Origin: Deroplatys truncata
Lineage: Eukaryota; Arthropoda; Insecta; Mantodea; Mantidae
Direction: 5' to 3'
Assembly (NCBI GenBank): GCA_030765065.1
Contig: CM060988.1
Coordinates: 175,873,065-175,937,064, forward strand
Length of the DNA: 64,000 bases
Shown here: in pieces, positions 1 to 64,000 of the stretch
Numbering within the stretch: position 1 is the stretch's first letter
Layout of the letters: each line of letters opens with the position of its first letter
Notes under the pieces: model-generated
Seen by the model: only the letters and a program-made list of their open reading frames with translations
The model's database searches: none
Told to the model about the DNA's origin: nothing
Made by a program: the position numbers and the translations under genes

Positions 1-125
1 TTGTTTTCGTTGCTTACATTTTAAACTTTTCATTACGCCTAGTAAGAGAGGTTGAAGAATAATCTCTTGGAAGAATAGAGTATAGAAGATGAGTAGGAAA
101 AGCCATGTGAATGCACACATCAGGT
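1..125 (-). repeat. Repeat A, terminal fragment
   Basis: Ends with a diverged form of the repeat A left terminus (catgtgaatgcacacatcag, read on plus). Only the terminal part is inside the window. Confidence 0.6.
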
Positions 126-284
126 TGTTTTTTTCAGTGGCTGTTGCATATGAGGACAATATTATATTTGTTATTGGTGAGTTATTCCCAAGATGGTCCT
201 TTTGTATATTTTCACTGAAATGCTTAGTGAAAGCAACTAAAAGCGATACACACTTGCTTAAGTTTCAATGAAACAGTAAAAACA

Positions 285-355
285 AATTTCTGATTTGATA
301 CATTCACATGACTTTCTCTACCCTCTATAGTTTATTAGTGCTATTCTTACTAATG
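285..355 (+). repeat. Repeat A, left terminus fragment
   Basis: Carries tacattcacatgactttctc followed by taccctctatag, the left end of repeat A; homology fades after about 70 bp. Confidence 0.6.
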
Positions 356-429
356 CAGTTAATGCACTGTGTATTTTTAACTTCACCAAGTATATCATTA
401 TTTTCACTCATAGAACCAGCAATCACTTC

Positions 430-990
430 TTAATATTAAAATTAAAAGCTGGTTACGAGCACAGGACCCGACTTCTGGTTCACTTTTGATTCATCTTCAT
501 CACGGTGTTAAAGTGCTTACCTCGAAGATGACCTTAGAGTTGGGGGAACATGTGAAAATCACTTGGGAAAAGATCTGGTGAATATGGAGGATGCGAGAAA
601 ACTTCCCAGTTGAATCTTCTGAGCTCCGCCTGGGTCAAGATTCAACTTGGAAGTTTTCTCATATCCTCCGTATTCACCGGAGCTTGCCCCAAGTGATTTT
701 CACATGATCCTCCAACTCAAAGGTAAGCACTTCTAACACCAATGATGAAGTCAAATCAGTGAACAGCTGGTTGCGAGCACAGGACCCGACCTGATACAAC
801 ACTGGCTTGGAAAAACTTGTGCCACGTCCCCAAGAATGCTTGGAAAAAATGCTGACTATGTAGAACAGTAACAGGAGGATTGTACAATATAAATAAAATT
901 AATTCAACATGATCAATTGTGTGTAATGTTTTTTTATAAAATAGGGAAACTTACTTGTTGGACGCCCCTCATATATTACATTTGACGAAA
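430..990 (+). pseudogene. Mariner-type transposase C-terminus, decayed and partly inverted
   Basis: Translation of 640-870 gives NSWLRAQDP and LEKLVPRPQECLEKM, the last residues of a mariner-type transposase, with stops. The segment 515-620 repeats 637-730 in inverse orientation, and the words around agcacaggacccgac occur at 460 and 776 as direct copies. It is a rearranged remnant of one element. Function lost. Confidence 0.6.
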
Positions 991-1039
991 CCATAATTTC
1001 TGTAAAGAATTATTACGGCGAATAAAGAATTGAATTGAA

Positions 1040-1160
1040 ACCGTTTCCCGAAACATGTTAAGTGAATAAACTTAAGTGATGTTAATGTAACTAATTCCAA
1101 CTCACCTTAAGTAAACTCAAAAACACATTAGTGTTTCTAGCTTCTTTTTCACATATTAAT
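1040..1160 (+). mobile_element. Penelope-like element, 3' end fragment
   Basis: Shares gtttcccgaaacatgttaag, the TTAAGTGATGTTA block and tttctagcttctttttca with the ends of the large element at 25562-29494. It keeps the second half of the hammerhead-like motif but lacks the CUGANGA half. Confidence 0.75.
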
Positions 1161-1578
1161 CAAGTTAGAACGTTGATTGCCCTGGCATGTGGCATCATCC
1201 ATCTTTGCTTTTTAGAAACCTGCGTTAGGCTGCATCCCCTATAAATATCTTCATATTTCAAAGCATTTTTCTCCAATCTAGGAATGAGTTTATCAGCTTT
1301 ATTAATGTATTCATAGAGACCAAACTGTGATTTTAAGGGTAACGTTTACACCTCTTCCATCCAATATATTGCAAATGTAAGAAGACCTGTGGTTCTCAAC
1401 TTTAATATTTAGGAATAAAAACACATTGTTACACAAATTTTGAAGAGTTTTGCAGCTGTGAGCAGGGTATAGAGCATTCTAATATTGAACCAGTCCTTGC
1501 TTTTCTACACATTTTGGAGTAAACACACCATTACCTTCAAATGCATATGATGCAAAAAATCAAGTAAAATTAACTTAC

Positions 1579-1743
1579 CATTCTTCTGAAAGTGTTCATT
1601 GGTCTGCGCAGTGTTTCACTGAATCTTCTTGCTGGAGGTTTCTTGGGATTTGATGAAGGAGTATGTACTGCGCAGCATTTTATGAAGAGTCCCATGAATA
1701 TTATGAACGCAATGCCCATAAGCAGAACAGCCCACCAGTACTC
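1579..1743 (-). CDS. kuz: kuz exon: transmembrane segment and start of cytoplasmic tail
   Basis: 165 bp (55 codons), acceptor ttacag, donor ATG|GTAAGT. Encodes [20 protein letters not shown], the membrane helix, then [20 protein letters not shown] and [14 protein letters not shown]. Ends in phase 0. Reading through the donor adds only Val-Ser before a stop, so an unspliced transcript would still give a short-tailed protein. No continuing exon is visible in 1-1560. Confidence 0.94.
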
Positions 1744-4700
1744 CTGTAACAGTACAACGATAATGAGTATGCCTAGAGCTATTAAATTCACATGGTTTTC
1801 TCTAACCATTATTGTTTATTTTTATATAGCCTCTGAAAGCTATTCTTACAAAAGCTCATTTTTTCTAACTACATCATGTTAATTGAGATAAACATTTACA
1901 GAAATAGTTTCATCATATTTCGTTGTATGCAGAGGTGACTGAATCAATATTCAAATGTTTAAAATAGGGACACTATATGCTGGCCTTGAATTCCATGCTC
2001 TTTCCATGACATTGCAAGAAACAATTGAAGGGTGAAACCACTTTAAAATAATGACAAAGTATTGAAAAATTCAAACCAATAATATCTCGGAAATGACTGA
2101 TGCCACAAAAAAATTGCTTGAAATAAACTGTGTGTTAGAGATCTACATTTTTCTGCATAATATGTTCTTGTCCACCTCTTATAGCTTACCTGTTATACAA
2201 AACCACACAAAATTCCTTCAGAATGAAGAGGTCTTCACATACTATTCCCAAAACATTTAAGATATATTTATTTATTTGTCATGTAAACTTCTAAAACATT
2301 TATTACTTTAATCAAAATTGTTAAGGGGACAAGTTACTCTGAAATGGTCAAAAATCACAATTTTTTTTTTGGCACTAATAAAATCTCTATTAATTCCAGT
2401 TTCAGAAAATATATACTTTTTCAGGTTTAAGAGCTTTTTTAAGACATTTAAATACCATTGAAATGCTAGTCTGCATTCTTTTAAAGCTGTCATGCAACGC
2501 CTCTTTTTAGAACGTTTTTGTATCTTTCAACAACAAATGACTATATCATGCCCAGTGAGCAGTTCAGCAATTAACAAAAGAGGCCAGGACCAAGAGAAGG
2601 GAATCAGAAAAGCTGCAGCAATCCAGGAATGAAGGTGCAGATGATTATGACCCTGGAATGTACTGAAAAGTGTCAGAATTTTAATGTTCAAACTTTAGGT
2701 TCAGTTTTTTCAAAACAACATTTTTGGATACTTATGTACCTTTTTCTCAGAAAGTATCAGAGGTAGTATACAAATGTTCAGTATATGTATACAACATAGT
2801 TAAACTTTCTGAACCACAATCATAATTTTATAATGCATATTAGTGATATTAAGAAAGCAACAACATTGCAAATTTTCCACATTTATGAGTTTGCAATTTT
2901 TTTTTTCTTTTCAATTTCTAGTGAACTGATATACATAACTAAATAACTGATGTTCAGAAGATAGCTGATTATATTAAGAACAAGCATGAAAAAGTGTGAT
3001 TTTGTATTCTAAGTAGAATCAAGAGAAAAAGGTACGAGGACAGTCCAGAAAGTCCCAGACGTTTTGGCCTATCATGGCAATAAGTAGGGCTAGAGCCGCC
3101 CTTTTGGTCTCAGAACGTTCCTACATTCAGTATGCATCCAGCTGTGGTAGCGTGAGGACTGTGCCTTCCTTACTGTGCTCTCTGTGAGTTTGTAAAATGT
3201 GCGCTGCAATAGAAAATCCCGCCTCTTGTGAAGTGTGGTCTGTGATTAGGTTTTTGTTGGCTAAAAAGAACAAACCAATTGAAATTTATCGTCAACTTTG
3301 TGATGTTTACGGGCAGGGAATGAGTGAAAGCTAAGTCAGGCAATGTTGCATTGATTTTAAAAATGGCCATACCAATGTTCACGAAGAGGATCGCAGTGGT
3401 ATGACTGATGAATTGACAATGCAAATCAATGACAAAATTCCTGAAAATTGTTGTTTCACGATTACAGAACTTTCGGAACATTTTCCCCAAGTTTCACGGA
3501 GTTTGGTGCATCAAATTGTGGTGGAGAAGCTTGGTTACCACAAATTTTGTGCTAGGTGGGTTCTGAAAATTCTTACGGAAGACCATAAAAAACAGAGACT
3601 GGCTGCAGCACTGACCTTCCTCCAAGATTTCTGTTTACAAACGCTGTCAGCAAGAAAGGTCATGGCTACTGTGTTTTGGGACTCTAATGGAGTGCTTCTC
3701 GTTGAGCTTCTGGAACGTGGAACAACAATAACCTCAGAGAGGTATTGTGAAGCACTAAGAAAGTCAAGGCATGCCATACAAAATAAGCATCGGGGAAAAC
3801 TTAGCACCAAGGTGTTGTTTATTCATGACAATGCACACCCACACAAGGCCAATCGTACCCGAACACTCTTGGATGGGAGGTGTTTGACCATCCACCAGCC
3901 CGGATTTGGCGCCAAGCGACTACCACCTTTTCCCAGCGATGAAGAAATGGCTCGGTACACAATGCTTTGATGCTGACGCTGAACTGCATGCCCTGTAAAC
4001 CAGTGGTTGAAGTCGCATGTGGCAGATTTCTACAGAGAGGGTATTGAAAAACTTGTGCCACGGTATGATAAATGCATCAATTTGAATGGCAATTATGTAG
4101 AAAAATAGCTTAAGAGTGTACCTTTCAAATGTAGATAATAAACGTTGATGTTTGCATTTTGTTAATTGTTTATTTCAAAACGTCTGGGACTTTCTGGATT
4201 ACCCTCGTACATGAATTTACATGTTTTAAGAGTGAATTTTATTATTTTTCTGCTGAATGAAATAATTTTTACGGATTCAACTACATAAGCTATCAATGCA
4301 AACAACCACTTGAAATAATTGTCATGATGTATAGAATAATTAATAAAAATTTCAGGAAAAACCATTGAGAAACCTAAGAGAAGTGCTAATTTCACACACT
4401 TAAGGTTTAATTTCCATGTGTTCCGACTACCTTGTCCCCTTAAGAGCCATTTTTGTGGAAAATAAAAAGCATTGAAAATGTTTGCATGACGATTTTCAGT
4501 TGTTTTTTGCAACTGCATGGAAAGAATTTTAAGGTCAGAATATAGTGTCCAGTTCTTAAACATTTGACCATCACTGTTGCCTTTGTAACAAAATGTGTAA
4601 TGTAGCTATTTCTGCAAAGGATTACCTCAATTATAAAGAAGTAGACAGAAAAATGAGCTTTTGTAAGAATAGTTTGTATACCACTAATAAACAATAGAGG

Positions 4701-6393
4701 ATAGAGAAAGTCATGTGAATGTAATACATCAGATTTGTTTTAATCAGTTACATCTCCATACCAAGAAGTCAGGAGTCACCACTGCTGACAGGACATGTTT
4801 GTCCCTATTATCAGCTGCTGGTCCACTAACTAATGTTGAATCAGTTCCATGCTTTAGTATCTATCTATATACTGTGTAGAGCGTATCACCATAACAAATA
4901 GTAATTAGAAAAGCCAATACTAACTGTGATCCACTGAGCTACTGTGAGGAGGGTCTCTTTGTTGAAGAGCAGGTTCTTGAGTCGAGCTAATGGTCCTTCT
5001 GCATCCACTGCTCTGCATTTGTAAAACACATCACAGTATCCCTGAAAGAAACCCACGTACATTAAACTGAACTGTTCACCTATGGGAAAAGAACAGTTTA
5101 GAAATATGCTAGCAGTATACCTGAAAATTATCACAAGGTGACCCAGGACGGAGACTGATGCCCCCTGGAGGAAGTCCTACCAAATGAGCAAACTCACTGG
5201 TGCTGCGACAGGTGCTGGGATCTGTCCCATTCTGACAAGCAAGCTCGCACAGCTTTCTCTTGTCTATGTTTGGAATGATGTGACTGGTAAGAAAGCACTC
5301 CGTGAGATTCCACTCCAGACAGATCGATCCAGTGCACTCCCCATTGATACAAAGTTGGGTGCCCTCGTTACATCTCGTCTTGTTGTCCTTTGGTGCTGGA
5401 CTGGGACACTCTGCGGACTTGCCGTTGCATATTGAGCTCCAGCTACAGTCGGATTCTGCCTTACACTGGGTGTTTGAAGATGCCAATATGAACGTGCAAG
5501 TTTCACTTGAACAGCATGGGCCTTGGCTGGGACTGAAAACATAACATACATTAAGCTCCTAATGCTTTACAAGACTTTCCAAGAGTTACCACAACTTCAC
5601 AACTTTTCTCATCAAATTGCTTCTAATACTTTTAAAGTCTTTGGAGGAAGTCTTGAAAGCAAATAAGGACAAGCTCTAAATGATCAAAGGTTTGACAATG
5701 ATCTGATGGCTTTGGCCAATAAAATGCGACTATTTACAGTGCATCACAAAATCTGCAACATGGCGGAAAGCGAAAAGTAAACGAAAATGGCTACCTGGGC
5801 AAGGGATGTCATATGCGAGCTGATTAGATTATACAAAAACTGGTCATGCCTGTACATCATGAACTTTTCGCAGATTATTAAAAGATGAAAACGAGAACAT
5901 AAGAAGAAATTGATGGGCAGATTTCTGAAGTGTACAATAATGCATTAATGCAATGTTATATAGTGTATTTAATCTATCAAATTTCATTTCATTTCATTTC
6001 ATTTATTATCAGTCGTTGAAAATTACATAGAATTCATGACATCGTCAATATATACATTAAAAAAAAATCAATGAATATTTTACAAATAATAACTTATTTT
6101 TACAATTAAAATAATTACAACAAATCATTTCAGATACTCATTTAAGGAATAAAAACAACCTTGTACACAATATTTTCTCAATTCTGTTTTGAATTGCTTT
6201 AAATTTGTTATGTTTTTAATATAAATAGGTAGTTTATTGTAAAATGTACATGCGGCCACAGTGGTTTTAGTTTTAAAAAACTGGATTCTATGTGATCTTG
6301 TGTGAAAATCTGTGTTACCTCTTGTAGCATGGTTATGTATTTGATTGTTAACTATTTCCTGTCTTATATTATGTTTTAGATACATTATAACTT

Positions 6394-6441
<48 letters not shown>

Positions 6442-9400
6442 GAGTATAGTGTTAAAATCGTATATTTCAATTGTAACCTGATTTCATGTGCTATAATGTG
6501 TAAAAATGCTATGTAATATTAATACAGAACAATATTTCATTGCAAATTGTTATATAGCGATGCTAATAGTAATTTACTTTGCACGTGATAAATTATTAAT
6601 GTGTTCTGAAGAGGTTAGGTTTGGCAAAGAAACAATGCGTACATACACATTTATGACATTGTCAAATTTTGTCCAATCTTGTCAAATGTTTAAAAACATT
6701 TGAACATTTTTCTTGTAAACGCTTGAATTGAAAAAAAAAAGTTTGATCATATACAAGGCTTAATTTTAGAAGTTTCGGTAAGAATTACCAAATATGCTTT
6801 GTGTTTTGTTTTAATTTATTTTAACATGCTGTTATAACTATCCATGAGTAGGCAACATTATAAATTGATATTTTTATCACAGATTTGTTTAGTCTGTACA
6901 GTCGAACCTCAATCTATCGTTTCTGAAACTCTCACTTCCCTCATTTATCACTCAATTTATGCAGTCCTGGCCAGTTTTTCATTACAACTTATGTAAATAA
7001 AACCTGCATTCATTGTTTCTCAAAGTATACTTTTCCTGCATTATTCATTAAAAAAACTTCAGTCCCAAACAAATTCTATCCTCGAAAGATCATTTTTAAG
7101 CTGGAATAATTGCAGTAACGATCGTGATTCACAAGTTGTTGCCAATACTTTTAAAGCAGCATGTACCAAACGGAGTGAGGAATTCAAGTAGCAAAGTCCA
7201 CACCTGTTTGGTTATGGCGGGGGGCAGATGAAGTGTGCAACAAGATGATAAAATCAGCATGCGTTTGTGATGAGGGTGAAGATATAGCAGCCGAAGCAGA
7301 GCCGACTTTTACCGAAGCTCCGAGTGCATATGAAACTGTAAGAAGCAAATTCAATCAACTGTTTTAGAGGAAAGTGACAAACACATAAAATGTGTAATAT
7401 GTAAAATTGACGCAAAATATGTTTATTTATAATATATTGGCTTTATTTATTACTTTCTCTACTACGTATAGTAAGTAGGGGAAGTATTGTATTCCATCCA
7501 AAAATTCGATACCGAGATTTCACCGGAAATACATGTTTTGAGATCCCCTGAATAAAAAAAAAGCATTTTTGGAAACATGTCCGTGTGTGTGTGTGTGTGT
7601 GAACAGCATAACTCAGAAACGAACAGTCGGATAAACACTAAACTTGGTATTTAGGTTCAGTATCTTCCAGAGATGCGACACGAAGTTTTTCAAGAAAATC
7701 CCCCCACCCCAGATTACCCTTTACATGGAACATTTTTCGAAAATTTTAATTTTCTCAAAAATGGCTCTAACGATTTTGATTAAAATATCATGAGAAATAA
7801 AATGTATATATTGAATTTTCTGGGAATGTCTCCAAAAGTATTCTTCATTGTGAACGACTTTTGCATAACTGGTAAACCATAAGAGATAGACAAAATTTTA
7901 CTACACAAAACATGTAGATCACGTTAAAATACACAATTTATGTCATATACATTTTTTTTGTTGCGTGAGCCATTTTCAAGATATTGCTTGTTATTCCCTT
8001 AAGTTTTTCAATACTTATTTTCTCAAATGGGAATTCGTTATTAATTTTTTTGTCTTGGATATGTAAAGAGTATTAATCTGTGGCAACAGGAATGATGCTA
8101 CACCTAGCAACCAGCTATTAAGAGATATGTATGTGCTTAAAGGCTACTGTATTTCTATATTGCCCTTGTAAATATATATTCCCCTTACATTTACAAGAAA
8201 ATTAGCAATAAGATAGAGTCTGCAAATGTTTATCTCGATTAACATGAAGTAGATGGAGAATAAGCGTTTGTAAAAATAGTTTGTACAAGCGTAGAGAAAG
8301 TCATGTGAGTGTAACACATCAGATTTTTTTTTGTATATGATTCATGCATTTCCCATATCCATCATTTTCTCACATTTGTTTTCTTTACTCGCTCCCTCAG
8401 AAAACGATGGATCACGGTTCAACTGTACTAATATTATAAAGAGAAAATTTGTATATACATATATGTACATGTAAGATAATCTCAAAAAACAATACACCAA
8501 AATTTTTTCACTATTGAAAAGCTCTATCTTTCTGATGGACATGAGCAATAAAACATCTAATATCAATTCCTAAATTACTACTAAAAGAACTAAAAAGTAT
8601 ACTGGTGTGCAAAATCTAAGGATGAGATGGGTAAAGTAACATAACAAATGAACTACTTGGTGGAAGTAGATGAAGGTGCGGGAGCATGTTGCCAGAGGTC
8701 TCTCACACGTACACAGAAAGCTGGACATGACATGGCGTGAGTGTAGCGAGCCTATAGTGCCAAATGGGTCTGTCCCGCAACACGGGGCAGTTGATGAAAC
8801 AGGACAAGACGGTGTGTGGCAATTAGCGAGCTGTTACGGTGCACTGTAGTGGTGTTCTTCATTGCAACATGGCCCATAGATACCATTTGGATGACTACAC
8901 ATGGGGAAGAATCACCGGGAAACTAGAAGAAGGGCGAAGTGTGACGAGTGTTGCTCAGGAGTTTGGAATTGCTCACAGCATTGTTTCACGTGCATGGGGA
9001 AACTTCAAAACCACAGGCACTGCTGTCCTAAGGAGAGGTGGTGGTCGACCACGCTCAACTACAGCAGCAGATGACTGCTACATTGTGCAACAGGCAAGAA
9101 GGGATCCATGCCAAACAGCGCGAGGAATTGAAACCACATTTAACAGGACAGCTAGATGCACAATCTCACGTTACACAGTGGTACGGCGACTACACAGAGG
9201 TGGTCCCTTTGCCCAACAACCAGTACATTGTGTTCCATTTACATCCGCACCGGTGGCACCGTTTGCGATGGTCCCAAGAGCATCAAAATTGGACCAATGA
9301 GGAATGGGGTCACGTGCTCTTCTCGGATGAGAGCAGATTCAGTCTAAGTAGTGATTCTTAACGTACCCTCATCTGGCGAGAGGTGGGAACACGTAATGAA

Positions 9401-12400
9401 CCCACGAACATTCTTAAACATGATCATTTTGGTGGTCTGGGTGTTATGCTTTGGGGAGGCATAATTTGCATGGGCGCACCAAACTCGCAATCTTTGAACA
9501 CGATACGCTCACTGGTCAACATTATTGTGTTACTGTACTTCTTTCCCATGTGCGCCTTTTCAAGGGTGCGGTTGGCCCTGACTTTCATTTTTATGGATGA
9601 CAATGCTCAACCGCATCGAACAGCGCAGGTGGTGGATCTCTTGGAACGAGAGGATATTCGGCGAATGGACTGGACTGGCCTGCCCGTTCCCCCAATTTAA
9701 ATCCCATCGAACACATGTGGGATGCTTTAGGGAGACACATTGCAGCACATCCACATGCACCAACGACCATCCAACAGTTGTCAACACGTTGGTGAGGAAT
9801 GGAACGTCCTACCACAAGAACTGCTTACCAACCTTGTGGCCAGCATGGGAGCACGATGCAGAGCATGCATTGCTGTCCGTGGTGATCATACACCCTTTTA
9901 AGCACATGTATCTGTTTCTGTAAATCTAGAGAGCCATCATATGTTGTATTGACTTTAGTGTAGCTTATGTTCTATGAACAAAAATGGCATTTCTGTTCAT
10001 CTCATTGCATATTTCGTTTAACTGCCTGCTGTAGCATACTGTAGCAGTTCCCTCTATGTATGATTCAAGTTTCATCGAGCTATGTTACTTGGCAGTGTCA
10101 CAGCATGCAGAGATTACTTTTGTCCTTAGGTCTTGCACACCAGTGTATTTACAAAGCTTATGTGCTGGAATACAATCCCATTGGAGTTATAAAAGAAAAT
10201 ACTTGTAAAGAAGGCTTTGACTTTTCAATGAGAACACCATGAAGTAAAACATAAGTTTTTATCCACAGACAATGCATGTAAAATAAGACAATGTTGCAGA
10301 TATTTCATTCTAAACAATATATACATTTATATATGGTCATTATTTAGCAACTAAAACACAGCAAAACAAAAGAGAATTGAATTGCTTATAATGCAATACT
10401 AATTTCAAAGTATTTTAATAGCCTAATTTAAGAAAGTTTTGATTTATTTTCTTTGTAAGTTGTAATCAAGCTTATTAGCAGGGTGGGCTAAATAATTGTA
10501 TATAGAGAGAAAATTGCTAACATTAGAAATCCGTGAACCAATATTTTATAATTAACAACCGAGATTATTTTCCCCGATGGTCGCAGACTATGCATCTTTT
10601 CCAAAGTGGTTAACTTGGTGGCCTGGGAGTAGAGAATCTTCCTGTTCACCAGCTTCACTCTATTTTATTGTATACATTTAAGGGTTTCTGTATTATATGA
10701 AAACTATATATCTGTTATGTTATTAAATAACTATTGGACCAAAGAGAAGATACAAAGGTATAAAATTTCTCCTACTGTGTTTAGCTAAAAAATTACTTGA
10801 CCATTTTGAACAATCATTGTTCCATTCCAAAGGATACGTGGAGGCTACTCAGCATTTCCGGAACTTGGAAGACTGTTGCGGGGAAGTTAAGGAAGTAAAA
10901 TATTTTCCAATGTTTCACATACTTTTGCGTGAATATCAGGGGATTTTTCATTTGTTAACAGGTGTAACTTTAGCTGTGCAAAATTACAATTATAAGAGAT
11001 AAAGGGGAGGGTAAACATAAAAGTCCTCTAGCCCATTGTTCAATAATTTTATATAGAATGGAGGAAGGTAAATGAAATTAATTAATTCGTCATTCAAGTT
11101 TAAAAAGCAAATTTTGCAACATTGGGTAAGCTAACTAGTGTAATAAAAGAAGAAAAATGGCAGCTGTGAGGTTTAAAGTTAGAAGTTGTCAAGGAGTTTG
11201 ATTATTTGGGGGTGAGAATGAGCAGTAATGGTGAATGAGGAATGCATAGTAGGAAGTTATGGCTAAAGGAAAGGCGGCAATGATAGGAGTAAGGATATGC
11301 AAATACAAATTACAAATGCCAACTAAATGGATAGAATGTATGAAGCATTGGTAGAAGCAAGAATGCTATATGCAGTAGAAATTTGGGGGGGGGGGATCTG
11401 AATTAAACAAAAAAATAGATCAGAGCTATAGAATGTTTTGTAAAGAGCTATTGGGGTTAGCAAGATCAGCACCAGGGGAAGTAGCATTAGGAAGAACAAG
11501 AAGAAAGGGAGTGATACTGGAAAGGATACTGAAATTTTGGTTTAGATGCATGAGAAAAGATGAAGGGGAAATTTTAAAGATTTGCATGGAACAACAAAAG
11601 AGTATGAAAAATAAAAATAGCTGGTGGATAGGGGTAGAAAAAATTATGGAGAAGATAGAAATGGGAGATATTTGGAGAACAGGAGAAAGAAATAGTAATG
11701 GCTTCTGGATAACAGTAAGAAATAGAGTGGAGGACATAGAAAGACAAGAGATCTGGGGAAGCTTAGAGAATAAAAAATCACTAGGGTTTTATAGATTAGT
11801 AAAAAGGAAATGGGGAAGAGAAGGGTATGTGGATTATTGCAATAGAGAGAAAAAGAAGCGTTTGCATGGATAAGAACAGGATCATTGTATCTGAGAGGGC
11901 TAAGAGGCAGAAAAAACGGAATTTGTGAATTATGCAGAGGTAGTGAAAGCACAGAGCATTATATGAAGAATGCAAAGAATTGGCAGAATGGAGAAGAGAA
12001 GTATGGGAGGATAAATGGGAAAAAATGGATGGAAAAATAGTAGCAATTAAAATGTTAACAAGAAAAGAAGAAAAGAAAAATAAGAATATGGGGGAGTTTC
12101 TAAAGAAGGTAAAAGAGAAATGGATTAGAAAAGTAAAAGAAATAAGAAAGGCAGAAGGGCAAATGAAGGAGGGAGTGGATGGGTAATAGGGATTAAAAGC
12201 AGCAAGGGATGGTTAGATGAGCCAGAAGGCCAGGGCACTAGGCAAAAGGAGTAGTATAGCTGGCAAGAAAATTTGTACAATAGGTTAAGTTAGTTTATAA
12301 GTGAAATATTGTAAAAAAGATTGTGTATGAAACAATGTACAAATAAAATATCTATCTAACTAGTGTAATTACATGATAAAATTAATTTTCATGGTCTTAT

Positions 12401-15400
12401 GTACCTAATTTTTTTAAGTAAATAATTAAAATGAATTTCAAATCTCATGTCCAATACTCCATGTGATGAAAAATTAGAAAACTTTCCAGAAAACTCAATA
12501 AGGATCTATGCTTGAAAATGAGTGTGACTGTCGAAACAGGTTACTCAAAATTAAATTTTAATAAGTCTTACCCATTTGTTAACATATTTATACTCATGAT
12601 GACTGCTTACCTGCACTGGGTGTTATTCTTTCTCGTACAGCTTTTGGGGCTCCGAGTTTGATTATTTAGTGTTCGAGGATAACAACATCTTTCAGTACAT
12701 TCTTCATAGTCATAGCCACAATCACATTCCTCTCCAGCCTCAACTATCTTGTTTCCACAGAAAGCCCCTTCAGATGCTGAAACATATACAAGTGTACCAT
12801 GTAGCCTATGGTTCTGTGGCTCTGTACAAAGTAAAACTTTACTTTCATGTCCTTCCATACAACAAGTTTATGAACAGATGTGGCAGATAAAGAAAAGCAA
12901 GCAACAACTTATCTAAAGCAATCATGTTTTCACCCAAAAACCACTGGGTACAAGGGCCACTTTCAAGTTTTTATGCAAACAAAAGAAAGGAAGTTGTTAG
13001 GTGGTAAATCAGGTGAATAAGGGCAATGAGACATTAATTTCAATGTTTTTTTCTTTCAAATAATCAACTATTTGATACGCTGTATGACAGTTGGCATCAT
13101 GATGAAGAATTATGCAACATTTTTGGTAGTATCTCCTGAGTTCATCAATGACTTCCGGCAAACAAATTGTTTTTTTTATAATAAACCAGAAGTATTTCTT
13201 ATTGTGATGTTATATGATACTTAAAATTTGAGTTGGTATATGTTAATTCACGTCACATAAAGGCGCTAGTTGTTACCGTAGGAGTGCTTTCGAGAGATTT
13301 GTTTCTCTCATCCTCAGCTGAGACCCAACTAACTGGATCTCCCTCACCCCTCACCCCAAGAAATGTTTCATTCAACGTTGCTTCTACTCTCTGTTGAGAA
13401 AAATTGGAACCTGGTGGTATTGCTGCCATCTGTAGTGTTGGTTGATCACTCATCATACTTCTTTCTTCAATCTTGTAGTCTAATTGGTCTGCATTCTGTT
13501 AAGAAGAATTGGAAACACTTGATCTTGATTCAAATTCAAATTCATGCCTTTATGTGATGTGAATTAACATATACCAACTCAAATTTTAAGAAACAAATTG
13601 TTGCTCACCATTCAGCACTAACTGTTCTTCAATCCTCTAAAGCAGGGGTTGCCAAACTTTCCATAACAGGGCCACATTAACTGTCAGAAAATGAATTGCA
13701 GGTGAAGCCGTATAAGTTCAAGATAAGAGCAATAAACTCATAGCCATATTTGAGCATTCATAATTAACGGAAGCTTTCCTGGGCTCCGGGAATGGTATAT
13801 TAGATCCACATTGTGATATTAGACTCTTCACCATAAAGATTCTAGCAAATATGTACCCAGACTCCCTCAGCCTCATGGAGCATTGGTTCTTCTAGTGAAA
13901 GCATCACTTAAAGTTTGCTTATGTGAAACTTAAAACTGCTCAATGCCTCAAAAGCAACATTGGTAGAAATGAACATAGAACAATAAACTGCAATAAACAA
14001 ATTCCCTTTGAAACACATTCGTATTATGACGCAGAAAAAGCAGTGTGATTGGAATTGGGCTAAAACTGACAATAACTCCATTCTCTATCTTTTTACTGCA
14101 GATAGTGATGATTGTAAAGAATTACTGAACAAGCAAGCATCACAGATGCCAACTGCACTTTCAATTGTTTCAGAATACATGAAACCATTGTCTGGACACA
14201 TTAATCAAACGTGATTTGAAAAACAAAAAAAACTGAAGCAAATGACTACGCTAAAGGAAACAGATAATAAAAACTGGAAATATAAAAAATTTACCTATCA
14301 TCCATGGTCTTTCAATAATTTTGAGAAGATTTTCAAAAAATTCAATGTCAGATTGGCTCCCCAAAATAAATACAGTTTCAATAATTTACTCAACAAACCT
14401 CACAAAAACACTATCCCATCCAAAATGAAATCAGGAATTTATCAAATTAATTGTGAAGATTATGAGAAATTTTACATAAGGAAAACTATAAGAAATTTAA
14501 ACACTAGATTGAAGGAGCACCAAAGAAATATTAAAAACAAACAAACAGATAAGTCGGCCACAACTCACCACTTTTGATTGGATAATGATGAAATAGCACA
14601 AGATATCAAACTCTCAAAAACCTGTTACTTCAACTTTAGAACTGGATATTTGGGAACAGATTTATATTTACAGAAAGTAAGTTCACTTATTGAATTTTGA
14701 GATCCTGCTGCTGAACAAACTAATGAAGTTATGCAGAACTACTACTAGAGGGCATCAAGGTCATGGTGCATCAGAAGAGAGATGGCAGCCAGTCATCAGT
14801 CGCCAAACAGCTGAGGATGGCAACAAAACGTCTCCGAAAAATGTTTCCTTGTTTTTAACCATCTGACTTTAAGTGAAGTAAGTTTTAACATGTAACTCTC
14901 CATAAGTTTTGATTTTTAAACCTTACATTTCACCTTACTTAGGGCAGGCAGTTTAACATTTTAGCTTGGCAGCAGAAGGGTTAAGGTAAGATATGTACGA
15001 GGGTAACTCTTAAGTTTTGAGAATGAATGTAATAACAATTTCAAAATGTACATCTCATCATTGCATCTTTACAAAGTACTCTCCATTGCATTGTATATGT
15101 CTCGCCCTTTCAAACCATTTTTCAAATGCTGAACACAATTCATCTTTGGAGAGAGCCCAAAAGCTTTCTTCATAAGCAACTACTGAAACTTCAGGTGATT
15201 CAAATAGTTGACTTTTAATTCTTTCTTTTATTTTGGGGAATAAAAAATGTTGCATGGAGCCAGTTCTGGACTGTAGGGAGGATGGGACAAATATTTGACT
15301 CTTAAACTCCTGCAGAAATTGGGTTGTTTCTAGTGCATGGGCAAAGGTGATGATGTGTAACAAAATTCCATGCAGATCAGTCTTAGGACACTTTGCTCTC

Positions 15401-18400
15401 CGTTAACTGAAGATTGTGGCAGACATTTTGTGGTGTACCACCTTGCAGTGACAGTCTTTTGTCCCTCGAATGGAACTGTCACAATTCCTTTGCATCAAAT
15501 TTTTCTATCCTTTCCTGGCACCATTGCACACATGCCTCTTTTTACTCATTTGTGAAGTGGTAGGGGATCCAATGACTGCAGAGCTTCCTGATGTGAAGTT
15601 TTTCTTTAAGAGTGGTGTTCACTGCTGCTGATCCAATATTCCGGGCTTCTTGAATCTGCTAATATGTGCAACAATAATCTTCCTCTGCTTTCATCATATT
15701 TTAAACTGTTGTTGCTATAGCCGGCTGTCCTAAGCAGTCTTCATCTTTGAAGAAATTCTTTCTCCTCTTCTTAACTCTATAAACCATTGATAAATCGTGG
15801 ATTGAGAAGAGCAAAGATTCCCAAATGCTCTATGCAATCTTTCAAGGCATTCTCTCTTCCTTAAACCAATTTTAAACTCATAGTAATTATCACATGGAAA
15901 TGCTCTTGCTTGGAACCAATCCAGGGTATGGCATAACAATGTCTGCTTGCACATACATAAAGTGCTGATGCTGCGCATTGTTGGAGCACACTCATACTTG
16001 CACTTTGAACTTAAATCTAAAGCTAGGAAGACCTGCTTTGTCTTAACACAGCTCACTGTTGCCCATTCTCAAAACTTTCAGAGTGACCCTATACACTATA
16101 CAGAATGTTTCAGAAATACTTTTACAAACTTCGGGTATGGGTTCCTTACACCACAAGAAGGAAAAAAGTTCATATGAACATATGTCCCATAATCCTCTGT
16201 TTTCTAGTTAGGAGGTGTTCAACACAGTGGTACACTTATAACACACAAAACTCATAATAAATGCTTGAAATGTCCTCCTCTTGCTTCTATGCATGCCTGT
16301 ACTCGTCGAATCATGGAATGTCGCACCCTGTCAAAAACTCCGGGATGGTGTCGAATGGTTTCGCAGGCTTCCATGACACGTCGATGAAGCGTTTCTGCAT
16401 CTGGGATGGCTGCTCCATAAACCAATGATTTAAGATGCCCCCAGAGGTAAAAATCCACAGGATTGAGGTCGGGAGAACGTGCAGGCCATGGAACTGGTCC
16501 TCCTCTGCCTATCCCTCCATGCTGTCACGTGTGATGTACCAGATGCTACAGCCAATTGTCTTGTACTGATACCTGGATCGTCTTCTTCACACTTTAACAT
16601 CTGTTCTTCACATTCCGGCATACGAACAACTCTTGGTCTTCCTCGATCTGCAACGGTTCCTGTCTCAGCAAGGCAATGATAAACAGTGACAAAGGTTGGA
16701 TGACTCGGTTGTCTTCGGTCTGGAAACTCATCTGATAGAGCCGTGCAGCCTCGCGTCCATTACCATTCGCGTGACCATACTAAAAATCATGTCTGCCTGT
16801 TCACGAAAAGAATATCCAGCCATGGTGGAATGAAACACGTGCAGTTAACTCATTACATGAACACAATTGAAACGTTGAAGACAGACTAATGACAAATGAC
16901 ACACATAAACAAGTCTCCATGGCAACACTTCGCCATCTACCGTATGTAGTACAATGGATCAACGCCATTGCATAGAGAAATGAAGTTTTGAGGTTGGACC
17001 CCGAAGGCCGTTGAACTCACACTTTCATTGTGACAGGAATAACGCGAAAACCAAGGATTATGGGACATATGTTCATATGAACTATTTTCCCTTCTTTTGA
17101 TGTGAGGAACCCATACCCTAAGTTTGTAAAAGTATTTCTGAAACACCCTGTATAGTGCATTAATGTTTAACAAAATGATCTGTCACTGCTTGCAACTGTC
17201 ATCCACTGACTTGGTTATAATTCCTGATACTCATCATCAAAGTTTATGTTGTGACAGGTTTTCATGTAAGAGCATTACACAGCTATGTTGCAATAAATAA
17301 AATAACAAAAAATGCAGTGCATAAGGACTTTGCATTCTCACCTGTGAAGCAATTGCGTTTCTTGTTATCCTCAATAGCATCCAGAACATTGCTGATGTTT
17401 CCTATACTACAACTGGAGAATTTGCTGTTGTTGGGACGATCTCCACTTGTTGCTGATGCAAACATTATGAAGTTGCCATTCAAACCTCCAGGCCTGCATT
17501 CTTGTGGATAATCATGCTGCAAATCACACAGCTCTACTTAGTACAACAATAAAAAAATATTTCTGATGGGCTACATTCACATTACTTTCTCTACCCATTC
17601 TTACAAAAGCTTTTTCTTCGACATACTTCATGTTAATCAAGATAAATATTTGCAGAAATGGTTTTATTAATGCATAATTCCTTGAAAGTACAAGAGGAAT
17701 AAGGGAACACAATAGGCTTAAGTGATATCAAATCTTATAAGAGTGGGTCACTATTTGATGGCAGTGAAATTTGATTCTCTTTGCATGACCACGAGGAAAA
17801 AAATGAATAGCAACTTCTCACTTGAAAAAGTATAAATACTTAAAAATCCAAACCAATAATAAAGAATATCTCAGAAATGGTTAATGCCACATACAATTTG
17901 ATTGGATATAAATTCTGTGATTTAACAAGGTCTATATTTTTTATGTAGTAAGGTTTTGTCTACTTCTTATGGTTAACTAGTTTTACAAATGTCATTCAGA
18001 ATGAAGAGGACTTTTCAGGCTTTTAATTTGTCATAAAATATCTTAAACATGCAGTATTTTAAACAAAATTGTTAGAGCTGTTTTTGAGAAATTAAAAAAT
18101 TATGAAAAACTTTCCATGTAAAGGGTAGTAGTTTGAGATGGGGTGGTAATCTTGAAAATCTTTGTGTCACATCCATGAGGGATGCTGAATTTAAATAAAA
18201 AGTTTGATTACTATATATTGTAATGAAAAGAAGCTAGAAACAGTGATGTGTATTGAATTTATTTAAAGGTAAGTCGGAATTGTTACACTAACATCACTTA
18301 AGTTTACTCACTTAACATGTTTCGGGAAACAGTTGTTCCCATCCTCAGAAGGTTAATTCGAATTAACCTTCTGAGGATGGAAACAACTGTTTCCCGAAAC

Positions 18401-21400
18401 ATGTTAAGTGAGTAAACTTAAGTGATGTTAGTGTAACAATTCCGACTTGCCTTTAAATAAAAAAAGTTTGATATTTAACTGACTTTTCATTTTTGAATTA
18501 TGCTGTTCACACACACACTCACACTACACACAGACCTTTTTCTAAAACTGTCTTTTTTGGATTTAGGGGTCTCAAAACATGTTTTATCCGCCACATTGTA
18601 ATATTAAATTTATATAAATAATTATAAAGTAAATATCAAATTTGCAAAAGCTAGTATTGTTTTCTTGGAAACAAAATGCTATATAGGGTTAAATTTTCTG
18701 AATCCCCAGAAAAAAGTTATAAAGAGATTTTACTGTAATAGATGAGACCAGACTAAAATGGTTTGGCCATGTGAAAAGAATGGGAAACGATAGAATAGTA
18801 AGAATGGTACTAGAATGGGAAAGAACAAGACCAAGAGAACATGGATGGGGTCCAAAGAAGTATGGCGTCTAGAGAACTATGAGATGAACATGCACAGGAT
18901 AGGGATTTATGGAGAAATAAAATTATGAATGGGTTGTACGAAAATAACTGTTTTTCTAAATAAATAAAAATCAACTACTTCACTTCAGCTACTTACTGGT
19001 GATCCAAAATTGTGCCCAATTTCATGAGCAAGTGTGAGCTGTGAAACCTTTGGTGGGACCCGACTGTTGTAATTCACAAAGGTTATTATGCCAGTATTCA
19101 AACTTCGTTTAGTTGACTGGTACATGCCCCCGACAGTTTCAGTATAGGTTTTGTACTTCTCACATATGCCTCCCGAGGCTCCTGAAACCAATCACAAAAC
19201 AGCAATCCAACTGAAAACTTGGAGTACTAATAATTTGAGACAGAGTGGAACAATTCTGCAATAACCAAAAACCTGCAATTCAAAGTACTATTATAAAATA
19301 CCAAATTTACAACTAGCAGACATTACAGTAAGTGCAGTACCCTCTTATTATTGTTATTAGTCCCTCAAATTTCAATCATATCAATTTAACATTCTTTAAT
19401 TACTGAAAGCTTTTTAGAAAATTAAAGAGTTGATTTTTTTTTTTCCAAATGTATCTACTCTACATAAAAGCCAGCAGTCTGAAAAAGAAATTGTATAGCA
19501 TCTTTGACATTCATTTAATTTAACAACAGAGCCATAATTTAATTTTGAATGTATCGTGACCATGCAAGCAAAGTTACCTGTGGACCACTGGAGTGAACAC
19601 ATGCTGGCCCATTGACCTGGATTGGGGCTTTCCGCCAGCCCTTCAGAACACTGGCCCACACAACAAACCCTTTATGTACTGCCTCCTTACAGTTTGGTAA
19701 TCTCTGCCACAAAAGATTCCTTTTGAGTCGGTTAGCTTCCCCTTCAAGAACATTCCATTTTGTATGCCAGGGCTATATAAAGGGCTGCTGGTGCTCGGTT
19801 GGATAGTTAAGAAGTGAAAGATTTCGAACGGTTAGAAGTGGACAGTTAAGGTGGCAGTTCAGAGTACACTTCAATTGAGCATTGTGATTCAATGGTTCAG
19901 TTGTGTTTTGTTCTGCGCGTGTGTCAACAGTGACTCAAGTGAAACATGTTGTGCTAGGCTGAGTGTCTAAGTGATAAATAAAGTGTGTTTCACGTCAAGT
20001 GGTGTTCTCGTTTATTACAGTATATATGATCTGAAAAAAAGGCAGCTGATGTGTTACATTCACATGACTTTCTCTACCCAATATCATTTATTCTTTTAAT
20101 TACTACAAACTATTCTTACAAAAGCTTATTTTTCTATCTACTTAATGTTAATCGAGATTAACCTTAGCAGAAATAGTTACATTTTGTTGAAGATACAAGG
20201 GCGATAGGGGAAACTGAATCAACGATCAGATTAATAGACAAGAGAAGAGACAACTTAACATACTGTTTCTGCTTCACTTCCTTCACTTGAGTAAGTGAAG
20301 TAATAGCAGTGTGTTAACCCTTCAGAGGCAAAATTTGCATATATATTCACTACTGATGGCTATATGTCTGGTTCATTTAGATACTTATTCTATGTTCAAC
20401 AAGCCATCATAGTTGGCATTTTGCTTACATAAATGGTTATTAGATGTCACTATATTCAAACAAGCATGTTGATGTGCTTCTGCTTTCTTTTCATCACTTG
20501 CAGGAAGACAATAACTTGCAGAAACTAAAAATCCTGAAAATAATTTGCCCGAGATGGATTAAGTTGTCTCATTCTTCTATTAATATGTTACACTTCATTG
20601 CATTTAGTTTCTTCATCATGTATGAATCAATAGTTACATGTTTAAGAGCAGAATGCTAAAGGCTGGCTTAGAAATTCCATACTCTTTTCATGGCATTGCG
20701 AAAAACAGCTGAATAGCAAATCATTTAAAAGATTAAGAAAGTATTGAAAAATTCAAATCAATAGTAATGATATCTTAGAAAAAATAAAACAAATTTGAGT
20801 TTTTATTTATGGATGCTCTTTACCTGCTATGGTTCTTAGCATCCCATTCTATATTGGAAGTTAAAAACCAAAAATTTTTCTCAGAGATGCTGACATCACA
20901 AAAAGTTATTTCAAATATACCAGATGTTACAGAGATCTAAATTTTTTATATATTAAACGTATGTCTAATATATAGTATGCAGAATTATGAAATGAGAGTG
21001 GTACTAAACAAAAGAGAAACTCAAAGATTTTTTTTTCATTAGAAGTTGGCTGTTCTGTCACTCTGCTGCAAAAATAACATAAAACAAAATGGCATCTCTG
21101 CAGCAATGTGCATAGACTATTTTGTGGTATGCAGAGACAAAATCAATAATTAAAGTTCAAAGAAATTACCGGAGAAACTGTGGATGAGGTCCACCTGATG
21201 GGAAAACCATTAAGGCATGATGTCAGAAATTTCTGGTAACTGGAAGTGTTAAGAAACAATCCACAGGTTCTCGTCAATGTGTTACAGAAGAGAAGATTGA
21301 AGAAATTAGAGCAGGATTTCAGAGAAGTCCACAAAAATCAATTCACCATGCATCCCAATAGTTCAATGTGCCAAGATCAATTGTACATCGAGTGCTTCTT

Positions 21401-22709
21401 AAGTGGCTTCATTAGTACCCCTACTGTTCAAAAAATAAAACCAGATGACAGGGTACAACGACAGGCATTCACTATCAATATGCTGGATCATATTGACAGG
21501 CACCCTCAATTTCTTGGAAATGTCTTGTTTTCAGACGAAGCAATGTTTCATGTATCAGGATCTCTCAATTGGCACAATGTAAGGATTTGGAGTACACAAA
21601 ATCCACATGTCTACTGTGAACATGCCCAGGATAGCCCAAAAGCAAATGTTTGATGCAGTCTGATGAAGAACAGAATTATCAGTCCTTTTTTCTTCCATGA
21701 GAATTCAATAACTGGCCATGTTGGAACTGTTCTTGTACCTCCAGGTCATGTAATCTTTCAACAAGACAGCACCCCCCCCCCCAATAGTGAATTCAGGATG
21801 TATGGGATTCCCTTACAGAAACTTTCCCGGTTCACTGAATTGTATGTGGCGGATCAATTAGGTGGCCACCACATTCCCAGACAACACTCCACTAAACTGT
21901 ATTCACTCTTAGGTTGATCTGCAGCAAAACAAACCCACATGGTCAGTGCACTGTGGTGCAACACAGAAGCAATGCGCACAGGAAAGTAGTCCCATGCTAA
22001 TAATCTGAATTTTAGAATGAATTTATCCTTAAATAGTATAATATTCCATACAAATACCTAAGGTTGTATTTAATGCTGATTTATAGCATAAAACAGAGCT
22101 ACAAGTCCCATGATTCAATTCGTATGAGTCACCTGACATCTTGGTAGGCGCAGAATATTGTTTACAGCCAGAAATAGAGTTGGGTCGAGCAATTTTTTTG
22201 CAGTAATCGATTCATGCGATTCGTTCACGGTTGATGAATCGATTCATACGATTTGTTCAGATTCATAAATCGTCCTCTTACTACCTGTCTGCTAGTCTCT
22301 CCTAGCGCACGATTCATTCATGAATCGTCACTTTGTCTGCTGGTCTACCCTACTGCATGATTCAATCATGAATCGTATGTACCCTTGTCTGCTCGCCTGC
22401 CTTAGTGCACGATTCGTTCATGAATCGTTGCCTTGCCTGCTGTCTATTCTCACTCATGATTCTTATTTGAATCGTCCCCGTTTGTACTTTGCAGTTTGCA
22501 GCCAAAATACGCAATCAGGACTTTTTTTTTGTTACGATGGGGACTATGATCTTTTTCTTTGGCATATAGAAGACAATGTATGTAAAAGCGCTTTCCACGT
22601 TATTTTGGGTAATACACTTGGAGTTTCCTGAATTTGTCATAAAAATCAACCTGTGTGATTCCACTTAAGTTACTATTACATAAGGTATTATGCAAAGTAA
22701 TTATGAAGA

Positions 22710-22792
<83 letters not shown>

Positions 22793-23073
22793 TCTTCATT
22801 TCGATGATTAGGCATTCCATTCGATTCTTTACTTTACTCCTCTCTTTTTCCCGACGGTTTGTATTTATTAATTAATAGTGGTATTCTTTCTTCAGTCATG
22901 TAGTTCATATCGCTTTCCAATTAAGTTAGTTAGTTTTCTTCAATTTTATGATATAATTTATAAATATTCAGTTATCTAATTTTATCGTTTCATTTCTTAT
23001 TAGGTATAATCCAGTGCATTCTCAAGTTCTTTGTAAAAATCTCATTTCCGGTCTGAATTTTACATTTGTCCAA

Positions 23074-23146
<73 letters not shown>

Positions 23147-26100
23147 TTGTTATTATTCGTCACTACTACCGAAGTTGCACGCGAAAATAAGCTATATAAT
23201 TTTTATAAATACGTGAAAAATTATAAACCCGGTATGCAGAGAATAATAATTTTTTACATAAATATTACATCAGCATATTCGAGGTACTTTTAATGCATTA
23301 GAATTGGCTTAATTATATCGATGCATGTTCTTATACTTTTAATGTAGATTATAGTATAAAAATTAATACCTTTAAATTATATAATTTTAAAAGTTATTCA
23401 AACCAAGAATTCAAAAAAATCCCTATTTTTCCTCCGTTTTGCATATATTCTGGTATAGTATATTATAATACTTACTACACTGTAATCATACAATACTGTG
23501 TATCAGATCTCTCAATAAAGTACTGAAAATTACGAGGGCTGATCAATAAAGACTAAGACTTATTTTTTTTCACAGATATTTATTACTCCATTTCAATGTT
23601 GACATGATCTTTTTCAAAGTAGTCCCATCCTAACTGAATGCACTTTTTATAGCGTCTCTGCCAGTCCTAGAACACATGGTGCAGGCCATTCTTCGTCAGG
23701 TCTTTGAGAATCGCCTCACTTTACTTTAGAACTGCTTCAGTGCTCTCAAATCGAATGCCCCGGAGCTTTGCCTTTAGTAATGGGAATAAAAAGAAATCAC
23801 AGGGGGTAAGACCGGGGTTTTAAGGCAGATGCGGCACACAGGTAATGTTGAATTTAGCCAAAAATTCCTGGACTTGATTTGTGACGTGAGGCCGCACGTT
23901 GTGATGAAGTCGCCACCCATTCCGATGATGTTCTGGACGTTTCCTTGTAATGTGCTTCCTCAGTGTAAGCAATACTGACGTGTAGTAGCTGCTGTAACAG
24001 TAGTGTGAGGGGGGGACTGCATGCTGGTAAATCATTCCATTCGAAACACCAGGCCCACCTTGCTTAGCACAGAGGACTCGCCCTTCTTTGAAGTCCTTGA
24101 ACCACCTAAACACCGTTGCACGAGGTAGTGCATCTTCACCGTATGCTTGCTTCAGCTTTTCGAAAGTTTCAACGCTGTATGATTTAAATGAAAATAAAAT
24201 TTTATTGCGCTGTATTGCTCCTCTCGTGTCGCCTCCATTTTGTGGTATGCAAAATTCAAGTAGGGTCAACAATATACAGCATTACTACCAACCTACCGTT
24301 ACAAGAGTGCTGTCGCTTATGGACATTATACATGAAACCATATCAGAATCAGAACTACTCTCCAAAATAATGACAAGCTTATCCACAATTCCACAGCACT
24401 GTCACACTTAAAACAAGTTCCCACATTTTATCCTTTTCTATGTTGTATTATGTCTGTTTATATTCCCTGCTCGCTTTCGTTACACTTCCCACTGAAACGC
24501 CTGTAAAATCCGATATTAGTTTCGTAATATGCAATAATGCAAGTGTCGGGTATTTTTGTAATAGTGAGTTGAATATATGAAGTATTGTTTGTTTTTAGCC
24601 ACTTTTTAACTGTTTCCCTCTTTTGTGTTTGAACAGTTTATTCGCACTACATGCACCTTCCTCTGACATGTGAGCTCAAATACCAACTGACTAAATCACA
24701 AGATTTGACCTGAGCTGAGCATATGTGTGTTAGTGTATTATGAATGACTGTTCGCTTATCAAGTTATCACATATCCTGTGTTACACAAAGTGTTTATTCG
24801 GTACTCAGATAGCACCTCTGGGAATTCATTGCTGCATTTCTTGTATATGTAACAGAGTGGCAGTCGTTTATACGGTTAGTGTTAACAAGCAAGATGCTCT
24901 CGGCGTTAGCGCAATAGCAGGCGAAAATCATATTTTGTAATCTCTTAACAGCTAATATATATCCATTACCTTTAACGATGAGTTCTTATAATAACCGCAA
25001 TAAAATGTACAGTTCTATACCTTTCCTGCTCTAATATTTCATAATACAATACATATATTAAGGAACTATTTACGTTGGCATAAGAGTATATTCTTGGGTT
25101 CGTGACAAGCCGAAGCATGTGCTTCTGTTTACATCAGAGGGAACTCTAGTTTGGAATGGACAGTATGTATTATGTGAAAACTATGTAGATTTTATGTTAT
25201 TTAAAAACTATGGGTCCAAAGAGAAGGTACAAAGGTTTAAAATATCACCTACTGTGAATATATAAAAAATTACACCAACAACAGTAGAAACTATTGGCAT
25301 TTACCACGCCAAGCTAAAGCATTCTCTATACCACCCAAACAAATCGCATCACACAAATATACATACACGTATGTCATTGGCTGCCGGTCTCCACCCCGTG
25401 ACCAAGCACCAACCAAAGCAGCAAATGAGACGTCAAACTTCGAACATATTAAGTGCCTACTCACACTGGATTGACCAACGATTGGCCAAAACAGCGAATG
25501 AGGATGTCAAACTTTGAACATAGTATGCGGGACCGAGAAAACAAACTAAACAAACCTTATTGTAATGAAAAGAAGCTAGAAACAGTGATGTGTATTGAAT
25601 TTATTTAAAGGTGAGTCGGAATTGTAACACTAACATCACTTAAGTTTACTCACTTAACATGTTTCGGGAAACCGTTGTTCCCATCATCAGAAGGTTAACT
25701 CGTCGACTGGCCCGTGTTGTTGGTGTTTCCGTTTTTTGGACTGGATCCTGTGGTGGCATCTTGTGGTGGAGAAATGTACTTCCAGAGAGGATTTGGTGGC
25801 GGCAAATCAAAATTCATTAGATGTGTGTTGTGTTTTAGAATGGTGATCTTCTCCCATGCATCTAATTCGGCTGCAAATTTGGCTGGTTTGACTAATGTAA
25901 TATTGGGTTTGATGTTGTGATTAGTGATCCAAAAATGGTGTGAAACTGCAGATTTGTCCATTTGTTTGTATTTAATACATCTCATGTGCTCCTTTAGCCT
26001 AGTTTCTAAGTTTCTTTTTGTCTTACCAATGTATACTTTATTGCAATCTGAACAATTGATTTTATAGATTCCAGCTTTTTTGTCTTGTGGAATGGGGTCT

Positions 26101-29100
26101 TTTAACTTGTTACAAAGTAATTTCTCTATGTTAAATTTGTTCTGTGGAGCTAGGCTGATGTTATGTTTCATGAAAATCTTCTTAAATTTGTGAAATGTTC
26201 TTGGGTGGTATGTGAATTTCTTGAACTTTAGTTCTTTATCTTGCTGGCTGAGATTAGTTGTGTTTCTGATGTGCATCTGTCGTTTGAATTTTGCAATTTT
26301 TTTGTCAATAGTTGCTTTGTTGTACCCATTATGTATTGCTGTGTCTACTATATGCTGGTATTCTAACTGGTATTCTTTTTTATTTAAGGGGGTATATACC
26401 AGTCTATGTGTTAGGCTGTTTAGTACTGCATGTTTGTGTGTGGTTGGATTGAAACTCTTATTTTTTATGTAATTAGTAGAGTGTGTTGGCTTCCTGTATA
26501 TGCCAAAGGTTAGGTTCTTTTGTTCTCTGATGATTTTTAGGTCTAAAAATGGTAGCATGCCTTCTTTTTCTATTTCTATGGTGAATTTTATTGATTGGTT
26601 CTGTAGGTTTAGTAAGGCTAAGGAGTCTTGTATGAACCTATTAGGGACAACAGCGAAGATGTCGTCAACATATCTGTGCCAAACTTTAAACATGTATGGA
26701 AAGGAAGTTGTTATGTGTATTTCTAAGTAGCTCATAAATAAATCTGCCAAGAAGGGTGAAAGTGGGTTGCCCATGGTTAGACCAGTTGGTTGTTGATAGA
26801 ACTTCTTATTGAAACTAAAACAATTTTGTCCAATGCATAAATTGGTAAGTTGTATGAGGTCTTCTATTTCTTCTTCAAGTAGGTTAGTCTGCTGTAGCCA
26901 TTTCTTTAATTGACGCAGGAGTTGATCTGTAGGGACACTTGGAAATAGTGCAGTGACATCAAAGGAAACTAATCTGTCTTCTGGTTCGAGTTCCAGGGAT
27001 TTTATCTTCTGTATTAAATCTTCTGAATTCATTATGTTTTTGCTGTTGAATTTTGGTAGTGAAGAGAATCTCTGTACTAACCATTTTGCCAGTTTGTAGG
27101 TAGGAGAATCAATATTGCTGACGATTGGTCTCATCTTATTACCCGGTTTGTGTATTTTAGGTAGAGCATACATTCTTGGTAAAATGGGGTGGTCTGGTTT
27201 TAATCTAGATTTATCAGTGTCTGTTATAGTTTTGCTTTCCTGGATGGTTTGATTGAAGGCTTTTAAATGTGATTTTAATGGGTCTTCTTGAATTTGTATG
27301 TAATTTTCTTGTTGCAACATATTTTCTACTCTGGTAATATAATCATCTTTTTGAAGTACAACTAGTTTATTTCCCTTGTCAGCTTTTGTGTATACTACTG
27401 GTTTTGATTTTAATGTTTTGATCACATGTTTGGTTGGGAAATTGTTATGTTTATCTGCTTGTATTTCTTGGAGAACTATTTCACATTCTTTTTTTATAGT
27501 GGTTTTACTATTTTCATTTAGGTTGTAAGTAGCAATCTCAATGTCTGCGACTATTTCATCGGTTGTTTTTGTGTAGCCAACACATGTTTTTAGGCCAAGG
27601 TTTAATACCGATAATTCTGCTTTGGTGAAAGTTAAAAATATCATAGGGCTTGATATTTTAGACTCAGGCTTACGAAACGATAGAGAACTTTGCTCCATGG
27701 ATCATGTCAGCTGACAAGGGAAATAAACTAGTTGTACTTCAAAAAGATGATTATATTACCAGAGTAGAAAATATGCTGCAACAAGAAAATTACATACAAA
27801 TTCAAGAAGACCCATTAAAATCACATTTAAAAGCCTTCAATCAAACCATCCAGGAAAGCAAAACTATAACAGACATTGATAAATCTAGATTAAAACCAGA
27901 CCACCCCATTTTACCAAGAATGTATGCTCTACCTAAAATACACAAACCGGGTAATAAGATGAGACCAATCGTCAGCAATATTGATTCTCCTACCTACAAA
28001 CTGGCAAAATGGTTAGTACAGAGATTCTCTTCACTACTAAAATTCAACAGCAAAAACATAATGAATTCAGAAGATTTAATACAGAAGATAAAATCCCTGG
28101 AACTCGAACCAGAAGACAGATTAGTTTCCTTTGATGTCACTGCACTATTTCCAAGTGTCCCTACAGATCAACTCCTGCGTCAATTAAAGAAATGGCTACA
28201 GCAGACTAACCTACTTGAAGAAGAAATAGAAGACCTCATACAACTTACCAATTTATGCATTGGACAAAATTGTTTTAGTTTCAATAAGAAGTTCTATCAA
28301 CAACCAACTGGTCTAACCATGGGCAACCCACTTTCACCCTTCTTGGCAGATTTATTTATGAGCTACTTAGAAATACACATAACAACTTCCTTTCCATACA
28401 TGTTTAAAGTTTGGCACAGATATGTTGACGACATCTTCGCTGTTGTCCCTAATAGGTTCATATAAGACTCCTTAGCCTTACTAAACCTACAGAACCAATC
28501 AATAAAATTCACCATAGAAATAGAAAAAGAAGGCATGCTACCATTTTTAGACCTAAAAATCATCAGAGAACAAAAGAACCTAACCTTTGGCATATACAGG
28601 AAGCCAACACACTCTACTAATTACATAAAAAATAAGAGTTTCAATCCAACCACACACAAACATGCAGTACTAAACAGCCTAACACATAGACTGGTATATA
28701 CCCCCTTAAATAAAAAAGAATACCAGTTAGAATACCAGCATATAGTAGACACAGCAATACATAATGGGTACAACAAAGCAACTATTGACAAAAAAATTGC
28801 AAAATTCAAACGACAGATGCACATCAGAAACACAACTAATCTCAGCCAGCAAGATAAAGAACTAAAGTTCAAGAAATTCACATACCACCCAAGAACATTT
28901 CACAAATTTAAGAAGATTTTCATGAAACATAACATCAGCCTAGCTCCACAGAACAAATTTAACATAGAGAAATTACTTTGTAACAAGTTAAAAGACCCCA
29001 TTCCACAAGACAAAAAAGCTGGAATCTATAAAATCAATTGTTCAGATTGCAATAAAGTATACATTGGTAAGACAAAAAGAAACTTAGAAACTAGGCTAAA

Positions 29101-32100
29101 GGAGCACATGAGATGTATTAAATACAAACAAATGGACAAATCTGCAGTTTCACACCATTTTTGGATCACTAATCACAACATCAAACCCAATATTACATTA
29201 GTCAAACCAGCCAAATTTGCAGCCGAATTAGATGCATGGGAGAAGATCACCATTCTAAAACACAACACACATCTAATGAATTTTGATTTGCCGCCACCAA
29301 ATCCTCTCTGGAAGTACATTTCTCCACCACAAGATGCCACCACAGGATCCAGTCCAAAAAACGGAAACACCAACAACACGGGCCAGTCGACGAGTTAACC
29401 TTCTGATGATGGGAACAACGGTTTCCCGAAACATGTTAAGTGAGTAAACTTAAGTGATGTTAGTGTTACAATTCCGACTCACCTTTAAATAAAATAAACA
29501 AACCTTATTTGGTGCATTTTATCCTAAACTTTTATAATGAAACAGTACAGGAAATGAGGAACGTGCTAACGGGATTCCACTGTATTATAGAAATTTAGTA
29601 TATTGTATTTTAATAAAAATTGTTAGTCATTTAACTTGGCTCTGTTGGTTGTTTTCCACTAAGTTTTTTAAACGACAGCACCTAGCATCTGTCACATTAT
29701 ATGAATGTTACTTTTCTGGAGCTGATACACACCTGAGGCTGATGCTACCCATGCCAGACCAAGCGTCCCACCGGTGAAGTCTCTGTATGTAAACACGTAT
29801 GCCAGACAGAAGTCTTCATGGTTGCCCAACGAGTGCAGGTTGAGGAAGTTACTCACATCTATGTTCTCATGGCAAAATGGATTTGGTTCACCACGATAGT
29901 GAGGATGACAAGGTGAATCATCATCAATCTGGAAAATATACAAAAATGCTTTCAGTGTCGCAGTACAGTGAATGCCGTGCTCAAGCTCAATAGCTTTTAA
30001 TGCACCCTTCCCAATGAAAACTCAATTTATACAAAAACAACTGCAATGGTAAATCTAAAAGCAATTTGGAAAGTAAACTAAAAAATTCTCATGTGTGACA
30101 TTCACATAACTTTCTTTAAACTTTATGTTAATCGAGATAAACCTTTGCAGAAATACTTTAATTACACATTTTATTGTAGGTATAAAGGGGAATAGAGCAA
30201 GCTGAATCGACAGCCAGATGTTTAAAGGTGGGGTGCCGGCCTTAAATTTCCATACTCTTCCCATGACAGCGCAAGAAACAAAGAAATAGTGAGAGCAGAT
30301 TTAAAAAAATCTGATGTGTTACACTCACATGACTTTCTCTACTCTTGTACAAACTATTTTTACAAATGCTTAATCTCCATATGCTTCATGTTAATTGAGA
30401 TATCGAGATGTCAAACTTATTGCTAATTTTCTTGTAGATGCAAGGGGAATATGGTAGGTTATAAGCAATAGTCAAATATTTTAACAGCTGGTTGCTATGT
30501 GGAGTATTCCATTCTCTTTGCATGTCCAGGACATAAAAAAAATGAATAACGAATTTGAGAAAAAGTATAAGTATTGGAAAATTTAAGGGAATAACAAGCA
30601 ATATCTCAAAAATGGTTCACTCAACAACAAAAATGTATGAGATAAATTGTGTATTTTAATGCGATTTACATTTTTTTGTGTAGTAAAATTTTTTCTATTT
30701 CTTATGGTTTACCAGTTATGCAAAAGTCGTTCACAATAAAGAATACTTTTGGAGACATTCCCAGAAAATTTGAGATATACATTTCATTTGTCATGAAAAT
30801 ATCTTAAACATATGATATTTTAATCAAAATTGTTAGAGCCATTTTTGAGAAAATTAAAATTTTCGAAAAATGTTCCATGTAAAGGGTAATCTGGGGTGGG
30901 GGGGATTTTCTTGAAAACCTTTTGTGTCGCATCTCTGGAAGATACTGAACCTAAATACCAAGTTTCATGTTTATCCGACTGTTCGTTTCTGAGTTATGCT
31001 GTTCACAGACACAGAGACACACACACAAACATGTTTCTAAAAATGCTTTTTTTGGATTCAGGGGGTCACAAAACATGTATTTTCGGTGAAATCTTGGTAT
31101 CAAATTTTTGGGTGGAATACAATACTTTCCCTACTTACTATACGTAGTAGAGAAAGTAAAAATAACAAAGTATTCAAAATTTCAAACCAATAATAATGGA
31201 TATCTGAGAAATAGTTGATGCCACAAAAAGGATTATTGGAAATAAATAGTAAGTGATACAGAGATCTACATTTTTTTACCAGTTATAGGAAATTATACAA
31301 AAATTCCTTCCGAACAAATAGGACTTCAAAGGTTATTCCCAAAAAAATTCAGGATATACATTTTATTTCTCATGTAAATATATTAATCAAAATCATTAGA
31401 ACCATTCTTGTTCAAAACGTTTTCCATGTAAAGGGTAGTTTGGGGTGAAGGGAGTTTCTTAAAAATTGGTGTGTTCCATCCTTGGAACATGCTGAACTTT
31501 AATACCAAGCTTGGTATTTATCCAAGCTTTTGTTTTTGAGTTATGCTGTTCAGAACACATATGGACCTTTTTTTGGGTTCAGGGGATCTCAAAACTTGTA
31601 TTTCTGGTAAAATCTTGAAATCAAATTTTTGGGTGGAATATACTACTTGGTACATGGTAGAGAAAATAAAAAGTTTGATGTGTTACATACATACGGCTTT
31701 CTCTACCACTACTGTTTGTTTTTATATCAGTTCTATATAGTAATCAATCTTGCAAAAGCATATTTTTCTATTTCATGCTAATTGAGATATATGTCTGCAC
31801 AAATAGTTTTATTATACATTTGGTTGTATGTACAAAGGCATACAAGAAGCTGAAGCAACAGTTGAAACTTTAAAAATCAGGTCGCTATTTGCTGCCTTTC
31901 AAACTCCATACTTGTTGCACAACATCAAAAGAAACAAATAAACAGTCAGCAAGTTTTTCCAAAAAATGTGAAGTATTGAACAACTCACACAGAGAACAAC
32001 AAATGTATTTATAATAGTTAATGTCACAAAAAGTTTATTGGACAATTTGGGTGTTTTAAAAGGTCTTTTTAAAACACCTAATATTTTTCATGTAGTTAGT

Positions 32101-35100
32101 TTCTGTCTTAACTCCTGTGGTTTTCCATTTTACAAAATTACATGAAACTCGATCAGAATGAAAGAATACTTCACCGGCTATTCACAGAAAATTCAAGATA
32201 AACAGTTTATTAGTCAGACAAACATCTTAAACATATGGTATTTTAGTCAAAATTATTAAGAGCTGTTTTTGGGAAAATCAAACATTAAAACAACTGAAAA
32301 ATTCAACGGCACAGCCAGGATTTGAACACGGTTCTCCCGCTCTCTGTGCGGTTGCTCTAACCATTGAGCTACTGTGACAACATGCCGGTGGGGCATTGAA
32401 TTCCCAATTATTCAAGTTGTTTCCCAGACATACCTACTAAGGCATCTCCCTCGAGATGACAAACTTAGCGGCGACCTGCTTATTGCAAGTACTTCAGTGC
32501 TGGGTAAATAGATGCCCCACCGGCATGTTGTCACAGTAGCTCAATGGTTAGAGCAACTGCACGGAGAGCGGGAGAACCGTGTTCAAATCCCAGCTGTGGT
32601 GTTGAATTTTTCAGTTGACTCTATATTAAAAACTTGCCTAGACGAGGCTAAGGTCTATTAAAAGTATAATTAATTTATACAACAATAAATAATTAAAACT
32701 ATTAAAACAACTTTTTCATGTTTTAGAATGTTTGGGGTATATTTACATGATTATATACTACATGGGCCAGAAATTCAATATCGACCAATCCAATTCATTG
32801 CCCATGTCAGTTTGAACCAAACATGGTAGACTTATCACTGAAATCTTGCCGAGAGGAAATTGCCGTATCTGATTTGCAATTGTTTGAAAATTATCACAGC
32901 TAATTCATGATTGTTTGTGATCTGCAAGTTAAAGAAATGAAGAAGACTTCCTTAAAGAACACAGAAGAGTGTGCTACCTTACATTGGCATGCAATAGGCC
33001 TAATTAAATAAAACATAAAATACCTATGTTATTTTCACTTTATTAATATTGTTTATTGAAATGCTTCATTAAACATACAGTCTTAGCAAATACCACTCAT
33101 GAATTAGATATTAATCAAGCACTCAAGCAAGTATCAACAATATCAAAGTCACTCATGATATTACTTATGAAAATCCTCATGTCACATCTTGGAAGATGCT
33201 GAAGTTCAACACCAAGTTTGGTAGTAAGTAAAAACTGAAGCTAGTAACAGCAAAGCAAATACACAAATTATAAATTACTTATATATATTTTGTGACAACA
33301 CATTTAAATGGACATACAGATTTAATGATTCTGTGAAAAAAATTGTTTTACTTCCAATACATGGCAATACTAATTCAAGTAATCCTTCAACTAGCAGCAT
33401 TACTGTAAACTATGCAAATAAACGAGTACACAAGGAAAAGAAAACCTGATGATGCAATCAGATGATACAAAGTATGTTCTCCTGACTTTTGTTTTAAAAA
33501 AGATAAGTGAGATATTGTCACAAAATATATATAGTAATAGTTTGGTATTGATACAACCTTTTGTCTCATTCTTTCTCTCTCCCTCTCCTTTTTACTTTCT
33601 CCATCACATACATAGTAGGTAGAGAAGGCATTGTATTCCAAACGAAAATTCCATACTGAGATTTCACCAAAAATACAAGTTTTCAGATTCCAGAAAAAGA
33701 ATTTTTAGAAGGGGGGGGGGTGTGAGAGTGAGTGTGTGTGAGAGTGAGTGAGTGAGTGTGTGTGAGAGTGAGTGAGTGTGTGTGTGTGCGCGCGCACACG
33801 TTCATGTGAAAAAATACCAAACTTGGTATTTATGTTCAGTACCTTCCAAAGATGTGACACGATTTTCAAAAAAAAGTCCTCCCACTTCCAACTACCCTTT
33901 ACATGGAACATGGAAACAGCTTATACAATTTTGATTAAAATACCATATCTTAAAGATATTTACATGACAAACAAAATGTATATCTTGTATTTTCTGGGAA
34001 GAGCTTATGAAGTCCTCTTCACTCTGAAAGAATTTTGTGCAATCTTGTATAACTGGTAAATGTTAAGGAATAGAAAAAAATGCACACTACACAAATTGTG
34101 TTGGTTTCTTTAAAACACAGAGTTTATTTCAAATAACTTTTTTTGTGGCATAAGCCATTTCCAAGATATCCCACATTAATGGTTCAAATTTTTCAGTACT
34201 CTGTCATTCTTTTTTTAAGTCCTGTCAACATTACATGGAAAGTAAGGCAGCATATAGCATCTAGTTCTGAAACATTTGAGCTACTGCTACTCCCTTTGCA
34301 TTCGTAATGAAATGTGTAATGTAGCTGTTTCTGCAACAGTTTATATTGATTAAAATGAAGTAAACAGAAAAATAAACTTTTGTAAGATAAGTTTTTATAC
34401 TGATTAATAAATGATACTAGGGAAAAAGTAATGTGAATATAACACATCAGATTTTTCAATTTTAACATCAATCACAGACATTATCATCTTAGAATGTTAG
34501 TCTCAGTAACCTTTACCTTTATCCTCTGCACTTCAAATTTTATATCACGATGTTCGACACGCCCATCAAATTTGGTATCACGATAAATATAGTTCACAGC
34601 AGTCACGTGATGAGCAATTAATGATAATATTTCCTCTCGTGTCTTTTCTTGATCGTAGTTGACCTGTAACATAAATGTAAAACAAACTGCTTCATAAGAA
34701 CTATCCATGCCGTATTGTGTATCTCCGGAAATGAAGTCCATCATTTGGAAATGCATTCATAACTTTTAAGATGTTATAAACATAGCAGATGGTACAGTAC
34801 ACAACTCTAAGGTCATCTATCTGCTTAAGTGAACTACTCTCCACAACCGGACTCAAACAAATCCTTATGGATTTTTTTTCTCCCTCTAGGGAAAAAGGTC
34901 AAGAATGTGAGCATGGCTTAACTTGGAACTACACTTTGGGTGGGGTAAAGTAAGTGAAAACTGTAAAATGAAGCCTATGTTTAAAATTAGTTTTCTACTG
35001 CTTTTAAGCAAAATAAAATATCTATTGTTTTAAAAGATCAATAATGATGATGAACTTTTTCAATAATGTAGCAACAATATTGTCATTTACACTAATGTGA

Positions 35101-38100
35101 TCTAGTTCGGTCTTTTGTTTTACTTTTACTTGTGATGCAGCAAAATGAAATACACACAAAGCAGACTCTTCTTCCCTCCATTTAACTTGCAGTAGAGTTC
35201 AACACAAGTCTTCAACCTCTCGCAGTAGCAGCACTAAATGTGCTTCACAACTACTATTGCAACCTCACTCAGAGAACAGCACTTGGTGTCATATCAGAAC
35301 AACAACTCACTATCTCACTTACTAACAGCACGCTCGCTTATATAGCCACTGTAATTTTTAAGAGTTCTAGAATATTTGGGAGGTGGGGAGAAAGAAGGTT
35401 CCAAAACAATCCCATTAACTCCTGATAGCGATTCTGATGTTTATGCTAGGTGAGAGTGGTACTGCATCTAAGGTGCATTGCAAAATGATATGATTAATTG
35501 ATAGAAACTCGTCATGTATAGAGAAAAATTTGAATCAAATATATTTTTACTTATATACAGAAAATGATATAACTTTTATGGTATAATTAGTTACAAACAA
35601 AAGCATTCCTTTCACACACTGCTGAATACAAATAGCAACTAGTGTTTAATATCCTATAAATGAACCCTTTTTCAGAAATAACTGAAACACATGACCCCTC
35701 ATGCTCTCTGCGAGTTTCTGTAATATTGGCAGTTCAAGTTCATTCCATGCAGATATCACAGAGGTCTTTAATTCTTGCGCATTGGTGTATTGCTTTCTAT
35801 CACAATAACTGATCTACATAAGATTCCCCATACTTTCTCCGTAGGGTTTAGGTCTGGATAAATGGCAGGCCATTCCATAACAGAAAACCTTAGCGACAAA
35901 ACCAATTCTTTGTGGATGCTTGTATTGTCCAGCTGAACTATCCAATCCACTGTTCCAGTCCTCTGTGCAACAGTAAAAGGTGTTCTTCAAGCAATGTCTG
36001 ATAATTTATGGCTTTCATGCAACCTGCAGGGAATACAAGATGTGCTTTCCCTCTGTATCCAAAACCACCCCATACCCTCAAGACTTTTCCCCTTGCTGCC
36101 TCTTTGAAAACACCTTCTCTTCTTTTCTGGGGTCATGCCAGCTGTACGCCCAGCCATCAAGCCCATCTAAGTTGAATTTCTTTTCATCACTGAATATTAC
36201 GTGCTTCCATTCTTCCTTCCAGTTGACATGTTCCTTAGCCCTCTCAAATGTGGTTGCTTTTTCCGTCTCTTGTTTGTTTGTCTAACTAGCCCGGACATCG
36301 ATTTTTGAACATTGACAGTGAAATCACGAGCAAGTTGTCCCAGCGATGAATCACCAGCACTAAGTCTTCTGATCACTTGCCCCTTCTGTCCAGACATGAG
36401 TTTTTGAGGTCTTCCAGGTGGCCATTTTGTTATATAATTACTTCCTAGCTTCAGGAAGTTAATCATGCATGGTGACCTGCCAAGCTTTCTTGCTATTTTC
36501 CGAGATGAATGTCCTTCTTCTTTTAAAGCTTTAACTTGACCTTGCTCAAAGCTGGACAATCCTGCCTTCCTATCCATATGCTCTTACTTCAATAGTCAGC
36601 GTAGCAATCATGCACTCTTCACAAACACAACTGACACAAAGCTAATCCCTCCATAGCTGCAGCATAGCATATGAGTACCAAGGTCATGCAATATTCAGAC
36701 TGGTCTTATCATTTTGCAACAGAACTACTTTTTGTCTTCCAACCTGTGTGCAGCAAATGCATTTGATTGTAACTGACCCTATGATGCAGGTAATATAATT
36801 TTATGTACCTAAGTAAAAATATATTTGATTTTAGTTTTTCTCTATAGATGACGAGTTTCATCAGTTGGTCTTATCATTTTGCAACCACCTTACTTATCTC
36901 TATCTCCGAACTGGGCGGTCAGTCAGTGACATCCTTCCATATTGAATTTGATTATCAAATTGACTTGATTCATAACTTCTGTAAATTAACACACTTAATA
37001 AAAACTCCAGAGTGTAACAGTAATGTGACTTTCTTTAGATTTATTTTCATAGCTAGTTCATAAATCATTCTTTTTAAAACTATACTTTTATTTTCAATGC
37101 GCTTCCATTTACTGTGTTTTAAGTATTGACAAGAAATGGTTTTAAATGGTTAATATCATGGTTTGTCCACTATGCTAAAATGCAAGTTGATATATAATTA
37201 TGTTAGCCATGATGTTGCAAATGCTAATGAGAAAAGAAGAAAGCAAAAGCTAACAGTTGGTCTGCCATCCTCCACTATGACATTGGCACTCTGGAACATG
37301 TTAATAGTATATTGCAATATGAGTATGGAAAGTGGATTATTACAGAATTGATGAATAGTTTAAAAAGAAAAGATGAAGTGAAGTGTTCTCTATTTTTGAG
37401 ATTCTGTTATGAATTTCATATGCATGTATTGCAGACTTTTTTTGCATCATCGACTATCTTATTATTTTTAATTATTAATTTAAAAAAACAATTTTAATCA
37501 ATTACCCATCATCACCTTCAATTTCCTGTAACACAATGCTGCCAATTGAACAGCTGGTTCACAATAACTGAGAACCGTAACCGGAATGAGAACGACAAAG
37601 TTAAAACACATATATTGTAATGTGAGCGTTCACAATTAACAGGAAGCTTTCCCAGGTCCTGAGAATGGGAAACGCACTTACCCAAATTTTAACTTTCTCA
37701 TTCTTGTTCCCAGGCCTAGCATATTAGATCCACATTGTGCTTATTAGACTATTCACTGTAGAGATTATCCTAGGTGGCTGTGACATGAAACAGCCGCTAG
37801 AGCTCTCTCTGGTTGCAAGCTGACATTAAACTAGAAGAATTTCTACCTTATGTGCATCCTAACCTCTGATCCCGACATCTGCAGATCCATTGAGCATTAA
37901 TTCTTCTAGAGATAGGATCATCTGTAGTTTCTTTATATGCAACTCAAAACTGGCTGTGGCCTCAACAATACAAAAACCGGTTGAAATTAACAAACACTTT
38001 AATGTATGCCATTAACCCTTTCACTGCGGATGTTGGAACAGTTCCATCAATGCTAATCATTGCTCCCCTTGCGAATGATATAGCATTCCCGACACATTGA

Positions 38101-41100
38101 TCTTGGCAAAACAACTTGCTGTTCATAAAGAGGAAGCAGTCTAGCTCAGTCTTGTCTAAACAGTGTTGGTCTGCCATCTGTTGGGGTTGTATTTACTCAA
38201 GCTGCAACTCTTCTTCTGCCATGTGGTGCAATCTAAAGCTATGCATGGTAACTTTCTTCCCGACATTTGCATAACGTAGAAGCCCATCACGTGACTCTGG
38301 GAATCACAGATGTACAAAATGATGGTTTCTTCCAGCAAACACACGTATTATGCAGGATGCAAATTTACTGGTGGAATTTGAAGTGTTATCATCTGATTTT
38401 TCAGATTATGAGTTTAATAACAATGAGAGTGAAAGTTGTATCGAGGATAATGCTATAAACAGTGAGAATGATGGCAGTGATGTACAATCAGAACCCATGC
38501 AACATTGCTAAAAGAAGACACATTCTTCCCTCCAGTGGCAACAGAGTATACTCAAGCCAGTAATTCATACTTTTGATGATAATTCAGGTATGCAAGCAGA
38601 TTTGAATGAAAATTTCACAGTGACTGATATTTTCAAATTATTCTATCCGTTGTATATTATGCATCATGTTGCAAATCAGAGTAGTAATTACTTTCTTGTG
38701 TGAGAAATTACCACCAAGCCCCCATTCTCATTTACAGACTTGGACAGATACTTCTCCTGAAGAACTTTACAGTTCCTATGGCTTGACAATGCTTATGACT
38801 AGAGTAAAGAAACATACAATAGCAGGATATTGGACTAAAGTTCCCCTCATTGCCACTCTGCAATTTTCGAACCACATGTCCAGGGATCGATATCTTTTAC
38901 TTCCAAGACTTTTGCAGTTCAATGATAATAAAACACAGGCTAAAGGAGACAGACTGCATAAATGAGACCTGCTGTTGAACATTTCAGACGTACTTTCAGT
39001 GAGTTATTCACACTTTTATAAAACCTCTGCATTGACAAAAGTCTTATGCTATTCAAAGATCACCTTTTGTTCAAACAATACATCTCTTCCAAAATACACA
39101 GGTTTGACATAAAAGTGTTTGTGCTCTGTGATTGTGAGACTGGGTACATACTGGATCCTCACTGTGTATACTGGAATCACCACAGAAACTGCTGATGGCT
39201 GTGAACTTGGGATGTCTGGGACTGTGGTACAAACCCTCATTACAAAGTACCTGCATAAAGGGCACAAATTATGGTTAGATAACTGGTACTCCAGTACTCT
39301 TCTTTATAACTGGTTACATGCAAATGGAACAAATGCTTGCGGCACTGTTAGAAGGAACAGAAAAGAAATGCCAAGACTGGCAGCAAAATTAAACAAGGGA
39401 GAAGTAGAATCTGCACATACAGACAATATGTAGTGGAAGGAGAGGCGAGAGGTGTATGCTGGCTATTTTCTATACAGACTCAATGAGACCGACAGGCAAA
39501 GTTGACAAACACACAATAATGAAACCTGACTGTATTATAGACTACAAGAAAAATATGGGTGCTGTAGACAAAATAGATATGAAGATAGGCTCCTTCGAGT
39601 GCGCAAGGAAGACTTTGAAGTGGTACAGAAAACTCTTCTTCCATCTATTAGGTATGACTCTCCTAAATTCACATTCACTATACAACATAAAAACTGGTAA
39701 GAATATCACATTGGCTGATTTTCAAACTACTCTAATTAGAGAGCTTCTCCAAGAATTCCATATACCAAGACTAACCAGTAAATCTAGGAGGCCTTTATCT
39801 GGCGACCAACCCCTAAGACTGACTGAAAGACATTTTATCTCACTTATACCAGCAACACCAAATAAAAGAAAGCCTGCCAGAAGATGTCATGTATGCTCCA
39901 ACACTGTCCTTGGCCAGAATAAAAGTACATGGTGTGTCAAATGTGGAGTGAGTTTGTGTTTACCCCTGCTTCGGAATGTACCATACCCAAGTCATATTTT
40001 GAAAGTATTATCTAAAGGTGGTAATCTCTTACTCTGTATAACTTATAGTTATATCTGCTTCATACCTGTAGAAAGAATTCCTTATACATTAAAGTTTATA
40101 CCCCCTGAATTGTTAATCAATTTCTACTCATTAATATTTTGGCAAAGTATAGGTTTAAAAAGTAAGGCCCCAATATTTAGAATGTTATATAACAGCTTTC
40201 CATTAAGGTTTTCTTTTTTTGGTCCATGGGCAACCCTTTGGTAAGGTGTGTTGTGTATGGTATTTTTTCCTATTTAAAACTCTTTATTTTTTAAACGTGC
40301 GACATTAGAGTCATCTACAACAACTTTGGTGAATGTTTAATTCTGCATGATATTATATAGAATATATTAATTAATGTGTACTTAAAATAACTCAGTAAGG
40401 AGGTTCTATGTGCTTGCTAATACCTCAGCAGTGAAAGAGTTAATAAAGGAAACTTGTTGCAGGTAGAGGAATTGGAAATAGTAACAGCTCTGCATTTAGA
40501 TAATGTTTACTCTATCGAATTTTGATACTGGCTAACTCGTTGGCTGAATTGGAAGTAGGTGAAAAAATAAAATTGGTCAGTTAAAAACAAATAAAATCTT
40601 AATGTGCCAAAATCAGCTTTCCATTTTGCGACCGATATGATCAATATATATTGCCGTTCTTGTTACCAGGTTACTGTGAACCAGCCTTTAGTCAGTCATC
40701 CTCCATGGTCTAGGGGTGCCTCTAGTTTCCAAGGTCATGGGTTCAAACCTGACAGAGGACAATGAATTTTCTTCAGGCGTAAAAATCCTTAGCATGGCTT
40801 GCTTTGGAAGGGAAGTAAAGCCGGTGGTCCCGTGTCATAGATTTACGGCACATAAAAGAGCCTCAAGCCTGATAAAGAGGCCTCTGATTATGCAAGAGGA
40901 GGGTATCAAGTGACATTAGTTAGGCAACAGTAAGCCACATTATAACTAATGTCATAGGTATCACTGCTAGACTTACACCTCATTAAGCCGGGATTGCAAT
41001 GAACTTTACTTAACATGACAGGATGTAATGCAAAGTTAAGATGTGCTACTAAAGTAAAGGTATAATTAAGATGCACTTAACGTAATGGGAGTGACTCTTG

Positions 41101-44100
41101 ATTGGTTGTCCTTTTATTACTTCATGCTACTGCTTCACGCTGATTGGATCAAATTACTATGCGACATTAAACTTGAATGTAACAGGAAGAAAAACTTTGA
41201 CACCGCCAAATTCTTAAATTATGTCATGCTAAATTAACTCACATTGTCAACCCTAAATACCTTCATTTAATATAATGTATAACACCTTCATGTTACGTCG
41301 TGTTGAGTTAGGTCACTAACGTTAAGCTCATTGTAATTCAGGGCTTTACTTACATTTTCCCGGCAAGGAAAGGAGTATTACAACTGCCCGGAAGCTTTAA
41401 TATATTACATCAGCATTTCCTCTGGTAATTATTTCTGTATAATTAATATTACACAATATTTAATTATTTGCATAAGAACCAGGTGAGATGCATTTTAATA
41501 AATAACAGCAAATGTGCTTGCTATTTAAATTCAATTTCATTCTGTAATTCTAAGGTTAAACATTAATATTCCAGCAAGTTAAATTCTTATTGAAATGATT
41601 AACAATGCCATGAAATTGTGTATCTGGTGGATAACAACGTTTCCAAAAAGCGAGGAGTGACAATAGGTTAGAATCATGCAGAAAACTGCCTATATATTAT
41701 CTCCCTCCATACCTCCTCTTTTTTTTTTATTTATTGCATTTGTTAAAACTGATTTGTTTTCATTAATATCCATCCTTTTTTGTATTAAGGAAAACAGGCA
41801 TTTTCCTCTTTACCAATTTAGCGCATGCTTCTTGGTTATCTCAATTGTTTGCTGAAGAGTGAGCACTGAACTGACAAAAAACAGTGTGAAACATCATAAA
41901 TTTCATAGGATTTTCAAGAAATACAACACAATAACCACTATATACAGAAACTACTATGCAACAGAACAAAAACCCTATCCCCAACGATAAATCAGCTGGT
42001 ATATATTAAATAGCTTGTAATGACTGTAACCTGGCATACATAGGAAGAACCAAAAGAAATCTTGAAATGAGACTTAAAAGAGCATATGAGATGCATTTAC
42101 CAAAAACAGATGGATAAATCAGCAGTAGCACATCATTTCTGGTCTTCAAATCATGAAATCACTCCAAACAAAAAACTCTTAAAACCGATCAACAGCAATG
42201 AATTGGACATCTAAGAAAAAATACATATCATCAAACACAGGAATCACCGAATAAATTTCAAACTACCGCCACCCAGCAGCCTTTGAAGGTTCATCAACCT
42301 AGCACCAGAGAACACCATTAAAGGCTGGTTCACAACCAATGAGAACGGTAACCAGAATGAGAACGGGAAAGTTCAAATACATGTATTCAAATGGGAATGT
42401 TCACAACCGACGGGAAGCTTCCCGGGACCCAGGAACGGGAAAGAAGAGTTGCCCAACTTTTAACTTTCTCGTTCTCGTTCCCGGGCACGGCATTTTAGAT
42501 TCCTATTGTGCATATTAGACTCTTCACTCTAGAGGTTATTCTAAGCGGCCGTGACATGAAACAGCCACTAGTGCTCTCTATAGTCGCAAGCTGGAAACAT
42601 GAAACTGGAAGGAATTAGTAGTAAATGTGCTTCCTAACCTCATCCCGACACCCACAAACCTAATCAACGTTGGTTCCTCTGGTGAAGGGATCATTTTTAG
42701 TTTGTTTATATGCAACTCAAAACTGGCTATTACCTAAAAAACAATGGCAAAAGCTACAAAGAACAGCTAAAACCGGTGAAAATGAAAAAAGAGCAATAAA
42801 CAATTTTGATGTATTCCATTAAATGAAGGAATGAAAGTTTGGCATAAGTAGAGGGATCAGAAATGTAATGAATATGGATTTAGATAATGTTTACTATATC
42901 GAATTTTGACGTTGGCTTGGCTAAATTGGAAGTAGGTGAAAAAATGTCATTGGTGAGTTAAAAACAAATTAAATCCCAATGCGCAAAATCGACTTTCACT
43001 TTGTGATCGATATGCATTCCCGTTCTTCTTCCCGGGCTGTTGTGAATCAAAATTTCTTGCTTCCCGTTCTCGTTTCCGTTCTGGTTACCGTTACCGGGTG
43101 GTTGTGAACCAGCCTTAACCACACACATTCCCTAGACAGTAACCGGCAAAATCAGTTGGAAACCTGACAATGGGAGCAAACTGTTCTCCCAAAATGCGTT
43201 CAAAGTAAGAACCTTTTAGTGATGTAGTATAACCACCTCCAACTCTCTTTATTTTAAAAAAAAAAGTGTGAAAATACCACAGAAATCATACACTTGGATT
43301 TTTTACTGCTCTATGAAAGTCAACCTCTATGCACAGACAATCTTCCTTCGTTGTGTAATATTTTCTCCTTGCTGATCCACAGCCTTTCTTAGTCTGAAGC
43401 TTTTTATCATCTATGGATGCCAAAAACTTGGTCGGCCTTTGATCCGGACCAAACAAGTGTGGAGATTGTCCAGACCAGTGTGAAATCTATGGATATGGCT
43501 CTAGTGTTCTGATTATTGCGAACCAGCCATAAGAAGTACATGTCACTCCAAGCTAAATTCAGACATATGATTCAAGAACACAACATGGCACTTGAATCTA
43601 GCCCATGTTAAGACATTATCATCGCAAGTGGCCCCTGATATTCACACACCGTTACCTGCTCAGTGATATGCCTCCAAATGAGAGGATCGGTTTGTATGAA
43701 GAGAGAGCACGTGTTCTTGTTCTCTTCTTTGGGCCTAGTCGCTCTCTTGGTGCGGTGATGAGGCTCGTTGGCTTCTCGTGAATACTTATGATGCGCTGTA
43801 TAGCTATTGTCCGCTGGCGATGGAGGAGGTGGTGGTGGTGGCGGTGCTTGTGATCTGACTGGAGCTTTAGTGGACTCTGGTTGAGGTGGGTCATCTTCCA
43901 TTGCAGAGTTCTGAATGCGGTCCATCCACTGGACCACTTCATCATTGATTCCACAGCCTCCAACATGACCTGTGACAAAAACATGTAGTATATTAAGTTT
44001 CCAAGTGAAACAGCATCAAAAACAAAAATACTGAAAGCATTTAAAAGTACTAGTAACAAGAGATAAATTTTTCCTGAAATTGAAACCTGCAAAACTTTTT

Positions 44101-47100
44101 CCCGTTCAGCAAAGCATAATAATTGTGTGATGACGTGAAATTTATATTGCATAAAATGTTCAGTGCAGTACACATACAAAAATTATATATAAAATATATA
44201 TTGAAGTATAAGAATCCTTGAAGACCTGATAGTACTGCTTCTTTCTGTCACACATGCTGAAATTCTTCCTACTATCACAATAAACATGTATTAAAGCAAA
44301 AAATACCACTTCCTAGGTTATACACTGGTTTCTACTACATACCATAAACTATAAACAAAAACTGTCACAATAAAATGGGAAACTTATTTGCTGCAGCCAT
44401 AGCACATGAATAAGATTTATGTGGGAGAGTTGACATTACAATTCATGTTGTCTATTACTGAATGTTTGCACCCATTAACTGCTGCTTACTAGAGGTCAAT
44501 CAAATCTTAAATCCACATGCTATATATTTTGTTGCAGCCCAGTGAAGGGAGACCATGATCGTGATGAAGGATTGACACACGATTGTCTGGTCTATCACAG
44601 CACTGTATACCAATTAGTGCAGTACATTCAGCCTGTAATCTTAAGGGGAGTAGTGGGCGAAATTTATGTTTTCCACAGTTTTGATATTAGAGACAGCAGG
44701 TATATAAAAAAAACGTTGCTCTGATGTCATTTCTCTAAGTCTAATAATTTTGGGTTATTAAAAATTTGGGTTCAAAAAATGTGCATTTTTCAAAATTTAT
44801 CTTCTCACACACTTTTTGAAAACATGGCTTAACCTTTTTTTGACAATGCCTTAGAAGCATAAAGAAAAATCTCAAACATTGGATTTTCAATAGCTTCATT
44901 ACAAAGGGAGAAAAAAAATTATATCCACTGTAAGAGCAAAATTTCAACATTTTTGCTGCTTCTACACATTTTACTTTTTATTTCGAAAAGTAATGCCCTA
45001 ATAAAAAACAATTCCATACCTAGTTTTATTAACAACAGTTTTGGGAAGATGCAGTAAAAATTTCAGCTAGATAGCATGTATTTTGTGCATTGCATTAAGT
45101 TTTGAATGTGCAGAAAGGTTATAACGATTAAAGTTTGAATAGCGCAGATCTTTAAATGTGATGTAATTAAGGCAACTTGCAGACATCACAGGACTTTGAA
45201 ACTTTGCATACATGTACTTTAATGTGTCTAGTATTTTTTCATGCAAAAAGCATATTTTGACAAAAAAGGACTGAAATGTCACCCATTGGTCCCCTTAAGT
45301 TACAATATAATGGAATTTTAATGCTTTGTCATGGCTATGGTGAAAATCTGTAACACTTGGAATCTGCACACAAAGCCATAAAAATGTCTCCTTTGCTGAA
45401 AATTTATAAACAGGCCTCCATTCCTGTACATTTTATGAGCAAACCATGAAAGTTGGTAAGTATGAAATAGGATGACGGTTTGATGATGATGATGATGATG
45501 ATGATTCTATATCTTCATAAGCCTTGCATTCTAAATATTATACATATGCAGTATAACATACCAAAAGAAATGAGAAACAAAAGACATATTATATTGCCAT
45601 ATGACACAATCAAGGAAAAGTTTGAAAGTATGTTACGAAGTGAAATATTTTCTATTTTCAAGATTTTGTTCGTACTTAACACATGTATAACGAATACTAT
45701 TTTTTGGGCAATCAATGATATTTGTATTAGTTGGAATGTTATTTACTTAGCTGTCATTAACAGCTAGTTGAAGTACCAAAATGACTGGCCAGTACCAACC
45801 ATAAAAATACTGCATATTGGTTCCATGACCAACTTGATTTTTACATAAATGTCAGATTAATTGAAGTCAAGCCACAAACGTTCATTGCTAATGGTTACTT
45901 TTGCCTGATATTAGAAAAGCATAAAAAAGTTGCTATTATGGTGGAAAACTCTGGGACATGGCATATTGGACGTGCTTCTTAATCAAGGTACAATAGAGTA
46001 TATATACTGCATTAAAAAAAAGTAGTTAGATGAGATGATGAAGGCAATTTAATTTCACCTGGTATACTAATATGAAAATCAACATGATGCACAAGTTAAA
46101 GGCATATTCAGAAATAAAAGGATAAGTAAAGACAGAGTAAGTAATCCTCATATATGGTTAACCTTAACTTGTTGAAATTGTCATGGCCCACCTAGCAATC
46201 TTACCGCTCTTTCGAGGTCTGGCCAAAACCCACAAAAGAGCTTGATTATCAGTATCCATGGTGAATGTTCTAAATAAAATCGAAACGTTTGCAACTCACA
46301 TAACGTTTAACTAAAAATGTGATATATTCAATGTCTATAATAATAAAAATATTAAAAGTTTATAGATGATATGATTGGAAGCAAAACAGATGGATAAGTT
46401 AAATTGGCTGCAACAAATGCAGGAAAACTGACTTTCATGATGGATAGTAAAACATGATTGCTCAAAAACAAATGAATAATCTGGTGACTCACCTGTCCGC
46501 AGATGTTCGTATGGATCTTGGATGTCACCTTCTGAGTATATCACAGAGTGAAAGGTGCGATTGCTGTCTTTAGGAAAATATCTCTCAGCCTTCTCCACGT
46601 AGAAGGAGCCCTTATGGGATACAATCTTCCCTTCAAAAACTCCATCACTTAGAGAACCAAATACATGACTTTTTGATTCCCCTGCAACACATGCAAAACA
46701 TGGATAAATTACAATGTTTCATCTATGCATATAATAAATTTGAAAATAAAACTGTTATAGCAATTATTGATTTTGGATAAATAACAAATGTTAACATGTG
46801 ACCTAAAATAGTACCTTTAAAATGTTTTGTCTATATGTACATTACCCTTTTTTCGATCGAGCAAACCAATTCCTATAAAACTGTGCATAATGCCTACTTT
46901 TAAGTTCCTCTTAGAACAATAGATTTTATGGAATCTTCATTACTTCCTCCAAAAGGGAGTGATATAATGGGGTACAAGGTCAAACGTTCTAAATATCATA
47001 CATATTGCTAATTTTTGTGAAACAAATTATATATCCAAAGTTTCAAAGCATTATCACCTTCTCTGCTACTTGTATAGTAGGTAAGAGAAAGTATTGTATT

Positions 47101-48968
47101 CCACCCAAAAAATTGATAAATATTTCACCAGAAATACATGTTTTGGGAACCCCTGATTAAAAAAAAAGTACACTTAGCTCTTACTAATCCGGCCTCTTAG
47201 TAATGTGGCTCACATTTGGTTCAGTGCCAAACATCAACAAAGTATCATTCAGCATGTGGTATGTTTTAGTAGTGTTTTAACATTACTGTAAATAGCACCA
47301 CAAATGGTGAACACTGATGATACATGAAATTAAACAACTGGGGAAGGCCTAAGTTTTAGGGCAACTCCCTGGTATTTGCCAGTTACGAGGACTGAGAAAA
47401 ACCCGAAGAAAATATCAATCAGGAAGGATGGTCCTGGCAGGATTTGAACCACAGACCTCCTGTTTATGAGTCCATGCCTCAGCAACCTCAGCTACTGGAG
47501 AGCTCTTCTGATTTGACGATATGCGACAGCAGCATGCTTTATCACACAACCACTTTATAACCATTACATCAGCACTGCATGTATCTAGTTGTTGCATAAG
47601 GCACTCAAAAAAGATATCTACTGGAGAAAAGTGCAGCCATATGCGGAGTTGCAGTCGGTACTGAGCGACAGCAATGAGCCAGTCAATTCAGAATCATTAA
47701 TTGTTAACACTTTATACATTGACATGTTCCTCAAGCTTCCAGGAGGAGAATAAAAATTGATAAGCTAAATGGCTCAGTGAGGAAAAGTGTGAGGTAGACC
47801 AAACTAATCAAAAGCGTGCAGGAAAGTAATGATGAAAGTGATGAAGAAGAGGACATAGGAGGAAAGCGCATGAAGATTTCTCACACTGCTGGTGTTGAAG
47901 CTGCATCATTGCGGCAACTAAAAATTCGGAACATGTTTCATAGTGAATGATACTATTGTATATGTATACACTCAAGGACTAAGTTTTCTATGAAAATAAA
48001 TGTATCTTTGGATTTAATAAAGTATAGTACCTAAGTATTTACACTAAACTTCAGATACTCTGAATAATCTGGCACTTCCACTAATCTGGCACCCATATGT
48101 GCAAGGAATGGCTGGATTAGCAAGAATCTAATGTGTATCAAATTTTTGGGTGGAATGCAATGCCTTCTCCAACTACAAGGTACAGTCAAGTGCAGGAAAA
48201 GTGCCGATGCTTTTGGTTTCCTATAGTGCTTTTCTTTATTTAATGTTGACAGAATCTCATCATTGGCATTCCACAACAGCCCCAGGAGAGCCAATCTCTT
48301 ATTGGTTTTAATTCCAATCCGACACACACGCATTAGGTATGAAGAAAGGTCTGGCCTAGGTGAGCTGCGAAAGGGGAGCAGTACAAAAACTTTTCACCTG
48401 GGTATGTTTCTCATCGACGGTCTACACCAGCCTCTGGATGAGCCCCTCTCATATTGGTTTGATGTCAAAAGTTTGGCACTCAAACATTAAACTAAAACAG
48501 GTTGGTTTCAGGCTCAGGAGCGAAGGAAATGGGGGAGTAAGACAAACAAGGTAGAACTAGGTATAGGGTGGGGACTGGGCATGGCAGAGGTGGTCTAGTG
48601 TTTCCTTACCAACATAAACCACTGCGCACGATTCCATAAACTCACTCCCTCCGTCGCCTAGCGGTAAATCACCGAACTACAAAGAATTAGTATATGCCAG
48701 CACTTACCTATCACATGTCCCTGATAGATGTGAGATGCATCTACATACTCCTCCCTACCAGAGGGTCCTACCACTACCAGATTGTTACTGAATGTGGACA
48801 GGTCCCTTTTGAGGCGAATATTGAAGGAGTGGCCATGTGCAGAGAAGCGTAGGTGGACGGCATTGTCCCGTGTGACTGACCGCCGTGCTCTCGAGTGACT
48901 TTTGTGAACATCCCCTTTATCGTACGTAAGCACCTCGTAGTGCCGGATGTATTCATTCAGTCTTGTGG
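1579..48968 (-). CDS. kuz: kuzbanian / ADAM10 metalloprotease gene (11 exons, both ends missing)
   Basis: Spliced minus-strand gene. Exons: 48968-48708, 46681-46493, 43969-43656, 34663-34517, 29928-29733, 19181-18997, 17516-17342, 12776-12611, 5532-5121, 5041-4925, 1743-1579, about 775 codons. All introns are GT-AG and phases join without frame breaks. The product is a type I membrane sheddase of the ADAM10 subfamily, known to cleave Notch and related surface proteins. Visible in order: prodomain, furin site RTKR, catalytic domain with [11 protein letters not shown], Met-turn [12 protein letters not shown], disintegrin and cysteine-rich domains, transmembrane helix, basic cytoplasmic start. 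Wording of conserved blocks follows insect Kuz rather than Kul. Introns run from 79 bp to about 10.5 kb and are packed with transposons. The signal-peptide exon and the rest of the cytoplasmic tail are not seen. Confidence 0.95.
2325..4439. mobile_element. TTAA-flanked MITE (piggyBac type) interrupted by a mariner
   Basis: Ends are GGGGACAAG and CTTGTCCCC, with TTAA on both sides (2321-2324 and 4440-4443). TTAA duplication is the mark of piggyBac transposition. Without the mariner at 3035-4207 it is about 940 bp and has no coding capacity. The flanks rejoin as caaaattgttaa/gagccattttt, which matches the uninterrupted repeat A sequence elsewhere in the window. Confidence 0.85.
3035..4207 (+). 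mobile_element. mariner element, internally deleted
   Basis: 1173 bp between TA dinucleotides; inverted ends read CGAGGACAGTCCAGAAAGTC and its near-complement GACTTTCTGGATTACCCTCG. The plus-strand frame from 3198 encodes [10 protein letters not shown], then [20 protein letters not shown] with one stop before it, HTH-like [21 protein letters not shown], then [19 protein letters not shown] and FIHDNAHPH. The TGDE-type block with the first catalytic Asp is missing, because the frame jumps from ALTFLQ to [11 protein letters not shown]. Not autonomous. Confidence 0.9.
4925..5041 (-). CDS. kuz: kuz exon: end of cysteine-rich ectodomain
   Basis: 117 bp (39 codons), acceptor tttcag, donor ACA|GTTAGT. 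Encodes [20 protein letters not shown] and [19 protein letters not shown], the membrane-near stalk. It lies only 79 bp from the previous exon, by far the shortest intron of the gene. Confidence 0.92.
5121..5532 (-). CDS. kuz: kuz exon: disintegrin end and cysteine-rich domain
   Basis: 412 bp, the largest exon; acceptor tttcag, donor GTATAC. Starts [13 protein letters not shown] and runs through [44 protein letters not shown] and [14 protein letters not shown], ending in phase 0. Cysteine spacing matches ADAM10 throughout. Confidence 0.95.
5787..5935 (+). pseudogene. Possible MADF (Myb/SANT-like) domain fragment
   Basis: An ATG at 5787 opens [20 protein letters not shown] followed by CLYIMNF and, after a stop, KREHKKKL. 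The pattern W..[DE]....LI.LY....CL resembles the start of MADF DNA-binding domains, found in insect transcription factors and in accessory proteins of PIF/Harbinger transposons. No other part of such a gene is visible nearby. Weak call. Confidence 0.35.
5983..6385 (-). mobile_element. LINE 3' end with short tandem-repeat tail
   Basis: The minus frame 6385-6125 encodes [20 protein letters not shown], then [12 protein letters not shown] and [21 protein letters not shown], the usual C-terminal end of a non-LTR retrotransposon ORF2. On the minus strand it finishes in a tail of repeated GAAAT units (5983-6003 on plus). Strongly 5'-truncated. Confidence 0.75.
6397..6439. repeat. (AT)n microsatellite
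   Basis: About 21 uninterrupted AT units, just upstream of the LINE fragment. Confidence 0.95.
6899..8425 (+). mobile_element. pogo/Tigger-like transposon remnant, split by repeat A
   Basis: Left end CAGTCGAACCTCAATCTATC and right end, reversed, CAGTTGAACCGTGATCCATC, each flanked by TA. CAGT.GAACC termini are typical of pogo/Tigger elements. Between about 7180 and 7370 a plus frame reads [39 protein letters not shown] and a stop, resembling the acidic C-terminus of such transposases. Repeat A occupies 7450-8328. Most of the transposase is gone. Confidence 0.7.
7450..8328 (-). repeat. Repeat A, near full length
   Basis: Begins (plus view) with tactttctctactacgtata and ends aaagtcatgtgagtgtaaca followed by catcagattttttttt. 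Contains a short TG microsatellite at 7581-7602. No coding capacity. It is nested in the pogo-like element. Confidence 0.85.
8600..10145 (+). mobile_element. Tc1-like transposon with broken transposase
   Basis: 1546 bp; inverted ends CTGGTGTGCAAAATCTAAGG and its partner at 10118-10145 (ccttaggtcttgcacaccag), with TA at each side. The plus frame from 8869 gives [20 protein letters not shown] and a paired HTH region with [13 protein letters not shown]. After a frameshift near 9200 come [13 protein letters not shown] (first Asp), GVMLWGGI and [15 protein letters not shown] (second Asp). A further shift leads to a stretch resembling [13 protein letters not shown]. Frameshifts and stops make it inactive. 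Confidence 0.9.
10148..11130. other. Intronic DNA, no feature recognised
   Basis: AT-rich sequence in the kuz intron. A stretch at about 10690-10790 resembles 25165-25260 (gaaaactatatatctgttat, then ggtataaaatttctcctact), so it contains an older dispersed repeat. Nothing coding seen. Confidence 0.5.
11145..12355 (+). mobile_element. 5'-truncated non-LTR retrotransposon (LINE)
   Basis: Flanked by a 14-bp direct repeat ctaactagtgtaat at 11131-11144 and 12356-12369. The plus strand has remnants of an ORF2 C-terminus: [16 protein letters not shown], broken, then [40 protein letters not shown] and more to about 11870, followed by frames with stops. The end before the duplication is AT-rich with aataaaatatctat, without long poly(A). 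The purine-rich coding strand differs from its surroundings. Confidence 0.85.
12611..12776 (-). CDS. kuz: kuz exon: disintegrin domain start
   Basis: 166 bp, acceptor tttcag|CATCTG, donor GTAAGC, phase 1 in and 2 out. Encodes [21 protein letters not shown] and CCYPRTL, the disintegrin cysteine pattern. A later AG nine bases downstream was rejected because the first choice has the better pyrimidine tract and keeps eight residues between CF and CGN, as in the family. Confidence 0.93.
13166..13598 (-). mobile_element. Short Penelope-like, non-autonomous insertion with inverted ends
   Basis: Insertion in the mariner remnant flanked by direct repeats aaacaaattgtt at about 13160 and 13599. Near each end lies an inverted 45-bp repeat: cttaaaatttgagttggtat at about 13220 and its complement ending at 13598, one mismatch seen. 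It has no ORF. A hammerhead-like motif at 13266-13332 and the inverted-end layout suggest a Penelope-like derivative of a family different from that at 25.6 kb. Confidence 0.55.
13266..13332 (-). ncRNA. Hammerhead-like ribozyme motif (second family)
   Basis: On the minus strand: CUGAGGA, one U, GAGAGA, loop AACAAA, UCUCUC, GAAA. The six-pair stem II is perfect. Outside it UAGUUG can pair with CAACUA to form part of stem I. Stem III would be only two pairs (AG/CU). The single U between CUGAGGA and stem II departs from the canonical core. Fold by eye; activity not shown. Confidence 0.5.
13755..13985. mobile_element. PIF/Harbinger-like MITE, internal fragment
   Basis: Diverged copy of the MITE at 42322-43115: shares gttattagatccacattgtg-like words, attagactcttcacc and ggttcttctagtga in the same order. 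Ends not preserved. Confidence 0.6.
14215..14860 (+). pseudogene. Penelope-like element, C-terminal fragment with GIY-YIG domain
   Basis: Frame 14242-14577 encodes [32 protein letters not shown] and [19 protein letters not shown], matching the C-terminus of the intact element at 25695-27698. GIY is kept, but the YIG glycine has become Arg and a cysteine has become Tyr. Stops follow. The 3' end carries a decayed hammerhead-like motif. Confidence 0.85.
14800..14850 (+). ncRNA. Decayed hammerhead-like motif of the PLE fragment
   Basis: CUGAGGA, U, GGC...CUCC, GAAAAAUGUU. The core blocks are in the right order and distance but stem II keeps only a few pairs. It lies after the PLE coding end, as in the intact element. 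Confidence 0.4.
14997..16091 (-). mobile_element. mariner-type transposon, decayed
   Basis: Inverted ends CGAGGGTAACTCTTAAGTTT and, at 16062-16091, its diverged complement with aaaactttcagagtgaccct; TA next to the left end. Minus frames 16056-15730 ([29 protein letters not shown]) and 15363-15058 ([37 protein letters not shown]) correspond to the N- and C-terminal regions of a transposase. Many stops in between. Confidence 0.7.
16101..17150 (-). mobile_element. mariner/IS630-type transposon with internal deletion
   Basis: 1050 bp; inverted ends CAGAATGTTTCAGAAATACT and CAGGGTGTTTCAGAAATACT (right end reversed) extend about 50 bp, with TA at both sides. Minus frames: [20 protein letters not shown] and [20 protein letters not shown] near the N-terminus, then directly [20 protein letters not shown] and GHFKHLL at the C-terminus. 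The catalytic core between is deleted, so it is non-autonomous. Confidence 0.85.
17342..17516 (-). CDS. kuz: kuz exon: third zinc histidine and Met-turn
   Basis: 175 bp, acceptor gcag|CAT, donor GTGAGA. Starts with [11 protein letters not shown], completing HExxHxxxxxH, and carries [12 protein letters not shown] with the Met-turn methionine. Ends NCFT plus one base in phase 1. The intron to the previous exon is 1480 bp and contains a repeat A copy split by a Penelope-derived palindrome. Confidence 0.95.
18300..18359 (-). ncRNA. Hammerhead-like motif, left arm
   Basis: Minus strand: GAAUUAAC-CUU, CUGAGGA, U, GGGAAC, loop AACU, GUUUCCC, GAAAC AUGUU, AAG-UGA-GUAAACUU. Same fold as the motif in the intact PLE. 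Confidence 0.55.
18360..18419 (+). ncRNA. Hammerhead-like motif, right arm
   Basis: Plus strand: CUGAGGA, U, GGAAAC, loop AACU, GUUUCC, C, GAAAC AUGUU, with the CUU/AAG and outer stem I pairing. It abuts the left-arm motif directly, head to head. Confidence 0.55.
18730..18965 (+). pseudogene. LINE ORF2 C-terminal fragment
   Basis: Reads [40 protein letters not shown], then stops; the RLKW.GHV.RM block is typical of the C-terminus of many insect non-LTR ORF2 proteins. Ends in a taaataaataaaa tail. Confidence 0.7.
18997..19181 (-). CDS. kuz: kuz exon: zinc site
   Basis: 185 bp, acceptor tttcag, donor CCA|GTAAGT, phase 1 in and 0 out. Encodes [15 protein letters not shown], then [25 protein letters not shown] supplies the first two zinc-binding histidines and the catalytic glutamate; the third histidine is the first codon of the next exon. 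Confidence 0.96.
19574..20019 (+). mobile_element. Candidate solo LTR
   Basis: A segment with TATA box gggctatataaagggctg at about 19768, polyadenylation signal aataaa at about 19977, and possible ends TGTGG...TTACA. No matching target duplication was found, so borders are uncertain. Could instead be a promoter-bearing fragment of another element. Confidence 0.4.
20040..20990 (+). repeat. Repeat A, left half, with an unidentified insert
   Basis: Starts gatgtgttacattcacatga. Matches repeat A to about 20230 and again from about 20655 (ggctggcttagaaattccat); 20240-20650 is foreign and not recognised. Confidence 0.7.
21170..21895 (+). pseudogene. mariner/IS630-type transposase remnant
   Basis: Frames shift several times: [29 protein letters not shown] (HTH), [20 protein letters not shown] (first Asp), [37 protein letters not shown] and FQQDSTPP (second Asp). 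It stops where the next element begins at 21897. No left inverted end found. Confidence 0.75.
21897..22170. mobile_element. Non-autonomous DNA element, left end (same family as 49543-50477)
   Basis: Begins ctgtattcactcttaggttg and is colinear with 49543-49800 (shared aggaaagtagtcccatgcta, aatgaatttatccttaaat). The right half is absent. Confidence 0.7.
22185..22485. repeat. Repeated short palindromes around ATTCATGAATCG
   Basis: At least six units contain a palindromic gattc...gaatcg core (cgattcattcatgaatcg at 22309, catgattcaatcatgaatcg, cgattcgttcatgaatcg). Four are spaced about 45-60 bp with linkers sharing tgtctgct-type words. The preceding tagagttgggtcgagc resembles hAT-type ends, so these may be subterminal transposase-binding repeats. 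Confidence 0.7.
22711..22790. repeat. (ATT)n microsatellite
   Basis: About 27 pure ATT units. Long poly-Ile and poly-Asn frames here are artefacts of this repeat. Confidence 0.97.
23077..23146. repeat. (ATT)n microsatellite
   Basis: About 23 ATT units, a second array 290 bp from the first. Confidence 0.97.
23533..24290 (-). mobile_element. mariner element, truncated and deleted
   Basis: Left end after TA: cgagggctgatcaataaaga. The minus frame 24272-23820 encodes [40 protein letters not shown] (HTH), then jumps to [20 protein letters not shown], so the centre is deleted. After the stop come [20 protein letters not shown] and [19 protein letters not shown], the normal C-terminus. No right inverted end. 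Confidence 0.8.
24347..25164. mobile_element. DNA transposon copy 1 (family of 56457-57560), left-truncated
   Basis: Nearly identical to 56759-57560 across some 800 bp, with a few small indels. Right end gtttggaatggacag followed by TA, as in the complete copy. The left inverted end is missing. Confidence 0.85.
25170..25545. other. Intronic DNA, no feature recognised
   Basis: Contains a stretch like 10690-10790 and two near-repeats of gaccaac/cgatt...gtcaaactt(c/t)gaaca at 25430 and 25505, probably an old repeat. No coding signal. Confidence 0.5.
25642..25701 (-). ncRNA. Type I hammerhead-like ribozyme motif of the PLE
   Basis: 60 nt on minus. Stem I: GAGUUAAC-CUU with AAG-UGA-GUAAACUU (three inner pairs, then seven of eight outer pairs). 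Core CUGAUGA, an extra U, stem II GGGAAC/GUUUCCC with loop AACG and a bulged U, then GAAAC-AU-GUU giving a two-pair stem III and predicted cleavage after the last U. Hammerheads are known from PLE terminal repeats. By-eye fold. Confidence 0.6.
25695..27698 (-). CDS. Penelope-like reverse transcriptase with GIY-YIG endonuclease, intact
   Basis: 667 codons without a break. PLE proteins copy element RNA at the target using an RT related to telomerase and nick DNA with a GIY-YIG endonuclease. Seen: [11 protein letters not shown] near residue 105, [60 protein letters not shown] with the catalytic YVDD, PFLDLKI, then near the C-terminus [20 protein letters not shown] and [15 protein letters not shown] and the following Arg are all present. 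ATG at 27698 is the first in frame; an earlier start cannot be excluded because the element may be 5'-truncated. The stop lies inside the hammerhead-like motif. Potentially functional. Confidence 0.93.
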   Translation of the reverse strand: MEQSSLSFRKPESKISSPMIFLTFTKAELSVLNLGLKTCVGYTKTTDEIVADIEIATYNLNENSKTTIKKECEIVLQEIQADKHNNFPTKHVIKTLKSKPVVYTKADKGNKLVVLQKDDYITRVENMLQQENYIQIQEDPLKSHLKAFNQTIQESKTITDTDKSRLKPDHPILPRMYALPKIHKPGNKMRPIVSNIDSPTYKLAKWLVQRFSSLPKFNSKNIMNSEDLIQKIKSLELEPEDRLVSFDVTALFPSVPTDQLLRQLKKWLQQTNLLEEEIEDLIQLTNLCIGQNCFSFNKKFYQQPTGLTMGNPLSPFLADLFMSYLEIHITTSFPYMFKVWHRYVDDIFAVVPNRFIQDSLALLNLQNQSIKFTIEIEKEGMLPFLDLKIIREQKNLTFGIYRKPTHSTNYIKNKSFNPTTHKHAVLNSLTHRLVYTPLNKKEYQLEYQHIVDTAIHNGYNKATIDKKIAKFKRQMHIRNTTNLSQQDKELKFKKFTYHPRTFHKFKKIFMKHNISLAPQNKFNIEKLLCNKLKDPIPQDKKAGIYKINCSDCNKVYIGKTKRNLETRLKEHMRCIKYKQMDKSAVSHHFWITNHNIKPNITLVKPAKFAAELDAWEKITILKHNTHLMNFDLPPPNPLWKYISPPQDATTGSSPKNGNTNNTGQSTS
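27704..29398 (+). pseudogene. Penelope-like RT, second copy, 5'-truncated with one stop
   Basis: Begins at [11 protein letters not shown], lacking about 100 N-terminal residues of its partner. It is open to 28465, where a CAA codon has become TAA just after [15 protein letters not shown], then open again to 29398 through the GIY-YIG domain. Apart from this stop only a few substitutions separate it from the minus-strand copy (for example TDTDKS/TDIDKS, SLPKF/SLLKF). Confidence 0.93.
29392..29451 (+). ncRNA. Type I hammerhead-like ribozyme motif of the PLE, right copy
   Basis: Exact inverse counterpart of the motif at 25642-25701. The TAA stop of the RT frame (29396-29398) lies within the outer stem I strand. 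Confidence 0.6.
29733..29928 (-). CDS. kuz: kuz exon: protease domain, centre
   Basis: 196 bp, acceptor ttccag, donor GTGTGT, phase 0 in and phase 1 out. Encodes IDDDSPCH, then [21 protein letters not shown] and [13 protein letters not shown], a very conserved strand-helix portion of the ADAM10 catalytic domain. It sits only 224 bp from the target duplication of the large inverted Penelope-like insertion in the next intron. Confidence 0.95.
30080..30300 (+). repeat. Repeat A, left fragment
   Basis: Starts tgtgacattcacataacttt and matches the first 220 bp of the family; then oligo-A leads into the next copy. Confidence 0.75.
30305..31160 (+). repeat. Repeat A, near full length
   Basis: From gatgtgttacactcacatga to ctatacgtagtagagaaagt; includes the gctgttcaca...cacacac microsatellite position at about 31000-31030. 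Best plus-strand reference copy in the window. Confidence 0.85.
31160..31670 (+). repeat. Repeat A, right half
   Basis: Starts within the family at caaagtattcaaaatttcaaa and ends gtagagaaaataaaa, directly followed by another copy, forming a tandem run. Confidence 0.75.
31672..32283 (+). repeat. Repeat A, left half
   Basis: Starts gatgtgttacatacatacgg. Broken at 32284 by the tRNA-like foldback retroposon. Confidence 0.75.
32308..32378 (-). pseudogene. tRNA-like sequence, left arm
   Basis: Inverted counterpart of the right-arm unit, with changes in the acceptor stem (ggcacagcc) and the same A- and B-box words on minus. Confidence 0.6.
32530..32600 (+). pseudogene. tRNA-like sequence, right arm
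   Basis: Seven-pair acceptor GTCACAG/CTGTGGT (two wobble), D arm GCTC/GAGC, four-pair anticodon stem with loop ACGGAGA lacking U33, degenerate T stem around TTCAAAT. Looks tRNA-derived, not a working tRNA. Confidence 0.6.
32713..33590. other. Intronic DNA, mostly unassigned
   Basis: No coding signal. At 33180-33240 a short repeat A piece (cacatcttggaagatgctga). The rest is not recognised. Confidence 0.5.
33593..34465 (-). repeat. Repeat A, near full length
   Basis: From ttactttctccatcacatac to aaagtaatgtgaatataaca. Contains the expanded purine/pyrimidine tract at 33710-33800 at the place where other copies have (TG)n. It ends 50 bp from a kuz exon. Confidence 0.85.
33710..33802. repeat. G-run and mixed (GT/GAGT)n tract ending in CGCGCG
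   Basis: Nine Gs, then about 75 bp of tgtgag/tgagtg units, ending gtgtgtgcgcgcgcacacg. Alternating purine-pyrimidine at the end could adopt Z-DNA. Confidence 0.9.
34517..34663 (-). CDS. kuz: kuz exon: protease domain, first part
   Basis: 147 bp (49 codons), acceptor ttacag, donor AAG|GTAAAG. Encodes [18 protein letters not shown] and FEVQRIK. A second donor-like GT lies a few bases further on, but joining at GTAAAG gives FEVQRIK-IDDDSPC, which matches the known insect order. Intron to the previous exon is about 9.0 kb. Confidence 0.92.
35000..35445 (-). mobile_element. Candidate LTR-like promoter segment
   Basis: Minus strand has ggctatataagcgagcg (TATA) at about 35345, followed by a leader-like region similar in layout to the candidate at 19.6 kb. 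No target duplication or clear ends. Low confidence. Confidence 0.25.
35471..36890 (-). mobile_element. Tc1-like transposon with long inverted repeats
   Basis: 1420 bp between TA dinucleotides (35469-35470, 36891-36892). Inverted ends start AGGTG..TTGCAAAATGAT and stay similar for about 110 bp, including catcaaatatatttttactt-like words. Minus frame 36577-36197 encodes [33 protein letters not shown] (HTH), [12 protein letters not shown] and [15 protein letters not shown]. Further blocks: [10 protein letters not shown] (second Asp) and [19 protein letters not shown] (third position). Stops and shifts make it inactive. Confidence 0.88.
36893..37550. other. Intronic DNA, no feature recognised
   Basis: AT-rich; short frames only. 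No repeat shared with the rest of the window was spotted. Confidence 0.5.
37552..40687. mobile_element. PIF/Harbinger-like MITE interrupted by a piggyBac
   Basis: Left end agctggttcacaataactga and right end gttactgtgaaccagcct are inverted copies, matching the complete MITE at 42322-43115. Colinear internal blocks lie on both sides of the piggyBac at 38016-40439. Without it the element is about 710 bp and non-coding. Confidence 0.8.
38016..40439 (+). mobile_element. piggyBac transposon with decayed transposase
   Basis: 2424 bp, usual piggyBac size, flanked by TTAA at 38012-38015 and 40440-40443. Ends CCCTTTCACTGC and GCAGTGAAAGAG are inverted. Plus frames, with several shifts and stops: acidic N-terminus [61 protein letters not shown] and [18 protein letters not shown] carrying catalytic Asp residues, [10 protein letters not shown], then a cysteine-rich end [20 protein letters not shown]. 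Once complete, now dead. Confidence 0.93.
40692..40982 (+). mobile_element. tRNA-derived SINE (copy 1)
   Basis: Head has atggtctaggggtgcctcta (A-box) and gggttcaaacctgacagagg (B-box). The body aaaatccttagcatggcttg, aagccggtggtcccg, tttacggcac and cctgataaagaggcctctg is shared with the copies at 56.2 and 58.2 kb. It begins a few bases after the PIF MITE end. Confidence 0.88.
40986..41345. mobile_element. MITE with TTA duplication (PIF/Harbinger type)
   Basis: 360 bp. Ends AGCCGGGATTGCAATGAACT and, reversed, AGCCCTGAATTACAATGAGC; TTA on both sides (40983-40985, 41346-41348). Non-coding. Family differs from the 794-bp MITE. Confidence 0.8.
41349..41935. other. Intronic DNA, no feature recognised
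   Basis: AT-rich, no coding signal, no repeat recognised. Confidence 0.5.
42322..43115. mobile_element. PIF/Harbinger-like MITE, complete
   Basis: 794 bp. Perfect 16-bp inverted ends AGGCTGGTTCACAACC; TAA on both sides (42319-42321, 43116-43118), as expected of PIF/Harbinger elements (TWA target). Non-coding; contains repeated gagaacggtaacc-like words. Reference copy for those at 13.8 and 37.6 kb. Confidence 0.88.
43155..43215 (+). ncRNA. Decayed hammerhead-like motif
   Basis: CUGACAA, U, GGGAG, loop, CUCCC, AAAAU: stem II intact with five pairs, but CUGANGA has become CUGACAA and GAAA has become AAAA. Placed after the PLE coding end like the others. Confidence 0.4.
43265..43655. other. Intronic DNA, no feature recognised
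   Basis: Immediately downstream of a kuz exon. No coding signal and no repeat recognised. Confidence 0.5.
43656..43969 (-). CDS. kuz: kuz exon: cysteine switch, proline run, furin site, start of protease
   Basis: 314 bp, acceptor gtcacag, donor GTAACG. It begins with HVGGCGI, whose cysteine fits the prodomain cysteine-switch that holds the zinc in the latent enzyme. A run of eight prolines follows, then HHRTKR, a furin-type site, and [17 protein letters not shown] at the mature N-terminus. Ends in phase 0. The proline-rich linker is the least conserved part and may be insect specific. Confidence 0.93.
43970..44640. other. Intronic DNA, no feature recognised
   Basis: AT-rich; nothing beyond the splice acceptor of the adjoining kuz exon. 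Confidence 0.5.
44645..45294. mobile_element. TTAA-flanked MITE (piggyBac type)
   Basis: 650 bp between TTAA at 44641-44644 and 45295-45298. Inverted ends GGGGAGTAGTGGG and, reversed, GGGGACCAATGGG. The GGGGA start is shared with the MITE at 2325-4439, so they are probably one superfamily. Non-coding. Confidence 0.75.
45299..46490. other. Intronic DNA with a (GAT)n microsatellite
   Basis: (GAT)n at 45482-45503. The frame 45480-45767 starts in this repeat and is not credible as a gene. Remainder not recognised. Confidence 0.5.
46493..46681 (-). CDS. kuz: kuz exon: prodomain, middle
   Basis: 189 bp (63 codons), acceptor tgcag, donor GTGAGT, phase 1 at both ends. Encodes [20 protein letters not shown] and then the [11 protein letters not shown] block typical of the ADAM10 prodomain. 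The Gly codons at both exon edges are rebuilt correctly by splicing. Confidence 0.93.
47171..48135 (+). mobile_element. pogo/Tigger-like element with SINE insertion
   Basis: Ends CACTTAGCTCTTACTAATCC and, reversed, CACATTAGATTCTTGCTAAT; TA at both sides. From about 47815 a plus frame reads [20 protein letters not shown] and [20 protein letters not shown] before a stop, like an acidic transposase C-terminus. Most of the element is gone. Confidence 0.65.
47300..47560 (-). mobile_element. tRNA-derived SINE, second family
   Basis: Minus strand: tagctgaggttgctgaggca (A-box region) and gtggttcaaatcctgccagg (B-box), then cttcgggtttttctcagtcc and tgccctaaaacttaggcctt. The body differs from the SINE at 40.7, 56.2 and 58.2 kb. 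Confidence 0.75.
48181..48700. other. Unassigned segment of different composition
   Basis: Less AT-rich than its surroundings; overlapping frames on both strands (for example minus 48333-48031) but no recognised domain. May be part of an unknown element. The kuz donor follows at 48707. Confidence 0.4.
48708..48968 (-). CDS. kuz: kuz exon: start of prodomain
   Basis: 261 bp, entered after tttcag and left at GTAAGTG; phase 1 on both sides. It encodes [10 protein letters not shown] and continues to [10 protein letters not shown], the N-terminal prodomain of ADAM10-type proteases. The vertebrate protein has its signal peptide only some 25 residues before this point, so a short upstream exon with the start codon is expected. 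I looked between 48969 and 64000 and did not find it. Confidence 0.93.
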
Positions 48969-49039
48969 CTGAAACAAGCAAAGGAACTCACTTAATTACA
49001 CGTAATTACTCACAATGATTCTTAACTACACCAACAGAA

Positions 49040-49160
49040 AAAAAAAATAGAATGTGTTACATTCAAAACTATTCTTGTACATGCTTACTCTTCTATCTGC
49101 ATCATGTTAATCAGATAGACGTTTTCAGAAATGGTTTCATGGCATTTCGTTGTAAATACT
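49040..49160 (+). repeat. Repeat A, left fragment
   Basis: gaatgtgttacattcaaaac to ggtttcatggcatttcgttg; lacks the ttctctacc segment. Confidence 0.65.
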
Positions 49161-49542
49161 AGGATCATATGAAAAGTTTTGTGAATGACCCACAGACTGC
49201 AGGAGTAATTCCGAAGCAGTTTTGCTTGCATCTTGCATGAAAACATTTGAGCAGGCTAAGGATCCGGAACAATTTAGCAACCTCACTAGAGAGTCCGTAA
49301 GCGCAGTACTGTTGATGTAAACAAAGACGTCAAAGCGCTGCCCTATTTGCTACTGTAAACAGCACAGCCTAGTGGTGGTGGAAAATGAAGTTGGACACAT
49401 ACATTGGAATGATAAGACAGAAGTGTATTGTACCTCCTATCACGAAGCGGATTATACACGGCCTCATAGGTAAACAACATCCCAATGCGCCACCTCACTC
49501 CACCCTACTCGATGAACAGTATACTTGACTTCACTCTTATAA

Positions 49543-50477
49543 CTGTATTCACTTAGGTTGATCCGCGCCAACACAAACCCACGTGACCAGTGCATCGTGG
49601 TACTACGCGGTAGCAATGCGCGCAGGAAAGTAGTCCCATGCTAATAACCTAAATTTTAGAATGAATTTATCCTTAAATTATATTTTATACAAATACCTAA
49701 GAGTTTAATTAACAAGGATTTATATTGTTAAGTAATGCAATTCGTATGAGTTACCTGATCCGAGTATGTGCAAAATATTGTTTACAGCCTGAAACTGGCA
49801 GTTTCTGATTAATATCATTGAGGACGGTGAATTTACTCTCCCGTCTATGTCCACTTACACAAAACCTAAGCCGGGCAAACCAGTGGTAAAAAAAGGTTGA
49901 ATGTTTTATATAAATCATGTGAGAAATGTCCAACACTTCCAGTGAAAGAAGTGGTGAAATTAACTTTTGAGTTCATCGGTGTTTCGAATACAAGTATAAA
50001 CAGTGCTCATAAAGAAAAATCTGAAACAGCAAAAGTGTTACACACGGGGGAAAAAAAATCGTGTTAAATACATGATGCAAGAAAACGTAACGATTTTGTG
50101 AAGAATGCCATTTGCCTAACAGTGGACAATTTGTTTTTTTTTTTTTCTTTTTAAATGAGCCGCCAACAAGTTATCGTATACCTGTTACTTTTCTTTTCTC
50201 TGTTTCTTTTAGAATTAACTATTATTATATGTGCAAACTTTTATTTTGTTGTAACTGTCAATCTTATTTCCTTTAACCCTAACAAAACATGCTAGTCACT
50301 GTTTAACTTATCGGAATAAGGGCTCTATTCTCTTTGCATTATGTGCCGCGAGTCCTCGCCATATTGTCGTGAAAATATGACAGTATTTCTAACGCGAATG
50401 GCGGAAGGATACATTGTAACAGTGCAGTGGTCACCTGAGTTTTGTTTTGGCGCGGATCAACCTAAGAGTGAATACAG
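49543..50477. mobile_element. Non-autonomous DNA transposon, possibly within another inverted repeat
   Basis: Ends ctgtattcacttaggttgat (49543) and atcaacctaagagtgaatac (to 50477) are inverted for about 45 bp. Outside it a second inverted pair, gagcaggctaaggatccgg at 49252 and its complement at 50489-50507, suggests it sits inside another element. No coding. Confidence 0.65.
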
Positions 50478-50865
50478 AATAGGTTGTACCGGATCCTTAG
50501 CCTGCTCACGAGTATACATTTTGGGTGTTTACGAAATTTTCGAGTTCGATAGCCCTGAAACGTGAAATAGGATCTACTGCATAATAGTTATAATTATGAA
50601 CAAAAGTATATAACGTATTCGCTCCCAACAATAATAATACTTCACAAATTGTCTGATGAAGGACAGGGTTGTTTTGTGGATGTTTATTGCTGTGTACATA
50701 GTTAAGTGCAGCGTTTTAGAGCAAGGATGTATAAATTAAATTGTACTTGAGAGTGAGTGGTATGGAAAAACCGGGAGAAGTTTCCCCGCTCGTGCACGTT
50801 ATACACCTACTTCTGTCGCAGTGCTACCATCTAGGGACATTAACGTTAAACCTGTAGTGATAGTA

Positions 50866-51756
50866 CAGAATGATCCGTTTGAGATGTCAGAAAAGTAAAA
50901 CGTTATACATAGAGGTTAATACACATATCTCTGAGCATTTTGCTGTAATATAAGCGAAAAGGATAGAACTTAACAAAAAGTGATGTTTCAGGCTTCATCT
51001 GCGTGGCATGGTTGCAGTATTGCGCACAGGAGACAAAATGGTAGCCATGCCACAAGAGCGCGCTCAGTGTGTCATATGGTATGTGAAATGTGTCATGGGG
51101 GTTCTCGATTCCCTGCAGTTATGCTTGTTGACTCGGCCACTCATATCAAATGTGGCCTTGTCCATGAACATCCATCGATTTAATCACTGATCGTCCTCTC
51201 ACACACGACAGCAAACTTGAGACCAGCTTCGTAATTACACTGCATTAAAATTTGCTTTCGCTGAAATGGAAACACCTTACGGTACAGTCTAGCAATTCTC
51301 TGATATGTTGCGCGTGGCACATTCTGCTCTGCTGATAAGTGGTGTAGTGATTTCCATGGACTCTTGAGTTATGGTTTGCGAATATCTTCTTTCCTGTTTC
51401 TATCATGCAGCCTTCCGCCTGTGCGAGGCAGTTTCAGACCATTCGCCAAAAATGTACCAGTTAACATTGTCTAGGTGTGGTGGGGCATACCGACAGTTGT
51501 ATTGACATCTGAAAGCTTGCTGGGTCCATGTTACACTGAAAATGTTGCATACCATACGACACACTGTTTGGTGTGACCACCATTTTGTCTCCTATGCACG
51601 ATAGCGCTGTCACGACATGCTGATGAAGTCTGAAGCATCACTCATTGTTAACTTCTATCCTTTCCACTTATTTTACAACAAAACTACTCAAAGATGTGTG
51701 CATTAACCTCTTATATATAACGTTTTACTTTCCTGACGTCTCAACGGTTCACCCTG
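50866..51756. mobile_element. mariner/IS630-type element with very long inverted repeats
   Basis: 891 bp with TA on both sides. Ends CAGAATGATCCGTTTGAGAT and, reversed, CAGGGTGAACCGTTGAGACG; similarity continues for about 190 bp and reaches the region around the transposase start (caggagacaaaatggt on one side, ataggagacaaaatggt on the other). It is a foldback derivative with two transposase 5' ends and no core. Confidence 0.75.
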
Positions 51757-51758
51757 TA

Positions 51759-52145
51759 TGTAAACACAGCGCAGGAGAAGCTTTGTGCAACGTTCCAAGT
51801 GTGCACGACCCATATGGTAATTACCGACCCTGTTGCCACATTTCATCGAGTTTAGAGGAGTAGCGCGGTAGATTTAAACGCAGTAGATTTTAAATTACCA
51901 CATATACGTTACATTTAATAACATTCAATGAAGAAAATAACCAATAAATCCGCAAGCTGTCAAAAGTAAAGGTGTTCACGTGCTTTTGTGTTCTTATAAA
52001 GCAGCCGGATTAACGGCACAGCAAATGTTTATTTCATATAAATTGTTTGCTTTAACATCTGCATATTTGCTGTAGGAAGCCTTTACTTGGTTTTTTTTAG
52101 TTTCCCATGCTATACAGAAACATATAAAATTTAATTTGAACGAAA
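51759..52145. other. Unassigned AT-rich DNA
   Basis: No coding signal or repeat recognised before the repeat A piece that follows. Confidence 0.45.
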
Positions 52146-52356
52146 AGCACTTCATATGCTGTTCTCAAACATACATTTTTATATAAAAAAAACATTGCCA
52201 ACACTTAGTTTTGAGAAAATAAATACCCAAAATGTTTATATAAAAAGAACAGGTTGGAGTGGGGGAATTTCCTGGAAAATCTTCGTGTTGCATCTTTGAA
52301 AGACGCTGCACTTAAATACGAAATGTAGTATTCATCTGGCTTCATTTTTTGTTATA

Positions 52357-54660
52357 CAGAGTGTATCTTTATTGGTGTCATATATTTGGCGGACGTGTTC
52401 CTGACATCAAAACAGTAAAAAAAGTTCATATATACACGAGTCTGAAAATCAACCGTTTCGTTGTTATAGGTCAAAGAAGATGTATTCCATGAGTGAACAG
52501 ACGGATATGCACTACACGTATGGCCGTGCAGACGGCAATGCAGCACGAGCACATGAACTTTATGCAGAAAGGTACCCTGACAGGCAGTTACCGTGTGCAA
52601 GAACATTCGCACGAATTCACCAACGCTTGAGAGAGAATGGCCCATTTGAGAGAAGTACTAGGGATTTTGGGAGACATAGAGCGGTACGAGGCATTGAGCT
52701 TGAAAAACGAGTTTTTCGTGCTGTGGCTGCAGATCCATCACAAAGCACAAGGCGTATGGTTGTAAGGGAAAGAGTTAGTCATACGACTATCTGGAGAATT
52801 CTGCATGAAAATCTTCTGTACCCATATTACCTTCAATGTGTGCAAGGATTAAATGAGGTGGACTTTGAGCCAAGAAGACGTTTCTGTCAACGCATGTTAC
52901 AGTAGTGCGCTGTGTTCATCAAATTTTGATGCAGTAATTTGTATCACAAATTACTTAAATGTAAATAATGATTGTAATATGAATATGCATTTTTATGTGA
53001 CATTGATTTGAGATGTTTATTGATTGTAATTATTGTTGAAAAGAAGTTTATACCGCCTTACTGAAACTGACAATAATAGCGTGCAATAATGCAGCGAGGG
53101 GGTGAGCTGTTTATCATTATTGGAAACGAGGAAGTTACGTAATGTTGGCGCGTTTATAATCTTCTGGAACATTTCCCTAGAGCATATGTATTCATAATTT
53201 TCATTGGATATAAAAATAGACGCTAATGTTGGCGCGTTTTATTAGCTAATTGCAGTTCAGTTATAATCTTTAGGCATATCTGGGTGAAGGAGTATAAAAA
53301 GAGTAGGTTAGAGGTAGACCCCGTCAGTTCATCTAAAATATTTGTACACTACACGTCGTCTTCAGTCCGTCAGTTCGTCGAAAATATTTTGTATGATACA
53401 CGTCGCCTTCAGTCCAGCAGAAATATTACACGTCGGCTATAGATTCACAAGTTACGCGTAGCAGAATTATGAAAAATCTAAAGTGTTGTAAAGTTAATTA
53501 TACAAAAGGTTGAAGTACGTGGATTAAAAGTGATCAGTAAGAAGTTATTATAACAGTTTCAGTTTGGCGAGTGTCAAGATCAATATGTAAATGTGATAGT
53601 GACTGTGTTTCGACAATAAAAGTGTATAATAAATTTCATCAGTGTTATCTTTGGATAAAAGATTCCTTTCCGTTTACACAACCTGTATAAAGAGAAGTGC
53701 TCGACCCAAGAAAAGATAATAGCTAGCCGGAGGACAGTAAACAAAAATTAAAGCAAATAACAGTCGCATTCTTTCAAACACTAATACTACCGCAAATTGC
53801 TAACACCAGATGGAGGTAACAAACCTAACAAATGAATCACGTCACAAGATGGCTTCAACGCGTGAAGTAAACACAAATACACAAACATTATAAAAAATAC
53901 CGTCGCAATTTCTAGCCTGTATCTTATTCACGGATGAGGCTGGTTTTACTCGCGACGGCATCTTCAATTTTCAAAACACTCATAACTGGGCATTTGAAAA
54001 TCCTAATAAAGTACGACAGGAAAACCATCAACATAGGATCTCTCACAACGTTTGGGGTGGAATCATTCATGATCACCTATTGGTCCCTACTTCTTCCCTC
54101 CGCGTCTGAATGGACAAATCTATCTCCAGTTTCTCAGAAATGAGTTGTATCACTTAAATGATAATGGGCCTCTGGACATCATCCAACGAATGTGATTTTT
54201 ACACGATGGTGCTCCAGCTCATTTCAGTATGATAGTTCGTAAGTTTTTGAATGATGGATTTCCGCAAAGATGGCTTGGTCGAGGATGACCCATTGGATGG
54301 CCTGCTCGATCGTCTGATTTGAATCCAATGGATTACTTCGTCTCGGGACATTTGAAGTCCTTGGTTTATGCGACTTCTGTACCTGATGTTGACATTTTGA
54401 GAGGACGTATCCAAACTGGATTTGTCCAAATACGAAACACACCATGACTTTTCAACAGAGTACGCCAGAGAATGGAACGCGGGCTTACTGCATGCATCGA
54501 AGCAAAAGGAAGCCACTTCGAGCAATTTTTGTAACTTTCGATTTTGTGTTGTAACTCTGAAATAAATGATTTTCAGACACATGTTCATATGAGCTTTTTT
54601 TACTGTTTTGATGTCAGGAACACGTCCTCCAAATATATGACATCAATAAAGATACACCTG
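52357..54660 (+). mobile_element. mariner/IS630-type transposon split by a solo LTR
   Basis: Ends CAGAGTGTATCTTTATTGGT and, reversed, CAGGTGTATCTTTATTGATG; TA on both sides. Plus frame 52480-52905 encodes HYTYGRADGNAARAHELYAE, PCARTFARIHQRLRENGPFE, VSHTTIWRILHENLLYPYYL and RRRFCQRMLQ. After the LTR, 53925 onward gives LIFTDEAGFTRDGIFNFQNT (first Asp) and DGAPAHF-like remnants with stops, ending near ASKQKEATSSNFCNF. About 1.3 kb without the LTR. Confidence 0.85.
52927..53907 (+). mobile_element. Solo LTR 1
   Basis: 981 bp, TG...CA ends, 4-bp duplication ATTT (52923-52926, 53908-53911), inside the IS630-type transposase. Has TATA gagtataaaaagag at about 53290, short tandem units with cgtcagttc and cacgtcg at 53320-53420, and aataaa signals near 53620. 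Clearly similar to LTR 2 (gcgagggggtgag, gacgctaatgttggcgcg, atagctagccggagga). Confidence 0.9.
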
Positions 54661-54835
54661 TATGCTTTCACTTTCACTCACTCTTCTCTCTCGTATATTC
54701 ACTTTTTTCGATTTTTAGGGGGTTCAGCGAACTTCAAAATCTGTATTTCGGGTGAAATCATGACGCCGAATTTTTTAGTGGAATATACTTTCTCTATCTA
54801 CCAATAGGTAAGCGGTAGAGAATGTAACGTTTCCC

Positions 54836-55220
54836 AGGCTAGACATGCACAACGTTATTGCGCATCCAACAAAATGACGCATATGCTTTATCATATTTTG
54901 TGCTTCATTTCCAAGATAAGCGTGCATCTGTGTACTAGAAATCCCCATTAAATGGGGGAAATGCGTTTCACGATGAAGGAAACGAAGAAGCCTGGCATAT
55001 CTGCAAAACTTACGTTTGCATTCAAGCACCGAAATTACTTTCTACAGTATATCACGAGAGCTCCAAATTCGTCTTGAAAGAACCTAGAGCGCTCTGAATG
55101 TATATTTCACGATTAAAACGATAAAAATCAAATACACGTATTCCATAAAATACATTTATAAAACAATAATTGCCAAAAATAAAAGCTTAAAGTTAATTAT
55201 TTATTATGTGTGTGCCTGTG
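54836..55220. other. Unassigned DNA
   Basis: No coding signal or repeat recognised. Confidence 0.45.
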
Positions 55221-55224
55221 TCTT

Positions 55225-56130
55225 TTTTTCTACGTATAAAAATTCAAAGTCGATATTTCACCGGAATATATGTTTTGTGGCCGCATGAAATAAAAAACAA
55301 AATCATCTTTAGAAAAAGGTCCGTGTGTCTGTCTTTGTGATTGTGTACATAACTCAAACAGCATAACTCAAAAACGAAAAGTCGGATAAATACCAAACTT
55401 GGTATTTAGATTGAGTACCTTCCAAAGATGCGACACGAAGATTTTCAAGAAAATTCCCCCACCCCAACTACCCTTTATAATACCATATAATTATGTACAT
55501 TGCAAATAAAACGTATAACTTCAATTTTCTGAAAATAGCCTGTGAAGTCCTCTTCATTCAGAAGGGATTTTGTATAGTCTTGTATAACCGGTAAATGTTA
55601 AGCGAGAGACGAAAAGTGCTACACACAAAAAATGTAGATATCTTTAAAACACACAATTTATTTGAAATAAGCTTTTTCGTGGTATAAGCCATTTCTGAGA
55701 TATCCTTATTAATGGTTCAAATTGATCATGTCTTGGTCATTCTTTACAGTCCTTTTAAGATACAGTGGTTTCTCGCGATTGCATGGAAACGTATGGAATT
55801 TTAAGGCCGCCATATAGCGTCCAGTTCTTAAACATTTGACTAATGCTGTTCTCTTTGTATCCTAGCAATATGTGTAATGGTTAGAACTTTCAAGTACTTG
55901 ATAGTCGCTATTCGTTTTTTCTCGTAGTCATCCAAAGAGCGTGGAGTTTCAAAGCCATCACATGATTCATTTTCTAAAAATCTGACTATCGCTTTAGACT
56001 ACTGTATCCTTCTTATAGCTACACCAAATGTGCAATGAAAACTTATCATCATTAACAAAAAAAATACGTTTTTGCAAGAATAGTTGGTAGATGAGTGAGT
56101 AGATAAAATCTGTGAGTGCAACACATAGGA
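55225..56130 (-). repeat. Repeat A, near full length
   Basis: From ttctacgtataaaaattcaa to aatctgtgagtgcaacacat. Clean match in the middle (aacgaaaagtcggataaata, ccaaacttggtatttagatt). Confidence 0.8.
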
Positions 56131-56224
56131 TTCTTTTTTAAAACAAATGCTGCCAACTTCAACAAGATTATGTAGACGTGTTCTTATCATTCCAATTGCT
56201 GGTTGGTACATGTGTTAGTCAACA

Positions 56225-57605
56225 TTTTAATTTCCCTATATTACTATTATTGTCTTCATCCAACGAAGTGTTAGGCCATCAGGCCTGTCACGACCTCGCT
56301 AAGAAAGTTTCCTACATCTCTTCTTGGGAATTTTTTGTTCAGGCCTCTATCAGGCTTAAGGTTCTTTTACGTGCCGTAAATCTACTTCCCTTCCGAAGGA
56401 AGCCATGCTAAGGATTTTTACGCCCAATGGGTTTGAAACCGCGACCTCGGGAACTACTGTCCATTCCAAACCAGAGTGCCTTTCACTGAAAACAAACTCT
56501 TTGTATTATCCGCGCGAAAGTAGTTCGCAATCCCCGCCACTAATGGCTGCTTCTTCCCCTCCCACGTGCTTGTTGAACACTATTTAATCTATAAAAAGGC
56601 GCCCTGTGTGAGAATCATAGTTCAAAATGCAACCTGAGGTGACAATCGATTTTATAAGTATGCGGCAAGGAACATTTTACTTACGTTAATCACAATCCTC
56701 GGGCAAAAGTGCAACACCCAAATCCGAATCCTCCGAAGATGACTCAGCTGCCATATAGGAATCAGAACTACTCTCCAAAATAATGACAAGCTTATCCACA
56801 GCACTGTCGCACTTAAAACAAGTTCCCACATTTTATCCTCTTCTATGTTCTATTATGTCTATTTATATTCACTGCTCGCTTTGGTTACACTTCTCACTGA
56901 AACGCCTGTAAAATCCGATATTAGTTTCCTAATATGCAACATATGCAAGTGTCGGGTATTTTTGTATTAGTGAGTTGAATATATGAAGTATTGTTTGTTT
57001 TTAGCCACTTTTTAACTGTTTCTCGCTTCTGTGTTTGAACAGTTTATTCGCACTACACGCACCTTCCTCTGCCATGTGAGCTCAAATACCAACTGACTAA
57101 ATCACAAGATTTGACCTGAGCTGAGCATGTGTGTGTTAGTGTATTATGAATGACTGTTCGCTTATCATACATCCGGTGTTACGCAAAGTGTTTATAGGGT
57201 ACTCAGATAGTACCTCTGGAAATTCAATGCTGCATTTCTTGTGTATGTAAGAGAGTTGCAGTTGTGCATACGGTTGGTATTAACTAGCAAGATGCCCTCG
57301 GCGTTAGCGTAATAGCAGGTGAAAATCATATTTTGTAATCTCTTAACAGCTAGTATATATCCATTACCTTTAACGATGAGTTCTTATGATAACCGCAATT
57401 AAATGTGCAGTTCTATACCTTTCCTGCTCTAATATTTCATAATACAATACATGTATTAAGGAACTATTTACGTTGGCGTAAGAGTATATTCTTGGGTTCG
57501 TGACAACCGAAGCACGTGCTTCTGTTTACATCAGAGGGAACTCTGGTTTGGAATGGACAGTAGAGGCTAGCATGGTAACCACTACACCACGGAGGACGAG
57601 CTCTT
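56225..57605 (-). mobile_element. tRNA-derived SINE (copy 2), split by a DNA transposon
   Basis: On minus: head cctccgtggtgtagtggtta (A-box) at 57600-57563, then after the insertion ttcccgaggtcgcggtttca (B-box), gggcgtaaaaatccttagca and tttacggcacgtaaaagaac. Removing 56457-57560 and one TA restores a continuous SINE matching the copy at 40.7 kb (cctctagtttcc). Confidence 0.88.
56457..57560 (-). mobile_element. DNA transposon, 1.1 kb, complete copy
   Basis: Inverted ends CTGTCCATTCCAAACCAGAG at both sides, TA duplicated (56455-56456, 57561-57562), target proved by the interrupted SINE. Near the left end the minus strand has a short frame MAAESSSEDSDLGVALLPED followed by CD and a stop at about 56748-56683, like an acidic transposase N-terminus. 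Superfamily not certain. Second copy at 24347-25164. Confidence 0.85.
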
Positions 57606-57830
57606 CTTGGGACGGCCAAGTCATCTCTTTTCTCTAGGAATGTACTACACTACAGGTTTAAGAATGCCTTCTGGGCCCATCCTATGCAGCTGTTGTCTCC
57701 AGTAATTGTTCTGGTAATGTTGTATGTATTCCACGACTGGTTGTATCTTCAGCTCTTGTAAAATAAATTCATTGGTCTTTAGATCCCATTTAGTTTAACC
57801 GACAGTCCTTCGCATCAATGGTCTCGGGGT
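57605..57830 (-). pseudogene. LINE ORF2 C-terminal fragment
   Basis: Minus frame reads KTNEFILQELKIQPVVEYIQ, HYQNNYWRQQLHRMGPEGIL and PREKRLGRPKK-like residues, the common end of insect non-LTR ORF2 proteins. One in-frame stop. It runs directly into the SINE head. Confidence 0.75.
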
Positions 57831-57879
57831 ACCGTTAATATTAGGATTAGTTGATGTAGGGGACATCTAGCATCTCGAC

Positions 57880-58135
57880 CGACCGACTGAGACGCGCAGA
57901 CTTCCCTAACGTTACAAACTTGACCACCCGGCCGGAGAGCGATTAACGGCGGTCCTCACAAGCTCCCTCCAGCGGAGACCGGGGAAAGCTCAACCCAGCA
58001 GCGGAGGTTCGAACGGCGCCATCCAACGGGGCCGAGGAGTTCCAACGCGCAAGCCTCTGTGCCATTTGTCCGCAGCCGGCCGACACTCTCCCGGAGTCAA
58101 CCTGTAACGTGAGAAAGATTAAACAAGGTGAAATG
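57880..58135. other. GC-rich island of unknown origin
   Basis: About 230 bp of roughly 60% GC in an AT-rich window, with many CpG (gaccgaccgactgagacgcg, cccggccggagagcg, gcagccggccgacactctcc). A minus-strand frame MAQRLARWNSSAPLDGAVRT runs 40 codons to a stop. No family recognised; could be a 5' end of a retroelement or a displaced CpG-rich promoter. Confidence 0.5.
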
Positions 58136-58174
58136 AGGGAGAGAGAAATTCGGGGGAAGTGACGGTCCTTCCCA

Positions 58175-58485
58175 GCATTCGCCTAGCGACCCGGGGAAAC
58201 CCATGGGTCAGGAAGGTTGGCCACGGGGATCGACCCACCTTAGTTCCCAAGTTCGCGGGTTCAAATCCGGCAGAGGGCGATGAATGTTTTTCAGTCGTAA
58301 AAATCCTTAGCATAGCTTCCTTTGGAAGAGAAATAAAGCCGGTGGTCCCGTAGTATACCTACATTTACGGCACTAAAAGAACCTCAAGCCTGATAAAGAG
58401 GCCTCTGAGCGAAATTTCCGCTCTTCCACGCCCAATATTGAATGGGGTGCTACGAATCATTGTAGTTAAAGAGCGTCCATAAATA
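58175..58485 (+). mobile_element. tRNA-derived SINE (copy 3)
   Basis: B-box gcgggttcaaatccggcaga; body aaaatccttagcatagcttc, aaagccggtggtcccg, cctgataaagaggcctctga; ends in a taaataaataaa tail. Most complete 3' end of the three. Confidence 0.85.
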
Positions 58486-58504
58486 AATAAAAAAACTCAA
58501 TTTA

Positions 58505-58690
58505 ATTTTTTTGCATGAATTTTATATCTGCAGCAGCTATTCTTCTTGTATCTCTTTTATTTAGGATTCAAACTCCATTGCCATAGTAAAGGACAGGTCT
58601 TGCTAAGGTTTTACACAGCCTCAGAAAAGTGTGCTTTTGTACTAAAGCTGGTTGAAGACACTTGATTATTTCCACTGTTTTATTTACTAT
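58505..58690 (-). pseudogene. LINE reverse transcriptase C-terminal fragment
   Basis: Minus frame gives IKCLQPALVQKHTFLRLCKT, LARPVLYYGNGV, a stop, then RDTRRIAAADIKFMQKN, matching the LYGSE..W region after the RT domain of insect LINEs. Confidence 0.7.
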
Positions 58691-58694
58691 TATA

Positions 58695-59550
58695 ATATTA
58701 CTTTATTATATTATTATTCCATTCTTTTCAGAGAATACACAACCATAAATAATAATTATTATTGTAGTTATTATTTATGGTTGCATATTTTAGTCGAACA
58801 CTGGAAAGAGTGAATCAACAGAAATATTTAGAAAAACAACAAAGTGAAATGTTGCAGAGGTAGATCCCCAACAAAACTAGTGAGGTTTTCCACCAGCCAA
58901 TGGTTACACCGGGTCTGTATCTCGTCGCGGATGAGCACCTCGCACGCAACAATGCCCTTATCCCAAATGATGAACGGCTGAGCGACCATCACAATCGATT
59001 GGAAACCAACTTAACCTTCAGCACGCGCTTGGTCTGGTTCCATAAAACATGATAAAAACAGTAACAGCTGTTCGAGTACAAAGCAGCAGAAATTTGCATG
59101 AATCCTTACAGCTGATGCATTATGTAACGTCGTGTATTGTTGCTAAAATAAATTTAAAACTCCGTGACGGCCAGTGAGCCAGTGACCTCGTCTCGCCTGT
59201 AAAGCCATGCGATGATGACCTGTTAAATTTCATAACAGCATTTGGAGCCGTTAAAAACTCGCAGAGTACCCCGTGTCAGTATGCAACGCGCATGTCTCGT
59301 ATGTACAGCTGACACTTTCCTTAAGGGGTTCAAACACTTCGCTTCCATTAACAGGGCGAGGTTAAAAAGGAAGCGAAACGTACAAGCCTGCAGTTTAAGG
59401 TGCACAAATATTGCAGTACAACTGCACCAGACATTCACGAATATCTTCGGAACAACATATACATTATAGGAGATGGCTAAACACTTACTAAAACCGTCTC
59501 CGTTACATCCCCGAGATCCCTTTTTGCTTTATTATGTACCTACAATAAGT
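58695..59550. other. Unassigned DNA with a short hairpin
   Basis: 58751-58792 is an inverted repeat (aaccataaataataat with attatttatggtt). 58860-59040 has GC-richer sequence with an open minus frame (QSIVMVAQPFIIWDKGIVAC) but no recognised domain. Nothing else seen. Confidence 0.45.
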
Positions 59551-59554
59551 AGAC

Positions 59555-59662
59555 GAAGTCTCGTATTGTATTTCACCCAAAAATTTGATACCGAGATTTC
59601 ACTGGAAATACATGATTTGAGACACTCTGAATCCACCCCCAAATGCATGTTTAGAAAAAGGT

Positions 59663-59698
<36 letters not shown>

Positions 59699-60970
59699 AG
59701 CATATCTGAAAAACGAGAAGTCTGTTAACATCAAACTTTGTATTTAAGTTCAGCGTCTTCCAAGAAACCACACGAAGATTTTCAAAAAAATTCTCCTATA
59801 CCAAAATACCCTTTAAATGGAAAATATTTCGAAAATTTTGATTTTCTCAAAAATGGCTCTAATGAGTTTAATTAAAATATAACACGTTTAAGATGTTTTC
59901 ATTGAGGCAGTATTTTATATCACAACACTGTGAATACCAGAGTGATTGTAGTGTAAATTAGCATTATTGTATGACAATGATTTGAGATGTTTGTTAATTA
60001 TAAGCATTGTTAGGAAATAAGTTTACACGGTCTCACTAAAACTGACAATAGGAGCGGATAACAATGTAGCGAGGGGGTGAGTTGTTTATTAATTAGAAGA
60101 GACAAGCAAATGACGTCAGAGTAACGCGCTTTTCTTTAGAAATGGAGGGAATATCTTCCCCAGAGCATATGTGTTCGTAACTTTGATTGGATATAAAAAT
60201 AGACGCTAATGTTGGCGCGCTTTATTAACCAATAGCAGCTCTGTTATAATGTTTAGGCATATCGGGGTGAGGGAGTATAAATGCTAAAGCCGGGGGCAGG
60301 TAACGCACAGTTTAAGAGAATCATTCACGCGTTATACGTCGCGCAGTTCAACGGAATCATCCACGGGTTACACGTCGCGCAGTTCTACAGAAACTCTCGC
60401 GTCGTAAAGTTAGTTAAACGATGTGAAATACGCGAATTAATAATGTGCGGCAAATAAGTGATTATAGTTACATTCTAAAATATAACAGTTTCAGTCGGGC
60501 GTGTATCAAGAGTAATTATGTGAAATGAATAAAGTATGACGGCAATAAAAGTGTAAAAACAAATTCTTTTATCAGAGTTATCTTTTAGTCACATCTCCTT
60601 TCCGTTTACACACCCTGTTCAAGAGATTTGCTCGACTGGGTAATAATAGCTAGCCGGAGGACAAAGAACTCAAAATTCAAAATAGTAAAACAATAACACG
60701 CGCTCAGCAAATAAGATAACACGAAAGATACCGCGACATCATAACAAATAAAATATATACCTTGAAATTTCTGGGAATAGCCCTTCAAGTCTTCTTCATT
60801 TTTTTACAGTTGGTAAAAGTAAGAGATACACAAAAAGTTACTGCATAAAAATGTAGATCTTGTTAAAGCACAACATTTATGTCCCTTTTTTGGCGTTAAC
60901 CATTTCTGAGATACTTCTTATTAGTTTGAATTTAAAAATACGTACATTTTCTCAACTGGAAAGTCGTTTT
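59555..60970 (-). repeat. Repeat A split by solo LTR 2
   Basis: Right-terminus part at 59555-59902 with (GT)n at 59664-59696, resuming at 60743 with aacaaataaaatatatacct and fading by 60970. The flanks rejoin to the normal repeat A order. Confidence 0.85.
59903..60738 (+). mobile_element. Solo LTR 2
   Basis: 836 bp, starts TGAGGCAGTATTTTATATCA and ends GCGACA; 4-bp duplication TCAT (59899-59902, 60739-60742). TATA gagtataaatgc at about 60269, repeated cacgtcgcgcagttc units at 60335-60395, aataaa near 60530. Same family as LTR 1. Confidence 0.9.
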
Positions 60971-60974
60971 TCGT

Positions 60975-62515
60975 TGTTTACTCTCTCTACCACGTACATA
61001 GTAGGTAGAGAAAGTATTGCATTCCACCAAAAAACTGGATGTACAGATTTCACCGGAAATAGTTTTTTTAGCCTCTTTCCTATTCAAAAACAGAAAGGAA
61101 GAAGCTTTTTTACATAAAGGTCCTAATGTGTGTGTAAACAACAAAACTCAAAACCCAAATGTCCCATAAATACTAAACTAGGACCAGTATATACCAAAGC
61201 TAAGACACGAAGATTTTGAAGGAAATCCACCACCCCGAAATACCCTTTACATGGAAGATTTTTCGAAATGTTGGATTTTCTCAAAAACAGCTTCTAGCGA
61301 TTTGATTAAGATAGAATATGTTAAATGTATCCTGATTTTTCTGGGAATAGCATATGAACTCTGAGGCAGTATTTTTAACATTTAAATGATTTCAGTCAAA
61401 TTATATAATATGTAAATTCAATAACAGCCCACCTTGAAGCAATATGTGTGTGTAATAATTTGTAAAATCTATGTAACAGTCATTGCATATGCTTATATTA
61501 TTGTAAACATGTTCAATAATTTTATGTGAATATATTACGTAATTTAATAATGTAGGAGCTGTGAGAATAATAGGTTAAAAGTTGCTAACAATGAAGTAAC
61601 CTTGAGGCAATAATGACTTTGAAAGTTTAAATGCTACTAGTCATTATTGGAGCAACAATAATGTAAATTTTTAGACAGTTTAATAAATAGCCAATCAACA
61701 ACCAGAAAAAGCTTTAGTAAAATGAAGGTTTTCTATTGGAGTAGGATTAGCCAATCAGAAACTGAAAAGGAGAAACATACAAATTTAGAAGTCAGTTGGT
61801 TGCAGACAGCGTTACTAACCAGACGCAAAAAGTGTCCTCAAGAGATTTAATACGTATTCGTGTGAGACGAAAAATAGTTTACGTGTTAAAAGTGCAAATA
61901 ATTAATAAAAACATCTCACAGCTCTCTATCAGTGAAGTGTTATATAAATCGTATCAAGCATTAATAAAAGGAGTGAAGTAAAATTATAATCTGTGTAAGC
62001 CTACATTCTTGTCGCACCACAACCCTGCTAAGAGAAACGTGTCTCTAACAAAAATACTGACGCAGCCGAGGCAAATATAAATATTTAATACTTAAAGAAA
62101 CAGTCAAATTACAAAGTTAATATTTTTAAAAATTGGGGCAAAGGCTACCGGGTAACATACGTGCGGTTGCAACTAGTTCAAGTTCGGCTCCCAACACTTG
62201 AAATATAATGCAACTCCTTCAATACAACTACCTCAGATTGGCTCCCAAAGCTGCGGCAAATAACGAAACAATAAAAAAATATTTTCAAATTGACGTCCAT
62301 ATGTGGGGCTAACAAACCTTCTTCTTCAACTCCTCTTCGTTCTGAATGAATTTTGTATAATAGGTAAGGTGTATGAGATAGACAAAATCTTACTATATTA
62401 TAACGTAGATCTCGTTAAAGCACACAATTTTTTGTGGCGTTAACCATTTTCAAGGCAATCCTTACTGATTTGAATTTTCAAATACTTATTTTCCCAACTG
62501 CACAGTTTTTATTCG
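60975..62515 (-). repeat. Repeat A split by solo LTR 3
   Basis: Right terminus ctctctaccacgtacatagt at 60979; interrupted at 61361 and resuming at 62333 with tcttcgttctgaatgaattt, to about 62515. Confidence 0.85.
61362..62328 (+). mobile_element. Solo LTR 3, diverged family member
   Basis: 967 bp, TGAGGCAGTATTTT start and CTTCTTCA end; 4-bp duplication ACTC (61358-61361, 62329-62332). Shares the first 15 bases with LTR 2 but little inside, so it belongs to a related subfamily. Possible aataaa at 61963. Confidence 0.85.
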
Positions 62516-62519
62516 TTTT

Positions 62520-63182
62520 TGTTTTCTCTACGACGTACATGATAGGTAAAGAAGTTACTGCATTCCACACATAAATTTTATGCACAGATTTCACCGAAAA
62601 TAGCATTTTTAGAAAAGACCACCCCCAGCGCGCGCGCGTGGTGTGTGTATGTGTTTTGATGTTTAGGTTCTTTATGTTCCAAAAATAAGACACGAAATTT
62701 TTGAACCACCCCAAAAATACGCTTTACATGGAACATTTTTCAAAATTTTGATTTCCTCAAAAATTGCTCTAACGATTTTCATTAATATGCCATATATTAA
62801 AGATATTTACACGACAAACAAAATGTATACCTTAAGAATTTTCTCGGAATAGCCTGTGAAGGTCTCTTCATTCAGAAATTTTACATAACTATGTTTTTTT
62901 ATTTTTAGTCATTCATTTTCGTTCAGATATTGATAATTTTCTATATTTCAGTTGCTGAATATTTCTTCTTGCAATTTTAATGCATTGTTGCAACATTTTA
63001 ATTTTTGTAATTCCTGTTATTGTTTTATATAATTACGTTGAATTTGTATTCTCTGTCTTTGGCAGCCTACAGTTATGTAGGTAGATATTAAAATAAATAG
63101 ACATAAAATAAGCTTTCGCAAGAATGGTTTATGTACCTACAAATAAACTAAAGCGGTAAAGAAAGTTATGTAAATGTATCAC
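62520..63182 (-). repeat. Repeat A, with internal insert
   Basis: Starts tttgttttctctacgacgta, has a cgcgcgcgtggtgtgtgtat tract at 62630, leaves the family at about 62880 and returns at 63095 (taagctttcgcaagaatggt) to end aaagttatgtaaatgtatca. Confidence 0.75.
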
Positions 63183-63184
63183 AT

Positions 63185-63290
63185 AAATCTTTTGGAAATG
63201 CTATTTTGGGGAAGAGGGTCTGGGGACCTCACAACGAATATTTCCAGCGAAATGTTGATTTCGAATTTCTGGATAGAATGTAACACTTCC
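63185..63290 (+). repeat. Repeat A, right-end fragment
   Basis: ggtctggggacctcacaacg to gaatttctggatagaatgta; matches the last 110 bp of the family without the terminus. Confidence 0.6.
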
Positions 63291-63417
63291 TCTGGGGAAT
63301 GTAAGGATGAAAAAGTATTCAGATTGCGAAATCAGCTATGTATCTACTTTCACCTACTGCCGGTTTTTAAAAACAATAGATTATACCTTTTCAAAACAAA
63401 ATCATATTTCAGAAATA

Positions 63418-64000
63418 CAGTAGAACCCTGTTTAACAGAAATAAAGGCGGCATAATCGTTACGATTTTACGCAACGAAAAGAAGAAAGTATTATTCTATT
63501 CCTAATGCAACTTCAATTAAAAAAAACTGGTACTGTATACAGTATTAAAATGTGCACTACAGTATTTACAAACACTACTTCAAAAAATTGTCACTTTTAT
63601 TCAGCCTGATACTATAGATACGCCAATGCCGTAATCTAATGCGACATTTTCCATCTAACGGCTTCGAGTTTTTTTCTTCCAATGCTTATTACAACGCGCT
63701 TTCTTTTTGATGACTTCTTAAACACAAATAAACCACACTGACCAACACCAACAGTAAAATATCAATGGTCCTCCACATTAAATGCCTGTGGAAGCAGTTA
63801 ACACTTGTTATAACGGTACAACATTTCTTGGAATGTGGGATAGGGGATGAGGATTAACTGCATACAATACCAAGTACCTGTGTTAGAATTTAGGACTGGA
63901 GTAGGAGAACATTATTACTTGTCATAGCGACATTGCCAACGCGAATTTAGCATCTCGTATTTTTTCTCTCTTCTTCGTCTTTTCTCTACTACGTATAGTA
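63418..64000 (-). mobile_element. pogo/Tigger-like element, partial
   Basis: After TA the end reads CAGTAGAACCCTGTTTAACA, typical of pogo/Tigger. A minus frame near 63715-63645 encodes KRKRVVISIGRKKLEAVRWK, like the N-terminal HTH of such transposases, with no catalytic part between it and the end. Its other end was not found; the last 25 bp of the window (ttctctactacgtatagta) are again a repeat A terminus. Confidence 0.55.

Follow-up and report, generated by a model that had tools for sequence, protein, structure and literature searches.

The 64,000-nucleotide window analyzed here (36% G+C, zero N) contains two 5′-truncated copies of a GIY-YIG Penelope-like element (PLE), arranged head-to-head at 25562-29494 with the 3′ ends of both arms facing outward (Table 1). 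All readings rest on one assembly. An inverted-repeat search placed the untrimmed arms at 25590-27384 and 27709-29503, separated by a spacer of 324 nt (the original prediction gave 325 bp). Trimming to the element leaves arms of 1,785 nt each, at 25600-27384 and 27709-29493. A window-wide scan for inverted-repeat pairs of at least 40 nt lying within 6 kb found 19, and two of these are built from the PLE: the main dimer and a pair at 18258-18461. The arms of the two PLE pairs are 100% (rounded) and 98% complementary, respectively, and those of the other 17 pairs 74-92%. We did not find direct repeats of at least 30 nt in 25000-30200, and thus no direct tandem or pseudo-LTR copies. The missing tandem limits the use of the label "full element" rather than the assignment to the family; truncated copies of known PLEs can presumably lack it too.

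Table 1. Positions of the PLE-related features in the window.
Feature	Positions	Strand	Remarks
Lone tailed terminal fragment, 5′-truncated, from a related PLE	1039..1148	+	alignment
Tailed left arm (38-nt tail) of the short second inverted dimer	18220..18359	-	alignment, direct comparison
Tail-less right arm of the short second inverted dimer	18360..18461	+	inverted-repeat scan, comparison
Left target-site duplication, 15 bp	25547..25561	.	exact match to the right one
38-nt 3′ "tail" of left copy	25562..25599	-	missing from right copy; letter-identical to 18220-18257
Left PLE copy, 5′-truncated	25600..27698	-	arm 25600-27384 plus 314 nt (27385-27698) missing from right copy
667-codon frame, RT and GIY-YIG, probably 5′-truncated	25695..27698	-	left copy; Pfam
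Head-to-head junction	27699..27716	.	12-bp perfect palindrome 27705-27716, AGCT at 27709-27712
Right PLE copy, 5′-truncated, tail-less	27709..29493	+	in-frame stop TAA 28463-28465
Hammerhead-like core CTGATGA...GAAAC just past the ORF	29403..29432	+	pattern scan; left-arm counterpart on minus strand from 25690
Right target-site duplication, 15 bp	29495..29509	.	exact match to the left one

The target duplication is TAAACAAACCTTATT, which occurs twice on the plus strand of the window and zero times on the minus strand. One extra A at 29494 precedes its right copy. When random pairs of flanks were compared, 5 of 3000 shared at least 15 bases; the five matches are 16-39 bases long and are taken to be repeats. 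The alignment of the arms and the exact 15-bp match bear out two earlier claims, that two PLE copies in inverse orientation lie inside a target duplication and that this duplication is 15 bp long. The ends of the dimer are asymmetric. The left copy carries a tail and the right copy ends just short of it, at TTTAAATAAA. The tail falls within the 30-40 bp of an optional one-end PLE tail; it is 38 nt in both dimers and is missing from the opposite arm in both. Since both right ends run into A, the final base of each can be placed only to within a few letters. The left junction, ...CCTTATT, contains an ATT motif. The motif was not seen on the right, where the bottom strand ends in ...GTTTA. The right junction shares bases with the target (AAATAAA, where the element stops, against TAAAC).

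The second dimer (18220-18461) reuses the two end points of the main dimer, the 38-nt tail on the left and TTTAAATAAA on the right. Its arms of 102 nt have 2 mismatches and abut without a spacer, and its center is a 42-bp perfect palindrome (18339-18380). By eye, its putative target duplication reads TTTAAATAAAAAGTTTGAT at the left end, and the right end has this sequence plus two A. An automatic search gave 12 shared bases, with the right-hand match consisting partly of element sequence, and on the left 11 bases between the tail and the presumed duplication are without explanation. The right junction shares about 10 nt with the target (TTTAAATAAA), and the ATT motif is not clean, by eye, at the ends of this dimer. 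The second dimer is probably older than the main one. As the two differ in target, junction and, by arm divergence, probably age, we took them as independent events.

The 12-bp palindrome at the main junction is TGTCAGCTGACA, with AGCT inside. The longest strings that this inner junction shares with the outer flanks are 8 and 6 nt, which is no duplication beyond chance (78 of 1500 random pairs reach at least 8). A nested second insertion was rejected for this reason. The arms mismatch at 4 of 1785 positions (left-arm sites 26630, 27055, 27217, and 27317), and all four differences are transitions. In the coding sense they amount to two amino-acid changes (P/L and T/I), one silent change and, in the right copy, one stop (TAA, at 28463). 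Arms of about 1.8 kb that differ at few positions had been described before, and the young age deduced for the insertion is supported. However, gene conversion between arms can erase differences, so arm identity may overstate youth and 4/1785 is not a clean clock.

In the 667-aa frame of the left copy, Pfam matches to RVT_1 (aa 182-353, E 9.2e-12) and GIY-YIG (aa 542-625, E 5.1e-6) pass the curated cut-offs; a third, sub-threshold match, UPF0515 (E 0.001, aa 528-563), overlaps the endonuclease. The motifs ADKG (aa 106), YVDD (343), GIY (543), and YIG (556) are all present. A CxxC lies between GIY and YIG (aa 543-558), which is the zinc-finger type of PLE endonucleases. A reverse transcriptase (RT) followed by a C-terminal GIY-YIG in a single frame is the Penelope/Poseidon-type plan. 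The unbroken 667-codon frame with YVDD and GIY...YIG is thus as first described. Its description as "apparently intact" holds for the RT and endonuclease domains, but not for the whole ORF. At the junction, a single codon separates an in-frame TGA from the frame's ATG, and the frame is roughly 160-170 aa shorter than the intact rotifer Penelope ORFs of 830 and 838 aa, below the length of a complete ORF. Excerpts of the rotifer report also give a stop-bearing ORF of 842 aa and a usual range of 800-900 aa (PMC3846280). Given the stop and the published lengths, the 667-codon frame is probably not a complete PLE ORF. The predicted dimer of the Anolis PLE is described as having residues 27-173 in an extended helix (PMC11167929), and most of the matching part is probably absent here. 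The short ORF characterizes this copy rather than the PLE family, and since the frame is probably incomplete the left copy should not be called autonomous. We found zero PDB sequences resembling the frame at E 0.01. Pattern searches for relatives gave 3 matches in viral_contigs and 10 in genome_contigs, none confirmed; these are viral and prokaryote collections, and the result hence has little weight. The original prediction did not include the cut 5′ side of the frame, the stop in the right copy, the left-only 38-nt tail or the dimer at 18220-18461.

The pattern CTGANGA...GAAA, a hammerhead-like core, has 10 matches in the window on both strands, and half of these (5/10) are at PLE ends. Rfam gave no hammerhead match, either in the whole window at the gathering score or, with E limits of 1 and 10, in the terminal region on the right. 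PLE hammerheads are described as usually minimal and without helix III (excerpts of PMC6155905), which may explain the Rfam miss. The predicted RNA folds of four terminal stretches were not clearly better than those of shuffled sequences (z 0.27, -0.07, -0.57, and -1.38; the tailed arms of the two dimers gave 0.27 and -0.57). We therefore place no weight on an apparent pairing between the tail and sequence upstream of it.

The main dimer is probably the product of one integration of a Penelope/Poseidon-type PLE by two-sided target-primed reverse transcription. The anatomy is read from the sequence, and the order of steps is what we infer from it. Cuts by the element's endonuclease, 15 bp apart on the two strands of an AT-rich site, would leave 3′ overhangs. 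From its 3′ end, the top strand would prime cDNA at the downstream start site and give the left copy with its tail; the bottom-strand 3′ end would prime at an upstream start site, 38 nt off, and give the right copy without it. Neither cDNA would reach the 5′ end of the RNA. The unfinished 5′ ends would then join head-to-head via a short self-complementary sequence (AGCT in the 12-bp palindrome), and gap filling of both overhangs would create the 15-bp duplication. A single integration is favored because one duplication encloses the dimer and the inner junction has no duplication beyond chance; this agrees with the original prediction, which had both copies arise in one event. Template switching, its suggested mechanism, is possible for the center, but the tail asymmetry common to the second dimer better fits two independent RT starts. 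The self-complementary centers (TTCGAA in the second dimer and AGCT in the main dimer) appear suitable for the pairing of two cDNA ends.

The two-sided route fits published PLE anatomy (PMC3846280) and biochemistry (PMC11167929). In excerpts from the Anolis study, the purified PLE protein cuts and extends both target strands, and favors AT-rich sequence that contains an ATT motif; its reverse transcription begins at a pair of neighboring internal positions, and the stretch separating them is the genomic "tail" (PMC11167929). The main dimer would match the expected product if both strands were extended and the unfinished cDNAs joined. The same excerpts describe start sites as alike on the top and bottom strands and as lacking homology to the target (PMC11167929). 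Equality of the strands gives no support to strand-specific starts. Contrary to that report, the bases shared with the target here suggest that microhomology may have helped to choose the RT start. The asymmetry in two of two dimers could also have arisen by chance, if the choice between two start sites is random. A further point against the two-sided reading is that certain rotifer inserts with inverted pLTRs are described as having no target duplication (excerpts of PMC3846280).

Other routes could lead to a similar arrangement. By self-priming, a left-primed cDNA would fold back near its 3′ end at self-complementary sequence and copy itself into the second arm. The palindromes at both dimer centers are in keeping with this, the 324-nt spacer could represent the loop of the fold, and self-priming on an antisense template has been proposed, in the excerpts used here, for head-to-head PLE inserts (PMC3846280). 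However, self-priming would copy the tail too, and in both dimers the right arm stops before the tail, beside the target. Because both right arms end just before the tail, an extra switch at the same element position would be needed twice, and we consider self-priming unlikely. The same observation bears on an inverted duplication at the DNA level, in which a break and fold-back replication would have doubled an existing single PLE copy. Such replication can yield short palindromic centers, which both dimers have, but it should also copy the flank or the tail. That both right arms end at one and the same point, next to a target duplication, makes this origin highly improbable.

Near-identical long palindromes are difficult to assemble, and the assembly could have turned a single real copy into a spurious inverted pair. 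Nevertheless, 4 mismatches separate the arms, their two ends are unlike (the tail, and 314 nt more on the left), an exact 15-bp duplication bounds them, and the short independent dimer, which is easier to assemble, follows the same plan. An assembly artefact is therefore very unlikely. Several copies of the same family do lie within the 64 kb, so that a second copy could, by coincidence, have landed in the opposite orientation against the 5′ end of the first. Two separate insertions are scarcely credible, however, with a single 15-bp duplication around both copies and a second dimer of the same plan 7 kb away.

Two-sided priming has a parallel in L1 twin priming (5′ inversion), in which reverse transcription is likewise primed from either side of a single cut and an inverted join results. 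The two L1 segments derive from separate stretches of a single RNA, with hardly any overlap, whereas the PLE arms have 1,785 nt in common and point both 3′ ends outward. As the arms share this much sequence, L1-type twin priming from a single RNA is disfavored.

Within the PLEs, the closest likeness is to the Penelope elements of Adineta vaga (Pen2a_Av and others), which in the excerpts of PMC3846280 combine RT and GIY-YIG with 5′ truncation, head-to-head inverted terminal parts, an optional one-sided tail, a target duplication in several inserts, and junction palindromes. Their inserts have inverted pLTRs with a 31-bp tail optionally on one (38 nt here) and, where a length is given, duplications of 8-10 bp. 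Pen2a_Av has an inverted 181-bp pLTR beside a full element, whereas the arms here are 1.8 kb and hold most of the ORF. Poseidon_Ac (PAc) of Anolis carolinensis shares the protein plan, the AT-rich target, and the tail between two start sites; excerpts of PMC11167929 also describe a hammerhead motif, seen here as a by-eye core only. PAc loci are tandem arrays and PAc starts in vitro are non-homologous to the target, whereas here there is no direct tandem copy and short homology is possible. The tail of the D. virilis element is given as 30-40 bp (PMC11167929), and 5′ truncation and tandem copies are described as general PLE traits (excerpts of PMC8969392). With inverted head-to-head inserts, a one-sided tail and a target duplication already described in PMC3846280, the locus is not a new kind of insertion.

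What the locus adds is a clear pair of dimers whose ends seem to record different start sites and can be counted genome-wide. Excerpts of the Anolis study describe the later steps of PLE integration as so far lacking experimental validation (PMC11167929). Our literature search, mostly at title and abstract level, did not find asymmetric dimers read as two-sided priming. A young dimer together with a second one that has the same end points favors two-sided priming over the self-priming of PMC3846280, and a genome-wide count of ends suggests itself as a way to separate the two. We tentatively raise a stronger reading, although we think it doubtful: PLE integration may be two-ended and asymmetric by rule. 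The one-tail head-to-head dimer would then be what integration ordinarily produces first, and neither an accident nor a by-product of self-priming; the two strands of one cut would always be extended from different tail-edge start sites. The equality of the strands in bulk in vitro, as given in the Anolis excerpts, leaves room for asymmetry within each single target. The main dimer as a whole is a long, fresh-looking, and easily read example of a known PLE arrangement.

The stretch at 14215-14845 is what remains of an element from a second family of Penelope-like elements (PLEs), a diverged one. The endonuclease portion of this remnant is 52% identical over 139 aa to the main frame, the 667-codon reading frame of the head-to-head PLE dimer, and at the DNA level the remnant and the dimer are approximately 60% similar across 594 aligned positions. 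A scan for the CTGANGA...GAAA pattern picked up CTGAGGA at 14811, a hammerhead-like core with which the remnant continues. A similarity search across the window found no inverted partner for it. Another PLE endonuclease remnant (45% identity, 134 aa) is decayed, with at least one in-frame stop seen by eye.

Five DNA transposon remnants were identified with Pfam, and the matches among them include Transposase_1, a mariner-type domain, and DDE_Tnp_1_7, a piggyBac-type one. A Pfam search of the frame at 21246-21653 returned no match.

Features identified in the window, with the supporting matches
Feature	Position	Match
Diverged PLE remnant	14215-14845	
Decayed PLE endonuclease remnant	41927-42325	
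DNA transposon remnant	3401-3970	Pfam
DNA transposon remnant	39456-40244	Pfam
DNA transposon remnant	36197-36577	Tc3-like helix-turn-helix (Pfam)
DNA transposon remnant	52480-52905	DUF4817 helix-turn-helix domain; Tc3-like, under curated cut-off (Pfam)
DNA transposon remnant	8839-9300	Tc3-like, under curated cut-off (Pfam)
tRNA-like pair	32291-32617	Rfam tRNA, 36 and 33 bits
Exon-like piece	5109-5486, minus strand	ADAM10 cysteine-rich domain (Pfam, E = 2.1e-13)

The two tRNA-like sequences are mutually inverse and sit within a 127-nt inverted repeat whose arms are separated by 73 nt; they are perhaps a pair of tRNA-derived SINEs or a foldback element. The exon-like piece with the ADAM10 domain, which together with the transposons in the window suggests an animal genome, probably belongs to a host metalloprotease gene.
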